Below, one piece after another: positions 1 through 60,375 of a DNA stretch of 60,375 nt. The stretch lies in contig NZ_AKJF01000085.1 in assembly GCF_000282475.1 (NCBI RefSeq), positions 1-60,375 on the forward strand, given 5' to 3'. Position 1 is the stretch's first letter, and every line of letters starts with the position of its first letter. Both the position numbers and the translations under genes were made by a program. The stretch is from Pseudomonas sp. GM78 (GTDB lineage: Bacteria; Pseudomonadota; Gammaproteobacteria; Pseudomonadales; Pseudomonadaceae). The notes under the pieces were generated by a model that was not told the origin of the DNA, made no database searches, and saw only the letters and a list, made by a program, of their open reading frames with translations.

Positions 1-96
1 ATGGCGGCCGATGTCTACCGCTACCTGTCCTTCGACCAGATCGCCGAGTTCCGTGAAGCTGCTGCGAACGCCAACATCCCGGTCGTTCAAGCCTAA
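1..96 (+). CDS. C-terminal end of an unidentified protein (partial)
   Basis: An open frame runs from the first base to a TAA at 94-96 and is followed directly by a strong terminator, so this is the 3' end of a gene that starts outside the window. The 31 visible residues (ending NANIPVVQA) do not let me name the protein. The ATG at base 1 is probably an internal methionine, because no ribosome binding site can be seen. Confidence 0.6.
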   Translation: MAADVYRYLSFDQIAEFREAAANANIPVVQA

Positions 97-110
97 CGTT
101 ACACAGCAAT

Positions 111-150
111 AAAAAACGCCGCCCATCGTGAGATGAGCGGCGTTTTTTTA
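111..150 (+). terminator. Rho-independent terminator
   Basis: A GC-rich stem (AACGCCGC paired with GCGGCGTT, extended by CATC/GATG) with a short loop is followed by a run of seven T. It closes the partial gene at the left edge. The A-run on the other side could make it weakly bidirectional. Confidence 0.9.
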
Positions 151-184
151 TGCCCCTTCTTAACTGAACACTACACAAACCAAT

Positions 185-272
185 GTGGGAGCGAGCCTGC
201 TCGCGAATGCGGTGTATCAGGCACATCAATGCTGGATGTGCTGCCGTATTCGCGAGCAGGCTCGCTCCCACA
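185..272. repeat. REP pair (GAGCGAGCCTGCTCGC type)
   Basis: Two inverted copies of a palindromic unit (GTGGGAGCGAGCCTGCTCGC and its complement) are separated by about 40 bp. The pair lies between convergent genes, the usual place for Pseudomonas REP doublets. Confidence 0.9.
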
Positions 273-295
273 AGGTTTAGTGCATGCCTGGGGTA

Positions 296-1576
296 TCAGG
301 CACTCAGCGAATAGATCAACGCCGAGATAGCCACCAGGCCTACCGCCACCACAAACACGTTCGACGCCTGGCCACGATAGCGCGCCATCGCCGGCACCTT
401 GCGGATCGCGTACATCGGCATCAGGAACAGGATCGCCGCGATCACCGGGCCACCCAGGGTTTCGATCATGCCGAGGATGCTCGGGTTCAGCGTGGCGACG
501 ATCCAGCACACCACCAGCATGAACGCCGCGACGATGCGGTCCAGGGTCTTGGCTGCCGGACGCTTGCCGCTCTTGACGATCAGGCCCTTGAGGCCTTCGC
601 TTGCACCGATGTAGTGCCCCAGGAACGACTTGGAGATGGCCACGAAGGCAATCAACGGCGCCGCGAAGGCGATGGTCGGGTTGCTGAAGTGGTTGGCCAG
701 GTACGACAGGATCGACAGGTTCTGTGCCTTTGCCTCGGCCAGTTGTGCCGGCGACAGGGTCAGCACGCAACTGAAGACGAAGAACAGCACCATCACCACC
801 ATCAGCAAGTGGGCGCGGGACAGGATCTGCGAACTGCGCTCCTCGGCGTGCTCGCCGTAACGACGCTTCTGGTCCACGGCGAACGCCGAGATGATCGGCG
901 AGTGGTTGAACGAAAAAACCATCACCGGAATCGCCAGCCACAGGGTGTGCAGCAACGCCGACGGCGCCGGTACATCGCTGGCGGTAGCCAGGATGCCGCC
1001 GTTCCAGTGCGGAATCAGGTACACCGCCAGAAACAGCAGGGCGACGATGAACGGGTAAACCATCAGGCTCATGGCCTTGACGATCAGTTGCTCACCACAA
1101 CGCACCACCGCCAGCAGGCCGAGGATCAGCACTAGCGACAGCACGGCGCGCGGTGGCGGCATGATGTGCAGTTGATGCTCGAGGAAGCTGCCCACGGTGT
1201 TGGTCAGCGCCACGCTGTAGATCAACAGGATCGGGAAGATCGCGAAGAAGTACAGCAAGGTGATCAACGCACCGGCCTTGAGGCCGAAATGCTCTTCCAC
1301 CACCTCGGTGATGTCCGCGCCTTCACGGCCGGACAGCACAAAGCGGGTCAGGCCGCGGTGTGCGTAGAACGTCATCGGGAACGCCAGCAATGTCAGGATC
1401 AGCAGCGGCCAGAAGCCGCCCAGGCCTGCGTTGATCGGTAAAAACAGGGTTCCCGCGCCAATCGCCGTACCAAACAAGCCCAGCATCCAGGTGGTGTCCT
1501 GGCGATTCCAGCTCGAAAGAGTTGCGGGTGTCGCTGCTACAAAGCGTTCGTTAACGCTATTGGCCTGATCATTCAT
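296..1576 (-). CDS. sdaC: L-serine transporter, HAAAP family
   Basis: This is a 426-residue integral membrane protein of the hydroxy/aromatic amino acid permease family. It follows recalled E. coli SdaC closely through the whole chain: MLGLFGTAIGAGTLFLPINA near residue 30, then DITEVVEEHFG, VMVFSFNHSPIIS and NPSILGMIETLGGP. About eleven hydrophobic helices are apparent, and the expected role is proton-coupled serine uptake. The start at 1576 was chosen because it gives the normal short cytoplasmic N-terminus. The frame stays open to 1750, but that part reads through non-coding sequence towards a REP. The gene is monocistronic, and no serine dehydratase lies beside it in the window. Confidence 0.9.
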   Translation of the reverse strand: MNDQANSVNERFVAATPATLSSWNRQDTTWMLGLFGTAIGAGTLFLPINAGLGGFWPLLILTLLAFPMTFYAHRGLTRFVLSGREGADITEVVEEHFGLKAGALITLLYFFAIFPILLIYSVALTNTVGSFLEHQLHIMPPPRAVLSLVLILGLLAVVRCGEQLIVKAMSLMVYPFIVALLFLAVYLIPHWNGGILATASDVPAPSALLHTLWLAIPVMVFSFNHSPIISAFAVDQKRRYGEHAEERSSQILSRAHLLMVVMVLFFVFSCVLTLSPAQLAEAKAQNLSILSYLANHFSNPTIAFAAPLIAFVAISKSFLGHYIGASEGLKGLIVKSGKRPAAKTLDRIVAAFMLVVCWIVATLNPSILGMIETLGGPVIAAILFLMPMYAIRKVPAMARYRGQASNVFVVAVGLVAISALIYSLSA

Positions 1577-1942
1577 CCGGTGGGATCTCCACATTCCGGT
1601 CACTTGCCACCCGGCCGGGACGCGTCGGAATACCCGACAGGCAGCGCCCTGGCCGAAACAGGGGCGCGATTCTGGAGGATTAGTGAACAGAAGCAAAGAC
1701 TTAGGTGAGGAACGGTGGTACCAATTGAGGAAATTTCGAACGATGCACAACCCTGTGGGAGCGAGCCTGCTCGCGATGACGGCGGCAGATTCAACACCCG
1801 CATTGGCTGATACATCGCTATCGCGAGCAGGCTCGCTCCCACATGGATTTGCATCAACTCATCGGTAATCGCCAATTCAGCATTGATAAAGGTCGTTCAT
1901 CATGTATTTTTAAAGAACCTGTCAACCCTCTGGAGTCATCCC
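1577..1942. promoter_or_regulatory. Divergent intergenic region (sdaC / tautomerase)
   Basis: This 366-bp gap separates sdaC (leftward) from the tautomerase gene (rightward) and must hold both promoters. The only structure I can define is the REP pair at 1754-1843. The stretch just before the tautomerase is AT-rich and ends in a CTGGAG ribosome binding site. I could not pick promoter boxes with confidence. Confidence 0.5.
1754..1843. repeat. REP pair (GAGCGAGCCTGCTCGC type)
   Basis: Inverted copies of TGTGGGAGCGAGCCTGCTCG flank about 45 bp. It is the same subfamily as the pair at 185-272, but here it sits between divergent genes, which is less usual for REPs. Confidence 0.9.
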
Positions 1943-2326
1943 ATGCCACTGGTTCGCGTCGACCTCAAGAAACAGCAGGACCCCACCTACGCCAAACGCG
2001 TCGGACAACTGATCTACGCCGCCCTGCGCAGCGCGATTGGTGTACCGGAGAACGATAACTTCCAGATCCTCGCCGAACATGACGAACAGCATTTCATCTT
2101 CGATCCCCAGTACCTGGGCATCCCGCGCACCAACAATCTGGTGGTTATCCAGATCACCCTGAGCGAAGGCCGAACCCTGGAGCAGAAAAAGCTGCTCTAC
2201 AAGACCATCGTCGAAAGCCTCAACACGCAGCTGGCCGTGCGCCTGGAGGATGTTTTCATTAATCTGGTGGAAGTGAAGAAAGAGAACTGGTCGTTCGGCA
2301 ATGGCATTGCCCAATACGCCCTCTGA
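1943..2326 (+). CDS. Tautomerase superfamily protein (Tautomerase_2 / MSAD-like)
   Basis: The 127-residue protein begins MPLVRVDL, so after methionine removal it has the N-terminal proline that is the catalytic base of the 4-oxalocrotonate tautomerase superfamily. It is about twice the 4-OT length, as in the fused-type relatives of malonate semialdehyde decarboxylase and cis-3-chloroacrylic acid dehalogenase. The start at 1943 is set by the conserved MP and a CTGGAG site; the frame opens earlier, but that would bury the proline. The TetR gene follows 29 bp later and may be co-transcribed. Substrate is unknown. Confidence 0.8.
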   Translation: MPLVRVDLKKQQDPTYAKRVGQLIYAALRSAIGVPENDNFQILAEHDEQHFIFDPQYLGIPRTNNLVVIQITLSEGRTLEQKKLLYKTIVESLNTQLAVRLEDVFINLVEVKKENWSFGNGIAQYAL

Positions 2327-2355
2327 TCGCCAACTTATTGACCTGTGAGCCGCCC

Positions 2356-2952
2356 ATGCCCCGCGTTTCCCGCAAACAAGCCGACCTCAACCGCGAAATC
2401 ATCGTCGAGGCCGCCACACGGTTGTTTCGCGAACGCGGCCTGCACGGGATCAGCGTCGTCGACGTGATGGCGGCGGCAGGCCTGACCCATGGTGGTTTCT
2501 ATGGTCACTTCCAGTCCAAGGAAGCGCTGGCCAGGGAGGCCAGCGAGCGGGCCTTCAAGGAGGTGGGTACGCGCTGGCGCGAACGAATCACCCAAGGCGA
2601 CGATAAAGCGGCGGCGCGCCAGGCCCTGATCAAACCGTACCTGTCGGTCTACAGCCGCGACAACCCCGGTGAAAGCTGCCCGGTGGTGGCCTTTGCCGGC
2701 GACATGTGCCACGAACACGCCGACAGCGGCTTGCGCGAGCCGTTCATGGCCGGCCTGAACCGGCTCCTCGATGCCCTGGGCGAACTGATGGACTCGGACG
2801 ATGCCGCCGAAAAGCGACAGCAGGCGCTGGTGCAGTATTCACTGATGGTCGGCGCGCTGACCCTGGCGCGGGCCACCCGGGGCGACGCCCTGTCGGAGGA
2901 AATCCTTGAGGCGGCCCAGACCTTCCTGACAGAGCCCCCTGCCCCGGCCTGA
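2356..2952 (+). CDS. TetR/AcrR family transcriptional regulator
   Basis: A 198-residue one-component repressor. The N-terminal helix-turn-helix is clear (EAATRLFRERG, then VMAAAGLTHGGFYGHFQSKE at about residues 36-55). The C-terminal ligand domain contains the YSRDNPGESCPVVAF stretch common to one subgroup of TetR proteins. The start at 2356 fits the family; an upstream in-frame ATG adds six residues without a better ribosome site. It probably controls the tautomerase in front of it or the dehydrogenase behind it. The ligand cannot be inferred. Confidence 0.85.
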   Translation: MPRVSRKQADLNREIIVEAATRLFRERGLHGISVVDVMAAAGLTHGGFYGHFQSKEALAREASERAFKEVGTRWRERITQGDDKAAARQALIKPYLSVYSRDNPGESCPVVAFAGDMCHEHADSGLREPFMAGLNRLLDALGELMDSDDAAEKRQQALVQYSLMVGALTLARATRGDALSEEILEAAQTFLTEPPAPA

Positions 2953-2986
2953 AAATTCGCTGGCATCAAAAATATTCCGTGGCTTT

Positions 2987-3017
2987 AAAAGATCGCAGGC
3001 TTCGCCAGCTCCTACAC
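2987..3017. repeat. Solitary degenerate REP half
   Basis: AAGATCGCAGGCTTCGCCAGC followed by TCCTACA resembles one arm of the GCAGCTCC / GATCGCAGCCTGC REP subfamily seen complete at 8661-8753, but no opposing copy lies nearby. It is probably a decayed or single REP. Confidence 0.6.
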
Positions 3018-3113
3018 TGAGGAACGAAGACAGTGAGATTGCCAAATTGGTTCGCAACCAGCACTCTCGACCGACGTTCGAGCCCGACTGTCCGCTGCCC
3101 ACAGGAGCAAAGC

Positions 3114-4079
3114 ATGCCTGCAACCGTTCTGGTACTGGTTGAAACCATCAATGATTACCTGCCCATTCTCGAACATCAGGGCTTTCACCTGATTTTGGCG
3201 CCCACGCCCGCCGAGCGCGCCGAGGCCATCATCCGCCACAGCGGCCAGATCGATGCCGTCCTGACCCGCGGCCCGCTGGGTCTCTATGCCGATGAAATCG
3301 CCGTCCTGCCCAACCTCAAGATCATCTGCGTGATTGGCGCGGGCTTTGAGCAGGTCGACCTGCAAGCCGCCGCCGACCGGGGCATCACCGTCACCAATGG
3401 CGCCGGCGTCAACGCCTCCTCGGTGGCCGACCATGCCATGGCGCTGCTGCTGTCGCTGGTGCGCGACGTCCCCCGCTGCGATGCCGCCGTACGCCGGGGT
3501 GAGTGGCCAAAAATCATGCGCCCTTCCCTGGCCGGCAAGCGCCTGGGCATTCTCGGCCTCGGTGCGGTCGGCATGGCCATCGCCAAACGGGCCGCCGCGG
3601 GCTTCGACATGACGGTGAGTTACCACAACCGCCAGCACCGCAGCGATGTGCCCTACAAGTTCTGCTCGACGCCCACCGAACTGGCCCGTGCCTCGGACTT
3701 CCTGATCGCTGCCACCCCCGGGGGCCTGGGCACCAAGCACCTGATCAACCGCCAGGTACTCGAGGCCCTGGGGCCCAACGGTTTTTTCGTCAACATCGCC
3801 CGTGCCAGCGTGGTGGTCACCGCCGACCTGATTACCGCGCTTGAGCAACGACGGATCGCCGGTGCCGCGCTGGATGTCTTCGATGCCGAACCCAAGGTGC
3901 CGGATGCGCTCAAGGTCCTGGCGAACGTCATCTTGAGCCCGCACGTGGCCGGACTCTCCCCCGAGGCCACCCAGGGCACCGTGGAACTGGTGGGACGCAA
4001 CCTGGTGGCGTTTTTCTCCGGCCAGCCGGTGTTGACCCCCATCGAACTGCCGAAGGACATTACCCAAGCCGTCCAGTAA
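3114..4079 (+). CDS. D-isomer-specific 2-hydroxyacid dehydrogenase (NAD(P)-dependent)
   Basis: This 321-residue enzyme of the 2-hydroxyacid dehydrogenase family should reduce a 2-keto acid such as glyoxylate or hydroxypyruvate, or run in reverse. The Rossmann motif GLGAVG is at residues 148-153. The catalytic triad can be placed as Arg230 (NIARAS), Glu259 (DVFDAEP) and His277 (LSPHVAG). The motif usually reads ARG rather than the ARA seen here, a mild variation. The start at 3114 has an ACAGGAGC site 6 bp upstream; the frame opens further left without one. Substrate is not assignable from sequence. Confidence 0.88.
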   Translation: MPATVLVLVETINDYLPILEHQGFHLILAPTPAERAEAIIRHSGQIDAVLTRGPLGLYADEIAVLPNLKIICVIGAGFEQVDLQAAADRGITVTNGAGVNASSVADHAMALLLSLVRDVPRCDAAVRRGEWPKIMRPSLAGKRLGILGLGAVGMAIAKRAAAGFDMTVSYHNRQHRSDVPYKFCSTPTELARASDFLIAATPGGLGTKHLINRQVLEALGPNGFFVNIARASVVVTADLITALEQRRIAGAALDVFDAEPKVPDALKVLANVILSPHVAGLSPEATQGTVELVGRNLVAFFSGQPVLTPIELPKDITQAVQ

Positions 4080-4222
4080 GACAATTCAAACAGGTGTATC
4101 AAAAGCAATGATTGCCCGGCAACACGCTCACCTATAAGGGGGATTCGAGGTTGTGGGTGCCGGGTGTGCGCATTAGATTAGCCAATAGTTTCAGGCCTCC
4201 AGAATAAGCAGAAGGGATAAGC

Positions 4223-5290
4223 ATGACGCTTACTGACCAATCCACCCGCACCCGCACCGGCGAAGAACTCGATGCCAGCCTGATCGATCCCTACCTCAAG
4301 TCCCACATTCCGGGCTTGAGCGGCTTGCCACGGATCAGCCAGTTCCCGGGCGGTGCGTCCAACCTCACCTATTTGCTGGAGTACCCTGAGCAGGAGTTCG
4401 TCCTGCGTCGCCCGCCGTTCGGCCACAAGGCCAAGTCCGCCCATGACATGGGCCGCGAATTCCGCATCCTCAATCAACTGCGCGACGGCTTTCCGTATTG
4501 CCCGAAGGCCTACGTGCACTGTACGGACGAAGCGGTGATCGGCGCCGAGTTCTATGTGATGGAGCGCGTCAACGGCATCATCCTGCGTTCCGAACTGCCC
4601 CCCGAGCTGGGGCTGGACTCGGCGAAAACCGAAGCCCTGTGCAAGAGTTTCATCGACAAGTTCGTCGAACTGCACCGTGTCGACTACAACGCCTACGGCC
4701 TGGGTGACCTCGGCAAGCCTGAAGGCTACGTAGCGCGGCAGATCAAGGGCTGGAGCGACCGCTACGAGAAAGCCCTGACCCCCGACGCGCCGCGGTGGGA
4801 AGCGGTGAAAGCCTGGCTCAACGACAAGATGCCGGCCGATCACCCGACCTCCAGCATCGTGCACAACGACTACCGCTTCGACAACGTCATCCTCGACCCG
4901 AACAACCCGATGCAAATCATCGGCGTGCTCGACTGGGAACTGACTACCCTGGGCGACCCGTTGATGGACCTGGGCAACACCCTCGCCTACTGGATCGAAG
5001 CCAGTGACCCGGCGCCGGTACAACTGATGCGCCGTCAGCCCAGCCACGCACCGGGCATGCTCACCCGCCGCGAATTCGTCGACTATTACGCCCAGCGTTC
5101 AGGCATCGAAATCGACAATTTCGACTTCTACTACACCTACGGCCTGTTCCGCCTGGCCGGTATCGTGCAGCAGATCTACTACCGCTTCTACCATGGCCAG
5201 ACCCAGGACAAACGCTTCGCGCAGTTCATTCACATGAACAAACTGCTGGAGCAGATGAGCTTGCAGGTCATCGACAAATCCAGCCTCTGA
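4223..5290 (+). CDS. ACAD10/LvaA-like phosphotransferase (APH fold)
   Basis: The 355-residue protein has the aminoglycoside-phosphotransferase/choline-kinase fold: catalytic loop HNDYRFDN with His214, Asp216 and Asn221, and the metal-binding DWE at 237-239. Such stand-alone APH proteins beside an SDR gene resemble human ACAD10 and Pseudomonas putida LvaA, where the kinase phosphorylates a 4-hydroxyacyl-CoA so that the hydroxyl can leave. The SDR that follows supports that reading. The acyl-CoA dehydrogenase-like partner of those systems is absent nearby. The start has a good AAGGGATAAGC site. An antibiotic-resistance role is unlikely. Confidence 0.82.
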   Translation: MTLTDQSTRTRTGEELDASLIDPYLKSHIPGLSGLPRISQFPGGASNLTYLLEYPEQEFVLRRPPFGHKAKSAHDMGREFRILNQLRDGFPYCPKAYVHCTDEAVIGAEFYVMERVNGIILRSELPPELGLDSAKTEALCKSFIDKFVELHRVDYNAYGLGDLGKPEGYVARQIKGWSDRYEKALTPDAPRWEAVKAWLNDKMPADHPTSSIVHNDYRFDNVILDPNNPMQIIGVLDWELTTLGDPLMDLGNTLAYWIEASDPAPVQLMRRQPSHAPGMLTRREFVDYYAQRSGIEIDNFDFYYTYGLFRLAGIVQQIYYRFYHGQTQDKRFAQFIHMNKLLEQMSLQVIDKSSL

Positions 5291-5304
5291 TACCTACACG
5301 AACC

Positions 5305-5371
5305 TGTAGGAGCCCGGCTTGCCGGCGAAGGCGGCCTCAGGTACGCCTTCGCCGGCAAGCCTGGCTCCTAT
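5305..5371. repeat. REP pair (GGCTTGCCGGCGAAGG type)
   Basis: TGTAGGAGCCCGGCTTGCCG and its near-complement close a compact hairpin between the APH-like gene and the SDR. Because the two genes point the same way, the repeat may lie inside one transcript and separate their expression. Confidence 0.88.
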
Positions 5372-5405
5372 AAAGGCGATTTCGGCTCCATAACAAGGAA
5401 AAATC

Positions 5406-6173
5406 ATGTCCAAGACTCAGTTGTTCGACCTCGACGGCAAGATCGCTTTCGTCTCCGGCGCCAGCCGCGGCATCGGTGAAGCCATCGCCAAACTGCTGGC
5501 CCAGCAAGGCGCCCACGTGATCGTCTCGAGCCGCAAACTCGAGGGCTGCCAGCACGTGGCCGACGCGATCATTGCCGCTGGCGGCAAAGCCACCGCTATC
5601 GCCTGCCACATCGGCGAGATGGAACAGATCAGCCAGGTCTTCGCCGGCATCAAGGAACAGTTCGGGCGCCTGGACATCCTGGTCAACAACGCCGCGACCA
5701 ACCCGCAATTCTGCAACGTCCTGGACACCGACCTCAGCGCCTTCCAGAAAACCGTCGACGTCAACATCCGCGGCTACTTCTTCATGTCGGTGGAAGCCGG
5801 CAAGCTGATGCGCGAAAACGGCGGCGGCAGCATCATCAACGTCGCATCGATCAACGGCGTCTCTCCGGGGATCTTCCAGGGTATCTACTCGGTGACCAAG
5901 GCGGCCGTGATCAACATGACCAAGGTATTCGCCAAGGAATGCGCGCAGTTCAACATCCGCTGCAACGCCCTGCTGCCGGGCCTGACCGACACCAAGTTCG
6001 CTTCGGCGCTGGTGAAGAACGAGGCGATCCTGAACACTGCGCTGCAACAGATCCCGCTCAAGCGTGTGGCAGATCCGAGCGAGATGGCCGGCGCCGTGCT
6101 GTACCTGGCGAGCGACGCATCGAGCTACACCACCGGCGTTTCCCTGAACGTGGATGGCGGTTTCCTCTCCTGA
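5406..6173 (+). CDS. Short-chain dehydrogenase/reductase
   Basis: A 255-residue classical SDR. The nucleotide-binding motif GASRGIG is at 18-24, the NNAA structural motif at about 94-97, the catalytic serine is Ser148, and the active-site pair is Tyr161/Lys165 in YSVTK. It should oxidise or reduce a hydroxy or keto group with NAD(P)H. Its position after the ACAD10/LvaA-like kinase fits a step on 3- or 4-hydroxyacyl-CoA compounds, as LvaD does in levulinate catabolism, but this is inference. An ACAAGGAAAAATC site precedes the ATG. Confidence 0.88.
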   Translation: MSKTQLFDLDGKIAFVSGASRGIGEAIAKLLAQQGAHVIVSSRKLEGCQHVADAIIAAGGKATAIACHIGEMEQISQVFAGIKEQFGRLDILVNNAATNPQFCNVLDTDLSAFQKTVDVNIRGYFFMSVEAGKLMRENGGGSIINVASINGVSPGIFQGIYSVTKAAVINMTKVFAKECAQFNIRCNALLPGLTDTKFASALVKNEAILNTALQQIPLKRVADPSEMAGAVLYLASDASSYTTGVSLNVDGGFLS

Positions 6174-6193
6174 TTTGATGTGCCCCCACTCCT

Positions 6194-6294
6194 TGTAGGA
6201 GCGAGCCTGCTCGCGATGGACGTCGGGGCGCCGCGGGCTGTCAGGCACCACGCGTCATCGTTAACGTTTTTCGCGAGCAGGCTCGCTCCTACAG
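6194..6294. repeat. REP pair (GAGCGAGCCTGCTCGC type)
   Basis: TGTAGGAGCGAGCCTGCTCG and its complement lie about 55 bp apart between the convergent ends of the SDR gene and the small lipoprotein gene. Confidence 0.9.
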
Positions 6295-6301
6295 GATTTG
6301 C

Positions 6302-6517
6302 TTACTGAGTCACACACCGCGTCACGGTGGTTTCTCGTGTCACCTGCCCTTCCGCCCGCATTTCGCCCATGACCTGAGTGTTATCGGAGGTCTGGCAGGT
6401 GGTTTCAGGTGGCGGTGGTGGCGCAGCAGGTGGCGGTGGCGGCGGACTGGAACAGCCGCCGAGAATCAAGGCACAAAGGGCAACAGGTGTAAAAAGGCGT
6501 TTCCCAAGACTTTTCAT
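6302..6517 (-). CDS. Small proline-rich lipoprotein
   Basis: The 71-residue product starts with a signal peptide (MKSLGKRLFTPVALCALILG) ending in a lipobox, LGGC, so Cys23 should be acylated after cleavage. The mature part opens with a run of prolines broken by two alanines and ends in a short threonine/cysteine-containing tail. Two further cysteines could form a disulfide. Function is unknown; the poly-proline stretch suggests a flexible spacer above the membrane. The upstream in-frame ATG at 6547 would hide the signal peptide and was not used. The ribosome site is weak. Confidence 0.7.
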   Translation of the reverse strand: MKSLGKRLFTPVALCALILGGCSSPPPPPPAAPPPPPETTCQTSDNTQVMGEMRAEGQVTRETTVTRCVTQ

Positions 6518-6659
6518 AGGATGACCCGCGCAAAAAGAAGTACACATGGGTGTGACAACACAACACCGCCGTAAAGTTCACGGCGCGGTTGCAGAAAAAT
6601 CACTTTTGTACTTTTTTCTCGCGTATTCATTGGTCCTGGCGTGCCAAACCTGGCAATTC

Positions 6660-6911
6660 CTACACCACCGGGTCCGGGCGTTGCAGGCTGTTGCACTGCA
6701 ACTCATAGCGCAGTTCTTCGATGAGCGAGGCCACCGCTTCAGCGGACTGCAGCATGGCCACATTCAACCCGCTGACCACCAGATCGACTTGCCCTGACAC
6801 GGGATGGTAGAGCTTGATGGTCAACGAATGATCGCCGCTGACATTGCACTCGCAGGCCAGGGGCGAAAAGGTCCGCTCAAGCTGCGTGCGCAGCTGGGAT
6901 ACGTGGATCAT
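6660..6911 (-). CDS. DUF1652 family protein
   Basis: The 83-residue protein resembles the small Pseudomonas family DUF1652 as I recall it: an N-terminal LRTQLERTFSPLACECNVS stretch followed by a beta-rich segment (SLTIKLYHPVSGQVDLVVSG) and an amphipathic helix ending in LIEELRYELQ. No signal peptide or membrane segment is present. The family has no established function. It stands alone between the lipoprotein and the PAS-LuxR regulator, all on the minus strand. Confidence 0.8.
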   Translation of the reverse strand: MIHVSQLRTQLERTFSPLACECNVSGDHSLTIKLYHPVSGQVDLVVSGLNVAMLQSAEAVASLIEELRYELQCNSLQRPDPVV

Positions 6912-7092
6912 CGCGAAAACCCACTACGGCAAGTCACATTGTGGGTAGAGCGTTCATCGTGCATGGCTGTTCCTTTAGCGACCAGAGGCGGGCAAGTGAT
7001 CACAAAACGTCATTCGCCCGCTCTTAGCCTAAGGTTTGCCACCTGCCTGCCAGAACGTGAATTTGCACCCCATGGCCTGGTGCATTTGCACC

Positions 7093-8580
7093 TTACCGTT
7101 GCCCCTTGGGGCGCCATGCACTGGAAAACAACCCACGCTCGCGCGCCCAGACAATCGCCTCGCTGCGGCTATGCACATCGAGTTTGGAATAGACCGTGGC
7201 GACGTGGTTGCGCACGGTGTTCGTCGACAGCTTCAGGCGCGTGGCGATTTCCTTGTCCGCCAGGCCTTCACAGATCAACTCCAGCACGTCGCGCTCCCGG
7301 GCGGTCAGGTCGGTAAAGGACACACTGGGCAACTGCGGCGCATTGACGTTCTTCACGTTAGCCAGTTTTTCGATCAGCGTGCGACTGAACCAGGAGGCAT
7401 CCTTCATCACCTCTTCAATGGCCGACACCAACTCAAGCTCGGTGCGTTTGCGCTCGGTGATGTCCATCATCACCAGCAGGTAGCAGGGGCTGTCCTGAAT
7501 GTTCACGGTATCGGCGCTGACGGCGCAATCGATCAGTTGGTTATCTTTGCCGCGCACACGTACGTCAACACGGTCCAGGCGTGCGGTTTTCTCCAGTGCG
7601 GTGAAGAGCCGTGTCCGTGCGCCTTTGTCATGAAAGAAATCGATCTCGGCGATGGTTTTTCCGACCACTTCTTCGAGCGAGTACGCGAGGGTAATGAGAA
7701 ACGCATCATTCACATCCATCACCACCTGATCGCTGGCGCTGCACACCAGGGTCGGCACTGGCGTCAGGCGAAAGGCCTTGGCAAACCGCTCCTCACTCTG
7801 GCGCAGGGCAACTTCGGCCTTGTGCCGGGGCTCCATGTCGACGAAGGAAAACAGCATGCAGGCCTCGTCATTGAGTTCAAGGGGCTGGCCGGCGACGATC
7901 ACTTGCTTGCTGCCACCGTCAGCCAGGCGCAACTGGGCCTGCATCTGCGTAATGGTCGCGCCTTCGCGCAGGCGCTGCTTGGCCAGTTCCTTGTTTTCCG
8001 CCTGTTCCAGCACGTCCAGCTCATAGGTCGAGGTGCCGATCACCTGGTCGCGGGCATAACCGGTCATTTCCAGAAACCCGGGGTTGACCTTGATGTAGCG
8101 CAAATCACTTAGGCGGCAGATGACGGCCGGTGCCGGGTTGGCGGCGAAGGTTTTCTCGAAGCGCTGCTCGGCGCTGGCCCAGTCGGTGACATCGTCCATG
8201 ATCAGCACCAGCGACTCCGGTTCACCACGGCTGTCGGCCAGCACCAGGCTGCGCACGCGATGGACCCAGGTACGCTCCTCGCTCGTCACCTCTACCAGCA
8301 CATCACTGAAGGTCTCGCCGCGCGCCAACCGGCTAATCGGATAGCTGTCGGCCGGTACCACGTGGTTATTGCGATAGCGCAGGGCGAATTGTTTGGTGTA
8401 GGCCTTGGCGTTGCTGCCCAACTCGCCGATCTGCTCGACGCCGTGCATGGCCAGCGCCGCGTCATTGGCCCAGAGGATGCTCTGGTCGGGATCCAGCAGG
8501 ATCACGCCGTCGGACAGACCGGCGATGATTTGCTGCAACTGACGGCGGTTGGTTTCCCTGGTCAAGACGTCCTGGCTCAT
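7093..8580 (-). CDS. PAS-domain LuxR-type transcriptional regulator
   Basis: A 495-residue soluble protein with three PAS-like sensor modules in series (about residues 11-130, 136-255 and 265-385) and a C-terminal LuxR/FixJ helix-turn-helix (LTARERDVLELICEGLADKE, then NTVRNHVATVYSKL). There is no kinase or receiver domain and no transmembrane helix, so it looks like a one-component cytoplasmic regulator that senses a small ligand, cofactor or redox state through PAS. The start at 8580 (MSQDVL) was chosen because the open frame beyond it reads into a REP. The gene stands alone, so targets are unknown. Confidence 0.85.
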   Translation of the reverse strand: MSQDVLTRETNRRQLQQIIAGLSDGVILLDPDQSILWANDAALAMHGVEQIGELGSNAKAYTKQFALRYRNNHVVPADSYPISRLARGETFSDVLVEVTSEERTWVHRVRSLVLADSRGEPESLVLIMDDVTDWASAEQRFEKTFAANPAPAVICRLSDLRYIKVNPGFLEMTGYARDQVIGTSTYELDVLEQAENKELAKQRLREGATITQMQAQLRLADGGSKQVIVAGQPLELNDEACMLFSFVDMEPRHKAEVALRQSEERFAKAFRLTPVPTLVCSASDQVVMDVNDAFLITLAYSLEEVVGKTIAEIDFFHDKGARTRLFTALEKTARLDRVDVRVRGKDNQLIDCAVSADTVNIQDSPCYLLVMMDITERKRTELELVSAIEEVMKDASWFSRTLIEKLANVKNVNAPQLPSVSFTDLTARERDVLELICEGLADKEIATRLKLSTNTVRNHVATVYSKLDVHSRSEAIVWARERGLFSSAWRPKGQR

Positions 8581-8660
8581 TGCGACTCCACAAGTTGGGT
8601 GACCCTGTGAAGTTTCCGACCACACGCGCTCATGATCGTGCAACCTGCGCACGCAACCGG

Positions 8661-8753
8661 TGTAGGAGCTGCCGCAGGCTGCGATCTTTTGATCTTCGGC
8701 GCCAGCATCATTGCTAAAGATCAAAAGATCGCAGCCTGCGGCAACTCCTACAG
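8661..8753. repeat. REP pair (AGCTGCCGCAGGCTGCGATC type)
   Basis: GTAGGAGCTGCCGCAGGCTG and its complement flank a short spacer. The element overlaps the last six bases of the LysR gene ending at 8748, so the last residues of that protein are encoded by REP sequence. Confidence 0.9.
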
Positions 8754-9650
8754 GGGAGAGTTGTTGCGGTCTTGCAGGACGAGCTCACGCAACGTATCGA
8801 GAAACAGCTTGAGCACCGGCGAATCATCGTCCGCACGATAGGTGGCGTACAACGGCACCTCCGGTAACGCCGGGCTCAGGCGCCGGAACACCAGGCCTGC
8901 CGGAGCCAGCTGTTCGATGGAGGCCGGCAACAAGGCCACGCCGAAACCGGCCCGGACCAGGCTGAGCAAGGTTTGCACCTCGATCACCTGCTGGCGGATC
9001 TGCGGCGTGAATCCGGCCTGGATGCAGCACTGGTAGAGAAAATCGGCAAACCGCGATTGCTTGAGCTCCAGCGCCACGAACGGCTCGGGCGCCAGATCCG
9101 CAGGCGCCAGCAGCGGCTTTGCGGCCAACGGGTGATCTGCAGGCATGACCACCCGGATCGGCTCGTAGATCAGCAGTTCATTGCGCAACTGCGGGTCGTC
9201 ATAGCCGACCCGGAACACGCAGGCATCGATGCGTTTCTCCTTCAGCGCCTTGACCTGCGCCGCGGGCGTCATCTCATGCAGGCGCCAGGACACCTGCGGA
9301 TAACGCTCGCGAAACAGGTGCAAGGCCCGTGGCAACACTCCGACCATCACCGAACTGATCATGCCGATTTCCAGCTCGCCCAACTGGCCGCGGCCGGTTT
9401 GCCGCGTCAGGTCGAGGGCACGGTTGAGCTGTTCGAACACCAGCGGCGCCTGCTCCTTGAGCATTTGCCCGGCGGCGGTCAACTCGACCCGGTGATGACT
9501 GCGCTCGAACAGCGGCGTGCCCAGTTCCTCCTCCAGCAGACGAATCTGCTGGCTCAGCGGTGGCTGGCAGATGTGCAAGCGGGTGGCGGCCCGGCCGAAA
9601 TGCAGCTCTTCGGCCAGCGCCATGAAATAGCGCAACAGACGCAAGTCCAT
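8748..9650 (-). CDS. LysR family transcriptional regulator
   Basis: A 300-residue LysR protein. The N-terminal winged helix-turn-helix (LRYFMALAEELHFGRAATRL, then LSQQIRLLEEELG) is followed by a two-lobed effector domain. The HFGRAA motif places it near the BenM/CatM branch that handles aromatic-compound catabolism. It lies 5 bp downstream of the molybdenum hydroxylase large subunit and probably shares its transcript, so it is a likely regulator of that enzyme. Its end runs into a REP. Confidence 0.88.
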   Translation of the reverse strand: MDLRLLRYFMALAEELHFGRAATRLHICQPPLSQQIRLLEEELGTPLFERSHHRVELTAAGQMLKEQAPLVFEQLNRALDLTRQTGRGQLGELEIGMISSVMVGVLPRALHLFRERYPQVSWRLHEMTPAAQVKALKEKRIDACVFRVGYDDPQLRNELLIYEPIRVVMPADHPLAAKPLLAPADLAPEPFVALELKQSRFADFLYQCCIQAGFTPQIRQQVIEVQTLLSLVRAGFGVALLPASIEQLAPAGLVFRRLSPALPEVPLYATYRADDDSPVLKLFLDTLRELVLQDRNNSPL

Positions 9651-9655
9651 GATGC

Positions 9656-11860
9656 CTAACCCAGGTTCAACGGCGTCGAGCGTTGGCGCACGCCGGTCAG
9701 GCTGAACAGGGCGTTGGCGATGGCCGGGGCCACTGCTGGGCTGCCGAGTTCACCGACGCCACCGGGCTTGGCCGGATCACCTTCGACCAGCAGGATGTCC
9801 AGCGCCGGCATGTCCGACATGCGCGCCACCCGATAATCATGGAAGTTGCTCTGCACCACCCTGCCCTGCTTGATGTCCAGGCGATCGAACAAGGCGTGCC
9901 CCAGGCCCCACATCAGGCCGCCGTAGATCTGTTCTTCGACACCGCCGGGGGAAACCGCCAGACCGCAATCGACCACGCAGGTGAGGTTCTCGACCTTGAT
10001 CGCCCCGTCCTGTTTCGACACCCGAGCAACGACCGCGATGAAACTGCTGTAGCCCTGGTGGGTGGCGATGCCCAACGCCGTGCCTTCAGGCAGGGGCTGG
10101 CCCCAACCGGCACGCTCGGCAGCGCTTTTGAGCACCGCGACGTGCCGTGGCCGCTCCTGCATGTTGGCCAGGCGCATGGCCAGCGGGTCTTGCCCGGCGC
10201 CATGGGCCAGCTCATCCATGAAGCTTTCCACGGCGAACACGTTGGGGATGAAGCTCACTGAGCGATACCAGCCGCTGGGCACCCGGGTTTCGTGCCGGAC
10301 CCAGGAAAGGTCGAGGTTGGCCGGGCGATAGGCGAAATCCCATGCGGTGATGGCTTCCGTGGTGCTGTAGTCCATTTTGTCGGGGCGTTCGAAGTAGCCA
10401 GGTTCCCACTGCTCCGGCGAGGCCGGTGACACGGCCTCCAGCTGCAACGCCGTCAGGCGTCCCTGGGCGTCCAGCGCGCCCTTGGCCCGGTGGAGCGTGG
10501 CCGGGTGCATGAACAACGAACGCATTTCGTCTTCACGACTGTTCATCAGTTTCACCGGCACCCTGGCCTGCTGCGCCAGGTACGCCACTTCGAACAGCCA
10601 GTACTTGGCCTCCCGCGCGCCGAAGCTGCCACCGGACACCAACTCGTTGATGGTGACCTTGTCCTTGGCGATCCCGCACACGGTTTGCGCCGCCTCCAGG
10701 GCCGACGAAGGCACCTGCACGCCACCCCAATATGTGATGGCGTTGTCCTTGACGTGTGCGGTGACGCAGATCGGCTCCAGCGGATTCTGCACCTTGTAGG
10801 GCATGCGGTACTCGGCTTCGAGCAGTTTCGCGGCGTTCGGCCATTGGCCGTTCACATCCCCGGCAGCCATCGCGGACACCCGTTGCGCGCCTTTGTCAGC
10901 CAGCGCCGCGGCCTGGGCCTTGTATAGTTCATCGCTGTCGAAACCGCCTAGCGGCGAGTCGCTCCATTGCACCTCGAGCAACTCGCGGCCCTGATGCGCG
11001 GCCCAGTAGTGGTCCGCCAACACCGCCACGCCTTCGACGTTACCGCCGAGCACGTCGGGACGGCCCGGCACCTTGATCACCTTGCGCACGCCCGGCACCT
11101 GCAGCGCCGCCGTGCTGTTTACTGACACGACACTCGCCCCCACCACCGGCGCGCGTTGAATCACCGCCACCAGCATGCCCGGCAGCACCACGTCGATACT
11201 GTAGGTGAAGCGCCCGCAGACCTTGGCCTGGGCATCGCGCTTGTGCCGCAGTTTGCCGATGTACTTGAACTGCGCCGGGTCCTTGAGCGTGACCTTGGCC
11301 GGTGTCGGCAGATGCGCGGCGATTGCGGCCAGCTCACCGTAACCAAGGCTGCGCTGGCTCGCTGCATGCACCACGCGGCCCTCCTCGGTGGTGCAGCTGT
11401 CGGGGCTGACTTTCCACTGCCGGGCGCCCGCCGTCAGCAACAGCGTGCGCGCCGTCGCCCCGGCCATGCGCAGGCGCTCGTACTCCAGCGACACGCTGGT
11501 GCTGCCGCCGGTGGAGAAGACTTTCCAGATCGGGTGAATGTAGGTCTCGAAGAACGGGTTTTCCGGTGAGATCACTTGCACGGTCATCGGGTTGACGTCC
11601 AGTTCCTCGGCCACGCATGCGGCCAGCGCGGTGTGCGTGCCGGTGCCGGAATCGTGCTTGTGCACCACCAGTTTCACCGTGCCGTCGGGCAGGATGCGCA
11701 CCCAGGCGTTGGGTTCAAAGTCAGCGGCCGGCGTCGGGGCCTTGGGGTCTGTCGCAGACAAACCGCTGGGCAGGTAAAAGGCGATGGCCAGGCCGCTGGC
11801 AGCGGTGGCGCTTTGCTTGAGAAACGCACGCCGCGAGAGGTCCACTGGGGAGATCGTCAT
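9656..11860 (-). CDS. Molybdenum hydroxylase large subunit (IorB type), Tat-exported
   Basis: The 734-residue protein belongs to the xanthine oxidase family molybdopterin-binding subunits, isoquinoline 1-oxidoreductase beta branch. It begins with a twin-arginine signal (SRRAFLK at about 9-15, then a hydrophobic stretch), so the folded enzyme is probably exported. Moco-domain stretches such as GGSFGAREAKYW and GGLMWGLGHALFD are visible. It should hydroxylate an N-heterocycle or aldehyde using water. Its start codon shares one base with the stop of the iron-sulfur subunit (TGATG), showing translational coupling. XdhC, the maturation factor this enzyme class needs, is encoded at 21792. No cytochrome electron acceptor gene is adjacent. 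Confidence 0.87.
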   Translation of the reverse strand: MTISPVDLSRRAFLKQSATAASGLAIAFYLPSGLSATDPKAPTPAADFEPNAWVRILPDGTVKLVVHKHDSGTGTHTALAACVAEELDVNPMTVQVISPENPFFETYIHPIWKVFSTGGSTSVSLEYERLRMAGATARTLLLTAGARQWKVSPDSCTTEEGRVVHAASQRSLGYGELAAIAAHLPTPAKVTLKDPAQFKYIGKLRHKRDAQAKVCGRFTYSIDVVLPGMLVAVIQRAPVVGASVVSVNSTAALQVPGVRKVIKVPGRPDVLGGNVEGVAVLADHYWAAHQGRELLEVQWSDSPLGGFDSDELYKAQAAALADKGAQRVSAMAAGDVNGQWPNAAKLLEAEYRMPYKVQNPLEPICVTAHVKDNAITYWGGVQVPSSALEAAQTVCGIAKDKVTINELVSGGSFGAREAKYWLFEVAYLAQQARVPVKLMNSREDEMRSLFMHPATLHRAKGALDAQGRLTALQLEAVSPASPEQWEPGYFERPDKMDYSTTEAITAWDFAYRPANLDLSWVRHETRVPSGWYRSVSFIPNVFAVESFMDELAHGAGQDPLAMRLANMQERPRHVAVLKSAAERAGWGQPLPEGTALGIATHQGYSSFIAVVARVSKQDGAIKVENLTCVVDCGLAVSPGGVEEQIYGGLMWGLGHALFDRLDIKQGRVVQSNFHDYRVARMSDMPALDILLVEGDPAKPGGVGELGSPAVAPAIANALFSLTGVRQRSTPLNLG

Positions 11861-12324
11861 CACGCCTCCTTCGGCGCGTTGGCCGCGCGCTTGATCGCCT
11901 TGTTGATCCGCCCGTAGGTGCCGCAGCGGCACAGGTTGCCGGACATGGCATTGCGGATCGAATCGTCGGTCACTGCTGCACCGGTGTTGAGCAACGCGGC
12001 GGCAGACATGATCTGACCGGATTGACAGTAACCGCATTGCGGCACATCTTCGGCAACCCAGGCCAGTTGCAGCGGATGCTGCCCGGTGGGCGACAAGCCT
12101 TCGATGGTGGTAATGCTGTGCCCCGCCACGGCAGCCACCGGCAATTGGCAGGAGCGGACGGCGACCCCGTCCAGATGCACGGTGCAGGCGCCGCACAGGC
12201 CCATGCCGCAACCGAAGCGGGTGCCGGTGAGTTTCAAATGGTCACGCAACACCCATAACAAGGGCATGGAGGGCGATGTCTCTACCAGCTCGCGTCGTTC
12301 GCCGTTTACCGTGAATTCGATCAT
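11860..12324 (-). CDS. Molybdenum hydroxylase [2Fe-2S] subunit (IorA type)
   Basis: The 154-residue electron-transfer subunit contains a plant-type ferredoxin [2Fe-2S] cluster (Cys39, 44, 47, 59) and the C-terminal second [2Fe-2S] cluster (Cys97, 100, 132, 134) in the standard order for this family. It has no signal peptide and would be exported piggy-back with the Tat-tagged large subunit. The start at 12324 has a TTGGAG site. It is the first gene of a minus-strand operon with the large subunit and a LysR gene, divergent from the LysR gene at 12443 across a 118-bp promoter region. Confidence 0.92.
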
Positions 12325-12442
12325 TGTCAGGCTCCAAGAGAGCGGCCCGTCTTTGTGCAGGCCTGGTACTCGATTATTGGGAGCCTTGGGAAAATCGGGC
12401 CAGCGACGATTTCTGCCATCCTGTGTAAGTAGGACTAACAGC

Positions 12443-13333
12443 ATGTACAAGCGATACCCGTCAGTACAGTCCATGAGTGCTTTCATCCAGGCCGCCCGCA
12501 GCGGCAGCTTCTCCAGCGCCGCGCGCAAACTGGACCTGACCCACAGCGCCATCAGCCAGCAGATCCGCTCCCTGGAAGACTTCATCGGCCAGCCGCTTTT
12601 CGTACGCGAAGGCGGCGGCAGCAACCTGACCGACGCCGGGCAGTTGTTCGCCAGCGTGCTGTCCGACGGACTGGCGCAGATCGACCGGGCGCTGTCTTCA
12701 GTGAAAAACCGCAGCGTGGCGCAACGCCTCACCCTCGATGTGGACAGCGAACTGGCGCAGAGCTGGCTCAATCCGCGCCTGCCGCAACTGCTCGATCTGT
12801 TGCCCGAGCATGAGGTGGTTTTGCTGTCGATGCCGCGCTCGGACCGCAGCACGTTCGAACGGGTGGACCTGTCCTTGCGCTACGGTTATGGCGATTGGGA
12901 AGACTGCGAGATGACGCAGATTTGCGGCGATCGGGTGATGGCGGTGGCTTCGCCCGAATTGCTTGAGCGGCATGGTTTGCAGTTACCGCTGAGCCCGGCG
13001 CAGATCCTGGAATTGCCGTTGCTGGGGTATACGCGACGGTCGTGGATTCCGTGGCTGGATGCGGCGGGCATGCCTCCTGTCGAGCCTGCGGCGCGGGTGG
13101 TGTTTGATAACGCGGCGAACCTGATTGCCGCCGCCGAGGCCGGCGTCGGTGCGGGACTGGTGCGTGGCTTGCTGGCGGCAGATGCGTTGCGCAGCGGTCG
13201 GTTGGTGGCGCTGAACGAGGCGCAGATTGCGGCGCATTACAACCTCTACGCCGTGTGGCCGCCGGGGCAAGCCGAGCGGGTGGCGCCGGTGGTTGAGGCG
13301 GTCAAGCAGTTGGCTTTGCATACACAACACTGA
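12443..13333 (+). CDS. LysR family transcriptional regulator (GcvA-like)
   Basis: A 296-residue LysR protein of the GcvA/AmpR-like branch: [20 protein letters not shown], then [13 protein letters not shown]-type HTH and an effector domain ending in LYAVWPPGQ. The open frame extends far to the left, but that part lies opposite the iron-sulfur subunit gene and has no homology; ATG 12443 gives the canonical N-terminus with a TAGGAC site. Placed between the hydroxylase operon and the amidohydrolase/UbiD genes, it probably controls one or both. Confidence 0.88.
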
Positions 13334-13658
13334 CGCCATCGCCAGCAGGCTAGCTCCCACAGTTGACTGCGTTTCTACAGGTGGAATGCATTCCCCTGTG
13401 GGAGCTAGCCTGCTGGCGATGAGGCCCGCCCAGTCAACACGAAACCATATCGAACACGTATCAACCCCTCGCCCAATTAATATTGTACGAATCCCACACC
13501 CCCTTCCAATACTCCTCCCCAAGCAGCCAGCGTCCCGAGCCGGATGCGACCAGGCGAGGGAATGCGCGAGTCTTTGCGCATAGAAATGGCCGATTGCCCG
13601 GACGTGGCTGCTAGCGAACCGCAAGGTTCCCTTACCCGCTATCAGGAGATCGACTTCA
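13334..13658. promoter_or_regulatory. Upstream region of the amidohydrolase/UbiD operon
   Basis: This 325-bp gap holds a REP pair (13337-13421) and then about 235 bp with no gene. The middle part is locally AT-rich (around CCAATTAATATTGTACGAAT), where a promoter and a LysR site of the T-N11-A kind could lie, but I cannot fix one. A TATCAGGAGATCG ribosome site precedes the amidohydrolase start. Confidence 0.5.
13337..13421. repeat. REP pair (GCTAGCCTGCTGGCGATG type)
   Basis: CATCGCCAGCAGGCTAGCTC and its complement lie about 35 bp apart. The CTAGC variant in both arms shows compensated change, since both arms carry it. Confidence 0.88.
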
Positions 13659-14588
13659 ATGATCATCGATATCAGTTGCTATCCCACCGATCTGGTGGAC
13701 CTCGCCTGGAGGCATGACGGTGACCCGTTCACCGGCGAGCGTCTGCTGCAGATGATGGATGGCCCGTACATGGTCAACGGCAAACCTCGCCGCATCGACA
13801 AAGCCTTCATCCAGCCGCCGCAGGGCAACACCATCTACACCTGGACCGACGGTGAACTCAGCGGGCGCGAATCCATCGACGCCTACATGGCCTACACGCT
13901 GAAAATGGTCCAGACCTACCCCGATCGCTTCATCGGTTGCTTCGTCTACAACCCGCGCTGCGGCGTGGAAAACGGCGTCGAGGCGATCGAGCGCTACGTC
14001 AAGGAACACGGTTTCAAGATGGTCCAGATGCAGGCCAACATGCACGCCTACCGTCCTGACCGCGCCCTGGACTGGGTGCGCCCGGCCTTCGAGAAATGCG
14101 CCGAGCTGGGTATCCCGGTCAAGCTGCACACCGGCGACGGGCCTTACAGCATCCCCTCGGAATGGGTGCCGATGATCAAGGAGTTTCCCAACGTCGATTT
14201 CATCATGGCCCACTTCGGCGTGCAGACCGGCGGGGTCTACGTGTTCGAGCCGATGCAATGGGCGATGGAGTTGCCCAACGTCTACTGCGAATCGGGCTGG
14301 TGCCTGCAATCGCGGATCGTCGAGTTCGCCAAGGTCTTGCCCACCCACAAGATCCTCTTCGGCACCGATACACCGCCGAACGAACCGGGCATGTGGCTGC
14401 GCCTGCTGGAAGTGTTGTGCCACGAACCGCCGCAAGGCCTGAACCTCGACGAAGACACCCTCGAGGAGTACCTGGGCAACAACACCGCCCGGATGATCGG
14501 CCTCGAACCGACACCGCCGCCGCGCTCCGTTTCCGAAGCAGAGGCGCAACTCAAGCGTCCCGTCACCACGCAACTGGCCAGGAGCTGA
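13659..14588 (+). CDS. Amidohydrolase-2 family protein lacking the HxH metal motif
   Basis: A 309-residue TIM-barrel protein of the amidohydrolase-2/ACMSD group, clearly paralogous to its downstream neighbour throughout. Later barrel residues are kept: His157 (KLHTGDGP), His185 (AHFG) and Asp237 (FGTDTPPNEPG). At the first strand, where the neighbour has DTHLHPT, this protein has DISCYPT, so both histidines of the metal-binding HxH are replaced (Ser6, Tyr8), and the neighbour's His123 is Gln125. It may be a non-catalytic or altered subunit of a hetero-oligomer. It is the first gene of the presumed operon and ends 4 bp before the next. Confidence 0.87.
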   Translation: MIIDISCYPTDLVDLAWRHDGDPFTGERLLQMMDGPYMVNGKPRRIDKAFIQPPQGNTIYTWTDGELSGRESIDAYMAYTLKMVQTYPDRFIGCFVYNPRCGVENGVEAIERYVKEHGFKMVQMQANMHAYRPDRALDWVRPAFEKCAELGIPVKLHTGDGPYSIPSEWVPMIKEFPNVDFIMAHFGVQTGGVYVFEPMQWAMELPNVYCESGWCLQSRIVEFAKVLPTHKILFGTDTPPNEPGMWLRLLEVLCHEPPQGLNLDEDTLEEYLGNNTARMIGLEPTPPPRSVSEAEAQLKRPVTTQLARS

Positions 14589-14592
14589 ACCG

Positions 14593-15498
14593 ATGATCAT
14601 CGATACCCATCTGCACCCCACCAACCTGGTCGACGAGGCCTGGCGCCACACCGGCGAACCCTTCACCGGCGAGCGCATGCTCAAGCTGATGGACGGCCCG
14701 TACATGATCAACGGCAAGCCGCGCCGCATCGACATGGGGTTCATCCAGCCACCGCCGGGCAACACCGGCTACCGCGACGGCAACCGCCGTGGCCGTGAAG
14801 GCGTGCGTGACTACATGTCCTACGTCGCCGAGCTGTGCGTGAAGTACCCCGACCGTTTCATCGGCAACTTCAACTTCAACCCGCGCTGGGGACCGGAAAA
14901 CGGTGCGGCGGAGCTGGAATTCCACATCAAGGAATACGGCTTCAAGATGCTCAAGCTGCACGCCAACATGCACGGTTATCGCCCGGACCGGGCGCTGGAC
15001 TGGCTGCGCCCGGCGATGAAGGTGTGTGCCAAGTACAACATCGTGGTGCTGATCCACACCGGCGACGGCCCGTACACCATTCCGACCATGTTCTACCCGA
15101 TCATCCGCGAGTTCCCGATGGTCAATTTCATCATCGGTCACTTCGGCATCCAGACCGGCGGCAACTACTCGTTCGAAGCGTTCTGGATGGCGATGGACAC
15201 GCCGAACGTGTACTGCGAATCCGGCTGGTGCTTCCAGTCGCGGATCGTCGAGTTCGCCAAGGACCTGCCACGCAACAAGATCGTGTTCGGCACCGACTCG
15301 CCGCCGAACGAGCCGGGCATGTGGCTGCGCGAGCTTGAGGTGCTGTGCTCGCCGGCGCCACAGGGCCTGGGCATCGACGAGGACCATCTTGAGGATTACC
15401 TGGGCAACAACATCGCCCGCTTGTGCGGCATCGAACCGACGCCGCCACCCAAGGACCTGGCCGAGGCGGACATTCGCCTGACCACCACTTACCTGTAA
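14593..15498 (+). CDS. Amidohydrolase-2 family metal-dependent hydrolase/decarboxylase
   Basis: A 301-residue member of the ACMSD-like amidohydrolase-2 family, which includes non-oxidative decarboxylases (gamma-resorcylate, 5-carboxyvanillate, isoorotate), hydratases and hydrolases. The full metal and catalytic set appears: His6 and His8 (DTHLHPT), His155 (IHTGDGP), His183 (GHFG) and Asp235 (FGTDSPP). An AGGAGC ribosome site lies inside the end of the preceding gene. It is most likely the active member of the pair. With UbiD/UbiX downstream it could act on the decarboxylation product or open a ring, but the reaction is unknown. Confidence 0.88.
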   Translation: MIIDTHLHPTNLVDEAWRHTGEPFTGERMLKLMDGPYMINGKPRRIDMGFIQPPPGNTGYRDGNRRGREGVRDYMSYVAELCVKYPDRFIGNFNFNPRWGPENGAAELEFHIKEYGFKMLKLHANMHGYRPDRALDWLRPAMKVCAKYNIVVLIHTGDGPYTIPTMFYPIIREFPMVNFIIGHFGIQTGGNYSFEAFWMAMDTPNVYCESGWCFQSRIVEFAKDLPRNKIVFGTDSPPNEPGMWLRELEVLCSPAPQGLGIDEDHLEDYLGNNIARLCGIEPTPPPKDLAEADIRLTTTYL

Positions 15499-15513
15499 CG
15501 ACATGCAATATCC

Positions 15514-15606
15514 CCTGTAGGAGTGAGCCTGCTCGCGATAGCGGTCGATCAGTCACATTGATTTTGAATGGGCTGACCTCTTCGCGAGCAGGCTCGCTCC
15601 TACAGG
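15514..15606. repeat. REP pair (GAGCGAGCCTGCTCGC type) inside the operon
   Basis: CTGTAGGAGTGAGCCTGCTC and a facing copy lie between the second amidohydrolase and ubiD, which are co-directional. It may act as an mRNA stability or attenuation element within the operon. Confidence 0.88.
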
Positions 15607-15639
15607 TACGCACAGCACTGCTTTTCACGAGGTGAAACC

Positions 15640-17025
15640 ATGACCCTCTCGACGCTCGGCGATACCCAGGATTTTCACGATTTTCTAGACGCCTATCGCC
15701 GGCAATACCCGGACGATGTGCTCAGCGTCCAGCATTCCCTTTCAGCCGATCAGGATGTCACCGCCCTGGTCGATGCGCTCGCCTCCCAGGGCCGCGATCC
15801 CTTGTTGATCTGCGAAAAAGTCGGCCACTTCGGCGCCCCGGTGGCCACCAACCTGTTCGCCTCCCGCACCCGCATCGCCCGCATGTTCGGCGTTGCCCCG
15901 GCGCAATTGCACGAGACTTTCCAGCAACGCGCCAACCACCCCATCGCCCCGCGCTACGTCGAAACCGGCCCGGTGCAGGACGAGATCTTCGAAGGCGAAG
16001 CCGTGGACCTGGCGCTGCTGCCGATGCTCAAGCATTTCGCCAGTGATCGCGGCCCCTACATCACCAACGCGATCATCATTGCCGAAGACCCGGTCAGCGG
16101 CATCGCCAACATGAGCTACCACCGCTCGATGCGCCACACCCGGCAAACCCTCGCCACCAGCCTGCACTCACGCGGCCATCTGTGGCGCATGCTGCAGACC
16201 GCCCGCGAGCGCGGCGAGGAATTGCGCGTGGCGATGGTGGTCGGCGCACACCCGCTGTTCATGTTCGCGGCGGCGGCACGGCTGCCATTCGGCAGCGATG
16301 AGCGAGCAGTGGCGGGCGGTTTGTTCGGCGCACCGCTGGAGCTGGTAAAAACCCCGCGCTACGGCATCGGCGTCCCGGCCAGCGCAGAGTATGTCCTGGA
16401 AGGTGCGATCGATCCGGCGGCCTATGCCGAAGAAGGTCCGTTCGGTGAGTTCAGCGGCTACTCCTCGGATCGCTCGACCAACAATGTGCTGCGGGTCGAT
16501 ACCCTGATGCGGCGCAAGGACGCCTGGCTGGTGGACGTGGTCGGTGGCCGCTACGCCGAACACCTGACCCTGGCGCGCCTGCCCCGGGAAGCGGAAATGA
16601 GCGAGAAACTCAAGGCGCGCTTCCCCGCCGTCACCGCCGTGCACTACCCCAATTCAGGCACACACTTCCATTGCTACGTGGCTCTGGAGCAAAGCCGCGA
16701 CGGCGAAGCGCGGCAGATCATGCTCGCCCTGCTCGGCTGGGACCCGTACCTGAAAACCGTGATCGCGGTGGACAGCGACATCGACATCAGCGATGACAGT
16801 CAGGTGCTGTGGGCACTGGCCACGCACTTCCAGCCGCACCAGGACATCTTCGTCATTGATGGCTTGCCTGGCAGCCCGCTGGACCCGTCATCGTCCGTCG
16901 ACGGCACCACCTCGCGCATGGGCCTGGACGCTACCCGCGGTTCGGGATTCGACGGGATCAAGGCGCAGCTGGACCAGGACGTGCTCGAGCGCGCCCGCCA
17001 ACTGCTCGCAGGCCAGCAATCATGA
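15640..17025 (+). CDS. UbiD family prenyl-FMN-dependent decarboxylase
   Basis: The 461-residue protein has the UbiD fold signature: SYHRSMRH with the likely catalytic arginine near Arg162, the conserved glutamate pair in EGPFGEFSGY (Glu265 and Glu270), and the C-terminal VIDGLPGSPLDPS segment. Such enzymes reversibly decarboxylate unsaturated or (hetero)aromatic acids using prenylated FMN. The cofactor synthase UbiX is encoded next, with a 4-bp ATGA overlap. It is not the ubiquinone-pathway UbiD by context, since all neighbours are catabolic. A GAGGTGAAACC site precedes the start. Confidence 0.9.
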   Translation: MTLSTLGDTQDFHDFLDAYRRQYPDDVLSVQHSLSADQDVTALVDALASQGRDPLLICEKVGHFGAPVATNLFASRTRIARMFGVAPAQLHETFQQRANHPIAPRYVETGPVQDEIFEGEAVDLALLPMLKHFASDRGPYITNAIIIAEDPVSGIANMSYHRSMRHTRQTLATSLHSRGHLWRMLQTARERGEELRVAMVVGAHPLFMFAAAARLPFGSDERAVAGGLFGAPLELVKTPRYGIGVPASAEYVLEGAIDPAAYAEEGPFGEFSGYSSDRSTNNVLRVDTLMRRKDAWLVDVVGGRYAEHLTLARLPREAEMSEKLKARFPAVTAVHYPNSGTHFHCYVALEQSRDGEARQIMLALLGWDPYLKTVIAVDSDIDISDDSQVLWALATHFQPHQDIFVIDGLPGSPLDPSSSVDGTTSRMGLDATRGSGFDGIKAQLDQDVLERARQLLAGQQS

Positions 17026-17708
17026 ACCGCCAGCGCATGGTGGTCGGCATCAGCGGTGCGTCGGGTTTTATCTACGGCGTGCGCCTGCTGCAATTGCTCG
17101 CCGAGCTCGACATTGAAAGCCACTTGGTCATCAGCCGCGCCGCGCTGCTGACCATGGCCCACGAAACCGATTACAAACTGGCCGACGTCACCGCGCTGGC
17201 CAGCCATTACCACCGCGCCGACGACGTGGCCGCCGGGATCGCCAGCGGTTCGTTCCGCTGCCTGGGCATGGTGGTCGCGCCCTGTTCCATGCGCACCCTG
17301 GCGGAAATCGCCACCGGCACCTCTTCAGGCCTGATCGGCCGGGCCGCCGACGTCACCCTCAAGGAGCGTCGCACCTTGGTGCTGATGGCCCGGGAAACCC
17401 CGCTGACCCTCGCCCACCTGCGCAACATGACGGCTGTCACCGAGATGGGCGGCATCATCGCCCCGCCCGTTCCGGCCTTCTACGCCCGCCCGCAAGACCT
17501 GGCGCAGATGGTCGATCACAGCCTCGGCCGCGTCCTCGACCTGTTCGGCCTCGATGCCGGCACTGCAACGCGCTGGGGTGAACACACAAGAACCTGTGGG
17601 AGCGGGCTTGCCCGCGATGAGGCCATCACATCCAACAATCCCGTTGCCAGACACACCGCCATCGCGGGCAAGCCCGCTCCCACAGTTGATAGCACTCCGA
17701 CCATATAG
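17022..17708 (+). CDS. UbiX family flavin prenyltransferase with REP-encoded tail
   Basis: It makes prenyl-FMN from FMN and dimethylallyl phosphate for the adjacent UbiD. The flavin-binding GISGASGFIYG (about 9-19), APCSMRTLAEIATG and RETPLTLAHLRNM motifs are all present. The family core ends near residue 190, at LFGLDAG. The frame then continues straight through a REP element (17593-17685), adding about 38 residues (starting TCGSGLARDEA) unlike any UbiX, to a stop at 17708. The tail is probably a late extension caused by REP insertion over the original stop. Confidence 0.88.
   Translation: MNRQRMVVGISGASGFIYGVRLLQLLAELDIESHLVISRAALLTMAHETDYKLADVTALASHYHRADDVAAGIASGSFRCLGMVVAPCSMRTLAEIATGTSSGLIGRAADVTLKERRTLVLMARETPLTLAHLRNMTAVTEMGGIIAPPVPAFYARPQDLAQMVDHSLGRVLDLFGLDAGTATRWGEHTRTCGSGLARDEAITSNNPVARHTAIAGKPAPTVDSTPTI
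17593..17685. repeat. REP pair (GCGGGCTTGCCCGCGATG type) inside a coding frame
   Basis: CTGTGGGAGCGGGCTTGCCC and its complement lie wholly inside the 3' end of the ubiX frame. It is the only member of this subfamily in the window. Confidence 0.88.
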
Positions 17709-17726
17709 TTTTTTAAGGAGCATCAC

Positions 17727-18773
17727 ATGAACACCCCCTTCAACGCCCCAACCCCCAACACCAAAATCCCGGTGACCATCCTCACCGGCTTCCTCGGCGC
17801 CGGCAAAACCACCCTGCTCAACTATATCCTCAAGCAAAACCACGGGCGCAAGATCGCCGTGATCGAAAACGAGTTCGGTGAGGTCGGCATCGACGGCGAC
17901 CTGGTGCTCAGTTCCGAAACCGAAGAAATCTACGAGATGGTCAACGGCTGCGTGTGCTGCACCGCCGAGGTCCGCGAAGACCTGGTGCGCATCGTCCGTG
18001 AACTGGTGGCGCGGCCGGTGCGACTCGATCACATCCTGATCGAGACCAGTGGCCTGGCCGACCCGTACCCGGTGGCCCAGAGCTTTTTCATCAACGACCC
18101 GATCGCCGATGAAGTGGAACTCGACGCCATTGTCACCATGGTCGATGCCAGGCACATCGCCCAGCACCTGCACGACCTGCAACTCGATGGCGTGGACAAC
18201 CAGGCCGTGGACCAGATCGTCTGCGCCGACCGCATTGTCATCAACAAGGTCGATCTGGTCAGTGACGCCGAAGTGGCGTCCCTGAGTGACAAGATTCGCG
18301 GCTTGAATGCCACGGCCGACCTGGTGACCTCCAGTTATGCCGAAATCGACCTGTCGAAAATCCTTGGCATCGGCGCCTTCGAATCCACGCAGAAACTCAT
18401 GGAAATAGGTGCCGAGCACGATCACCACGCCGATGACCATCATCACGAACATGACGAACCCGACCATGAGCACGACCCGAGCGTGACATCGGTGGGCATC
18501 GCCGTGGATGGCGCGGTGAACCTGGGCGACTTCCACCGCTGGATCACCCGCCTGCGTACCGAGCAAGCCGACAACTTGTATCGCATGAAGGGCGTGCTGG
18601 CGGTGGCCGATCAGGACCAGCGCTACGTGCTGCAAGGGGTGCACAGCCTCGTCGAGTTCCGTGCCTCCACCCCATGGGGCGCCGAACCGCGCACCAGCAA
18701 GATTGTGTTCATCGGCCGCGACCTGGACCGCGCGGCCCTGAACCAGGGCTTTGCCGCCTGCCTGGCAGGCTGA
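17727..18773 (+). CDS. CobW/COG0523 family metallochaperone GTPase
   Basis: The 348-residue G3E GTPase has a Walker A GFLGAGKT (21-28), the metal-binding CVCC (75-78), NKVD (173-176) and a histidine-rich stretch (about 231-250, with many His/Asp) before the CobW C-terminal domain. COG0523 proteins deliver zinc, iron or manganese to client enzymes. In this operon the obvious clients are the metal-dependent amidohydrolases. No Zur-type site was recognised in front. A TAAGGAGCATCAC ribosome site is visible, 18 bp after the ubiX stop. Confidence 0.9.
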   Translation: MNTPFNAPTPNTKIPVTILTGFLGAGKTTLLNYILKQNHGRKIAVIENEFGEVGIDGDLVLSSETEEIYEMVNGCVCCTAEVREDLVRIVRELVARPVRLDHILIETSGLADPYPVAQSFFINDPIADEVELDAIVTMVDARHIAQHLHDLQLDGVDNQAVDQIVCADRIVINKVDLVSDAEVASLSDKIRGLNATADLVTSSYAEIDLSKILGIGAFESTQKLMEIGAEHDHHADDHHHEHDEPDHEHDPSVTSVGIAVDGAVNLGDFHRWITRLRTEQADNLYRMKGVLAVADQDQRYVLQGVHSLVEFRASTPWGAEPRTSKIVFIGRDLDRAALNQGFAACLAG

Positions 18774-18886
18774 AAAAGGCATCGGAGCCGGTGGATGGCG
18801 GTTCCGGGCACATGAATGACAGATGCAACAGGCATCAGAACGAATACCCCTCTTTACCGAATAACAACAGCTAGAGGTGATTCTCC

Positions 18887-20248
18887 ATGTCGTCAGCCAA
18901 TACCCCCGCAACGTCATCCATCCACCCCGTCGACCGGGTTCTGCCGGTGCGGCAAATGCTTACCCTCGGCCTGCAGCACATGGCCGTTTCGTACATCGGC
19001 GCAATCGCAGTGCCGTTGATTGTCGCCAGCGCCCTGAAAATGTCCCAGGCCGACACGGTGGTGCTGATCAGCACCACGCTGTTCTGCTCGGGCATCGCCA
19101 CCCTGCTGCAAACCGTCGGTTTCTGGAAATTCGGCGTGCGCCTGCCGATCCTCCAGGGCGTGGCGTTCAGCAGCGTGGGCCCGGTGATCGCCATCGGCAC
19201 CAACCCGGACGTCGGTTTCGCCGGGGTCTGCGGCGCGGTGATCGGCGCGGGGATTTTCACCATGCTGATCGCACCGTTCGTGGGTCGATTACGTCGCTTT
19301 TTTCCACCCGTGGTCACCGGTTGCATCGTCACCGTGATCGGCCTGCAGCTGTTTCCGATTGCCTATGAGTGGGTCGGCGGCGGGCGCCATGCCAGTGATT
19401 TCGGCGCGCCAGCGTACCTGGCCGTAGCTGCGGTGGTGTTGCTCAGCATCCTGCTGGTCAACCGCTATGGCAGCCCGATGCTGCGCAACATGGCGGTGCT
19501 GGTGGGCATGCTGGTGGGCGCGGCGCTGGCTTACGGGCTGGGCATGGGCAGTTTTCACAGCGTGCAGGATTCGCCGTGGCTCACCGTGCCCTACCCGTTC
19601 TACTTCGGCCTGCCGACCTTCAGCCTGATTCCCATAGCGACCATGGTGGTGGTGATGATCGTGCAGATGGTCGAATCCATGGGGCTGTTCGTGGCCATTG
19701 GGGACATCGTCGACAAACCGGTGGAGGAGAAACAGGTGATCAACGGCCTGCGCGCCAATGGCCTGGCGAGCACCATCGCCGGGATGTTCGCGGCGTTCCC
19801 GTTCATTGCCTTCATGGAAAACGTCGGGCTGGTGATCCTCACCGGTGTGCGCAGTCGCTGGGTGGTCGCCATCAGCGGCTTGCTGATGTGCTCGGTGGCA
19901 CTGGTGCCCAAGGCCGGGGCGATCATCGCCTCGATGCCGACGGCGGCCCTCGGCGGTGCCGGGATCGCCATGTTCGGCGTGGTCGCGGCAGCCGGGATCC
20001 AGACCCTGGCCAAGGTCGACTACGAGCGCAACCGCTACAACGTGCTGATCGTCGGCTTCACCCTCGCCGCCGCCCTGGTACCGGTGCTGGCCCCGGCCCT
20101 GTTCAAGCAATTGCCCGAATGGTCGCAGCCGTTCCTGCACAGCAGCGTGGTGATCGCCTGCCTGGTGTCGGTGCTGCTCAACGCCACCCTCAACGGCGTC
20201 AGCGTGCCTGATGCCGCCACCAGCGAATCCGCCACCCACAGCCTCTGA
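18887..20248 (+). CDS. NCS2 family nucleobase:cation symporter
   Basis: A 453-residue permease of the NCS2/NAT (xanthine/uracil permease) family with 12-14 hydrophobic helices. Gln30-His31 in GLQHMAVSYIG matches the conserved QH of TM1, and the NAT signature appears as MENVGLVILTGVRSR. The family imports purines or pyrimidines with protons or sodium, so it is the best clue that the operon handles a nucleobase-like compound. A GAGGTGATTCTCC site precedes the start; the deaminase follows 12 bp later. Confidence 0.88.
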   Translation: MSSANTPATSSIHPVDRVLPVRQMLTLGLQHMAVSYIGAIAVPLIVASALKMSQADTVVLISTTLFCSGIATLLQTVGFWKFGVRLPILQGVAFSSVGPVIAIGTNPDVGFAGVCGAVIGAGIFTMLIAPFVGRLRRFFPPVVTGCIVTVIGLQLFPIAYEWVGGGRHASDFGAPAYLAVAAVVLLSILLVNRYGSPMLRNMAVLVGMLVGAALAYGLGMGSFHSVQDSPWLTVPYPFYFGLPTFSLIPIATMVVVMIVQMVESMGLFVAIGDIVDKPVEEKQVINGLRANGLASTIAGMFAAFPFIAFMENVGLVILTGVRSRWVVAISGLLMCSVALVPKAGAIIASMPTAALGGAGIAMFGVVAAAGIQTLAKVDYERNRYNVLIVGFTLAAALVPVLAPALFKQLPEWSQPFLHSSVVIACLVSVLLNATLNGVSVPDAATSESATHSL

Positions 20249-20260
20249 CTGGAGCCGACC

Positions 20261-21649
20261 ATGACTCAACTGCAAAACATCCTGATCAAGAACCCCGTGG
20301 CGGTGATGACCGGCCTGCGTGGCCCGCGGGCCAGGGCCGGCGCCCCGGACATCCGCATCGTCGACGGGCGCATCGCCGAAATGGCTCCGGGCCTTCAAGC
20401 GCAACCCGGAGAGCGGCTGATCGATGCGCGCCACGCGGTGGTGTATCCAGGCTGGATCAACACCCACCATCACCTGTTCCAGAACCTGCTCAAAGCGGTT
20501 CCCGAAGGATTGAACCAGGACCTGCAAGGCTGGCTGGCCAGCGTGCCCTACCCGCGCCTCAACCGTTTCACGCCGCAACTGGCGCGGATCGCCGCACAAC
20601 TGGGCATGGCCGAACTGCTGCTGTCGGGCGTGACCACCTGCGCCGATCATCATTACCTCTACCATGCCAACAGCACCACCGAGACCGGTGACCTGCTGTT
20701 CGACATGGCCGATCAGTTCGGCCTGCGTTTCGTGCTGTGCCGGGGCGGCGCGCTGGAGTCCGCCAGCGCCCATCCGGGGTTCTCGAAAACCGCGCTGCAA
20801 CCGGAAACCCTCGACCAGATGGTCGGTGACATCGAACGGCTGAAGTCGCGTTATCACCAGGACACCCCGGATGCCATGCGCCGGGTGGTGGTCGCGCCGA
20901 CCACACCGACGTTTTCGCTGCCGCCGACGCTGCTGCGCGAACTGGCCCACACCGCCCGCGGCCTCGGTTTGCGCCTGCACACGCACCTGTCGGAAACGCA
21001 GAACTACGTGAACTTCTGCCGCGAGAAATACAACTGCCTGCCGGTGGAATTCGTCGCCGAACACGAATGGCTCGGCCCGGACGTGTGGTTCGCCCACGCC
21101 GTTCATATGCAACCCGCTGAAATCCGCATGCTCGCGCAAACCGGCACCGGCATCTCCCATTGCCCGGTGAGCAATGCGCGCCTCGGTAGCGGCGTCGCGC
21201 CGGTGCCGCAGATGTTCGAGGCCGGGGTGCCGATTTCCCTTGGCGTGGATGGCGTGGCCTCCAACGAGTCCGGCAGCATGGTGGGCGAAGCGAACACCGC
21301 GTGGCTGATTCACCGGGCACAGCAAGGCGCCTCGGCCACCACTGCCGAAGATGTCATCAACTGGGGTACGGCCGGCGGTGCCCAGGTGCTGGGGCTGGGT
21401 GCGGTCGGCACCCTGGAAATCGGCCAGGCGGCGGACCTGGTGATCTACGGCCTGGACCATCCACGCTTCTTCGGTTTCCACGACATTGCCGTCGCGCCGG
21501 TGGTGGCGGGTGAGCCGATCACGGTGAAGTACAGCCTGGTCGGTGGCCGGGTGGTGGTCGATAACGGCGAGATCCCGGGGCTGGACATGCAGCGGATGCG
21601 GGCCGAGGCCTTTGATGGAGTACGGCAGTTGATGAACATCGACAACTGA
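20261..21649 (+). CDS. 8-oxoguanine deaminase-like amidohydrolase
   Basis: The 462-residue COG0402 amidohydrolase has the HxH at His69/His71 (INTHHHLFQNLL), a HLSET motif, FAHAVHM and the catalytic Asp in LGVDGVASNES. The overall pattern, including FCREKY after HLSET, resembles recalled 8-oxoguanine/isoguanine deaminase Pa0142 and its relatives, which remove an amino or halogen substituent from aza-aromatic rings. It is translated right after the NCS2 permease with a CTGGAG site, so the transported base is a likely substrate. Confidence 0.85.
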   Translation: MTQLQNILIKNPVAVMTGLRGPRARAGAPDIRIVDGRIAEMAPGLQAQPGERLIDARHAVVYPGWINTHHHLFQNLLKAVPEGLNQDLQGWLASVPYPRLNRFTPQLARIAAQLGMAELLLSGVTTCADHHYLYHANSTTETGDLLFDMADQFGLRFVLCRGGALESASAHPGFSKTALQPETLDQMVGDIERLKSRYHQDTPDAMRRVVVAPTTPTFSLPPTLLRELAHTARGLGLRLHTHLSETQNYVNFCREKYNCLPVEFVAEHEWLGPDVWFAHAVHMQPAEIRMLAQTGTGISHCPVSNARLGSGVAPVPQMFEAGVPISLGVDGVASNESGSMVGEANTAWLIHRAQQGASATTAEDVINWGTAGGAQVLGLGAVGTLEIGQAADLVIYGLDHPRFFGFHDIAVAPVVAGEPITVKYSLVGGRVVVDNGEIPGLDMQRMRAEAFDGVRQLMNIDN

Positions 21650-21670
21650 TCCTCAAGCCACCCCGCTCCC

Positions 21671-21762
21671 CTGTAGGAGTGAGCCTGCTCGCGATAGCGG
21701 TGGGTCAGCTACATCGACGTTGACTGATGTACCGCAATCGCGAGCAGGCTCGCTCCCACAGG
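21671..21762. repeat. REP pair (GAGCGAGCCTGCTCGC type) inside the operon
   Basis: CTGTAGGAGTGAGCCTGCTC and a facing copy separate the deaminase from xdhC. One arm carries GTGAGCC and the other GGCTCGCT, a mismatch also present in the pair at 15514. Confidence 0.88.
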
Positions 21763-21791
21763 GTTCTCCACGATGCTTAGGATTTACTGCC

Positions 21792-22955
21792 ATGTCCGGC
21801 TTCAATGATCTCTTACAAGCCATCGACACTGCCGCCCACCACGGCGAAGAAAGCGTCCTCGCCACCGTGGTCAAGGTGGAAGGCTCGGCCTACCGCCGTC
21901 CCGGTGCACGGATGCTCATCCCCATACACGGCCGCACGGTCGGCACCGTCAGCGGCGGTTGCCTGGAGCAGGACCTGGCGAAAAAAGCCTGGTGGCTCAC
22001 CGATTCCGGCGAACCGGTGGTGCGCCGCTACAGCACAGGCGCCACCGAGGACGAAGACGACGAGCAAAGCGCCCTGACCTTTGGCCTGGGTTGCAACGGC
22101 ACGGTATTCGTCATGCTCGAACGCCTGCGGGCAAAATCGCCATCCCCGGCCATCGAACTGCTGCGACGGGTGCGCGACCGTCAACAACCGGCCGCCATGG
22201 CCACGGTGATTGCCAGTTCCCGGGATGCATCGGCCAGGGTCGGTGACCGTCTGCTGTCAGACACCGAGGGCAGCCTGCGCAACCTGCAACTGAACGAGGC
22301 GATCCGCCGTGACCTGCACAAGACACTGACGCAGAAAAAATCCTCGACACGGCTCTACAGCAACGCCGGTGGTGAGGTCGAAGTGTTTTTCGAGTACATC
22401 GCCCCACCGCCCCGCCTGGTGATTATCGGCGCCGGCCACGACGCACAGCCGCTCGTGCGCATGGCCAAACTGCTGGACTGGCACGTCAGCGTCATCGACA
22501 GCCGCAGCCATTTCGCCCGCGCCGAACGTTTCCCGCAAGCCGACGCCGTTGTCCTCGCCAGCCTCGACAACCCGTTCGACCTGGCCCCGCTGATCGACGG
22601 CGCCTTTGTGGCGGTGATGACCCACAGCTACCGCCAGGACCGCCATTGGCTCGGGCTGGCGCTGCACGCCGCGCCCGCCTACATCGGCCAACTCGGCCCC
22701 AGGGAGCGCACCGAACGCCTGCTGGCGGAAATCGGCCCGGGCCACTCGGCGCTGCACTACCCGATGGGCCTCGACCTGGGTGGCGATGCACCGCAGAGCG
22801 TGGCGCTGGCGATACTCGCCGAGATGACGGCGGTGATGCATCAACGCCAGGGCGGGATGCTCAGGCATCGGGGCAAACCGATTCACCAGGTGGATCTTGT
22901 GGTCAGTGAAAAGCTTGAGCCGTCAGGTATATGCCCGCTGGCAAGCGCCACCTAG
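21792..22955 (+). CDS. XdhC/CoxI family molybdenum cofactor maturation protein
   Basis: A 387-residue XdhC protein: the N-terminal XdhC/CoxI domain carries VSGGCLEQD and FGLGCNG, and the C-terminal Rossmann-like XdhC domain starts near residue 210 (LVIIGAGHDAQPL). XdhC sulfurates the molybdenum cofactor and inserts it into xanthine-dehydrogenase-type enzymes. No xdhAB is present, so the IorAB pair at 9656-12324 is the likely client, tying the two ends of the block together. The start at 21792 avoids a REP-derived extension. Its TAG shares the palindrome CTAG with the stop of the convergent helicase gene. Confidence 0.88.
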   Translation: MSGFNDLLQAIDTAAHHGEESVLATVVKVEGSAYRRPGARMLIPIHGRTVGTVSGGCLEQDLAKKAWWLTDSGEPVVRRYSTGATEDEDDEQSALTFGLGCNGTVFVMLERLRAKSPSPAIELLRRVRDRQQPAAMATVIASSRDASARVGDRLLSDTEGSLRNLQLNEAIRRDLHKTLTQKKSSTRLYSNAGGEVEVFFEYIAPPPRLVIIGAGHDAQPLVRMAKLLDWHVSVIDSRSHFARAERFPQADAVVLASLDNPFDLAPLIDGAFVAVMTHSYRQDRHWLGLALHAAPAYIGQLGPRERTERLLAEIGPGHSALHYPMGLDLGGDAPQSVALAILAEMTAVMHQRQGGMLRHRGKPIHQVDLVVSEKLEPSGICPLASAT

Positions 22956-25900
22956 AGACCTGTTCCTGACTTCATCACCAACTCTATCCGCTCACGTGCC
23001 GCACTCGTCAAACGCTTCACACCGAATGCCTTGGCGATTTCGTGCGGTCTGTCACCTGCCGAAATCAAGGACGCGACGACCAGTAATTCTTCAGCTGCAA
23101 TCTCTTCTACTGACCGAGCATCATTTGACGCGCCTGCGATCCGATAACTATTCCAGCCAACAACGTCGCTTTCAGAATGCCAGACGAACAGACCTTCGAC
23201 AGGGTCGCTCCTCAGGTGATGATTTTTCTCTGTCAGATCCAGTACCCGTTCACGAATCAGACGTCCTGAGCGCTGAAAACCATGAGCCCTGGCAATCCGC
23301 TGAACCAACAACGAATCGAGTATTGGAGCTTCTTGAACTAGCACATGAGCAATCAAATCCGAAAGAACAGCGTCGTACTCTTGCGCGTAAAAGGCGTCGG
23401 CCTGAATCCGGTCACTCACATTCGTGAAGTCTGTGGCGCGATACTCGCCCTTCATGGCAGGCTTGGCGGGAGCAGCAAACGCGCCGGCAATCCTGATTTC
23501 CGCCTTCTCGTCAACGAGCCGATCCTGCTTGGAAGGACTGGCAATCGCCTCTGTCTGTTCAACGGTAGCTTCTGCCGACGGCGTCTGTACCAGGAGCAGA
23601 TGAGGAACAGGTAGATCTTGAGGCTGTGCTAGCGCAGGGACTGCGCGCGACTCACTCAACAGGCTCTCGAGTGCCGCATGCAAACGATCAAGTGCTCCAG
23701 ACTTGTCAATCCACCATTCGGTAGACCACAGTCGAACCAGTTTCCATCCCAATCCTTTGAGGATGGCACTTCGAACCTTGTCACGATCTCTCGCCGTAGC
23801 TGCACTGTGATAAGTCGCGCCATCGCATTCGACACCGGCGAGATAGTCGCCCGGTCTATCCGGATGGACGATCCCCAGGTCAATTCGGAAACGAGATACA
23901 CCAATTTGAGGCACAACCTGCCAGCCCTTGCGTCTCAGCCCTTGAGCAACAGCTTCTTCAAAGGGCGAATCATAGCCACCTACAGATCCCTGCACCGCCT
24001 CGGCAAGCGCCTTTGGGCCACGTTGGGCAAACTCGATAAAGTGCTTCAAATCGCGTACAGCCCGGGTGTTGGTACGGTTCAAATCGACCATTGACGCGTC
24101 GAAAGATGAAAAAACCAACATTTCCCTGCGCGCACGTGTAATCGCGACATTCAAGCGGCGCCACCCACCCTCTTTGTTCAAGGGACCGAAGTTCATCGAC
24201 ATGACCTGGGCACCGGGTTCGGTCGGACCGTAGCCAATACCCAACATGATCAGATCTCGCTCATCGCCTTGCACCGTCTCCAGATTCTTGACCACGACAG
24301 GCTCAGCGATATCATCCTGGAAGAACGGCTCGATCTGCGGAAACTGCTGGCGCGCCCGGTCCAGCAAATCGGTAATCAATCTCTGTTGATCAGTGTTGAG
24401 CGTAATGATCCCGATGCTATGACCGGCAGCGACAAAGGCAGGGTCCAACAAACGCTTCACGGTTTCAGTAACGATAGCCTCGGCTTCTGCCTGATTGTGT
24501 CGCCCTTTGCCCTTCGCATAAACACCATCGACTCGTCGCCATTCCACGGCACTTGCGCGGGTTTCAGGCGCTGGAAAAGTAATCAGGTTACTGTCGTAGT
24601 AACGGTGGTTTGAAAATGCAATCAAGCTTTCATGACGACTACGGTAGTGCCAGCTAAGGCTGTGGCTTGGAATACCCGCGCCGAGACACTCATCCAGGAT
24701 ACTTTCCATATCTTCCGACGTATCATCCTCTGTCGCGGACGCAGCACGATTGAAGAAGTTCGTCGGCGGCATTTGTCGGGGATCTCCCGCAATCACGACC
24801 TGCTTGCCTCTTGCAATCGAACCGATGGCATCCCAAGGCGCGATTTGCGAAGCCTCATCGAAAATAACCAGGTCGAAAAGAGCCAGGTCCGTCGGTAAAT
24901 ACTGTGCAATCGAAAGCGGACTCATGAGCATGCAAGGGGCAAGCTTCGTCATGGCATCCCCCATCTCGACAGCCAGTTGTCGCACGGGTTTGTGGCGTCG
25001 GGACTTCTGCAACTCGTGCTTGAGAATGCCAAAGCCACCCTGCTTGCCAATCTCGTTTTTCGATGGAATCACACCACACAGCTTCGCTCGTATGTACCGC
25101 ACTGTGAGTTTGGACAAGTCCTCATCAAGACGCACAAACGCCTCAATGTCGCTTGTGTGCTCGGCAGGTACGAAGTTTCGCAGCAACGGCTGGGCATCAA
25201 TCATCACGGTCGCAAACCAGCGAGCGTAGGCAGTTTCGAAAGCATTGACAGTGCCACCTTCAGGCAATGCGTTCGACGCCAACGCATCACTTAAAGGCTG
25301 AAGCCCCGACGCTACCGCCTCCTCCCTGACTCGACACCAATCACACCAGGCCTTCAGCTTGGATTCCTGACGGATGATTGCATTGGCAGCCTCCAGCAGA
25401 GATTCGATTGTGAGCGTTTGCGCAATTGGCCGGTTGCCCAAATCGTTGAATCGCTTGGCAGTTTCGTTGAGGTCAGCGAATGCATTTTTCAACTGCTGCA
25501 ATGCCGAAGCAATAAATCCGCCACCGCCCAGTAACTCATTGGCTTTTACGACAAGCTTTTCAGTCGCTGCGCGCAAGGAAATCAAATCTTCGGCAGACTC
25601 GGCTCTGGCGCTGATCATCGTCCTTAGACGTTCGCCCAGCTCGCACGCTTGAGCCATGGTTGGCGCATCACTGGACACGCCATTCCATCCAGGCACGGAA
25701 CTTACATCCGCAGCCAGGCCGTCCAGCGCGGTAAGCAAGTTACGCAGCTGGTTGAGCTTGAACAGGTCCGACTCGACTTGCGGAACTCCGACGGCGCCCC
25801 CTGCCATTGCCAGATTTTTAGCGACCTTCTTTTTACCAAGCGTCGCCAGGAACCAGAATCTGGCCTTCGCCGTATCCCAATCGTTTTTGACCTGTTCAAG

Positions 25901-28801
25901 GTTGATAGTGCGACAAGCGTCTGGCGCATACCGCAGGGACAGCGACTGCTCGATCTCTCGATATTCTGCGAGTAATTGAGCAGCTTTTTTGGCAGCACCG
26001 ATCTTCGCGCTCGCGTTCAGCGTAAAGACAAATGAAAGATCAATGCCGTGGGTATCCATCAGGACCGCGACAAACTGGATCAGTCGTTCGATATCCTCGC
26101 TACTTGCAACCGCCAGTGGAAGGTCGGTTGCTTTCAGCAAACTGGTGCTGGCGACCTTGAGTCGCTCGATGGCGCCCGGAAGATCATTCGCTGCAGCAAC
26201 AATTGCTTCCTGCCATCCGTTCGACCAATCCGTAGGGGCCAACAGTGAAAAGCTTGCAGACAGCTCTCGTGCAGCCTGGCTATTGAGATCGAGGCGTCTG
26301 GCGACATCGTGCAACCGAGCGTAAGCCTGGGCGTCGTGAGTTGTGCCCTCTGGCCATCCAATACGCGGTATCGAGGCATCGCCATCGCGAACAACCCGGC
26401 CAATGGCCTGGTGCACGGACAAACCGTTTGGTGCGCGGCGATGCAACAGCTCAACCACTTCATTGAGTCGATTTCTCAGCGTATGCAGCTTCGCCGTTTC
26501 AGCTGTCCACTCTTCAGCGGTCAGCGCATCACGAACGTCCCACGCTCGCTCGAGTTGCTTGAGCACTTCAACTTTCGACGTCTTGCTCGAATGGAGTTCA
26601 AGACAGAATTCGCCTAACCCCTGTTCTTCAAGTCGACGATAGACCACGTCCAGCGCCGCCATTTTCTCAGCGACGAACAAGACCCTGCGGCCCAGGGCAA
26701 GGTTGTGCGCAATCATGTTTGCAATGGTTTGGGATTTACCGGTACCGGGAGGCCCGTCGAGTACAAAGTCACAACCACTGGCCGAAGCGACCACGGCCGC
26801 CAACTGAGAAGAATCCGCCGGTAACGGTGTAAAAAGATCGGCCGGGTTGACCTTCCTGTCCAGTTCATTGGGTTGAGGAAAGTCACCCGCCGTCGAATAA
26901 CCTTCACCGCCAATGCTTCTTTCCAACAGGTGCTTGACCATGGGGCTTTTCAGAAGCTGTTCCGAACGCGCCGCCAGATCCTGCCACATCAGGTATTTCG
27001 CAAAGGAAAAAGTCCCCAGCACGAGCTCCGTGGTGACTTCGAATCCCGGCACATCCCTGATCGCGCGTCTGACCGTATTCCAGATGCCGGCTACATCGAT
27101 ACCGTTTTCATCGCTCGGAAGCTCCCCCTCCAACCCCGGGATGACCAACTCGAAATCGTGTCGCAGCAACTCAAGCAAGGTCAGGTTAAAACGAGGCTCA
27201 TCTTCAAGCAGCGTCATGGTCACGCCCGACAAAGCGCTTTTTCGATCAAGCTTCACCGGTAGCAAAATCAAGGGAGCCGAATAAGTTTTCGGATCGTCTG
27301 CCGACTTTTTCCATTTTAGAAAACCGAGAGCGAGAAACAGCGTATTTGCGCCCCCTTCATCGAGATCACTCCGTGCTTTGCGATAGAGATCGATCAACGC
27401 GACTTCAAGCTTGCTCTTTTCCAGGGTGGCAAGTACTTCGCCTCGAGACAGCGCCGTCCTGGCATACTCATCGCGCAAACTTTCACTGTTCTGTTGCTCA
27501 TACAGAGCCGCATCCCGCCCGCCCGCTTCGAGATCCGGCACGGAAACAATACGAATACGCTGTCCACTGGCGAGCTGATCCTCCAATTGCGCCGGATCAG
27601 GACAAATCAGTCGGACACCCTTTGCGCTGTCGGGCAAATGCAGCAGCCTGTTGCGCGTGGTGAGGTCAAGAAGTTTGCGCTGCCAAAGCGTTAACTTGCC
27701 GGCAGGGGAATCTGCATCCGTAGATATCTCTATGTCAAAGCCAGGCAAAGGGGGAGCTTCTTCCAAAGACTCTGATACTTCTTGCGGCTCTTCAGCGGGA
27801 CCGGATTTAGGCACAGACACCGACGACGCCAAAGGCCGGATGCGCTGCATACGCGCCCGATGTATATCAATGGCCATGATGAAGTCTTCATCATTGATTT
27901 GCCGCTCTGCATTGCTTATTGCCTGGCTGAAACCCGGCACAGGAAAACGGGTTGCGAGCGTCGTTTCAAATACGAGTAATTCTTTCAAGTCGATACGCTT
28001 ACGTACCGCGCTGGCTTCGTCCGTAATGAGCTGGGAGAACTCTTGTGGTTGAAGCCAAACGCCCACAAACGCATGCCCTTTGGTCATGATCAAAAGGGCA
28101 TTTAGCCCGGCCTGCTCCAGAGCTGCCGCAAATAACAAAGCCGTATCCAGGCACGTCGCTACACCTGCGTCCAGAATAAGGCCCGGCGTTCGAACCTTTT
28201 GCCCCTGGGTTTCAAAACTTGCGGGGGGTAACGCATAACTCAGTCTTAACCCGCAAACAGCCGACCATATCGCGGAGGCCAGCTCCCACGTCCTGGTCCT
28301 GGATTTGCTTTCGTATCCATCAATGCCATCTGCCTTTCCTGCCCGACGCAAAACGTCCGATGCAGACTTCAAGATTCGATCGATCGCAGGGTCATTCGGC
28401 ATGGCAAACGCGGGCAACAGCTCTGGCATGGAGTTGATTCCGCCCCATTCATTTTTTGCCAGAAGCTCAACCGCAAATGATTGGCTGAAGAGCGTTTCAT
28501 CTTCGCAGCGAAGACGCAGAACGACGGTTGCCGCAAGACTTTCTGCAAGGTCAGCAAGATAGCCGGCATTAAGCGCCAGATTGCGCTCGGAAATATGAAG
28601 CGTCGACCCTTTACCCAGACGGTCCAGGCGCCACGTTTTACCTTCGAGAAAGGGTGGATCTGCCACAAGCTCCAGTTCAAGATCGTTGAAGTCTGCCTCA
28701 CCGTGGTTGTGCACCGTCAGCTCTCTCAGAACCGGCACAGCATTTTGGTGGGAAGCGAAGCCAATCTTGTTGGCGATTACCCCCTCGATCTTGATGGTCA
28801 T
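22952..28801 (-). CDS. Hhe-like defence protein: DUF4011, SF1 helicase, Vsr-like nuclease, DUF3320
   Basis: A 1949-residue protein. In order: an N-terminal region with a transglutaminase-like stretch (ATCLDTALLFAAAL and KGHAFVGVWL, about 210-245); DUF4011 starting near residue 370 (LWQRKLLDLTTRNRLLHL); Walker A GPPGTGKS at about 683-690; Walker B DEASQ near 1310; helicase motifs GDPRQMPPTNFF and NVAITRARREM; a Vsr/DUF559-like nuclease at about 1614-1705 (FRIDLG, GVECDGATYH); and DUF3320 at the end. This matches the single-gene anti-phage system Hhe (DUF4011-helicase-Vsr) as I recall it. Base composition is more AT-rich than its neighbours, indicating transfer. A GGAG site lies 12 bases before the start. 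Confidence 0.85.
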   Translation of the reverse strand: MTIKIEGVIANKIGFASHQNAVPVLRELTVHNHGEADFNDLELELVADPPFLEGKTWRLDRLGKGSTLHISERNLALNAGYLADLAESLAATVVLRLRCEDETLFSQSFAVELLAKNEWGGINSMPELLPAFAMPNDPAIDRILKSASDVLRRAGKADGIDGYESKSRTRTWELASAIWSAVCGLRLSYALPPASFETQGQKVRTPGLILDAGVATCLDTALLFAAALEQAGLNALLIMTKGHAFVGVWLQPQEFSQLITDEASAVRKRIDLKELLVFETTLATRFPVPGFSQAISNAERQINDEDFIMAIDIHRARMQRIRPLASSVSVPKSGPAEEPQEVSESLEEAPPLPGFDIEISTDADSPAGKLTLWQRKLLDLTTRNRLLHLPDSAKGVRLICPDPAQLEDQLASGQRIRIVSVPDLEAGGRDAALYEQQNSESLRDEYARTALSRGEVLATLEKSKLEVALIDLYRKARSDLDEGGANTLFLALGFLKWKKSADDPKTYSAPLILLPVKLDRKSALSGVTMTLLEDEPRFNLTLLELLRHDFELVIPGLEGELPSDENGIDVAGIWNTVRRAIRDVPGFEVTTELVLGTFSFAKYLMWQDLAARSEQLLKSPMVKHLLERSIGGEGYSTAGDFPQPNELDRKVNPADLFTPLPADSSQLAAVVASASGCDFVLDGPPGTGKSQTIANMIAHNLALGRRVLFVAEKMAALDVVYRRLEEQGLGEFCLELHSSKTSKVEVLKQLERAWDVRDALTAEEWTAETAKLHTLRNRLNEVVELLHRRAPNGLSVHQAIGRVVRDGDASIPRIGWPEGTTHDAQAYARLHDVARRLDLNSQAARELSASFSLLAPTDWSNGWQEAIVAAANDLPGAIERLKVASTSLLKATDLPLAVASSEDIERLIQFVAVLMDTHGIDLSFVFTLNASAKIGAAKKAAQLLAEYREIEQSLSLRYAPDACRTINLEQVKNDWDTAKARFWFLATLGKKKVAKNLAMAGGAVGVPQVESDLFKLNQLRNLLTALDGLAADVSSVPGWNGVSSDAPTMAQACELGERLRTMISARAESAEDLISLRAATEKLVVKANELLGGGGFIASALQQLKNAFADLNETAKRFNDLGNRPIAQTLTIESLLEAANAIIRQESKLKAWCDWCRVREEAVASGLQPLSDALASNALPEGGTVNAFETAYARWFATVMIDAQPLLRNFVPAEHTSDIEAFVRLDEDLSKLTVRYIRAKLCGVIPSKNEIGKQGGFGILKHELQKSRRHKPVRQLAVEMGDAMTKLAPCMLMSPLSIAQYLPTDLALFDLVIFDEASQIAPWDAIGSIARGKQVVIAGDPRQMPPTNFFNRAASATEDDTSEDMESILDECLGAGIPSHSLSWHYRSRHESLIAFSNHRYYDSNLITFPAPETRASAVEWRRVDGVYAKGKGRHNQAEAEAIVTETVKRLLDPAFVAAGHSIGIITLNTDQQRLITDLLDRARQQFPQIEPFFQDDIAEPVVVKNLETVQGDERDLIMLGIGYGPTEPGAQVMSMNFGPLNKEGGWRRLNVAITRARREMLVFSSFDASMVDLNRTNTRAVRDLKHFIEFAQRGPKALAEAVQGSVGGYDSPFEEAVAQGLRRKGWQVVPQIGVSRFRIDLGIVHPDRPGDYLAGVECDGATYHSAATARDRDKVRSAILKGLGWKLVRLWSTEWWIDKSGALDRLHAALESLLSESRAVPALAQPQDLPVPHLLLVQTPSAEATVEQTEAIASPSKQDRLVDEKAEIRIAGAFAAPAKPAMKGEYRATDFTNVSDRIQADAFYAQEYDAVLSDLIAHVLVQEAPILDSLLVQRIARAHGFQRSGRLIRERVLDLTEKNHHLRSDPVEGLFVWHSESDVVGWNSYRIAGASNDARSVEEIAAEELLVVASLISAGDRPHEIAKAFGVKRLTSAARERIELVMKSGTGL

Positions 28802-28929
28802 TAACCATTACTCCATGGTGAACTTGACAGCACGACTGTTAATACATGCACAAATGGCGGGCATACTCCCCGACACACAGGATTTTTGAAACTGCTTTTT
28901 TTGAATATCGTAGTTTTTCACCCAGCTAT

Positions 28930-28956
28930 AAAAAAACGGCCGCAAGGCCGTTTCTT
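28930..28956 (-). terminator. Rho-independent terminator
   Basis: Stem AACGGCC/GGCCGTT with a four-base loop. On the minus strand it ends in a T run, so it terminates the amidohydrolase gene ending at 29001 and insulates the helicase gene behind it. Confidence 0.88.
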
Positions 28957-29000
28957 TAATTGAAGTAGTTACACACCCAATGGGGTTATCCGCTACCTGC

Positions 29001-30275
29001 TTAACTGACGCCAGCGATCGCCGCCGAAGCCGCCAGCATCGCCCGCAAGAGCACCGCACACCCGGCCGCCAGATCATCCGGAGCGGCGTTTTCGATTTCG
29101 TTGTGGCTGATGCCGCCTTCACAGGGTACGAAGATCATCCCGGCCGGTCCCAGCTCGGCAAGGAAGATTGCGTCGTGCCCTGCGCCGCTGACGATGTCCA
29201 TGTGTGACAGGCCCAGCCCTTGCGCTGCGCTACGTACCGCTTCGACGCAACCCTTGTCGAAATACAGCGGCGGGAAATCTGCCGTCGGGGTCAGTTCGAA
29301 GGTCAGGCCGTGTTCTTCGCAGATGGTTTCGATGACTTCGCGGACTTCGGCGATCATTGAGTCCAGACGCGCCGGTTCCAGGTGACGGAAGTCCAGTGTC
29401 ATGCGCACTTCGCCCGGGATGACGTTACGCGAGCCAGGATAGGCTTGCAGACAGCCAACGGTGCCACAGGCATGGGGCTGATGACTCAGGGCGGCACGGT
29501 TGACGGCGCCGACGATCACCGCCGCGCCGACCAGGGCATCCTTGCGCAGGTGCATCGGCGTTGGGCCGGCGTGGGCTTCGACGCCGCGCAGTTTCAGGTC
29601 GAACCATTTCTGTCCAAGGGCGCCCATGACCACGCCAATGGTTTTGCGTTCGTCCTCCAGAATCGGGCCTTGCTCGATGTGCGCCTCGAAATAGGCGCCC
29701 ACCGCGTGACCGCTGACGTTGCGGGTTCCCGCGTAGCCAATGGCGTTGAGTGCTTCGCCTACCGTCACGCCCTCGGCGTCGACCTTGGCCAGGGTTTCTT
29801 CCAGGGTGAATTTCTCGGCGAAGACGCCGGAGCCCATCATGCACGGGGCGAAGCGCGAGCCTTCTTCGTTGGTCCACACCACCACTTCCAGCGGCGCTTC
29901 GGTCTCGATGCCCAGGTCATTGAGGGTGCGCAGCACTTCGACGCCGGCCAGTACACCGAAGCATCCATCGAACTTGCCTCCCGTGGGCTGGGTGTCGATG
30001 TGGCTGCCGGTCATCACCGGTGGCAGGTCCGGGTTGCGCCCAGGGCGGCGGGCGAAAATATTGCCGACGGCGTCGATGCTGACGGTGCAGCCGGCTTCCT
30101 CACACCACTTCACGAACGTATCCCGGGCCTGGCGGTCGAGGTCGGTCAGGGCCAGGCGACAGACGCCACCCTTGACCGTGGCGCCGAGCTTGGCCAGCTC
30201 CATGAGCGACTGCCACAGGCGGTCGCGGTTGATGTGCTGATGGGTCGATTGCAGAACGTCTACGGCTGCGTTCAT
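29001..30275 (-). CDS. pydC: N-carbamoyl-beta-alanine amidohydrolase (M20 family)
   Basis: The 424-residue zinc amidase of the M20/HyuC-AllC family has GSHIDTQPTGGKFDG (metal ligands His and Asp), the NEEGSRF motif and HIEQGP. Next to dihydropyrimidinase and PreTA it most likely performs the last step of reductive pyrimidine breakdown, releasing beta-alanine (or 3-aminoisobutyrate), CO2 and ammonia. Allantoate or L-carbamoylase activity is the alternative but less supported by context. A GAGGAGATCCCC ribosome site precedes the ATG. The stop is TAA at 29001. Confidence 0.88.
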   Translation of the reverse strand: MNAAVDVLQSTHQHINRDRLWQSLMELAKLGATVKGGVCRLALTDLDRQARDTFVKWCEEAGCTVSIDAVGNIFARRPGRNPDLPPVMTGSHIDTQPTGGKFDGCFGVLAGVEVLRTLNDLGIETEAPLEVVVWTNEEGSRFAPCMMGSGVFAEKFTLEETLAKVDAEGVTVGEALNAIGYAGTRNVSGHAVGAYFEAHIEQGPILEDERKTIGVVMGALGQKWFDLKLRGVEAHAGPTPMHLRKDALVGAAVIVGAVNRAALSHQPHACGTVGCLQAYPGSRNVIPGEVRMTLDFRHLEPARLDSMIAEVREVIETICEEHGLTFELTPTADFPPLYFDKGCVEAVRSAAQGLGLSHMDIVSGAGHDAIFLAELGPAGMIFVPCEGGISHNEIENAAPDDLAAGCAVLLRAMLAASAAIAGVS

Positions 30276-30328
30276 GGGGATCTCCTCAGGCTGTTCTTAT
30301 GGTTTAGGCAATTGCGTGGTGTCTTTGA

Positions 30329-30412
30329 GGCCTCATCGCTGGCAATCCAGCTCCCACAGGTATTGTGAACGCCCGAGAACCCTGTGGGAGCTGGCTTGCC
30401 AGCGATGGGGCC
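30329..30412. repeat. REP pair (GAGCTGGCTTGCCAGCGATG type)
   Basis: CATCGCTGGCAATCCAGCTC and its near-complement lie between the NCS1 gene and pydC, both leftward. The left arm has one changed base (AATCC for AAGCC). Confidence 0.88.
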
Positions 30413-30417
30413 CTACC

Positions 30418-31902
30418 TCACACCGCAGATTTCGCGACAGATGGACTGGGCCGCATCGCGCACAGCCCGTAGTAAATCAACCCACCCAGGGCCGAGCCGG
30501 TAAACCAGCCATAGCTGTAGAACCAGCTGAACACATCGCTGCCCAGCGACAGCAACGTCAACACCACCGGCACCCCGAAGGCGATAAAACCGTTCCAGTT
30601 CCACGCCGGATACACGTCGTCACGGTAAAGCCCGGCCAGGTCCAGCTGCTGCTTCTTGATCAGGAAATAGTCCACCACCATGATCCCGGCAATCGGCCCC
30701 AGCAGGCTGGAATAGCCGAGCAGCCAGTTGGAATAGACCGTTTCCAGGCTCAGGTCGGAAACGATCAGACCGAGTTTTTTCAGCAGTTCATGGGCCATCA
30801 ACGCCAGCCCGACCAGCCCGGTGAGCATCACCGCCTTGGTCCGGTTGATCGCCTTGGGGGCGATGTTCTGGAAGTCGTTGGTGGGCGATACGATGTTGGC
30901 CGCGGTGTTGGTCGACAGCGTGGCGATGATGATCAGCGCCATGGCCAGCGCCACCCAGACCGGGCTCTGGATGTGGCCGATCAGGGTCACCGGGTCGGAC
31001 ACCGTCACCCCCACCAGCTTCACCGAGGCGGCGGTCATCACCACGCCCAGGGAGGCGAACAGGAACATGGTCAGTGGCAGGCCGATGATCTGCCCGACAA
31101 TCTGGTCTTTCTGACTTTTCGCGTAGCGACTGAAGTCGGGGATGTTCAGCGACAACGTGGCCCAGAACCCGACCATCGCGGTCAGCCCCGCCGCGAAGTA
31201 ACTGGCCACGCCCGCGCCTTCGGGACGCTTGGCCGGGATCGCCAGAAGCTCGGTCATCGACACGTTGGGCATGGCCCACACCAGCAACCCGACGCCCACC
31301 AGCACCAACAACGGTGCCGAGAGGGTTTCCAGCCATTTGATCGACTCGGCACCGCGAATCACCACCCACAGATTCAGCGCCCAGAACACCATGAAGCCGA
31401 TGACCTCGCCGGTGCCGCCCAGGGATTTCCAGCCCTCGAACACCGAGCCCAGGAACAGGTGGATCGCCAGGCCACCGAACATGGTCTGGATGCCGAACCA
31501 GCCACACGCCACCAAGGCGCGGATCAGGCACGGGATGTTGGACCCGAAGATGCCGAAGGACGAACGCAGCAGCACCGGAAACGGGATGCCGTACTTGGTG
31601 CCGGGAAACGCGTTGAGCGTCAGCGGGATCAATACGATGATGTTGGCGAACAGAATCGCCAGCAGCGCTTCACCGACACTCAGGCCGAAGTACGCCGTCA
31701 GTACCCCGCCCAGGGTGTAAGTCGGCACGCAAATCGCCATGCCCACCCACAATGCCGTGATGTGCCATTTGTTCCAGGTTCGCTCGCGCACCTTGGTCGG
31801 TGCTATGTCGTGGTTGTAACGGGGACTGTCGAGGACATCGCTGCCGGCTTCCAGCTCGAACAAGCCGTCGCGCTCGTTCACTTGCGATCTGATCTGTTGC
31901 AT
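30418..31902 (-). CDS. NCS1 family uracil/hydantoin-type transporter
   Basis: A 494-residue NCS1 permease with about twelve hydrophobic helices and the family features SPRYNHDIAPT near the N-terminus, ANIIVLIPLTLNAFPGTKYG and NIPDFSRYAKSQKDQ. Within the Pyd locus it should import uracil, thymine or a dihydropyrimidine/hydantoin. I start it at 31902 (MQQIRS), which has GTGGAGCGGCC just before it; an in-frame ATG at 31938 would add 12 residues but has no purine-rich site. It is transcribed away from dihydropyrimidinase and probably together with pydC. Confidence 0.88.
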   Translation of the reverse strand: MQQIRSQVNERDGLFELEAGSDVLDSPRYNHDIAPTKVRERTWNKWHITALWVGMAICVPTYTLGGVLTAYFGLSVGEALLAILFANIIVLIPLTLNAFPGTKYGIPFPVLLRSSFGIFGSNIPCLIRALVACGWFGIQTMFGGLAIHLFLGSVFEGWKSLGGTGEVIGFMVFWALNLWVVIRGAESIKWLETLSAPLLVLVGVGLLVWAMPNVSMTELLAIPAKRPEGAGVASYFAAGLTAMVGFWATLSLNIPDFSRYAKSQKDQIVGQIIGLPLTMFLFASLGVVMTAASVKLVGVTVSDPVTLIGHIQSPVWVALAMALIIIATLSTNTAANIVSPTNDFQNIAPKAINRTKAVMLTGLVGLALMAHELLKKLGLIVSDLSLETVYSNWLLGYSSLLGPIAGIMVVDYFLIKKQQLDLAGLYRDDVYPAWNWNGFIAFGVPVVLTLLSLGSDVFSWFYSYGWFTGSALGGLIYYGLCAMRPSPSVAKSAV

Positions 31903-33883
<1,981 letters not shown>

Positions 33884-33899
33884 AAGCGGCCTCCGGCCT

Positions 33900-33975
33900 A
33901 TCGCTGGCAAGCCAGCTCCCACAGGTTATGTGAACGACCGAGATCCCTGTGGGAGCTGGCTTGCCAGCGAAGAGG
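33900..33975. repeat. REP pair (GAGCTGGCTTGCCAGCGATG type) inside the operon
   Basis: TCGCTGGCAAGCCAGCTCCC and its complement lie between hydA and preT. It is the same subfamily as the pair at 30329-30412, so the two ends of the Pyd locus carry matching repeats. Confidence 0.88.
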
Positions 33976-34037
33976 CCGGTACAGGCAAAAAAATGCCCAT
34001 CAGAGGCAGCACCTCAAATAACCGTGAGGCCAAAACC

Positions 34038-35405
34038 GTGATCAAGACCCTGACCCACCTCCCGCATCCCGCAGAGAATGCGGCCGCCCTCGCCGGTCAT
34101 TTCACCGACCTGGCGCCGCCACTCAACGATCGCCAGGCTCACCTGGAAGCTTCGCGCTGCCTGTATTGCTACGACGCGCCCTGCGTGAATGCCTGCCCGA
34201 GCGAAATCGATATTCCCTCGTTCATCCGCAACATCCACCAGGACAACGTGCAGGGCGCGGCGCAGAGAATCCTCTCCGCCAACATCCTCGGCGGCAGTTG
34301 CGCCCGGGTCTGCCCGACCGAGATTCTTTGCCAGCAAGCCTGTGTGCGCAACAACGCCCATGAATGCGCGCCGGTGTTGATCGGCCTGTTACAGCGTTAT
34401 GCCGTGGACAACGCGCACTTCAGCCAGCACCCGTTCCCCCGTGCCGCCGCCACCGGCAAGCGCATTGCCGTGGTCGGTGCCGGGCCAGCCGGGTTGTCCT
34501 GCGCCCACCGCAGTGCCATGCACGGCCATGACGTGGTGATTTTCGAGGCCAGGGAAAAGGCCGGCGGCCTGAATGAATACGGGATCGCCAAATACAAACT
34601 GGTGGACGACTACGCACAGAAGGAGCTGGACTTCCTGCTGCAAATCGGTGGGATCGAAATCCGCCACGGGCAAAAACTCGGGGAAAACCTCAGCCTCAGC
34701 GACCTGCATCAGCAATTCGACGCGGTGTTCCTCGGCCTAGGCCTGGCAGCCAGCAAACAGCTGGGCCTCGCGCATGAAGACGCCCCCGGCCTGATGGCCG
34801 CCACCGATTACATCCGCGAACTGCGCCAGGCCGATGACCTGAGCCAGTTACCACTGGCCGACCACTGCATCGTGCTCGGCGCCGGCAACACCGCCATCGA
34901 CATGGCCGTGCAAATGGCCCGGCTCGGCGCCCACGACGTCAACCTGGTCTATCGCCGTGGCGTCGAGGACATGGGCGCGACCCACCACGAACAGGAAATC
35001 GCCAAGGCCAATCAGGTACGCCTGATGACCTGGGCCCAACCGGAAGAAGTCTTGCTCGATGCCCAAGGCCAGGTGCGCGGCATGCGATTCGCCCGCACCC
35101 ATCTGGTTGAAGGCCGCTTGCAAACCACCGGTGAAACCTTCGAGCTGGCCGCCGACGCGATTTTCAAGGCCATCGGCCAGGCCTTCGACAGCAGCGCCCT
35201 CGCCGATCCGCTGGCCCGGGAACTCAAGCGTGAGGGTGATCGCATACAGGTGGACGAACACCTGCGCACCAGCATCCCCGGCGTGTATGCCGGCGGCGAC
35301 TGCACCAGCCTCGACCAGGATCTCACCGTGCAGGCAGTACAACACGGCAAACGCGCCGCCGAGGCAATCAACGCTCAACTGATGCTCAACGTGGAGGCTG
35401 CATAA
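34038..35405 (+). CDS. preT: NAD-dependent dihydropyrimidine dehydrogenase, flavoprotein subunit PreT
   Basis: A 455-residue subunit homologous to the N-terminal half of mammalian dihydropyrimidine dehydrogenase. Cysteine clusters CLYCYDAPCVNACP and CARVCPTEILCQQAC bind [4Fe-4S], followed by FAD (VVGAGPAGLSCA) and NAD(P)H (VLGAGNTAIDMA) motifs and a C-terminal AGGDCTSLDQDLT. It passes electrons to PreA. I start it at GTG 34038, which gives the recalled family N-terminus (IKTLTHLPHP) and has GAGG upstream; the ATG at 33993 and the open frame from 33930 read into REP sequence. Confidence 0.88.
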   Translation: MIKTLTHLPHPAENAAALAGHFTDLAPPLNDRQAHLEASRCLYCYDAPCVNACPSEIDIPSFIRNIHQDNVQGAAQRILSANILGGSCARVCPTEILCQQACVRNNAHECAPVLIGLLQRYAVDNAHFSQHPFPRAAATGKRIAVVGAGPAGLSCAHRSAMHGHDVVIFEAREKAGGLNEYGIAKYKLVDDYAQKELDFLLQIGGIEIRHGQKLGENLSLSDLHQQFDAVFLGLGLAASKQLGLAHEDAPGLMAATDYIRELRQADDLSQLPLADHCIVLGAGNTAIDMAVQMARLGAHDVNLVYRRGVEDMGATHHEQEIAKANQVRLMTWAQPEEVLLDAQGQVRGMRFARTHLVEGRLQTTGETFELAADAIFKAIGQAFDSSALADPLARELKREGDRIQVDEHLRTSIPGVYAGGDCTSLDQDLTVQAVQHGKRAAEAINAQLMLNVEAA

Positions 35406-36680
35406 ATGGCCGATCTGTCGATTGTCTTCGCTGGCATCAAGTCCCCCAACCCGTTCTGGCTGGCCTCCGCACCGCCGACCGACAAGGCCTACAACGTGGT
35501 CCGCGCCTTCGAGGCCGGCTGGGGCGGCGTGGTCTGGAAAACCCTGGGGGAAGACCCGGCGGCGGTCAACGTGTCGTCGCGCTATTCGGCGCACTTCGGG
35601 GCTAACCGGGAGGTACTGGGTTTCAACAACATCGAACTGATCACCGATCGCTCACTGGAGATCAACCTGCGGGAAATCACCCAGGTCAAGAAGGACTGGC
35701 CAGACCGCGCGCTGATCGTGTCGCTGATGGTGCCCTGTGTCGAAGAATCCTGGAAACACATCCTGCCGCTGGTGGAGGCCACGGGGGCCGATGGCATCGA
35801 ACTGAACTTCGGTTGCCCCCACGGCATGCCCGAGCGCGGCATGGGCGCGGCGGTCGGCCAGGTGCCGGAATACGTCGAGCAGGTCACCCGCTGGTGCAAG
35901 ACCTATTGCTCATTGCCGGTGATCGTCAAGCTGACGCCGAACATCACCGATATCCGCGTGGCTGCCCGCGCGGCGCACCGAGGCGGCGCGGATGCCGTGT
36001 CGCTGATCAACACGATCAACTCGATCACCAGCGTCAACCTGGAGCGCATGGTTGCCAATCCGATTGTCGGCAGCCAAAGCACCCATGGCGGCTATTGCGG
36101 CTCGGCGGTCAAGCCGATCGCCTTGAACATGGTCGCCGAAATCGCCCGCGACCCGCAGACCCATGGCCTGCCGATCAGCGGCATCGGCGGCATCGGCAAC
36201 TGGCGCGATGCCGCCGAATTCATTGCCCTGGGCAGCGGCTCGGTGCAAGTGTGCACGGCGGCGATGCTGCATGGTTTCCGCATCGTCGAGGAGATGAAGG
36301 ACGGCCTGTCACGCTGGATGGACAGTCAGGGCTATACCAGCATCGCCGAGTTTTCCGGGCGTGCGGTGGGCAATACCACGGACTGGAAGTACCTGGACAT
36401 CAACTATCAGGTGATCGCGAAGATCGATCAGGAAGCGTGCATTGGTTGTGGGCGCTGCCATATCGCCTGCGAAGACACCTCGCACCAGGCGGTGGCCAGC
36501 CTCAAACAGGCGGACGGTACCCACAAGTATCAAGTGATCGAAGATGAATGCGTGGGCTGCAACCTGTGCCAGATCACCTGCCCGGTGCAGGATTGCATCG
36601 AGATGGTGCCGATGGAGAACGGCAAGCCGTTTCTGGACTGGAATCATGATCCGAGGAATCCCTATCACGTTGCGGTTTGA
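35406..36680 (+). CDS. preA: NAD-dependent dihydropyrimidine dehydrogenase, catalytic subunit PreA
   Basis: The 424-residue FMN TIM-barrel subunit reduces uracil and thymine. It has the dihydroorotate-dehydrogenase-like core (LNFGCPHGMPERGMGAAVGQ) and two C-terminal [4Fe-4S] motifs (CIGCGRCHIACED and CVGCNLCQITCP). The ATG follows the preT stop with no gap, and GTGGAGG lies in the preT end, so the two are translated in step and form a heteromer. Confidence 0.93.
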   Translation: MADLSIVFAGIKSPNPFWLASAPPTDKAYNVVRAFEAGWGGVVWKTLGEDPAAVNVSSRYSAHFGANREVLGFNNIELITDRSLEINLREITQVKKDWPDRALIVSLMVPCVEESWKHILPLVEATGADGIELNFGCPHGMPERGMGAAVGQVPEYVEQVTRWCKTYCSLPVIVKLTPNITDIRVAARAAHRGGADAVSLINTINSITSVNLERMVANPIVGSQSTHGGYCGSAVKPIALNMVAEIARDPQTHGLPISGIGGIGNWRDAAEFIALGSGSVQVCTAAMLHGFRIVEEMKDGLSRWMDSQGYTSIAEFSGRAVGNTTDWKYLDINYQVIAKIDQEACIGCGRCHIACEDTSHQAVASLKQADGTHKYQVIEDECVGCNLCQITCPVQDCIEMVPMENGKPFLDWNHDPRNPYHVAV

Positions 36681-36685
36681 TTTTT

Positions 36686-36783
36686 AAGATCAAGAGATCG
36701 CAGCCTCGTTGCACTCGACAGCTCAAAGGGATGCGTTCCCCCCTGTAGGAGCTGCCGAGTGCAACGAGGCTGCGATCTTTTTT
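36686..36783. repeat. REP-like long inverted repeat (GCAACGAGGCTGCGATC type)
   Basis: AAGATCAAGAGATCGCAGCC with continuation TCGTTGCACTCG pairs with GAGTGCAACGAGGCTGCGAT followed by a T run. It is related to the 8661 subfamily, but with a different core, and probably ends preA transcription. Confidence 0.85.
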
Positions 36784-36870
36784 CAGGCTTCACCTATCAG
36801 TTCTGCTAGTAGACGCCACTCGAAATATCTCCGAAGCTCACACAGTCAATTCGCCAGCGTGGATCTCGAT

Positions 36871-37920
36871 ATGTCGGACTCATCATTGAAAATTCTTCGC
36901 CGCTATCAATACGACGCACTCGACCGCCTTACGGATGTCGGGCTACTGGCGGGCGACAGCACACAGCGTTTTTATCAAGTGAACCACCTGACTACCGAGC
37001 TGGGACAGCAGACGCAACGCACAATCCTGCGCCATGAAGCTCAGCCGTTGGCGCAGCAACAAATTACAGTTGGTGTGACCGAAGCCACGCTTTTAGCAAC
37101 CGATCAAGCCCATTCGGTACTACAGACCCATGGGCAAACAAACCCGCGGCAGCTGGCCTATACCGCTTACGGTCACCACCCGGCTGACAGTGGTTTAAGC
37201 CTCTTGATTGAATTTAGCGGTGAGTGTCCTGACGTCATAACCGGGCACTATTTACTTGGCCAGGGAAATCGGGCTTTCAATCCGGTGTTGATGCGTTTCA
37301 ACAGCCCGGATAATTTGAGTCCGTTCGGTGAGGGAGGAATTAATTGTTATGCATACTGCCAGGGGGACCCCGTAAACTTTAATGACCCGACGGGTAATTT
37401 CCGCATCAAAGTAGCAAATCCAAGAAGAGTCGTCAGAGACAAATTGGGACAAATACAAAAGTCCGGGAACGGAATAAAGCGGACCGTCCAAAATAACCAT
37501 CCAGTGCATAAGTCGTCGTTAAACGCCTTGGGGGAATCCTCAGTCACTGCGCCCCCTTCTCGACCCAGCACCTCAACATCAGCTTCTCAGCTCGTAAAAG
37601 TAAATCACACACTCCCTCCGACGGAAGAACTCATTAAGGCTATTCCCGACTCATTTAAAAACACACCGGACTATCAGGACGTAGTGTATTCTGGAAAAGT
37701 ATTTGACCACGCATACTCCAACGGCCGCATCCAGACAGTAGCCACCAAAAATGATTATAAAGAATTAAGCACACATTTGAAAAGTAGAGCCGACCTCCAG
37801 GATTCCGACGCCATAAAATCTCATACTGAAAAGACTAATGCATTACTACTGAAAATAAAAAGTACAAGTGTAGACCACTACCAGGCTTCAACAACCAATA
37901 AATACATTAGAACTAACTAG
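36871..37920 (+). CDS. Orphan RHS repeat-associated core protein with variable C-terminus
   Basis: A 349-residue protein of the short RHS type common in fluorescent pseudomonads. Residues 1-175 are the end of an RHS shell: YQYDALDRLT, then the core signature LMRFNSPDNLSPFGEGG and YCQGDPVNFNDPTG. After DPTG the sequence changes to an unrelated, AT-rich, lysine/serine-rich tip (about 176-349), as in polymorphic toxins. I do not recognise the tip. No immunity-like gene follows, since the next gene is a convergent TetR. The open frame upstream (from 36709) is REP-derived. Confidence 0.82.
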   Translation: MSDSSLKILRRYQYDALDRLTDVGLLAGDSTQRFYQVNHLTTELGQQTQRTILRHEAQPLAQQQITVGVTEATLLATDQAHSVLQTHGQTNPRQLAYTAYGHHPADSGLSLLIEFSGECPDVITGHYLLGQGNRAFNPVLMRFNSPDNLSPFGEGGINCYAYCQGDPVNFNDPTGNFRIKVANPRRVVRDKLGQIQKSGNGIKRTVQNNHPVHKSSLNALGESSVTAPPSRPSTSTSASQLVKVNHTLPPTEELIKAIPDSFKNTPDYQDVVYSGKVFDHAYSNGRIQTVATKNDYKELSTHLKSRADLQDSDAIKSHTEKTNALLLKIKSTSVDHYQASTTNKYIRTN

Positions 37921-37957
37921 GTCCTAAGCACCCCGGAATTTAGCGATAGCGAACAAA

Positions 37958-38578
37958 CTACGGCTCCAACCCAATCCCCCGCAAAATCACACTCGTCACC
38001 GTCTGTACCGCCCGCTCGAACTGCATGTCCGACAACGGTTGGTGATCATTGAGGATATTCACCTGATGATCGAAGTCGGCATAGTGCTGGGTCGAGGCCC
38101 AGATCATGTACAGCAGGCTTGAAGGCTCCACCGGCAGGATGCGCCCGTCGTCGACCCACTGGCGAATCTTCGCTTCCTTCATCTTGGCCCAGTCGTACAG
38201 GCTCGCGTCCAGTGTTACACCCAAGGTGGGTGCGCCGTGGATGATTTCGTTGGCCCAGACTTTCGAGCCGTAGGGGCGGCTGCGCGAGTGGTTCATCTTG
38301 GCGCGGATGTAGCTGCTGAGCACCACGCGGGGGTCGTCGAACATCTCGAAGCACAGGGCGTCCTGCTTCCACACTTCCAGCAGGTCGAACAGCACGGCGC
38401 TGTACAGTTCGGTCTTGGTGCTGAAGTAGTAATGCAGGTTGGAACGCGGCAGTTGCACTTCGGCAGCAATGTCGGCCATGGCGGTGCTGCCAAAGCCTTT
38501 TTCGGCGAAGACCTTCTCGGCCCCCAGCAGAATTTTCTCGACGTTACTGCGACGGATCTCGATCTTGTGATTGCCCAT
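37958..38578 (-). CDS. rutR: RutR-type TetR regulator of pyrimidine catabolism
   Basis: A 206-residue TetR protein with the RutR/YcdC C-terminal domain. The HTH region reads KILLGAEKVFAEKGF and LPRSNLHYYFSTKTELY, and the ligand domain contains MIWASTQHYADF, which is identical in recalled E. coli RutR. RutR binds uracil and releases TTGACCA-type operators. Here it should control the pyd genes just to the left; one TTGACCATAT half-site lies at 32190. The start at 38578 excludes an implausible extension through the intergenic region. The RHS cassette separates it from preA. Confidence 0.88.
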   Translation of the reverse strand: MGNHKIEIRRSNVEKILLGAEKVFAEKGFGSTAMADIAAEVQLPRSNLHYYFSTKTELYSAVLFDLLEVWKQDALCFEMFDDPRVVLSSYIRAKMNHSRSRPYGSKVWANEIIHGAPTLGVTLDASLYDWAKMKEAKIRQWVDDGRILPVEPSSLLYMIWASTQHYADFDHQVNILNDHQPLSDMQFERAVQTVTSVILRGIGLEP

Positions 38579-38846
38579 GAGGGCTCCCTGACAACAACAT
38601 TGAACAAGACTAGCATCCGCTCTAGCTCGCGGCGACAGGGCGCAGGCAAACTTCGTACAACCTGGCCAACAGGGCTCGACTGCGCCCCACTTCTTGCCTG
38701 GTGCCGAAGCTCCCATCCTGCACACCCACGAAGTCATCGTATAACTTCCAATTGACAACCCCTGAAAATCTAGCAAATATCGCCGCCAACGTTGTACGAC
38801 GACGTATAACAAAAATAAAAACAAAAAGCAGCAAGGGAGCGTCACA
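38579..38846. promoter_or_regulatory. Divergent rutR / oprD control region with repeated operator motif
   Basis: In this 268-bp gap the right-hand part is AT-rich and carries GTTGTACGAC (38791-38800) followed by GACGTATAAC (38801-38810), with a related TCGTATAAC at about 38737-38745. The same core appears as a perfect palindrome before udh (40366-40375), so these look like sites for one regulator of the hexuronate genes. Confidence 0.6.
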
Positions 38847-40145
38847 GTGAGCCAGCTCGTCCGCGATTCGTCCGCCCGTACCCCACGCCCATCCTTCACC
38901 CGCCTGCAGACGCTGAGCCTGTTCGGTTGCACCAGCCTGGCCCTCGCCCTGCCCGTCAGCAGCCAGGCCGAAGGTTTCACCGATGACGCCAAAGCCACGC
39001 TGAACCTGCGCAACGCCTACTTCAATCGCAACTACACCAACCCGGCCTACCCCCAGGGCAAGGCTGAGGAATGGACACAGAACTTTATCCTCGACGCCAA
39101 ATCCGGCTACACCCAGGGCCTGGTCGGCTTCGGTGTGGATGTGCTGGGCCTGTATTCGCAGAAGCTCGATGGCGGCAAAGGCACCGGGGGTACGCAGTTG
39201 CTGCCGATCCACAGTGACGGCCGCCCGGCCGACAACTTCGGGCGCCTGGGCGTGGCGCTCAAGGGCAAGATTTCGAAAACCGAACTGAAGGTCGGCGAAT
39301 GGATGCCAGTGCTGCCGATCCTGCGTTCCGACGACGGTCGCTCGCTGCCGCAGACCTTCCGCGGCGGCCAGGTGACCTCCACCGAGATCAGCGGCCTGAC
39401 GCTCTACGGCGGCCAGTTCCGGCAGAACAGCCCACGCAACGATGCGAGCATGGAAGACATGTTCATGAACGGCAAATCGGCGGCCTTTGCCTCGGACCGT
39501 TTCAACTTCGGCGGCGGCGAATACGCCTTCAACGAAAAACGCACCCAAGTCGGCGTGTGGTACGCGCAGCTCAGCGACATCTACCAACAGCAATACTTCA
39601 ACCTCAGCCACAGCCAGCCCATCGGCGATTGGACCCTCGGCGCCAACCTCGGCTATTTCATCGGCAAGGAAGACGGCAGCGCCCTGGCCGGCGATCTCGA
39701 TAACAAGACCGCATTTGCCCTGCTCTCGGCCAAGTACGGCGGCAACACCTTCTACATCGGCCTGCAAAAACTCAGCGGCGACGATGTGTGGATGCGGGTC
39801 AACGGTACCAGCGGCGGGACCCTGGCCAACGACAGCTACAACTCCAGCTACGACAACGCCCGGGAGAAGTCCTGGCAGGTGCGTCACGACTACAACTTCG
39901 TGGCCCTCGGCGTTCCCGGCCTGACGTTGATGAACCGCTACATCAGCGGCGACAACGTGCACACCGGCACCATCACCGATGGCAAGGAATGGGGCCGTGA
40001 ATCGGAACTGGCCTACACCGTGCAGAGCGGCGCGCTGAAAAACCTCAACGTGAAATGGCGCAATGCGAGCATTCGCAAGGATTTCAGTACGAACGAGTTC
40101 GATGAGAATCGGATTTTCATCAGTTATCCGATTTCGTTGTTGTAA
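38847..40145 (+). CDS. OprD family outer membrane porin
   Basis: The 432-residue protein has a long signal peptide ending near residue 41 (PVSSQA, cut before EGFTDD) and the OprD features KATLNLRNAYFNRNY, EEWTQNFILDAKSGYTQG, LPQTFRGGQVTS and a terminal beta strand ending in YPISLL. OprD porins admit specific organic acids and amino acids; here, ahead of uronate dehydrogenase and a TRAP importer, the cargo is probably a hexuronate. The start is a GTG with AAGGGAG 8 bases upstream. Confidence 0.9.
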   Translation: MSQLVRDSSARTPRPSFTRLQTLSLFGCTSLALALPVSSQAEGFTDDAKATLNLRNAYFNRNYTNPAYPQGKAEEWTQNFILDAKSGYTQGLVGFGVDVLGLYSQKLDGGKGTGGTQLLPIHSDGRPADNFGRLGVALKGKISKTELKVGEWMPVLPILRSDDGRSLPQTFRGGQVTSTEISGLTLYGGQFRQNSPRNDASMEDMFMNGKSAAFASDRFNFGGGEYAFNEKRTQVGVWYAQLSDIYQQQYFNLSHSQPIGDWTLGANLGYFIGKEDGSALAGDLDNKTAFALLSAKYGGNTFYIGLQKLSGDDVWMRVNGTSGGTLANDSYNSSYDNAREKSWQVRHDYNFVALGVPGLTLMNRYISGDNVHTGTITDGKEWGRESELAYTVQSGALKNLNVKWRNASIRKDFSTNEFDENRIFISYPISLL

Positions 40146-40151
40146 CGCACC

Positions 40152-40254
40152 CCTGTGGGAGCTGGCTTGCCAGCGATGAACCTGAGAACGCCGCTGGGTG
40201 TCAGGCTTCCAGCGTTATCGTTGACGACCATCGCGAGCAGGCTCGCTCCCACAG
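40152..40254. repeat. Chimeric REP pair
   Basis: The left arm is of the GAGCTGGCTTGCCAGCGATG subfamily, the right arm of the TCGCGAGCAGGCTCGCTCCC subfamily. Only the outer GTGGGAG/CTCCCAC parts pair across the element, though each arm has its own internal palindrome. Confidence 0.85.
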
Positions 40255-40365
40255 GTTCCGGGTCAGTCCAGAAATTTAATCCCGGCAGGAGGGAGACGAC
40301 CCTCCGTCAATTTCCACCAACGTCGCGTTGACAAAAACCGCAAAGCCTACCGATACTTCAGCAAA

Positions 40366-40375
40366 GTCGTACGAC
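40366..40375. promoter_or_regulatory. Palindromic operator candidate GTCGTACGAC
   Basis: A perfect 10-bp palindrome 45 bp before the udh start. It matches the imperfect copy before the porin gene at 38791 and resembles FadR-type GntR operators (core GT-N-NAC). No GntR gene is in the window, so the regulator would be encoded elsewhere. Confidence 0.55.
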
Positions 40376-40420
40376 AACCTACAACGACCGAATAACAACA
40401 ACTGCTTGCCAGGGATTCCC

Positions 40421-41245
40421 ATGACGACCACCGCACCCGCCCAAAAGCCCTTCAATCGCCTGCTGCTGACCGGTGCTGCCGGTGGCCTGGGCAAAGTCCT
40501 GCGCGAGAGCCTGCGCCCGTACGCCAATGTCATTCGCCTGTCGGACATCGCCGACATCGCCCCGGCCATCGATGATCGCGAAGAAGTCGTGCCCTGCGAC
40601 CTCGCCGACAAGCACGCCGTGCACCAGTTGGTCGAAGGCGTGGACGCGATCCTGCATTTTGGCGGCGTGTCGGTTGAGCGCTCGTTCGAAGAGATCCTCG
40701 GCGCCAACATCTGCGGCATCTTCCACATCTACGAAGCGGCGCGCCGTCACGGCGTCAAGCGCGTGATCTTCGCCAGTTCCAACCACGTGATCGGCTTCTA
40801 CAAGCAGGACGAAGTCATCGACGCCCACTCCCCTCGCCGCCCCGACAGTTACTACGGTTTGTCCAAGTCCTACGGCGAAGACATGGCCACGTTCTACTTC
40901 GATCGCTACGGCATCGAGACCGTCAGCGTGCGCATCGGCTCTTCGTTCCCCGAGCCGCAAAACCGCCGGATGATGAGCACCTGGCTGAGCTTCGGCGACC
41001 TCACCCAGTTGCTCGAACGTGCGCTCTACACCCCGAACGTCGGCCACACCGTGGTCTACGGCGCGTCCGACAACAAGGACATCTGGTGGGACAACCGCTA
41101 CGCCAGCGCCCTGGGCTACGCGCCGCAGGACAGTTCCGAAGTGTTCCGTGAAAAGGTCGAAGCCCAGCCGCAACCGGCCGCCGATGACCCGGTGCGGGTC
41201 TACCAGGGCGGTGCCTTTTGCGCGGCCGGCCCGTTCGGCGACTGA
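40421..41245 (+). CDS. udh: Uronate dehydrogenase
   Basis: The 274-residue NAD-dependent SDR oxidises D-glucuronate or D-galacturonate to the aldarolactone. It has TGAAGGLG (17-24), the serine-rich FASSNHVIGFY and the YxxxK pair Tyr145/Lys149 (YYGLSKSYGED). It follows the recalled Pseudomonas syringae Udh almost residue for residue. The start at 40421 follows the CAGGGATTCCC site. The product is passed to the lactonase encoded next. Confidence 0.93.
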   Translation: MTTTAPAQKPFNRLLLTGAAGGLGKVLRESLRPYANVIRLSDIADIAPAIDDREEVVPCDLADKHAVHQLVEGVDAILHFGGVSVERSFEEILGANICGIFHIYEAARRHGVKRVIFASSNHVIGFYKQDEVIDAHSPRRPDSYYGLSKSYGEDMATFYFDRYGIETVSVRIGSSFPEPQNRRMMSTWLSFGDLTQLLERALYTPNVGHTVVYGASDNKDIWWDNRYASALGYAPQDSSEVFREKVEAQPQPAADDPVRVYQGGAFCAAGPFGD

Positions 41246-41295
41246 TCGCCCCTGATCCGGATCCCCAGCACAACCAACCCAAGGAATGAGTTGCC

Positions 41296-42183
41296 ATGCC
41301 AGCCGAACTGATTGTCGATGCCCGCAACGCGGTGGGTGAAAGCCCGATCTGGGCCCCCGAGGAAAACGCCCTTTATTGGGTCGATATTCCCGCCGGGCGC
41401 CTGCAACGCTGGAGCGTGCAAACCGGGCATGTGCATGCCTGGAAAACCCCGCAGATGCTCGCCTGCATCGCCCGTCACCCCGACGGCGGCTGGGTCGCGG
41501 GCATGGAGACCGGGTTCTTCCATCTGCATGCGCATGAAGACGGCAGACTCGACAGCGCCCCCCTGGCCCACGTCGATCACGCCCGCCCCGGCATGCGCCT
41601 CAACGATGGTCGCTGCGACCGTCAGGGCCGCTTCTGGGCCGGCAGCATGGTGCTGGACATGAACGCCAATGCCGCCGTGGGCACGCTTTATCGCTACGAC
41701 GCCGGACAACAGGGGCCGCTGCAGGCACAGATGAACGGCCTGATCGTGCCCAACGGCCTGGCCTTCAGCCCGGACGGCAAGACGATGTACCTGTCCGATT
41801 CCCATCCGCTGGTGCAGCAGGTCTGGGCCTTCGATTACGACGTCGACAGCGGCATCCCGTCCAACCGCCGCGTGTTCATCGACATGAATCAGTACGGCGG
41901 TCGTCCTGATGGCGCGGCGGTCGATGCCGAGGGAAGTTACTGGATCTGCGGCAACGATGCCGGGCTGGTCCACCGCTTCACCCCCGACGGTCGACTGGAC
42001 CGTTCCCTCGCCGTACCGGTGAAAAAACCGAGCATGTGCGCCTTCGGTGGCAGTCGCCTGGACACCTTGTTCGTAACCTCGATTCGCCCGGGAGACGACC
42101 AGGATGAACAGTCGCTGGCCGGTGGCGTGTTCGCCCTGGACCCTGGCGTCAAGGGCTTGCCCGAGCCGCACTTCAAGCAATGA
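41296..42183 (+). CDS. SMP-30/gluconolactonase family aldarolactone hydrolase
   Basis: A 295-residue six-bladed beta-propeller of the SMP-30/regucalcin family. The metal-site glutamate is in VGESPIW (near residue 15), with NDGRCDRQGRFW and the asparagine/aspartate pair in PNGLAFSPDGKTMYLSDS further on. By context it opens the glucaro- or galactaro-lactone made by Udh. An AAGGAATGAG ribosome site lies just before the ATG. Confidence 0.9.
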   Translation: MPAELIVDARNAVGESPIWAPEENALYWVDIPAGRLQRWSVQTGHVHAWKTPQMLACIARHPDGGWVAGMETGFFHLHAHEDGRLDSAPLAHVDHARPGMRLNDGRCDRQGRFWAGSMVLDMNANAAVGTLYRYDAGQQGPLQAQMNGLIVPNGLAFSPDGKTMYLSDSHPLVQQVWAFDYDVDSGIPSNRRVFIDMNQYGGRPDGAAVDAEGSYWICGNDAGLVHRFTPDGRLDRSLAVPVKKPSMCAFGGSRLDTLFVTSIRPGDDQDEQSLAGGVFALDPGVKGLPEPHFKQ

Positions 42184-42250
42184 ACGCAACTGTTGGCGCT
42201 ACACCGCTGTGCCTTGAATAAAAACAACAACAAGACTGGAGACACCCCCA

Positions 42251-43222
42251 ATGGACTTCAAACGCACCTTGCTCGCCGCAGCACTCCCCCTGGCCTTCAC
42301 CCTCAGCAGCGCCGCCCACGCGCTGGAAATCAAATTCGCCGACATCCACCCCGCGGGCTATCCGACCGTGGTCGCCGAAGAACAGCTGGGCAAGACCCTG
42401 GTCGCCGACAGCGATGGCAAGCTGACTTTCAAGATGTTCGCCGGCGGTGTGCTCGGCTCGGAAAAAGAAGTGGTCGAGCAGGCCCAGGTCGGCGCCATCC
42501 AGATGGCCCGGGTCAGCCTGGGTATCGTCGGCCCGGTGGTACCGGACGTGAACGTGTTCAACATGCCGTTCGTGTTCCGTGACCAGGCGCACATGCGCAA
42601 GGTCATCGATGGCGAGGTCGGCGACGAGATCCTCGACAAGATCACCCAGTCTGAATTCAACCTCGTGGCCCTGGCCTGGATGGATGGCGGCACGCGCAAC
42701 ATCTACACCAAGAAACCGGTGCGCAGCCTCGAAGATCTCAAGGGCATGAAGATCCGCGTGCAAGGCAATCCGATGTTCATCGAAACCATCAACGCCATGG
42801 GCGGCAACGGCATCGCCATGGACACCGGCGAAATCTTCAGCGCCCTGCAGACCGGTGTGATCGACGGCGCGGAGAACAACCCGCCGACCCTGCTCGAACA
42901 CAATCACTACCAGAACGCCAAGTTCTACAGCCTGACCGGGCACCTGATCCTGCCCGAGCCGATCGTGATGTCGAAGATCACCTGGAACAAACTCACCCCC
43001 GAGCAGCAGGTTCTGGTGAAGAAGACCGCCAAGGCCGCGCAGGCGCAGGAGCGCACCCTGTGGGATGCCAAATCGGCCAGCAGCGAAGAAAAACTCAAGG
43101 CTGCCGGCGTCGAGTTCATCACCGTCGACAAAAAACCTTTCTATGAAGCGACCGCCTCGATCCGCGAGAAATACGGCGCGCCCTACGCGGACCTGATCAA
43201 GCGCATCGAAGCCGTTCAGTAA
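42251..43222 (+). CDS. TRAP transporter solute-binding protein, DctP family
   Basis: The 323-residue periplasmic protein has a clear signal peptide (cleavage after SSAAHA near residue 24). DctP landmarks include FNMPFVFRDQAHMRKV, the substrate-binding arginine in IRVQGNPMFIE, and GVIDGAENNPPTLLE. Relatives in this setting bind glucuronate or galacturonate. A strong stem-loop follows the gene and may raise its yield over the membrane subunits. Confidence 0.92.
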   Translation: MDFKRTLLAAALPLAFTLSSAAHALEIKFADIHPAGYPTVVAEEQLGKTLVADSDGKLTFKMFAGGVLGSEKEVVEQAQVGAIQMARVSLGIVGPVVPDVNVFNMPFVFRDQAHMRKVIDGEVGDEILDKITQSEFNLVALAWMDGGTRNIYTKKPVRSLEDLKGMKIRVQGNPMFIETINAMGGNGIAMDTGEIFSALQTGVIDGAENNPPTLLEHNHYQNAKFYSLTGHLILPEPIVMSKITWNKLTPEQQVLVKKTAKAAQAQERTLWDAKSASSEEKLKAAGVEFITVDKKPFYEATASIREKYGAPYADLIKRIEAVQ

Positions 43223-43244
43223 CCCTCCCTGCATTCAAGAAAGG

Positions 43245-43286
43245 CCCGGCACGCACTGACCTGGGTGACGGTCTGTGCGTGCCCGG
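43245..43286 (+). other. Long intercistronic stem-loop between dctP and dctQ
   Basis: CCCGGCACGCACTGACC pairs, with three interrupted positions, with GGTCTGTGCGTGCCCGG across an 8-base loop. It is not a REP and has no T run, so it is more likely an mRNA 3'-end stabiliser or partial attenuator than a terminator. Confidence 0.65.
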
Positions 43287-43301
43287 TTACGGTGGAACCC
43301 G

Positions 43302-43829
43302 ATGAAGAATCTACTGCTGCGTTTCAATGACAAGCTCTACATGACCTGTATCTGGGTCGCGGGGCTGTCCGTCCTGGCCATCGCGCTGATCATTCCCTGG
43401 GGCGTGTTTGCCCGTTATGTGCTCGGCACCGGCTCGAGCTGGCCCGAGCCCACGGCGATCCTGCTGATGATGGTCTTCACCTTCATCGGCGCCGCCGCCA
43501 GTTACCGTTCCGGTTCGCACATGGCGGTGGCGATGCTCACCGACCGCATGTCGCCGCAAATGCGCCAGGCCATGAGCGTGTTTTCCCAATTGCTGATGGC
43601 GACCATTTGCCTGTTCATGACCGTCTGGGGCAGCAAGCTGTGCCTGTCGACCTGGAACCAGTTCATGAGCGCCCTGCCGACCCTGCGCGTGGGCATCACC
43701 TACATGCCGATTCCCGTGGGCGGTCTGCTGACGCTGATCTTTGTCCTGGAAAAACTCCTGTTCGGCGACCAGAGCCACCGTCGGGTCGTGCGTTTCGACC
43801 ACGTTGAAGAAAACGAAGGGGCTGCCTGA
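43302..43829 (+). CDS. TRAP transporter small membrane subunit, DctQ family
   Basis: A 175-residue protein with four hydrophobic helices and the DctQ pattern (WGVFARYVLGTGSSWPEPTA, then MVFTFIGAAASYRSGSHM). It joins the solute-binding protein to the large permease. The start at 43302 follows GGTGGAACCC; a more upstream in-frame GTG lies inside the stem-loop and was not used. The stop abuts the dctM start. Confidence 0.9.
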   Translation: MKNLLLRFNDKLYMTCIWVAGLSVLAIALIIPWGVFARYVLGTGSSWPEPTAILLMMVFTFIGAAASYRSGSHMAVAMLTDRMSPQMRQAMSVFSQLLMATICLFMTVWGSKLCLSTWNQFMSALPTLRVGITYMPIPVGGLLTLIFVLEKLLFGDQSHRRVVRFDHVEENEGAA

Positions 43830-45110
43830 ATGGACGCTTTTATTCTGCTGGGCAGTTTTATCGCGTTGATCCTGATCGGTATGCCGGTTGCCTACGCACT
43901 GGGGCTTTCCGCGCTGATCGGCGCGTTCTGGATCGACATTCCATTCCAGGCGCTGATGATTCAGGTCGCCGGCGGCGTCAACAAGTTTTCCCTGCTGGCG
44001 ATTCCGTTCTTCGTCCTTGCCGGTGCGATCATGGCCGAGGGCGGGATGTCCCGGCGCCTGGTCGCCTTTGCCGGAGTGCTGGTCGGCTTCGTGCGCGGTG
44101 GCCTGTCGCTGGTCAACATCATGGCGTCGACCTTCTTCGGCGCGATCTCCGGTTCCTCGGTGGCCGACACCGCTTCGGTCGGCTCGGTGCTGATTCCGGA
44201 AATGGAACGTCGCGGCTATCCCCGTGAGTTCGCCACCGCCGTGACCGTCAGCGGTTCGGTGCAAGCGCTGCTGACCCCGCCGAGCCACAACTCGGTGCTT
44301 TACTCGCTGGCGGCGGGCGGTACGGTGTCGATTGCCTCGCTGTTCATGGCCGGCGTGGTACCGGGCCTGTTGATGAGCGCGTGCCTGATGGTGTTGTGCC
44401 TGATCTTCGCGAAAAAGCGTGACTACCCCAAGGGCGAAGTCATTCCGATGCGTGAAGCGCTGAAGATTTGCGGCGAAGCGTTGTGGGGCCTGATGGCGAT
44501 GGTCATCATCCTTGGCGGGATCCTCAGCGGGATCTTCACTGCGACCGAGTCGGCGGCCATTGCGGTGCTGTGGGCGTTCTTCGTGACCATGTTCATCTAC
44601 CGCGACTACAAGTGGAGCGAGCTGCCGAAACTGATGCACCGCACGGTGCGCACAATTTCGATCGTGATGATCCTGATCGGCTTCGCCGCCAGCTTCGGCT
44701 ACATCATGACCCTGATGCAGATCCCGGCAAAGATCACCACGATGTTCCTGACCCTGTCGGACAACCGTTACGTGATCCTGATGTGCATCAACGTCATGCT
44801 GCTGTTGCTCGGCACCGTGATGGACATGGCGCCGCTGATCCTGATCCTCACGCCGATCCTGATGCCGGTGATTCTCGGCATTGGCGTGGACCCGGTGCAA
44901 TTCGGCATGATCATGCTGGTGAACCTGGGGATCGGTTTGATCACACCGCCGGTGGGCGCGGTACTCTTCGTGGGATCGGCCGTGGGCAAGGTCAGCATCG
45001 AATCAACCGTCAAGGCGCTGCTGCCGTTCTACGCAGTGCTGTTCCTGGTGCTGATGGCCGTGACTTACATTCCTGCGTTGTCGCTGTGGTTGCCGCATTT
45101 GGTGTTGTAA
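43830..45110 (+). CDS. TRAP transporter large permease, DctM family
   Basis: The 426-residue sodium-coupled permease has about twelve helices and DctM signatures: FFVLAGAIMAEGGMSRRLV, ISGSSVADTASVGSVLIPEM, LTPPSHNSVLYSLAAGG and a C-terminal NLGIGLITPPVGAVLFVG. It starts immediately after the dctQ stop, so the two are translationally linked. Confidence 0.93.
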   Translation: MDAFILLGSFIALILIGMPVAYALGLSALIGAFWIDIPFQALMIQVAGGVNKFSLLAIPFFVLAGAIMAEGGMSRRLVAFAGVLVGFVRGGLSLVNIMASTFFGAISGSSVADTASVGSVLIPEMERRGYPREFATAVTVSGSVQALLTPPSHNSVLYSLAAGGTVSIASLFMAGVVPGLLMSACLMVLCLIFAKKRDYPKGEVIPMREALKICGEALWGLMAMVIILGGILSGIFTATESAAIAVLWAFFVTMFIYRDYKWSELPKLMHRTVRTISIVMILIGFAASFGYIMTLMQIPAKITTMFLTLSDNRYVILMCINVMLLLLGTVMDMAPLILILTPILMPVILGIGVDPVQFGMIMLVNLGIGLITPPVGAVLFVGSAVGKVSIESTVKALLPFYAVLFLVLMAVTYIPALSLWLPHLVL

Positions 45111-45136
45111 ACCGGCTGACCCTGTAACCCCTGAAC

Positions 45137-45220
45137 TGTAGACGCCCGGCTTGCCGGCGAAGGCGTCGTTGAGTACGCCTTCGCCGGCAAGTCGGATCGC
45201 CGCACCGCGGGCTCCTACAG
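45137..45220. repeat. REP pair (GGCTTGCCGGCGAAGG type)
   Basis: The facing copies are CCGGCTTGCCGGCGAAGGCG and a longer, diverged right arm containing AAGTCGGATCGCCGCACCGC. The right arm resembles the elements at 46127 and 60109, so this repeat joins two subtypes. Confidence 0.82.
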
Positions 45221-45255
45221 AGGCATTCCGTGTATCTTTTACTATCGCGGTGAAC

Positions 45256-46125
45256 ATGAAACCAACACTCCTCGAACTCGAAGACGAATTCACCCGCCTC
45301 ACCCTCGCCCCCGAACTCGGCGGCAGCATCGTCAACTGGTCCGTACGCAACACGGGCCAGCCGTTGCTGCGGCACGCCGATGAGCACGCCTTGAACACCG
45401 GCCTTCCCGGCAAGCTGGGCTGCTTCCCTTTGGTGCCGTGGTCCAACCGCATTGCCGAAGGGGGTTTCGATTGCCCGGATGGCTGGCAGCCGCTGAGACC
45501 CAACAGCCTCACCGATCCCCTGCCGATTCACGGCAGCGCCTGGCAGCAGCCGTGGCAGGTGGTTTCCACAACCGCAGATGAAGTCGTGCTGCAACTCGAT
45601 AGCAGCGAGCCCTTTGCCTATTGCGCCCGCCAACGCTTCCATCTGGGCGAAGGCAAGCTGAGTATCGAATTGAGCGTCACCCACCTGGCCGAACGCGCGG
45701 CCTGGCATGGCCTGGGGTTGCACCCGTATCTGCCGCGCAGCGCAGGCACACGGCTGCAGGCAAAGGCTGGGCAAGTGTGGTTTTGCGACGCCTCCAAGCT
45801 GCCAACCGAGCTGGGTTCATTACCCGCCGCATGGGATTTTCGGCAACTCAAGGCACTGCCCGACACCCTGGTCGACAACGGTTTCTGCCAATGGGATGGT
45901 CACTGCCTGATCCAGCAACCCGACCTAGGTTACGAACTGGAGTGCCAGGCCACTGGCAGCGATTACTACCTGCTCTATTGCCCGGCAGGCCTGGGGTTTT
46001 TCTGCATCGAGCCGGTCAGCCACCCGGTCAATGCGCACCACTTGCCCGGTCGGCCAGGGTTGCGTTTGCTGGAGCAAGGTCAATCGGCAGAATTGATGTT
46101 CACCCTGCACTACCGCCCCCTGTGA
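45256..46125 (+). CDS. Aldose 1-epimerase family protein
   Basis: The 289-residue galactose-mutarotase-like protein has the conserved GCFPLVPWSNRIAEGGF, PIHGSAWQQPW and GLGLHPYLPR motifs, with catalytic histidine and glutamate (CIEPVSHPVN) in place. At the end of the uronate operon it probably interconverts the anomers of the imported hexuronate before Udh acts. The start at 45256 gives the canonical N-terminus; the frame extends left into REP sequence. Confidence 0.87.
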   Translation: MKPTLLELEDEFTRLTLAPELGGSIVNWSVRNTGQPLLRHADEHALNTGLPGKLGCFPLVPWSNRIAEGGFDCPDGWQPLRPNSLTDPLPIHGSAWQQPWQVVSTTADEVVLQLDSSEPFAYCARQRFHLGEGKLSIELSVTHLAERAAWHGLGLHPYLPRSAGTRLQAKAGQVWFCDASKLPTELGSLPAAWDFRQLKALPDTLVDNGFCQWDGHCLIQQPDLGYELECQATGSDYYLLYCPAGLGFFCIEPVSHPVNAHHLPGRPGLRLLEQGQSAELMFTLHYRPL

Positions 46126-46126
46126 C

Positions 46127-46247
46127 TGTAGGAGCCAGCGGTGCGGCGATCCGACTTGCCGGCGAAGAACGATGATGCGGTATTGCAGGTACACCGCGGC
46201 GCCTGGTTCGCCGGCAAGTCGGATCGCCGCACCGCTGGCTCCTACAG
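46127..46247. repeat. Long inverted repeat (AGCGGTGCGGCGATCCGACTTGCCGGCGAA type)
   Basis: The outer arms GTAGGAGCCAGCGGTGCGGC and their complement pair over more than 30 bp, the longest arms in the window. It lies between convergent genes. A decayed relative lies at 60109. Confidence 0.9.
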
Positions 46248-46276
46248 GCGAACGACGATGACGCGGTATTGCGGAT

Positions 46277-47101
46277 TCAGACACCTGCCCGCAACAGCAT
46301 ATAGCCGGCAACGATCAGGCAGACGCTGGCAAACCCCACCTGCAACGCTCGCGCCGGTACTCGTGCGCAAAGCTTTCGGCCAATGACCATGCCGACGATG
46401 CTGGCGACGATGAAGGCAACACCCAGGCCGTCGATGCGCACCCCGGCATGCAAGGCGCCGATCACGCCGATGGCCGAGATCAGGCTGATGACCATCAGGG
46501 ACGTGGCGATGATGCCGCGCATCTGCACGTCGGTCAGTTGCTTGAAGGCCGGCACGATCAGGAAGCCGCCGCCCACGCCCAGCAAACCCGAGACCACACC
46601 GGTCACCGCGCCGAGGGCCGCCAGGGTCGCGGTGCATTTGGCGGTCCAGGAAAAGCGCCCGGTCTGCTGGTCGAGCATGCAGTTCTTCTGCCCCCAGTTG
46701 GCGTGACCATGATCGCTGGGGCCTTCATCCTTGCGCTCGCGACGCAACATCCGCGCAGACACCATGACCATCAGGAGGCTGAACAGGATCATCAGGACTT
46801 TTTCCGGCAGCCGATGGGCGAAGTAGATGCCCAGCGGGGAAAACACCGCGCCCAGCAAGGCGATCAACAGCGCCGCGCGATAGCGCACCAGGCCATGGCG
46901 CAAGCCATCGATGGCCCCGACCGCCGCCGCGCTGCCCACCGCGAACAGCGCAACCGGCGCCGCCGTGGTCATGCTCCAACCCAGCCCCAACACCAGCGCC
47001 GGCACCGCCAGAATGCCACCCCCGGCCCCGGTCAAACCGAGCACCAAGCCCATGACCACCCCAAAAAAACTCGCCAGCAACATAGAACGCTCGTAATCCA
47101 T
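46277..47101 (-). CDS. TauE/SafE family sulfite exporter-like permease
   Basis: A 274-residue membrane protein with about eight helices. The duplicated family motif is visible in both halves: LGLTGAGGGILAVPALVLGL early and GLLGVGGGFLIVPAFKQL later, separated by a charged loop (DEGPSDHGHANWGQ). The family exports sulfite, sulfoacetate or related anions. The divergent MBL persulfide-dioxygenase-like gene makes sulfite export plausible. I start it at 47101 (MDYERS); 47083 is possible. Confidence 0.85.
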   Translation of the reverse strand: MDYERSMLLASFFGVVMGLVLGLTGAGGGILAVPALVLGLGWSMTTAAPVALFAVGSAAAVGAIDGLRHGLVRYRAALLIALLGAVFSPLGIYFAHRLPEKVLMILFSLLMVMVSARMLRRERKDEGPSDHGHANWGQKNCMLDQQTGRFSWTAKCTATLAALGAVTGVVSGLLGVGGGFLIVPAFKQLTDVQMRGIIATSLMVISLISAIGVIGALHAGVRIDGLGVAFIVASIVGMVIGRKLCARVPARALQVGFASVCLIVAGYMLLRAGV

Positions 47102-47244
47102 GACAAAGGCCGGGAACGCCCGGTATCGATAGAGTGACAGGATAGAGCCCGCTGCGTTTTTTTCATCAACTGAATGCATCGCGGGCTGGTCAGCGCAGGG
47201 AAAATGAAACTACCCTCATGACGTGCCCATGAAGAAAAACTCAC

Positions 47245-48108
47245 ATGCCTGCCCTGATTGAAGCTTTTTTTGACGACGCCTCGTCAACCTACAGTTACGT
47301 CATTTATGAAGCCGATGGCGGACAATGCGCAATCGTCGACCCGGTGCTCGGCTACACCCCGGCTGCCGGACGGACCGACACCCTGCAGGCCGACCGGATC
47401 ATCGCTTTCGTGCGCGAGCACCGCTTGCAGGTGCAATGGCTGCTGGAAACCCACGCCCACGCCGATCACCTGTCCGCCGCGCCTTACCTGCGCCGGGAAC
47501 TGGGTGGCAAGGTCGCCATCGGCCAGTCGATCTGCAAGGTGCAGGGCGTGTTCAAGACCCTGTTCAACCTTGAGCCGCAATTCTGCATCGACGGCTCCCA
47601 GTTCGATCAGCTGTTCGCCCCGGACGAGTCATTTCGCATCGGCAACCTCAAGGCCAGCGCCCTGCATGTACCGGGCCATACCCCGGCGGACATGGCTTAC
47701 CTGATCGACGGCGACATCATCCTGGTCGGCGATACCCTGTTCATGCCAGACGTCGGCACCGCCCGCTGCGACTTTCCCGGCGGCGACGCGCACCAGATGT
47801 TCGCCTCGATCCACAAGCTGCTGGCCTTCCCCGCCAGCGTGCGCCTCTACGTCTGCCACGACTACCCGCCCGAGGGCCGTGCGCCGCAGTGCATGAGCAC
47901 CGTCGGCGAGCAACGAAAGAGCAACATCCACGTGCGCGACGGCATCGACGAAGCCGCGTTCGTTGACATGCGCACCCGCCGCGATGCCGGGTTGGGCATG
48001 CCGACGCTGCTGTTGCCGGCGATACAGGTCAATGTGCGGGCGGGGAATTTGCCGCCGGCGGAGGACAATGGCGTGGTCTACCTGAAGATCCCGATCAACA
48101 AATTTTAA
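47245..48108 (+). CDS. MBL-fold metallohydrolase, persulfide dioxygenase-like
   Basis: The 287-residue protein belongs to the ETHE1/BlhA-like branch of the metallo-beta-lactamase fold: THAHADHL with His70, His72, Asp74 and His75, then HVPGHTPAD, VGDTLF and VCHDYPP. Persulfide dioxygenases of this kind convert glutathione persulfide to sulfite. The TauE/SafE gene that diverges from it across 143 bp would export the sulfite. No BigR-type ArsR regulator is nearby. Confidence 0.82.
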   Translation: MPALIEAFFDDASSTYSYVIYEADGGQCAIVDPVLGYTPAAGRTDTLQADRIIAFVREHRLQVQWLLETHAHADHLSAAPYLRRELGGKVAIGQSICKVQGVFKTLFNLEPQFCIDGSQFDQLFAPDESFRIGNLKASALHVPGHTPADMAYLIDGDIILVGDTLFMPDVGTARCDFPGGDAHQMFASIHKLLAFPASVRLYVCHDYPPEGRAPQCMSTVGEQRKSNIHVRDGIDEAAFVDMRTRRDAGLGMPTLLLPAIQVNVRAGNLPPAEDNGVVYLKIPINKF

Positions 48109-48217
48109 GATCAAAAGATCGCAGCCTGCGGCAGCTCCTACAGGGTCCCGGTACAAATGCGAAATCGCGGTTGTACGTGATCAATGTAGGAGCTGCCGCA
48201 GGCTGCGATCTCTTGAT
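48109..48217. repeat. REP pair (AGCTGCCGCAGGCTGCGATC type)
   Basis: GATCAAAAGATCGCAGCCTG and its complement flank about 50 bp between the convergent MBL and bkdR genes. It is the same subfamily as 8661-8753. Confidence 0.9.
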
Positions 48218-48219
48218 TT

Positions 48220-48708
48220 TCAGGTACCCAAGGTCAACCCATTCGCCGGCAATGGCAGCGCCGTTTTATAGCGCACCTGCTTGAGCGCAAAGCTCGAACG
48301 GATATTGGCGACGCCGGGCACCTTGGTCAGAAAGTCCATCATGAAGCGCTCCAGCGACTGGATGGTCGGCACCAATACGCGAATCAGGTAATCAGGATCG
48401 CCGGCCATCAGGTAGCACTCCATCACCTCGGGACGATCGGAGATAGCCTCTTCGAAATGCTGCAACGCCTCTTCCACCTGCTTTTCCAGGCTGACATGGA
48501 TGAACACATTGACGTGCAGCCCCAGCAGATCGGCATCCAGCAGGGTCACCTGCTCACGGATCAAGCCCAGTTCCTCCATCGCCTTGACCCGGTTGAAACA
48601 CGGCGTAGGCGACAGGTTGACCGAGCGGGCCAGGTCGGCGTTGGTGATGCGTGCGTTCTCCTGAAGACTGTTGAGAATGCCGATATCGGTACGGTCCAGT
48701 TTGCGCAT
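48220..48708 (-). CDS. bkdR: Lrp/AsnC family activator of the bkd operon
   Basis: A 162-residue Lrp-type regulator: HTH ([20 protein letters not shown]) and the RAM effector domain ([18 protein letters not shown]). It is divergent from bkdA1, as in Pseudomonas putida, where BkdR activates the bkd operon in response to branched-chain amino acids. The 185-bp gap between them is strongly AT-rich. Confidence 0.92.
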
Positions 48709-50129
<1,421 letters not shown>

Positions 50130-50130
50130 C

Positions 50131-51189
<1,059 letters not shown>

Positions 51190-52467
51190 ATGGGCACGCA
51201 CGTTATCAAGATGCCAGACATTGGCGAAGGCATCGCAGAAGTTGAATTGTCTCAGTGGCATGTGAAAGTCGGCGACATGGTCGTCGAGGATCAAGTGCTG
51301 GCCGATGTCATGACCGACAAGGCGATGGTGGATATCCCCTCGCCGGTGCATGGCAAGGTGATCGCCCTTGGCGGGCAGCCGGGCGAAGTCATGGCGGTTG
51401 GCAGCATCCTGATCAGCATTGAAGTCGAAGGCGCGGGGAACGTTAAGGCGTCGGCTGCGCCAGCACCGGCTGCCGTCAAGGAAGCGCCGGTAGCCGCTGC
51501 ACCGAAAGTCGAAGCGGTGGTGGAAAACAAACCGGTGGCGGCACCGCGTCCGGCAGCCGTTTGCCAGGGCCCGATGGTCGCTCGCCAAGCCAATGAGCGT
51601 CCACTGGCCTCCCCTGCCGTACGCAAACATGCGCTGGACCTGGGCATTCAGTTGCGTCTGGTACGTGGCTCCGGCCCGGCCGGTCGTGTGCTGCACGAAG
51701 ACCTGGATGCCTATCTGGCTCAAGGTCAGTCCAATGCTTCGTCCGTCAGCAGCGGTTACATCCAGCGCAACGACGAAGAACAGATCCCGGTGATCGGCAT
51801 GCGCCGCAAGATCGCCCAGCGCATGCAGGACGCCACCCAACGTGCCGCGCACTTCAGCTATGTCGAGGAAATCGACGTGACTGCAGTGGAAGAACTGCGC
51901 GCGCACCTCAACGAAAAACACGGTGCCACTCGCGGCAAGCTGACCTTGCTGCCGTTCCTGGTCCGCGCCCTGGTCGTTGCCCTGCGCGACTTCCCGCAGA
52001 TCAACGCGCGTTACGACGACGAAGCCCAGCTCATCACCCGCCTCGGCGCTGTGCACGTGGGCATCGCCACCCAGGCCGATATTGGCTTGATGGTGCCGGT
52101 GGTACGTCACGCCGAAGCTCGCAGCCTCTGGGACAACGCGGCAGAGATCTCCCGTTTGGCCACGGCGGCGCGCAATGGCAAGGCCAGCCGCGATGAACTG
52201 TCCGGCTCCAGCATTACCCTGACCAGCCTCGGCGCGTTGGGCGGCATTGTCAGCACCCCGGTGCTGAACCTGCCGGAAGTGGCGATTGTCGGCGTGAACA
52301 AGATTGTCGAACGGCCGATGGTGATCAAGGGCCAGATCGTGATCCGCAAGATGATGAACCTCTCCAGCTCCTTCGATCACCGGGTGGTCGATGGCATGGA
52401 CGCGGCGCTCTTCATCCAGGCCGTGCGCGGCCTGCTCGAACAACCCGCTACCCTGTTTGTGGAGTAA
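51190..52467 (+). CDS. bkdB: Branched-chain keto-acid dehydrogenase E2 (lipoamide acyltransferase)
   Basis: 425 residues: one lipoyl domain with Lys44 in VMTDKAMVD, an Ala/Pro-rich linker (about 90-125), an E3-binding domain (SPAVRKHALDLGIQL) and the catalytic acyltransferase domain with His397 and Asp401 in FDHRVVDG. It moves the acyl group to CoA. It is the structural core of the complex encoded by this operon. Confidence 0.95.
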   Translation: MGTHVIKMPDIGEGIAEVELSQWHVKVGDMVVEDQVLADVMTDKAMVDIPSPVHGKVIALGGQPGEVMAVGSILISIEVEGAGNVKASAAPAPAAVKEAPVAAAPKVEAVVENKPVAAPRPAAVCQGPMVARQANERPLASPAVRKHALDLGIQLRLVRGSGPAGRVLHEDLDAYLAQGQSNASSVSSGYIQRNDEEQIPVIGMRRKIAQRMQDATQRAAHFSYVEEIDVTAVEELRAHLNEKHGATRGKLTLLPFLVRALVVALRDFPQINARYDDEAQLITRLGAVHVGIATQADIGLMVPVVRHAEARSLWDNAAEISRLATAARNGKASRDELSGSSITLTSLGALGGIVSTPVLNLPEVAIVGVNKIVERPMVIKGQIVIRKMMNLSSSFDHRVVDGMDAALFIQAVRGLLEQPATLFVE

Positions 52468-52470
52468 GTC

Positions 52471-53853
52471 ATGCACACTTTGCACACCACGCTGCTGATC
52501 ATCGGCGGCGGCCCTGGCGGTTATGTGACGGCGATCCGTGCCGGCCAGTTGGGCATTCCGACCATCCTGGTGGAAGGCGAATCGTTGGGCGGCACCTGCC
52601 TGAACATCGGCTGCATCCCGTCCAAGGCGCTGATTCACGTCGCCGAGCAGTTCCATCAAACCCGGCATCACAGCCAGCAGTCGGCGTTGGGCATCAGCGT
52701 GTCGGCACCCACGCTGGACATCGGCAAAAGCGTCGAGTGGAAGGACGGTATTGTCGATCGCCTGACCACCGGCGTCGCGGCCCTGCTGAAAAAGAACAAG
52801 GTCCAGGTCATTCAGGGCTGGGCCAAGGTGGTTGACGGCAAAACCGTCGACGTCGGCGACACGCGCATTATTTGCGAACACCTGGTGCTGGCCACCGGGT
52901 CCAAAAGCGTGAACCTGCCGATACTGCCGATTGGCGGGCCGATCATTTCCTCCACCGAAGCCCTGGCGCCGACGTCCGTGCCCAAGCGGTTGATCGTGGT
53001 TGGTGGCGGCTACATCGGCCTGGAGCTGGGGATTGCCTATCGCAAGCTCGGTACCGACGTCAGCGTCGTCGAGGCTCAGGAACGCATCCTGCCGGCCTAC
53101 GACGCGGAATTGACCCAACCGGTGCATGAAGAACTGAAAAAGCTTGGTGTGAGACTTTACTTGAATCACAGCGTTCAAGGCTTTGATTCAACTACAAATA
53201 CGCTTCAAGTCAGGACGCCTGATGATCGTACATTGAATCTGGAAACAGATCAGGTGCTGGTCGCTGTGGGCCGTAAACCGAACACCCAGGGCTGGAACCT
53301 CGAAGCGCTGAACCTTGCGATGAACGGCGCGTCGATCAACATCGACGACCGCTGCCAGACCAGCATGCGCAACGTCTACGCCATCGGCGACCTCAGTGGC
53401 GAACCGATGCTCGCCCACCGGGCCATGGCCCAGGGCGAGATGGTGGCCGAGCTGATCAGCGGCAAGAGCCGCGAGTTCAACCCCACCGCCATCGCCGCCG
53501 TGTGCTTTACCGACCCGGAACTGGTGGTGGTCGGCCAGACCCCGGACGAGGCCAAGGCGGCAGGCCTGGACTGCATCGTGTCGAGCTTCCCCTTCGCCGC
53601 CAATGGCCGGGCGATGACGCTGGAGTCGAAAAGCGGCTTCGTGCGCGTGGTCGCTCGTCGGGACAATCATGTGATCGTTGGCTGGCAGGCGGTGGGGGTC
53701 GGGGTCTCCGAATTGTCCACGGCGTTCGCGCAAAGCCTGGAAATGGGCGCGCGTCTGGAAGACATCGGCGGCACCATCCATGCGCATCCAACGCTCGGCG
53801 AGGCTGTGCAGGAAGCGGCATTGCGTGCCTTGGGCCACGCCTTGCACCTGTGA
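52471..53853 (+). CDS. lpdV: Dihydrolipoyl dehydrogenase (E3-Val) of the bkd complex
   Basis: The 460-residue flavoprotein has FAD motif [11 protein letters not shown], the redox-active disulfide Cys43/Cys48 ([12 protein letters not shown]), NAD motif [12 protein letters not shown] and the C-terminal HAHPTLGEA base. It reoxidises the E2 lipoamide. Between about 53145 and 53255 the codon use becomes AT-rich (TTA, ACA, AAT, CTT codons), unlike the rest of the operon, although the reading frame and the motif [10 protein letters not shown] stay intact. Confidence 0.95.
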
Positions 53854-53885
53854 TTCAGAACAATTGATGGCGGCAGGGATGACCC

Positions 53886-53952
53886 CATCGCCAGCAGGCT
53901 GGCTCCCACATTTGGAATGCGTTCTCCTGTGGGAGCCAGCCTGCTGGCGATT
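53886..53952. repeat. REP pair (GCCAGCCTGCTGGCGATG type)
   Basis: CATCGCCAGCAGGCTGGCTC and its complement flank a short spacer after lpdV. It is the nearest relative of the pair at 13337. Confidence 0.88.
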
Positions 53953-54095
53953 TCTTGAGGCCAACTCGATTTATCTGCCTGTCATCCGATAGTCCGGGCT
54001 GCGAAATGGGTCCGGAATGAAGTATTGTTGTCCCCATCCAGAAAACGTCAGAAACATTGAACCGTTTCGGCGGTTGTTAAGTGATAGAGGGTGTC

Positions 54096-55115
54096 ATGGG
54101 TAACGAAAGCATCAATTGGGACAAGCTGGGTTTTGACTACATCAAGACCGACAAGCGCTATCTGTCGAACTGGCGTAATGGCGAGTGGGACGCAGGCACC
54201 CTGACCGAAGACAATGTGCTGCACATCAGCGAAGGCTCCACGGCCCTTCACTATGGCCAGCAATGCTTCGAGGGCCTGAAGGCCTACCGTTGCAAGGACG
54301 GTTCGATCAACCTGTTCCGCCCGGACCAGAACGCCGCACGCATGCAGCGCAGCTGCGCACGCCTGCTGATGCCACAGGTGTCCACCGAGCAGTTCATCGA
54401 GGCGTGCAAGGAAGTGGTGCGCGCCAACGAGCGTTTCATCCCGCCTTACGGCACCGGCGGCGCGCTGTACCTGCGTCCGTTCGTGATCGGCGTGGGTGAC
54501 AACATCGGCGTGCGTACCGCACCCGAGTTCATCTTCTCGATTTTCTGCATCCCGGTCGGCGCCTACTTCAAGGGCGGCCTCACCCCGCACAACTTCCTGA
54601 TCTCCAGCTACGACCGTGCCGCCCCGCAAGGCACTGGCGCGGCCAAGGTCGGTGGCAACTACGCCGCCAGCCTGATGCCGGGCTCCCAGGCCAAGAAGGC
54701 GCACTTCGCCGACGCCATCTACCTGGACCCGATGACCCACACCAAGATCGAGGAAGTCGGTTCGGCCAACTTCTTCGGGATCACCCACGACAACAAGTTC
54801 GTGACCCCGAACTCGCCGTCGGTGTTGCCGGGCATCACCCGCTTGTCGCTGATCGAGCTGGCCAAATCGCGCCTGGGCCTGGAAGTGATTGAAGGTGACG
54901 TGTTCATCGACAAGCTGTCGGACTTCAAGGAAGCCGGCGCTTGCGGTACCGCCGCCGTGATCACGCCAATCGGTGGCATCAGCTACAACGACCACCTGCA
55001 CGTGTTCCACAGCGAAACCGAAGTCGGCCCGATCACCCAGAAGCTCTACAAAGAGCTGACCGGCGTGCAAACCGGCGACGTCGAAGCGCCAGCAGGCTGG
55101 ATCGTCAAGGTCTGA
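54096..55115 (+). CDS. ilvE: Branched-chain amino acid aminotransferase
   Basis: The 339-residue fold-type IV PLP enzyme interconverts valine, leucine and isoleucine with their keto acids, which feed the bkd complex upstream. The PLP lysine is Lys184 in AAKVGGNYA, with LHYGQQCFEGLKAYR and GTAAVITPIGGI also conserved. It is the BCAT type similar to eukaryotic enzymes rather than the short E. coli IlvE. The start at 54096 has AGAGGGTGTC before it. It has its own terminator and is separated from lpdV by a REP and promoter space. Confidence 0.92.
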   Translation: MGNESINWDKLGFDYIKTDKRYLSNWRNGEWDAGTLTEDNVLHISEGSTALHYGQQCFEGLKAYRCKDGSINLFRPDQNAARMQRSCARLLMPQVSTEQFIEACKEVVRANERFIPPYGTGGALYLRPFVIGVGDNIGVRTAPEFIFSIFCIPVGAYFKGGLTPHNFLISSYDRAAPQGTGAAKVGGNYAASLMPGSQAKKAHFADAIYLDPMTHTKIEEVGSANFFGITHDNKFVTPNSPSVLPGITRLSLIELAKSRLGLEVIEGDVFIDKLSDFKEAGACGTAAVITPIGGISYNDHLHVFHSETEVGPITQKLYKELTGVQTGDVEAPAGWIVKV

Positions 55116-55136
55116 CCTGACGCTCCCCTGCAATGA

Positions 55137-55176
55137 AAATCGCCGCCCTTGAATTCGAGGGCGGCGATTTTTTTTG
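55137..55176. terminator. Bidirectional Rho-independent terminator
   Basis: AAAATCGCCGCCC and GGGCGGCGATTTT pair around a short loop, with A and T tracts on either side. It lies between the convergent ilvE and FKBP genes and can serve both. Confidence 0.92.
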
Positions 55177-55181
55177 CCCCA

Positions 55182-55520
55182 TCAATCGTCCCGCGTCAGC
55201 ACTTCCAGCAACTCGATCTCGAATACCAGGTTCGAATTCGGCGGGATTTTGCCCATCGTGCGCTCGCCATAGGCCAGGTGCGCCGGGACCAGCAATTTAC
55301 GCTTGCCACCGACCCGCATGCCCATCAGGCCCTGGTCCCAGCCCTTGATCACCCGCCCGGTGCCGATCACGCACTGGAACGGTTTGCCGCGACTGTAGGA
55401 AGAGTCGAATTCGCTACCGTCCTCCAGCCAGCCGCGGTATTGGGTGGTGATCAGCGCGCCCTTGACGGCGGCCTTGCCGTCACCCGGTTCAAGATCAATG
55501 ATTTGCAGTTCGTCGTTCAT
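55182..55520 (-). CDS. FKBP-type peptidyl-prolyl cis-trans isomerase
   Basis: A 112-residue single-domain FKBP without a signal peptide, so cytoplasmic. Typical residues are present: YRGWLEDGSEFDSSYSRGKP, IGTGRVIKGWDQGLMGMRVG, RKLLVPAHLAYGER and IPPNSNLVFEIELL. It accelerates proline isomerisation during folding. It is monocistronic. Confidence 0.93.
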   Translation of the reverse strand: MNDELQIIDLEPGDGKAAVKGALITTQYRGWLEDGSEFDSSYSRGKPFQCVIGTGRVIKGWDQGLMGMRVGGKRKLLVPAHLAYGERTMGKIPPNSNLVFEIELLEVLTRDD

Positions 55521-55667
55521 GTTCTTAACTCACATCTACGGTGCCCGGGACTTGCGGGCGCGGACGCAGGTTTTCGCAGAATCCGCGGCCGTATGCAACC
55601 CGCGGAACCGAACGCCCCTGCGTCGTTCACATAAGTATCGACTTCGCGTTCAGAAAGGGATCCTCTG

Positions 55668-56723
55668 ATGACCGGCCTGCGCAGTTTCATTCCACCCTAC
55701 ATTCTGCACCGCATCGTCGCGCACGGATCTGAACGCCAGCGTTCCAGCGCAATGACCACACTGGCCCATGTGCGCACCCTGTGGCACCCGCCCGGGCCAC
55801 CGGTGCGCCCTGCGGCTGCCGCGATCCTTCCGGCGCCCGGCAAACCTGGCCAGGCGCAACGCAGCGTGCACGATGCCCAGGGCAAGATGCTCCTGCCCGG
55901 CATGCCGGTGCGCCTTGAGGGCCAGGCTCCGAGTGGCGATCCGGCGGTCGATGAAGCCTACGACGCGCTGGGGGCCAGCTACGATTTCTTCTGGAAGGTG
56001 CTCGGACGCGATTCCATCGACGATAAAGGGTTCGCCCTGATCGGCAGCGTGCATTATGGCCAGGACTACGAAAACGCCTTCTGGAACGGCTCGCAGATGG
56101 TCTTTGGTGACGGCGACGGGGAAATCTTCGAGCGTTTCACTCGCTCGCTGGACGTCGTCGCGCACGAACTGACCCACGGCGTGGTCGAGAGCGAAGCGGG
56201 CCTGGTGTATGCCGACCAGTCGGGGGCGCTGAATGAATCGCTGTCGGACGTGTTTGGCGTTCTGACCAAGCAGTATCTACTGGGGCACACCGCCGACCAG
56301 GCGGACTGGCTGATCGGCGCGGATTTGCTGACGCCGCGCGTCAAGGGCATCGGCTTGCGTTCGATGGCTCACCCAGGCACCGCCTATGACGACCCGTTGT
56401 TGGGCAAGGACCCGCAACCGGATCACATGCGTAAATTCGTCATCACCCAAGAGGACAATGGCGGCGTGCACATCAATTCAGGCATTCCCAACCGGGCGTT
56501 TTACCTGGCAGTCAAGGCCCTGGGCGGATTCGCCTGGGAACACGCCGGGCGCATCTGGTACGACGCACTGTGTGACAAGCGCCTGGGCCACGAGACCTCA
56601 TTCAGCGCCTTTGCCAAACTGACCGTTGAGCATGCACGCCGGCGCTTCACTCCCCATGAAGCCCAGGCGGTGCAGCGTGGCTGGTCGCAAGTGGGCGTCG
56701 ATTCGACGCGGGAGACATCATGA
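55668..56723 (+). CDS. Protealysin-like M4 metallopeptidase
   Basis: The 351-residue thermolysin-family protease has His166-Glu167 and His170 in HELTH and the third zinc ligand Glu190 in GALNESLSD. Instead of a secretion signal and long propeptide it has the short protealysin-type propeptide with the PPY motif (SFIPPYILHRI, residues 6-16); the position where relatives can carry a cysteine-switch residue is Ser6 here. The next gene, for an emfourin-type inhibitor, overlaps by 4 bp. Protealysins are retained in the cytoplasm or leave by an unclear route. Confidence 0.9.
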   Translation: MTGLRSFIPPYILHRIVAHGSERQRSSAMTTLAHVRTLWHPPGPPVRPAAAAILPAPGKPGQAQRSVHDAQGKMLLPGMPVRLEGQAPSGDPAVDEAYDALGASYDFFWKVLGRDSIDDKGFALIGSVHYGQDYENAFWNGSQMVFGDGDGEIFERFTRSLDVVAHELTHGVVESEAGLVYADQSGALNESLSDVFGVLTKQYLLGHTADQADWLIGADLLTPRVKGIGLRSMAHPGTAYDDPLLGKDPQPDHMRKFVITQEDNGGVHINSGIPNRAFYLAVKALGGFAWEHAGRIWYDALCDKRLGHETSFSAFAKLTVEHARRRFTPHEAQAVQRGWSQVGVDSTRETS

Positions 56724-57043
56724 AAACCCTGCCAACCCTGGACGACCGTGCGGTTGTGCGCCTTTCCCGCCAGGGCGGCTTCGCCGCGATCCAGGCCCTG
56801 ACGCGCCCCCGGGAGATTGCATTCGCCCAATGCGATATCGAGCAGCGCTCGCGCATCTGTGTACTGCTCGAAGGTTGCCTGCCGCTGGCCAGCCCGGCCA
56901 CAGGTAGCGGCGATCAGCGCTTTTACCAGATCGAGCTGCGCTACCGCGAAGGCGAGCAGGACGACCAGATGGTGTTGAAAGTGCCGGAAAATGACGCCCC
57001 CGCTGAGCTTGTGCGGCTCTGGGACGTTGGCCAATTGTTGTAG
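56720..57043 (+). CDS. Emfourin-type protease inhibitor
   Basis: The 107-residue protein, translated from an ATGA overlap with the protease stop, fits the emfourin family, whose Serratia member blocks protealysin tightly. The order protease-inhibitor is the known protealysin operon. Sequence features are a VVRLSRQGGF start and a FYQIELRYREGEQDD strand pair. No signal peptide is present, in keeping with an intracellular partner. Confidence 0.82.
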   Translation: MKTLPTLDDRAVVRLSRQGGFAAIQALTRPREIAFAQCDIEQRSRICVLLEGCLPLASPATGSGDQRFYQIELRYREGEQDDQMVLKVPENDAPAELVRLWDVGQLL

Positions 57044-57148
57044 TTGCGCGGCATTGCCCGCGCGACAGTTCTTTCCCGCGATAGCCTTGAACCCAAACCT
57101 GCCTTTATCCTTGTCGACCCGCTTTACCGAGTTGATGGAGTTTTTCTC

Positions 57149-58957
57149 ATGCCCCATGAAGGCAGTCTGTTACAAGCCGCAGTCGTATTCCTGCTCGCGG
57201 CCGTGCTCACCGTACCCTTGGCCAAGCGCCTGCAATTGGGCGCGGTGCTGGGTTATCTGTTTGCCGGGGTGATCATTGGCCCCTCGGGCCTGGGCCTGAT
57301 CGGCAATACGGAAAGTGTCGCGCACATCTCGGAACTCGGCGTGGTCTTGCTGCTGTTCATCATCGGCCTGGAATTGTCGCCACGACGGTTGTGGGTGATG
57401 CGCAAGGCGGTGTTCGGCGTCGGCCTGGCGCAAGTACTGCTGACCGGTGCGCTGCTGGGCGTGCTGGCGCTGTATGTCTTCGGCCAACCCTTGAACACCT
57501 CGATCGTGCTGGGCCTGGGACTGGCCCTGTCGTCCACCGCGTTCGGCCTGCAGAGCCTGGCCGAACGCAAGGAACTGACCAGCCCCCACGGGCGCCTGGC
57601 GTTCGCGATCCTGCTGTTCCAGGACATCGCCGCGATTCCGCTGATCGCCATGGTGCCGCTGCTGGCAGGCAGCAGTGAAAACCTCAGCGCGGCCGACGAT
57701 GTCAACCAGGGGCTGCGGGTGCTGATCAGCATCGCCATCGTGGTGGTCGGCGGGCGCTATCTGCTGCGCCCGGTATTCCGCGTGGTCGCCAAGACCGGCT
57801 TGCCGGAAGTGTCCACCGCCACCGCGCTGCTGGTGGTGATGGGCACCGCCTGGCTGATGGACCTGGCCGGTATTTCGATGGCCCTCGGTGCATTCCTTGC
57901 CGGCCTGCTGCTGGCGGACTCCGAATACCGCCACGAACTGGAAGCACAGATCGAACCTTTCAAGGGCCTGCTGCTGGGGCTGTTCTTCATGAGTGTCGGC
58001 ATGGGCGCCAACCTGGGCCTGCTGCTGCGCGAGCCCATCGTGGTGCTGGGGCTGACCGTGCTGCTGATCGCCGTCAAGCTGCCGTTGCTGTTCGTCGTGG
58101 GCCGACTGGCCGGCGGTTTGAACAAGATCAGCGCCATTCGCCTGGGCATCGTGCTGGCGGCCGGCGGTGAATTTGCCTTCGTGGTGTTCAAGATCGGTCG
58201 TGATCATGGCCTGTTCGATCCGCGCCTGTACGACTTGCTGGTGCTGGCGATCACCCTGTCGATGGCGTTGACGCCGCTGTTGATGCTGTTGTGCGCCCGA
58301 TTGGTCAGCCCGAAGGTGCAACCGGTGGAGGTACCGGAGCAATTTCGCGCCATCGACGCCGATGAACCCCGTGTGGTGATCGCCGGCATGGGCCGCATGG
58401 GGCAGATCGTCGCGCGTATCCTGCGGGCACAGAACATCAAGTTCGTGGCCCTCGACACCTCGGTGGAAACCATCGAACTGTCGCGCAGCTTCGGCGGCGT
58501 TCCGGTGTACTACGGCGACCCGATGCGTCCGGAAATCCTCAGCGCGGCCAAGGTCGCAGACGCGGAATTCTTCATCATCGCCACCGACGACCCGGACACC
58601 AACATCAAGACCGCTGAACTGGTGCACAAGCTCTATCCGCACATCAAGATCATTGCCCGCGCACGCAACCGCCAGCATGTGCATCGCCTGGTGGACCTGG
58701 GTGCCCACGCGGTGCGTGAAACCTTTTATTCCAGCCTGGAAATGAGCCGGCAGACCTTGATCGGCCTGGGACTGACCCACGAGCAGGCCGATGCACGGAT
58801 CAAGCGTTTCAAGCATCACGACGAACAGGTGCTCGAAGCCCAGCACGCGATTTACGACGACGCGGTGAAGGTCAAGCAGACGGCGCAGGAAGCGCGGGCG
58901 GAGCTGGCACGGTTGTTCGAGTCGGACCAGTTGGAAGAGCAAGCGAAAAACAGTTGA
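57149..58957 (+). CDS. KefB/KefC family monovalent cation:proton antiporter with RCK domain
   Basis: 602 residues: a CPA2 transport domain of about 12 helices (residues 1-380; GYLFAGVIIGPSGLGL, LLFIIGLELSPRRLW, FQDIAAIPLIAMVP), then a TrkA-N/RCK nucleotide-binding domain starting near 400 (VVIAGMGRMGQIVARIL) and a charged helical tail. KefB/C proteins exchange potassium for protons and are gated by glutathione adducts. No ancillary KefF/KefG gene is adjacent. The start at 57149 follows GATGGAG. Confidence 0.88.
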   Translation: MPHEGSLLQAAVVFLLAAVLTVPLAKRLQLGAVLGYLFAGVIIGPSGLGLIGNTESVAHISELGVVLLLFIIGLELSPRRLWVMRKAVFGVGLAQVLLTGALLGVLALYVFGQPLNTSIVLGLGLALSSTAFGLQSLAERKELTSPHGRLAFAILLFQDIAAIPLIAMVPLLAGSSENLSAADDVNQGLRVLISIAIVVVGGRYLLRPVFRVVAKTGLPEVSTATALLVVMGTAWLMDLAGISMALGAFLAGLLLADSEYRHELEAQIEPFKGLLLGLFFMSVGMGANLGLLLREPIVVLGLTVLLIAVKLPLLFVVGRLAGGLNKISAIRLGIVLAAGGEFAFVVFKIGRDHGLFDPRLYDLLVLAITLSMALTPLLMLLCARLVSPKVQPVEVPEQFRAIDADEPRVVIAGMGRMGQIVARILRAQNIKFVALDTSVETIELSRSFGGVPVYYGDPMRPEILSAAKVADAEFFIIATDDPDTNIKTAELVHKLYPHIKIIARARNRQHVHRLVDLGAHAVRETFYSSLEMSRQTLIGLGLTHEQADARIKRFKHHDEQVLEAQHAIYDDAVKVKQTAQEARAELARLFESDQLEEQAKNS

Positions 58958-59015
58958 GATGAGTTTGCCGGCTAATTGGCCGGCAATCCGACCCCTACCA
59001 CACACGGACTCCACC

Positions 59016-60110
59016 ATGGCTGGCGACACCGCTCTCAAGGAAATCTTCAACGCCGAGCGCTTGCGGCACATCGCCGCCGAAATGACGGCGGTGTATCCCG
59101 ACTTCGATACCAAGGGTTTCCTGGAACGGGCCAACCATGGCCTGGCCGACTTGTCGGTGATGCAGCGCCTGGCCCGCGTCAGCGAATGCCTGTACGCGGT
59201 ACTGCCGCTGGGTTATGAAGCGTCGCTTGCGGTATTGCGCGCCCTCGCCCCGCGTCTCAACAGTGGCTTTGTCAGCATGTGCCTGCCGCACTACGTGGCG
59301 ACCTATGGCGCGGACCGGTTCGAACTGTCGATGGAGGCGCTCAAATACTTCACCGCGTTCGGCTCTTCGGAATTCGCCATCCGCCATTTCCTGCGCGGCG
59401 ATTTGCAACGCTCGCTGCAGCTGATGCATGACTGGTCGCTGGACGCCAACGAGCATGTCCGACGCCTCGCCAGCGAAGGTTGCCGGCCACGCCTGCCGTG
59501 GTCGTTTCGCCTGGAGCAGATCCAGGCCGACCCGCGACTGGCCGCCGGCATACTCGACAACCTCAAGGCCGACACCAGCCTGTACGTGCGCAAGTCCGTG
59601 GCCAACCACCTCAACGACATCACCAAGGACCATCCCGAGTGGGTGCTGGACCTGATCGAGGGCTGGTCGCTGGACAACAAGCACACCGCATGGATCGCCA
59701 GGCATGCCCTGCGCAGCCTGATCAAACAGGGCAACCTGCGCGCGCTGGCAATCATTGGCGCGGGCGGTAAGCCTGAGGTGCAGATCATCGATGTGCAGGT
59801 CAATCCGCCGGTGATCGGGCTCGGGGAAAAAATCACCCTGTCCTTCGCGGTGAAATCCACGGTGCAGGACAGCCAGCGCCTGGTGATCGATTACGCCATC
59901 GACTACGTCAAGGCCAACGGCAGCACCTCGGCCAAGGTCTTCAAGCTCAAGGCCCTGACGCTGCCGGGCAACGCCACCGAGTCCATCGCCCGTGGCCAGC
60001 ACATCAAGGAACTGACCACCCGCCGGCATTATGCGGGCAGGCATGCGGTGCATGTGCTGGTGAATGGGGAGCGGCTGGCCAGTACGGCGTTTGAAATCCT
60101 CGCCTCGTAG
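59016..60110 (+). CDS. AlkC-type DNA alkylation repair protein with C-terminal Ig-like domain
   Basis: The 364-residue protein has a HEAT-like helical solenoid of the AlkC/AlkD glycosylase family (about 1-250: SDLSVMQRLARVSECL-like repeats, EHVRRLASEGCRPRLPW, LYVRKSVANHLNDI, KHTAWIARHALRSLIKQG). About 110 further residues read as a beta-sandwich (VQVNPPVIGLGEKITLSFAV to the end), as in AlkC proteins that carry an Ig-like domain. It should excise N3-methylated bases. The start at 59016 was chosen from the family N-terminus; a longer frame begins at 58959. Confidence 0.85.
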   Translation: MAGDTALKEIFNAERLRHIAAEMTAVYPDFDTKGFLERANHGLADLSVMQRLARVSECLYAVLPLGYEASLAVLRALAPRLNSGFVSMCLPHYVATYGADRFELSMEALKYFTAFGSSEFAIRHFLRGDLQRSLQLMHDWSLDANEHVRRLASEGCRPRLPWSFRLEQIQADPRLAAGILDNLKADTSLYVRKSVANHLNDITKDHPEWVLDLIEGWSLDNKHTAWIARHALRSLIKQGNLRALAIIGAGGKPEVQIIDVQVNPPVIGLGEKITLSFAVKSTVQDSQRLVIDYAIDYVKANGSTSAKVFKLKALTLPGNATESIARGQHIKELTTRRHYAGRHAVHVLVNGERLASTAFEILAS

Positions 60111-60212
60111 GAGCCAGCGGTGCGGTGATCCGACTTGCCGTCGAAGAACGATAACGCGGTATTACAGATACACCGCGGCGTCTGGTTCGCCGGTCGGTCG
60201 GCCGCCTGGGTT
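60109..60212. repeat. Decayed long inverted repeat
   Basis: The left arm (GTAGGAGCCAGCGGTGCGGT, continuing CCGACTTGCCG) matches the repeat at 46127, including its spacer, but the right arm degenerates after GTCTGGTTCGCCGG into GTCGGTCGGCCGCC and lacks the GCTGGCTCCTAC end. Confidence 0.8.
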
Positions 60213-60375
60213 TTGATTTTCTTGCCCTCTCACACCCTGAGTCTGTCAACCTGTGACGACCTCCACCGGAGCCTCTACCAACGTTGATCCAAGCGCGTTG
60301 GTTGTCTGAGTACATATCCATTCCTGCGGTAACGGCCACTTATGGTTTCGCTCTTACAGCGACTCCCTTTTTCAA
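60213..60375. other. Non-coding right edge, possible dispersed repeat
   Basis: No credible gene is present. The end of the stretch (GAGTACATATCCATTCCTGC, then GGTAACGGCCACTTATGG) resembles a dispersed non-coding repeat I associate with Pseudomonas genomes, but the element is cut by the window edge and I cannot verify it. Confidence 0.4.

Follow-up and report, generated by a model that had tools for sequence, protein, structure and literature searches.

A conserved gene unit of Pseudomonas that may degrade pterins to xanthine

Introduction

Which compound does a pseudomonad take apart with a two-subunit molybdenum (Mo) hydroxylase, two amidohydrolases, a UbiD decarboxylase and its UbiX partner, a CobW GTPase, an NCS2 permease and a deaminase? 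Genes for these proteins lie together in the window, that is, the whole stretch of 60,375 nucleotides from Pseudomonas sp. GM78 that was analysed here. The original prediction for this DNA knew of no described pathway with such a gene set, and a search of the open-licence literature in PMC likewise found no description of it. None of the proteins is known to have been assayed. We narrowly favour the answer that the unit is a catabolic gene set for pterins (pteridines), the ring system of folate and of insect pigments, with xanthine as its end product, the substrate and the order of steps being inferred.

Genes and conservation of the unit

Profile searches with Pfam and NCBIfam recovered every gene family named in the original prediction in the place given for it, and the start codons of the mapped genes were checked (Table 1). 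A LysR gene is indeed present at the centre of the unit, but it had been counted as the only one, whereas there are two, LysR1 and LysR2.

Table 1. Features of the unit at 8748..22955 of the window
Feature	Position	Strand	Basis and remarks
LysR1 regulator	8748-9650	-	Last gene of the iorAB set; Pfam PF03466 (7.8e-47) and PF00126
IorB-like Mo hydroxylase large subunit	9656-11860	-	Pfam PF20256, PF02738; Tat-type signal SRRAFLKQ
IorA-like [2Fe-2S] subunit	11860-12324	-	Pfam PF01799 (4.9e-28), PF00111
LysR2 regulator	12443-13333	+	Divergent from iorA; Pfam PF03466, PF00126
Structured leader RNA, candidate riboswitch	13519-13612	+	Covariation; ends 46 bases before AHa
AHa, amidohydrolase-2 paralogue	13659-14588	+	No HxH (SCY instead); 64% identity to AHb
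AHb, amidohydrolase-2	14593-15498	+	Intact HxH; PF04909, E 8.6e-46
UbiD decarboxylase	15640-17025	+	Pfam UbiD, UbiD_N and UbiD_C domains; PF01977, PF20695, PF20696; TIGR00148 over cut-off
UbiX flavin prenyltransferase	17022-17708	+	Adjoins UbiD; TIGR00421, 233.7 bits vs cut-off 108.9
CobW/COG0523 GTPase, putative metal chaperone	17727-18773	+	Pfam PF02492, PF07683; under NCBIfam equivalog cut-offs
NCS2 permease, xanthine permease subfamily	18887-20248	+	TIGR03173 (pbuX), 476.8 bits vs cut-off 414.15
Amidohydro_1 deaminase, isoxanthopterin deaminase branch of COG0402	20261-21649	+	2paj, E 1.8e-134; PRK12393 over cut-off
XdhC family Moco maturation factor	21792-22955	+	Not constant; Pfam PF13478, PF02625

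Judged by comparison of 80 loci fetched from GTDB genomes (47 from Pseudomonas, 33 from other genera) and six plasmid loci, the genes are a real, conserved unit: AHa, AHb, UbiD and UbiX occur together in all 80 GTDB loci, which is beyond chance, and in 6/6 plasmid loci. CobW, the NCS2 permease, the deaminase and a Mo-hydroxylase usually accompany this core across the 80 related loci. The carriers of AHb and those of the deaminase are the identical 26 of 249 Pseudomonas genomes, and in an even sample of 369 genomes from the window's class AHb was found (E <=1e-20) in one, the window's own. The original prediction had called for a search of gene neighbourhoods, and in this search the families co-occur in Pseudomonas and the left (IorAB) and right blocks, which flank LysR2, adjoin in 43 of the 47 Pseudomonas loci; the two blocks also stand together in loci of Marinobacterium, Ralstonia, Caballeronia, Paraburkholderia and Burkholderia. 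Three of the four Pseudomonas loci that do not show both blocks (L014, L015 and L019) end at contig ends, and the fourth, L046, shows no left block in about 9 kb of gap-free sequence. LysR1 is found at an identity of at least 50% in 43/47 Pseudomonas and 27/33 other GTDB loci. The least constant member is XdhC (11 of 47 Pseudomonas loci). The scheme proposed below assigns no role to a racemase-like gene, found in 15 loci, or to a class II aldolase, found in two.

The deaminase and the class of substrate

The best solved relative of the deaminase, matched along the entire protein at 452 bits, is 2paj, which we take to be the isoxanthopterin deaminase entry; other structures score lower (302 bits for 3hpa, 279 for 7ww2). 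The protein exceeds the cut-off of PRK12393 (781.9 bits vs 543) and stays under that of PRK08203, the 8-oxoguanine deaminase model (432.9 vs 532). On the curated cut-off and the best PDB match we reject 8-oxoguanine deamination as its function, and the label '8-oxoguanine-deaminase-like' that the gene first received is not the best one: by these scores the protein falls, within COG0402, into the isoxanthopterin deaminase branch. Enzymes of the isoxanthopterin deaminase group act on isoxanthopterin and pterin-6-carboxylate, according to the passage on them in PMC5270733, and both this paper and PMC11121863, where they touch on isoxanthopterin deaminase, cite Hall et al. 2010. A pterin is therefore probably the substrate, rather than a pyridine acid.

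Paralogues of the deaminase with 53-55% identity exist in 10 other Pseudomonas genomes, and in five of these their surroundings gave no match to AHa, AHb, UbiD, UbiX or CobW. No deaminase of either query type was found within 10-14 kb on each side in L077, L078, L082, L086 and L092. The loci of Paracoccus, Sinorhizobium meliloti, Shinella and Ensifer have a CodA-like deaminase instead, together with a three-subunit enzyme of the xanthine dehydrogenase type, which in the rhizobia stands in for the left block. The rhizobial and Paracoccus versions have distant replacements for both the deaminase and the Mo-hydroxylase, and in rhizobia the hydroxylase function seems to have been kept although the gene was exchanged. 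In eight of the 39 non-Pseudomonas loci neither query type of Mo-hydroxylase turned up within the sequence retrieved, which is cut short for two of them, L085 and L088. Transporters across the versions are of the xanthine or purine type, with PnrA/BMP transport proteins in the Massilia and Ensifer variants.

Leader RNAs

For the window leader RNA, covariation in an alignment of 28 sequences (A5) supports a structure in which helices P1 and P3 enclose a conserved GGCGAGGGAA / UAGAAAUGGCC core; one of the covariation measures, that of further pair types, was unremarkable (21 vs 18.7; 50/500 shuffles). The claim of structure rests on covariation because the fold of the single sequence is ordinary, with a z of -1.45 and 21 of 200 shuffles equally stable or better. 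A model of this RNA (R1) gave one match each in 14 of 149 Pseudomonas genomes, which are the AHb carriers of that set and some of which supplied training rows, and one each in 8/8 other genomes, all eight of which were sources of training rows. In the genomes searched, the RNA was met solely before the AHa operon. Rfam returned no match in the window at the gathering score and none overlapping the leader at E <=10. This leader is put forward as a candidate riboswitch.

In some other lineages a known RNA, or a variant of it, precedes the operon. The xanthine riboswitch RF03054 is present in the S. meliloti locus (L090:12838-12907) at 43.4 bits against a cut-off of 36, 127 bases before AHa, and the core pattern of the riboswitch occurs in eight loci, always ahead of AHa and nowhere else in 1.96 Mb. 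Six Burkholderiales leaders (L074, L076, L077, L078, L082 and L086) give sub-threshold matches of 21.4-25.9 bits vs 36, a level to be read against the 12 of 14 control genomes that RF03054 also matches at E 10, none above the cut-off. At the cut-off RF03054 is absent from the window and from L104, L105, L089, L080, L071, L074, L076, L077, L082 and L086; the Rfam scans left out L055, L056 and L066. Neither type of RNA was recognised before AHa in L071, L080, L089, L104 and L105, and in L015 a contig end interrupts the leader. RNAalifold returned no structure for the full set of unique leaders, which mixed both RNA types.

RF03054 is an OFF switch on genes upstream of xanthine and urate (PMC7373994), and its position before the amidohydrolase pair points to xanthine as the product. 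Taken with the kinship of the deaminase, the xanthine-type NCS2 permease and the PnrA/BMP proteins, the riboswitch argues for a pteridine or purine substrate.

A proposed route from pterin to xanthine

At the core of the unit stand the two amidohydrolases, neither of which has an NCBIfam match; AHa was assigned to the amidohydrolase-2 family because of its 64% identity to AHb. The strand-1 metal motif of AHb is intact in 84/84 loci (DTHLHPT), and AHa has SCY in its stead (SCYPT), also in 84/84; we therefore do not class AHa as a canonical metal hydrolase. We propose that AHb is the catalytic and AHa the partner subunit of a tetrahydroxypteridine cycloisomerase.

IorAB is of the two-subunit type, with Mo and [2Fe-2S] subunits, no adjoining FAD subunit and a Tat-type signal, and scores below every NCBIfam equivalog cut-off. 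All 66 IorB hits whose alignment begins at the N-terminus carry an RRx[FLVI] motif close to that end. Export by Tat would place hydroxylation before import, unlike the order of steps in the classical pathway discussed below.

Comparison shows the gene set and how it is linked, the relation of the deaminase to 2PAJ, the HxH loss in AHa and the riboswitch of S. meliloti, and these can be joined into the following proposed route. Periplasmic IorAB would act on an oxidised pterin, hydroxylating its pyrazine ring at C6/C7, and the product would be imported by the NCS2 permease. The deaminase would then remove the 2-amino group to give 2,4,6,7-tetrahydroxypteridine, whose cyclic oxamide AHa/AHb might open with water and reclose with loss of water to yield xanthine-8-carboxylate, a net isomerisation (ring contraction) equal to that of EC 5.5.1.3. 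UbiD, for which we propose the role of xanthine-8-carboxylate decarboxylase, would take off CO2 with prenylated FMN supplied by UbiX, and the resulting xanthine could pass to a xanthine dehydrogenase/urate route encoded elsewhere in the genome, which does carry XdhB (1300.9 bits) and an OHCU decarboxylase. CobW may load an amidohydrolase with metal and XdhC may serve in IorAB maturation. Xanthine, or an oxidised pteridine or purine related to it, would exert feedback by way of the leader RNA, a xanthine riboswitch in some lineages and a different structured RNA in that of the window.

More tentative, and in our estimate short of an even chance, is the fuller reading that this is a complete pterin-to-purine ring-contraction pathway. 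In it two amidohydrolases, one with and one without metal, would form an obligate heteromer, the missing gene product of EC 5.5.1.3, and a prFMN-dependent xanthine-8-carboxylate decarboxylase would take the next step. RNA feedback would come from the xanthine riboswitch or its variants in some lineages, and in relatives from Pseudomonas, Marinobacterium, Ralstonia and Burkholderia from an undescribed riboswitch class that senses xanthine or a pteridine. The EC 5.5.1.3 activity dates from the 1960s. If the proposed route holds, genes would be in hand for an activity that a 2007 list gave as lacking a sequence (PMC1940265), UbiD enzymes would gain a new type of substrate, the amidohydrolase superfamily a ring-contracting heteromer, and the field a candidate riboswitch class for which ligands to try readily suggest themselves.

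Alternative substrates and roles

It is fairly unlikely that the unit forms xanthine or urate from some other compound; modified guanines, purine-8-carboxylates and 7-deazapurine carboxylates are examples. UbiD would then take off the carboxylate of the ring, while the amidohydrolases would have another ring as their target. The xanthine riboswitch and purine-type transporters would suit any route that yields xanthine, and UbiD, which carries the three domains of its family beside an adjacent UbiX, has as its best PDB match 6h6v (E 5.9e-64), that is HmfF, which acts on a heteroaromatic five-ring acid, followed by AnInD (7p9q). Yet the deaminase falls on the 2PAJ side of the split between pterin and 8-oxoguanine enzymes, and no nitrilase, queuine or nucleosidase gene was among the 30 extra open reading frames scanned of 304 neighbours.

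Similarly unlikely is pterin catabolism with the roles dealt out otherwise, such that UbiD strips the side-chain carboxylate from pterin- or lumazine-6-carboxylate, products of folate breakdown, and AHa/AHb act later as a decarboxylase or ring hydrolase. The fold family of AHb is rich in metal-dependent decarboxylases (VIA list; other folds are possible), so that AHb and UbiD might each have the role given here to the other, and lumazine-6-carboxylate is named as a candidate intermediate of folate breakdown in a passage of PMC9513972. Against this, a metal motif lost in AHa and kept in AHb is more like a heteromer working on one step, and the riboswitch indicates xanthine, which would require ring contraction whatever the side chain.

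The original prediction envisaged a purine- or pyridine/pyrimidine-like acid that undergoes hydroxylation, deamination, decarboxylation and ring opening, with a pyrimidine product that could be received by the neighbouring Pyd pathway. Its outline of a catabolic unit, by which an N-heterocycle seems to be taken up, hydroxylated, deaminated and relieved of a carboxylate, stands, but a pyridine- or pyrimidine-like acid as the substrate we consider improbable. UbiD and IorAB families do act on such rings, and the VIA list for AHb includes IDCase with 5-carboxyuracil, and ACMSD; the deaminase kin to 2PAJ, the pbuX-type permease, and the PnrA/BMP proteins and xanthine riboswitch of the variants speak for another class. 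Supply of the Pyd pathway, suggested by an M20 gene of the hydantoinase/carbamoylase type at 29001-30275, is dismissed, that neighbour being matched in 26/47 Pseudomonas loci but 0/39 others.

In the hmf cluster a CoA ligase and furoyl-CoA enzymes accompany HmfF, and no CoA ligase is among the genes identified at 8748-22955. HmfF is the best UbiD match, and the passages of PMC12064950 on the P. umsongensis hmf cluster assign it a partner of the UbiX type and an accessory protein that inserts molybdopterin, but a furoate/HMF-type system (HmfF as UbiD with its UbiX-type partner, plus a furoyl-CoA oxidising enzyme that depends on Mo and has an accessory factor) is scarcely credible here, as the deaminase, NCS2 permease and amidohydrolases would have no role in it and PMC12064950 nowhere uses the term 'amidohydrolase'.

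Comparison with known systems

The pterin-to-xanthine route has its closest counterpart in work of the 1960s by McNutt, in which Alcaligenes faecalis reportedly converted isoxanthopterin to xanthine-8-carboxylate by way of a tetrahydroxypteridine cycloisomerase. The steps of that pathway, in which the pterin is deaminated, its pyrazine ring oxidised and contracted and CO2 removed to leave xanthine, correspond to the enzyme types of the unit; it appears to be known as activities alone, and its order of hydroxylation and deamination may differ.

The deaminase resembles isoxanthopterin deaminase over its full length, but the passages of PMC11121863 and PMC5270733 attach no operon or pathway to that enzyme. 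HmfF and AnInD, the nearest UbiD relatives of solved structure, likewise act on heteroaromatic acids (PMC8988006), and differ from the UbiD of the unit in substrates and operons. The xanthine riboswitch, or NMT1 RNA (PMC7373994, PMC8266621), shares with the unit its place before AHa in S. meliloti, above the cut-off, and its known association with PRK12393 amidohydrolases; in contrast, UbiD goes unmentioned in PMC7373994, the Burkholderiales forms are sub-threshold and the lineage of the window uses another RNA.

Folate degradation in Variovorax, by a carboxypeptidase G and an Arad3529-type pterin deaminase, is a further case of a soil bacterium attacking a pterin through an amidohydrolase deaminase (PMC9513972, in its passages on this route). 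That deaminase sits near predicted cytosine and creatine amidases according to the same passages; in likeness to it, the rhizobial versions of the unit carry a CodA-like deaminase. There the Variovorax route is traced to deaminopteroic acid and later breakdown left open; if the proposed route is right, the unit would explain what becomes of the pterin half of folate in soil and plant-associated bacteria.

Composition and conservation of the gene unit

The gene families named in the original prediction were confirmed at their coordinates (see table), and the genetic unit that they form is well supported as a real linked set. The source genome comprises 235 contigs (7.29 Mb). When GTDB genome contigs were scanned once for AHb, the HxH-bearing member of two amidohydrolase-2 paralogues (AHa being the other), 229 relatives were returned. 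Among the best 80 of these (47 from Pseudomonas and 33 from other bacteria), AHa, AHb, UbiD and UbiX were all present at 80/80 loci, CobW at 75, the NCS2 permease at 73, the window-type deaminase at 69 and IorB, at an identity of at least 40%, at 67. Contig ends account for several losses, on the left in loci L014, L015 and L019, on the right in L016, L020, L042, L047 and L064, and also in L085 and L088. The Pseudomonas baetica locus carries the right (amidohydrolase) block and the leader RNA, preceded by a gap-free stretch of about 9 kb that lacks iorAB. Neighbours outside the unit do not travel with it: at the non-Pseudomonas loci there was no match to the M20 gene, the large helicase or the PAS-LuxR gene (0/39 for each); the helicase was matched at 1/47 Pseudomonas loci, and the M20 gene at Pseudomonas loci only.

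Coordinates of the features discussed
Feature	Position	Orientation or remark
iorA-iorB-lysR1	within 8748-22955	leftward set
Overlap of IorA and IorB	11860	
lysR2	within 8748-22955	rightward
Inverted repeat	13334-13428	between lysR2 and AHa
Leader RNA, window type	13519-13612	+
AHa-AHb-ubiD-ubiX-cobW-NCS2-deaminase-xdhC	within 8748-22955	rightward set
Helicase-nuclease	22952-28801	-
M20 gene	29001-30275	-
Stretch without iorAB	L046:1-9066	Pseudomonas baetica
RF03054 match	L090:12838-12907	127 bases before AHa
Racemase-like gene	L091:20829-21617	after deaminase
Racemase-like gene	L078:14288-15034	after CobW
Aldolase gene	L104:5297-6097	Shinella, beside deaminase
Aldolase gene	L105:5305-6093	Ensifer, beside deaminase; class II by Pfam

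Across the 33 non-Pseudomonas loci, median identity was highest for AHb (90%), followed by AHa (85%) and UbiD (74%); it was 64% for the 24 IorB proteins found there. Of 126 plasmid records matching AHb, 91 did so at 80% or more and 35 below 60%, with none between, so AHb looks like an isolated family. AHb occurred in 26/249 evenly drawn Pseudomonas genomes, and the deaminase (at least 89% identity) in the same 26, a joint presence of one linked unit and not independent events.

Several neighbouring features were also recorded. The adjoining helicase-nuclease (1949 residues; DUF4011, MTES_1575) scores 1197.9 bits against the PADLOC candidate defence family PDC-S37, and the M20 gene is hit by models for hydantoinase/carbamoylase and for allantoate amidohydrolase. 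The long, near-perfect inverted repeat, presumably REP-like, is not conserved in other Pseudomonas leaders.

Replacements in other lineages

IorB begins with a twin-arginine motif, found in 66/66 IorB hits aligning from the N-terminus, and the two-subunit Mo hydroxylase IorAB is therefore probably periplasmic. The AHa-AHb-UbiD core also occurs in Paracoccus, Shinella, Ensifer and on pSymB of S. meliloti, where its companions are a CodA-like deaminase and a three-subunit enzyme of xanthine dehydrogenase type; the enzymes that take the place of IorAB in Paracoccus and S. meliloti show no twin-arginine start. PnrA-type Bmp proteins are encoded at Massilia and Ensifer loci, and two BMP proteins are annotated at the Shinella locus. 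To judge from such non-orthologous replacement of deaminase, Mo hydroxylase and importer types, a deaminase, a Mo hydroxylase and an importer of purine type all seem to be required by the pathway, alongside UbiD/UbiX, the two amidohydrolases and a metal GTPase. However, L077, L078, L082, L086 and L092 have no nearby deaminase of either query type, which counts against a deaminase requirement. Fifteen loci carry a gene resembling Asp/Glu racemase, arylmalonate decarboxylase or EutA, and the Shinella and Ensifer aldolase could act on pterin side chains.

Leader RNAs preceding AHa

The xanthine riboswitch model RF03054 matches upstream of AHa in S. meliloti (L090) at 43.4 bits (cut-off 36), with E of 5.7e-6 when 133 kb were searched and 1.5e-8 when 351 bases were. 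Weaker matches were found in L078 (25.9 bits), L076 (25.7), L074 (24.3) and L077 (22.2), against the same cut-off. In whole-genome scans of six genomes, allowing E up to 10 and placing matches by coordinate arithmetic, the AHa-leader match ranked best in four (L074, L078, L082, L086) and followed one and two above-cut-off matches in L076 and L077, respectively; these leader matches had E of 0.005 to 0.07 per genome. At E up to 10, the model also matched in 12/14 control genomes, never above cut-off. A core pattern, written after two of these leaders had been seen, occurred eight times in the 1.96 Mb of sequence searched, each 126-162 bases before AHa (L077 and L092 being the same species), and not at all in five mononucleotide shuffles. 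The positions that surround xanthine in the crystal structure, as given in part of PMC8266621 (A6, A9, G10, C11, G35, A39, U40 and U41), read as kept in 8/8 of these leaders, although a match to the pattern already implies most of them. The six sub-threshold leaders (L074, L076, L077, L078, L082 and L086) share an altered core, and might be variants with another ligand. According to the excerpted text of PMC7373994, RF03054-type RNAs bind xanthine and urate, switch genes off and lie on genes acting before these compounds, including PRK12393 amidohydrolases; the window deaminase passes the PRK12393 model. A link of the unit to xanthine is fairly supported.

Another RNA structure precedes AHa in the window and, by pattern, in 71 others of 87 leaders, and also in L081. 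Covariation was scored on 28 of 62 unique leaders over 16 pairs, drawn from helix P3 and the two runs of helix P1: 35 cells were changed on both sides versus 12.3 in shuffles, and 90.4% of cells were paired versus 20-44% when helices were slid, with further pair types not standing out. P3 was 96.8% paired with both-side changes in 5/7 pairs, and the P1 runs 92.9% and 79.9%. As the helices were chosen on the alignment that scored them and its rows are related, support is strong for P3 but only fair for P1. R1, a model of this RNA, found it once in each of 14/149 Pseudomonas genomes; these 14 are precisely the genomes of the 149 that carry AHb, and the copy always lies 45-46 bases before AHa. 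It also found a single copy in each of 8/8 other genomes, every one of which had contributed rows to its training alignment. No Rfam match overlaps the leader RNA in the window or lies in the L083 leader. The structure is a candidate new riboswitch class.

A proposed route from pterins to xanthine

Among solved structures, 2paj is the closest relative of the deaminase (E 1.8e-134), with 3hpa and 7ww2 ranking behind it; we take this entry to be the isoxanthopterin deaminase described by Hall et al. 2010. Amidohydrolases of its group act on isoxanthopterin and pterin-6-carboxylate, as part of PMC5270733 states. The nearest solved relatives of UbiD are 6h6v, which is PtHmfF (PMC8988006), and AnInD, and NCS2 scores above the xanthine permease cut-off. 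The metal motif is present in AHb and absent from AHa in 84/84 loci, and both keep H155, H183 and D235 (AHb numbering). The predicted AHb structure (pLDDT 75.9, pTM 0.82) aligns to the amidohydrolase-2/ACMSD group, which includes decarboxylases, lactone hydrolases and a hydratase, and the modelled fold alone does not choose among these roles. In place of the N-heteroaromatic acid, left unnamed, that was originally predicted, we infer a pterin as substrate and xanthine as product, and the enzyme roles likewise.

No paper linking these genes together was found in the open-licence PMC full text searched. The available portion of PMC9513972 describes Variovorax folate breakdown to deaminopteroic acid and poses the fate of such products as a question. 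Tetrahydroxypteridine cycloisomerase (EC 5.5.1.3), the activity proposed for the AHa/AHb pair, is ranked 'difficult' in a 2007 orphan-activity table (PMC1940265); tetrahydroxypteridine and xanthine-8-carboxylate are alternative assignments of one mass (PMC5941619), as for isomers. Xanthine could be used by the source genome, as it encodes an OHCU decarboxylase and, at 1300.9 bits against a cut-off of 849.5, the large subunit of a canonical xanthine dehydrogenase. In the route attributed to McNutt, isoxanthopterin is reportedly deaminated and then oxidised to 2,4,6,7-tetrahydroxypteridine, which isomerises to xanthine-8-carboxylate; loss of CO2 then yields xanthine. The isomerisation formally calls for a cyclic amide hydrolysis followed by dehydrating reclosure, which would suit paired amidohydrolase-fold proteins, and the unit holds a fitting enzyme type for every step of that route.
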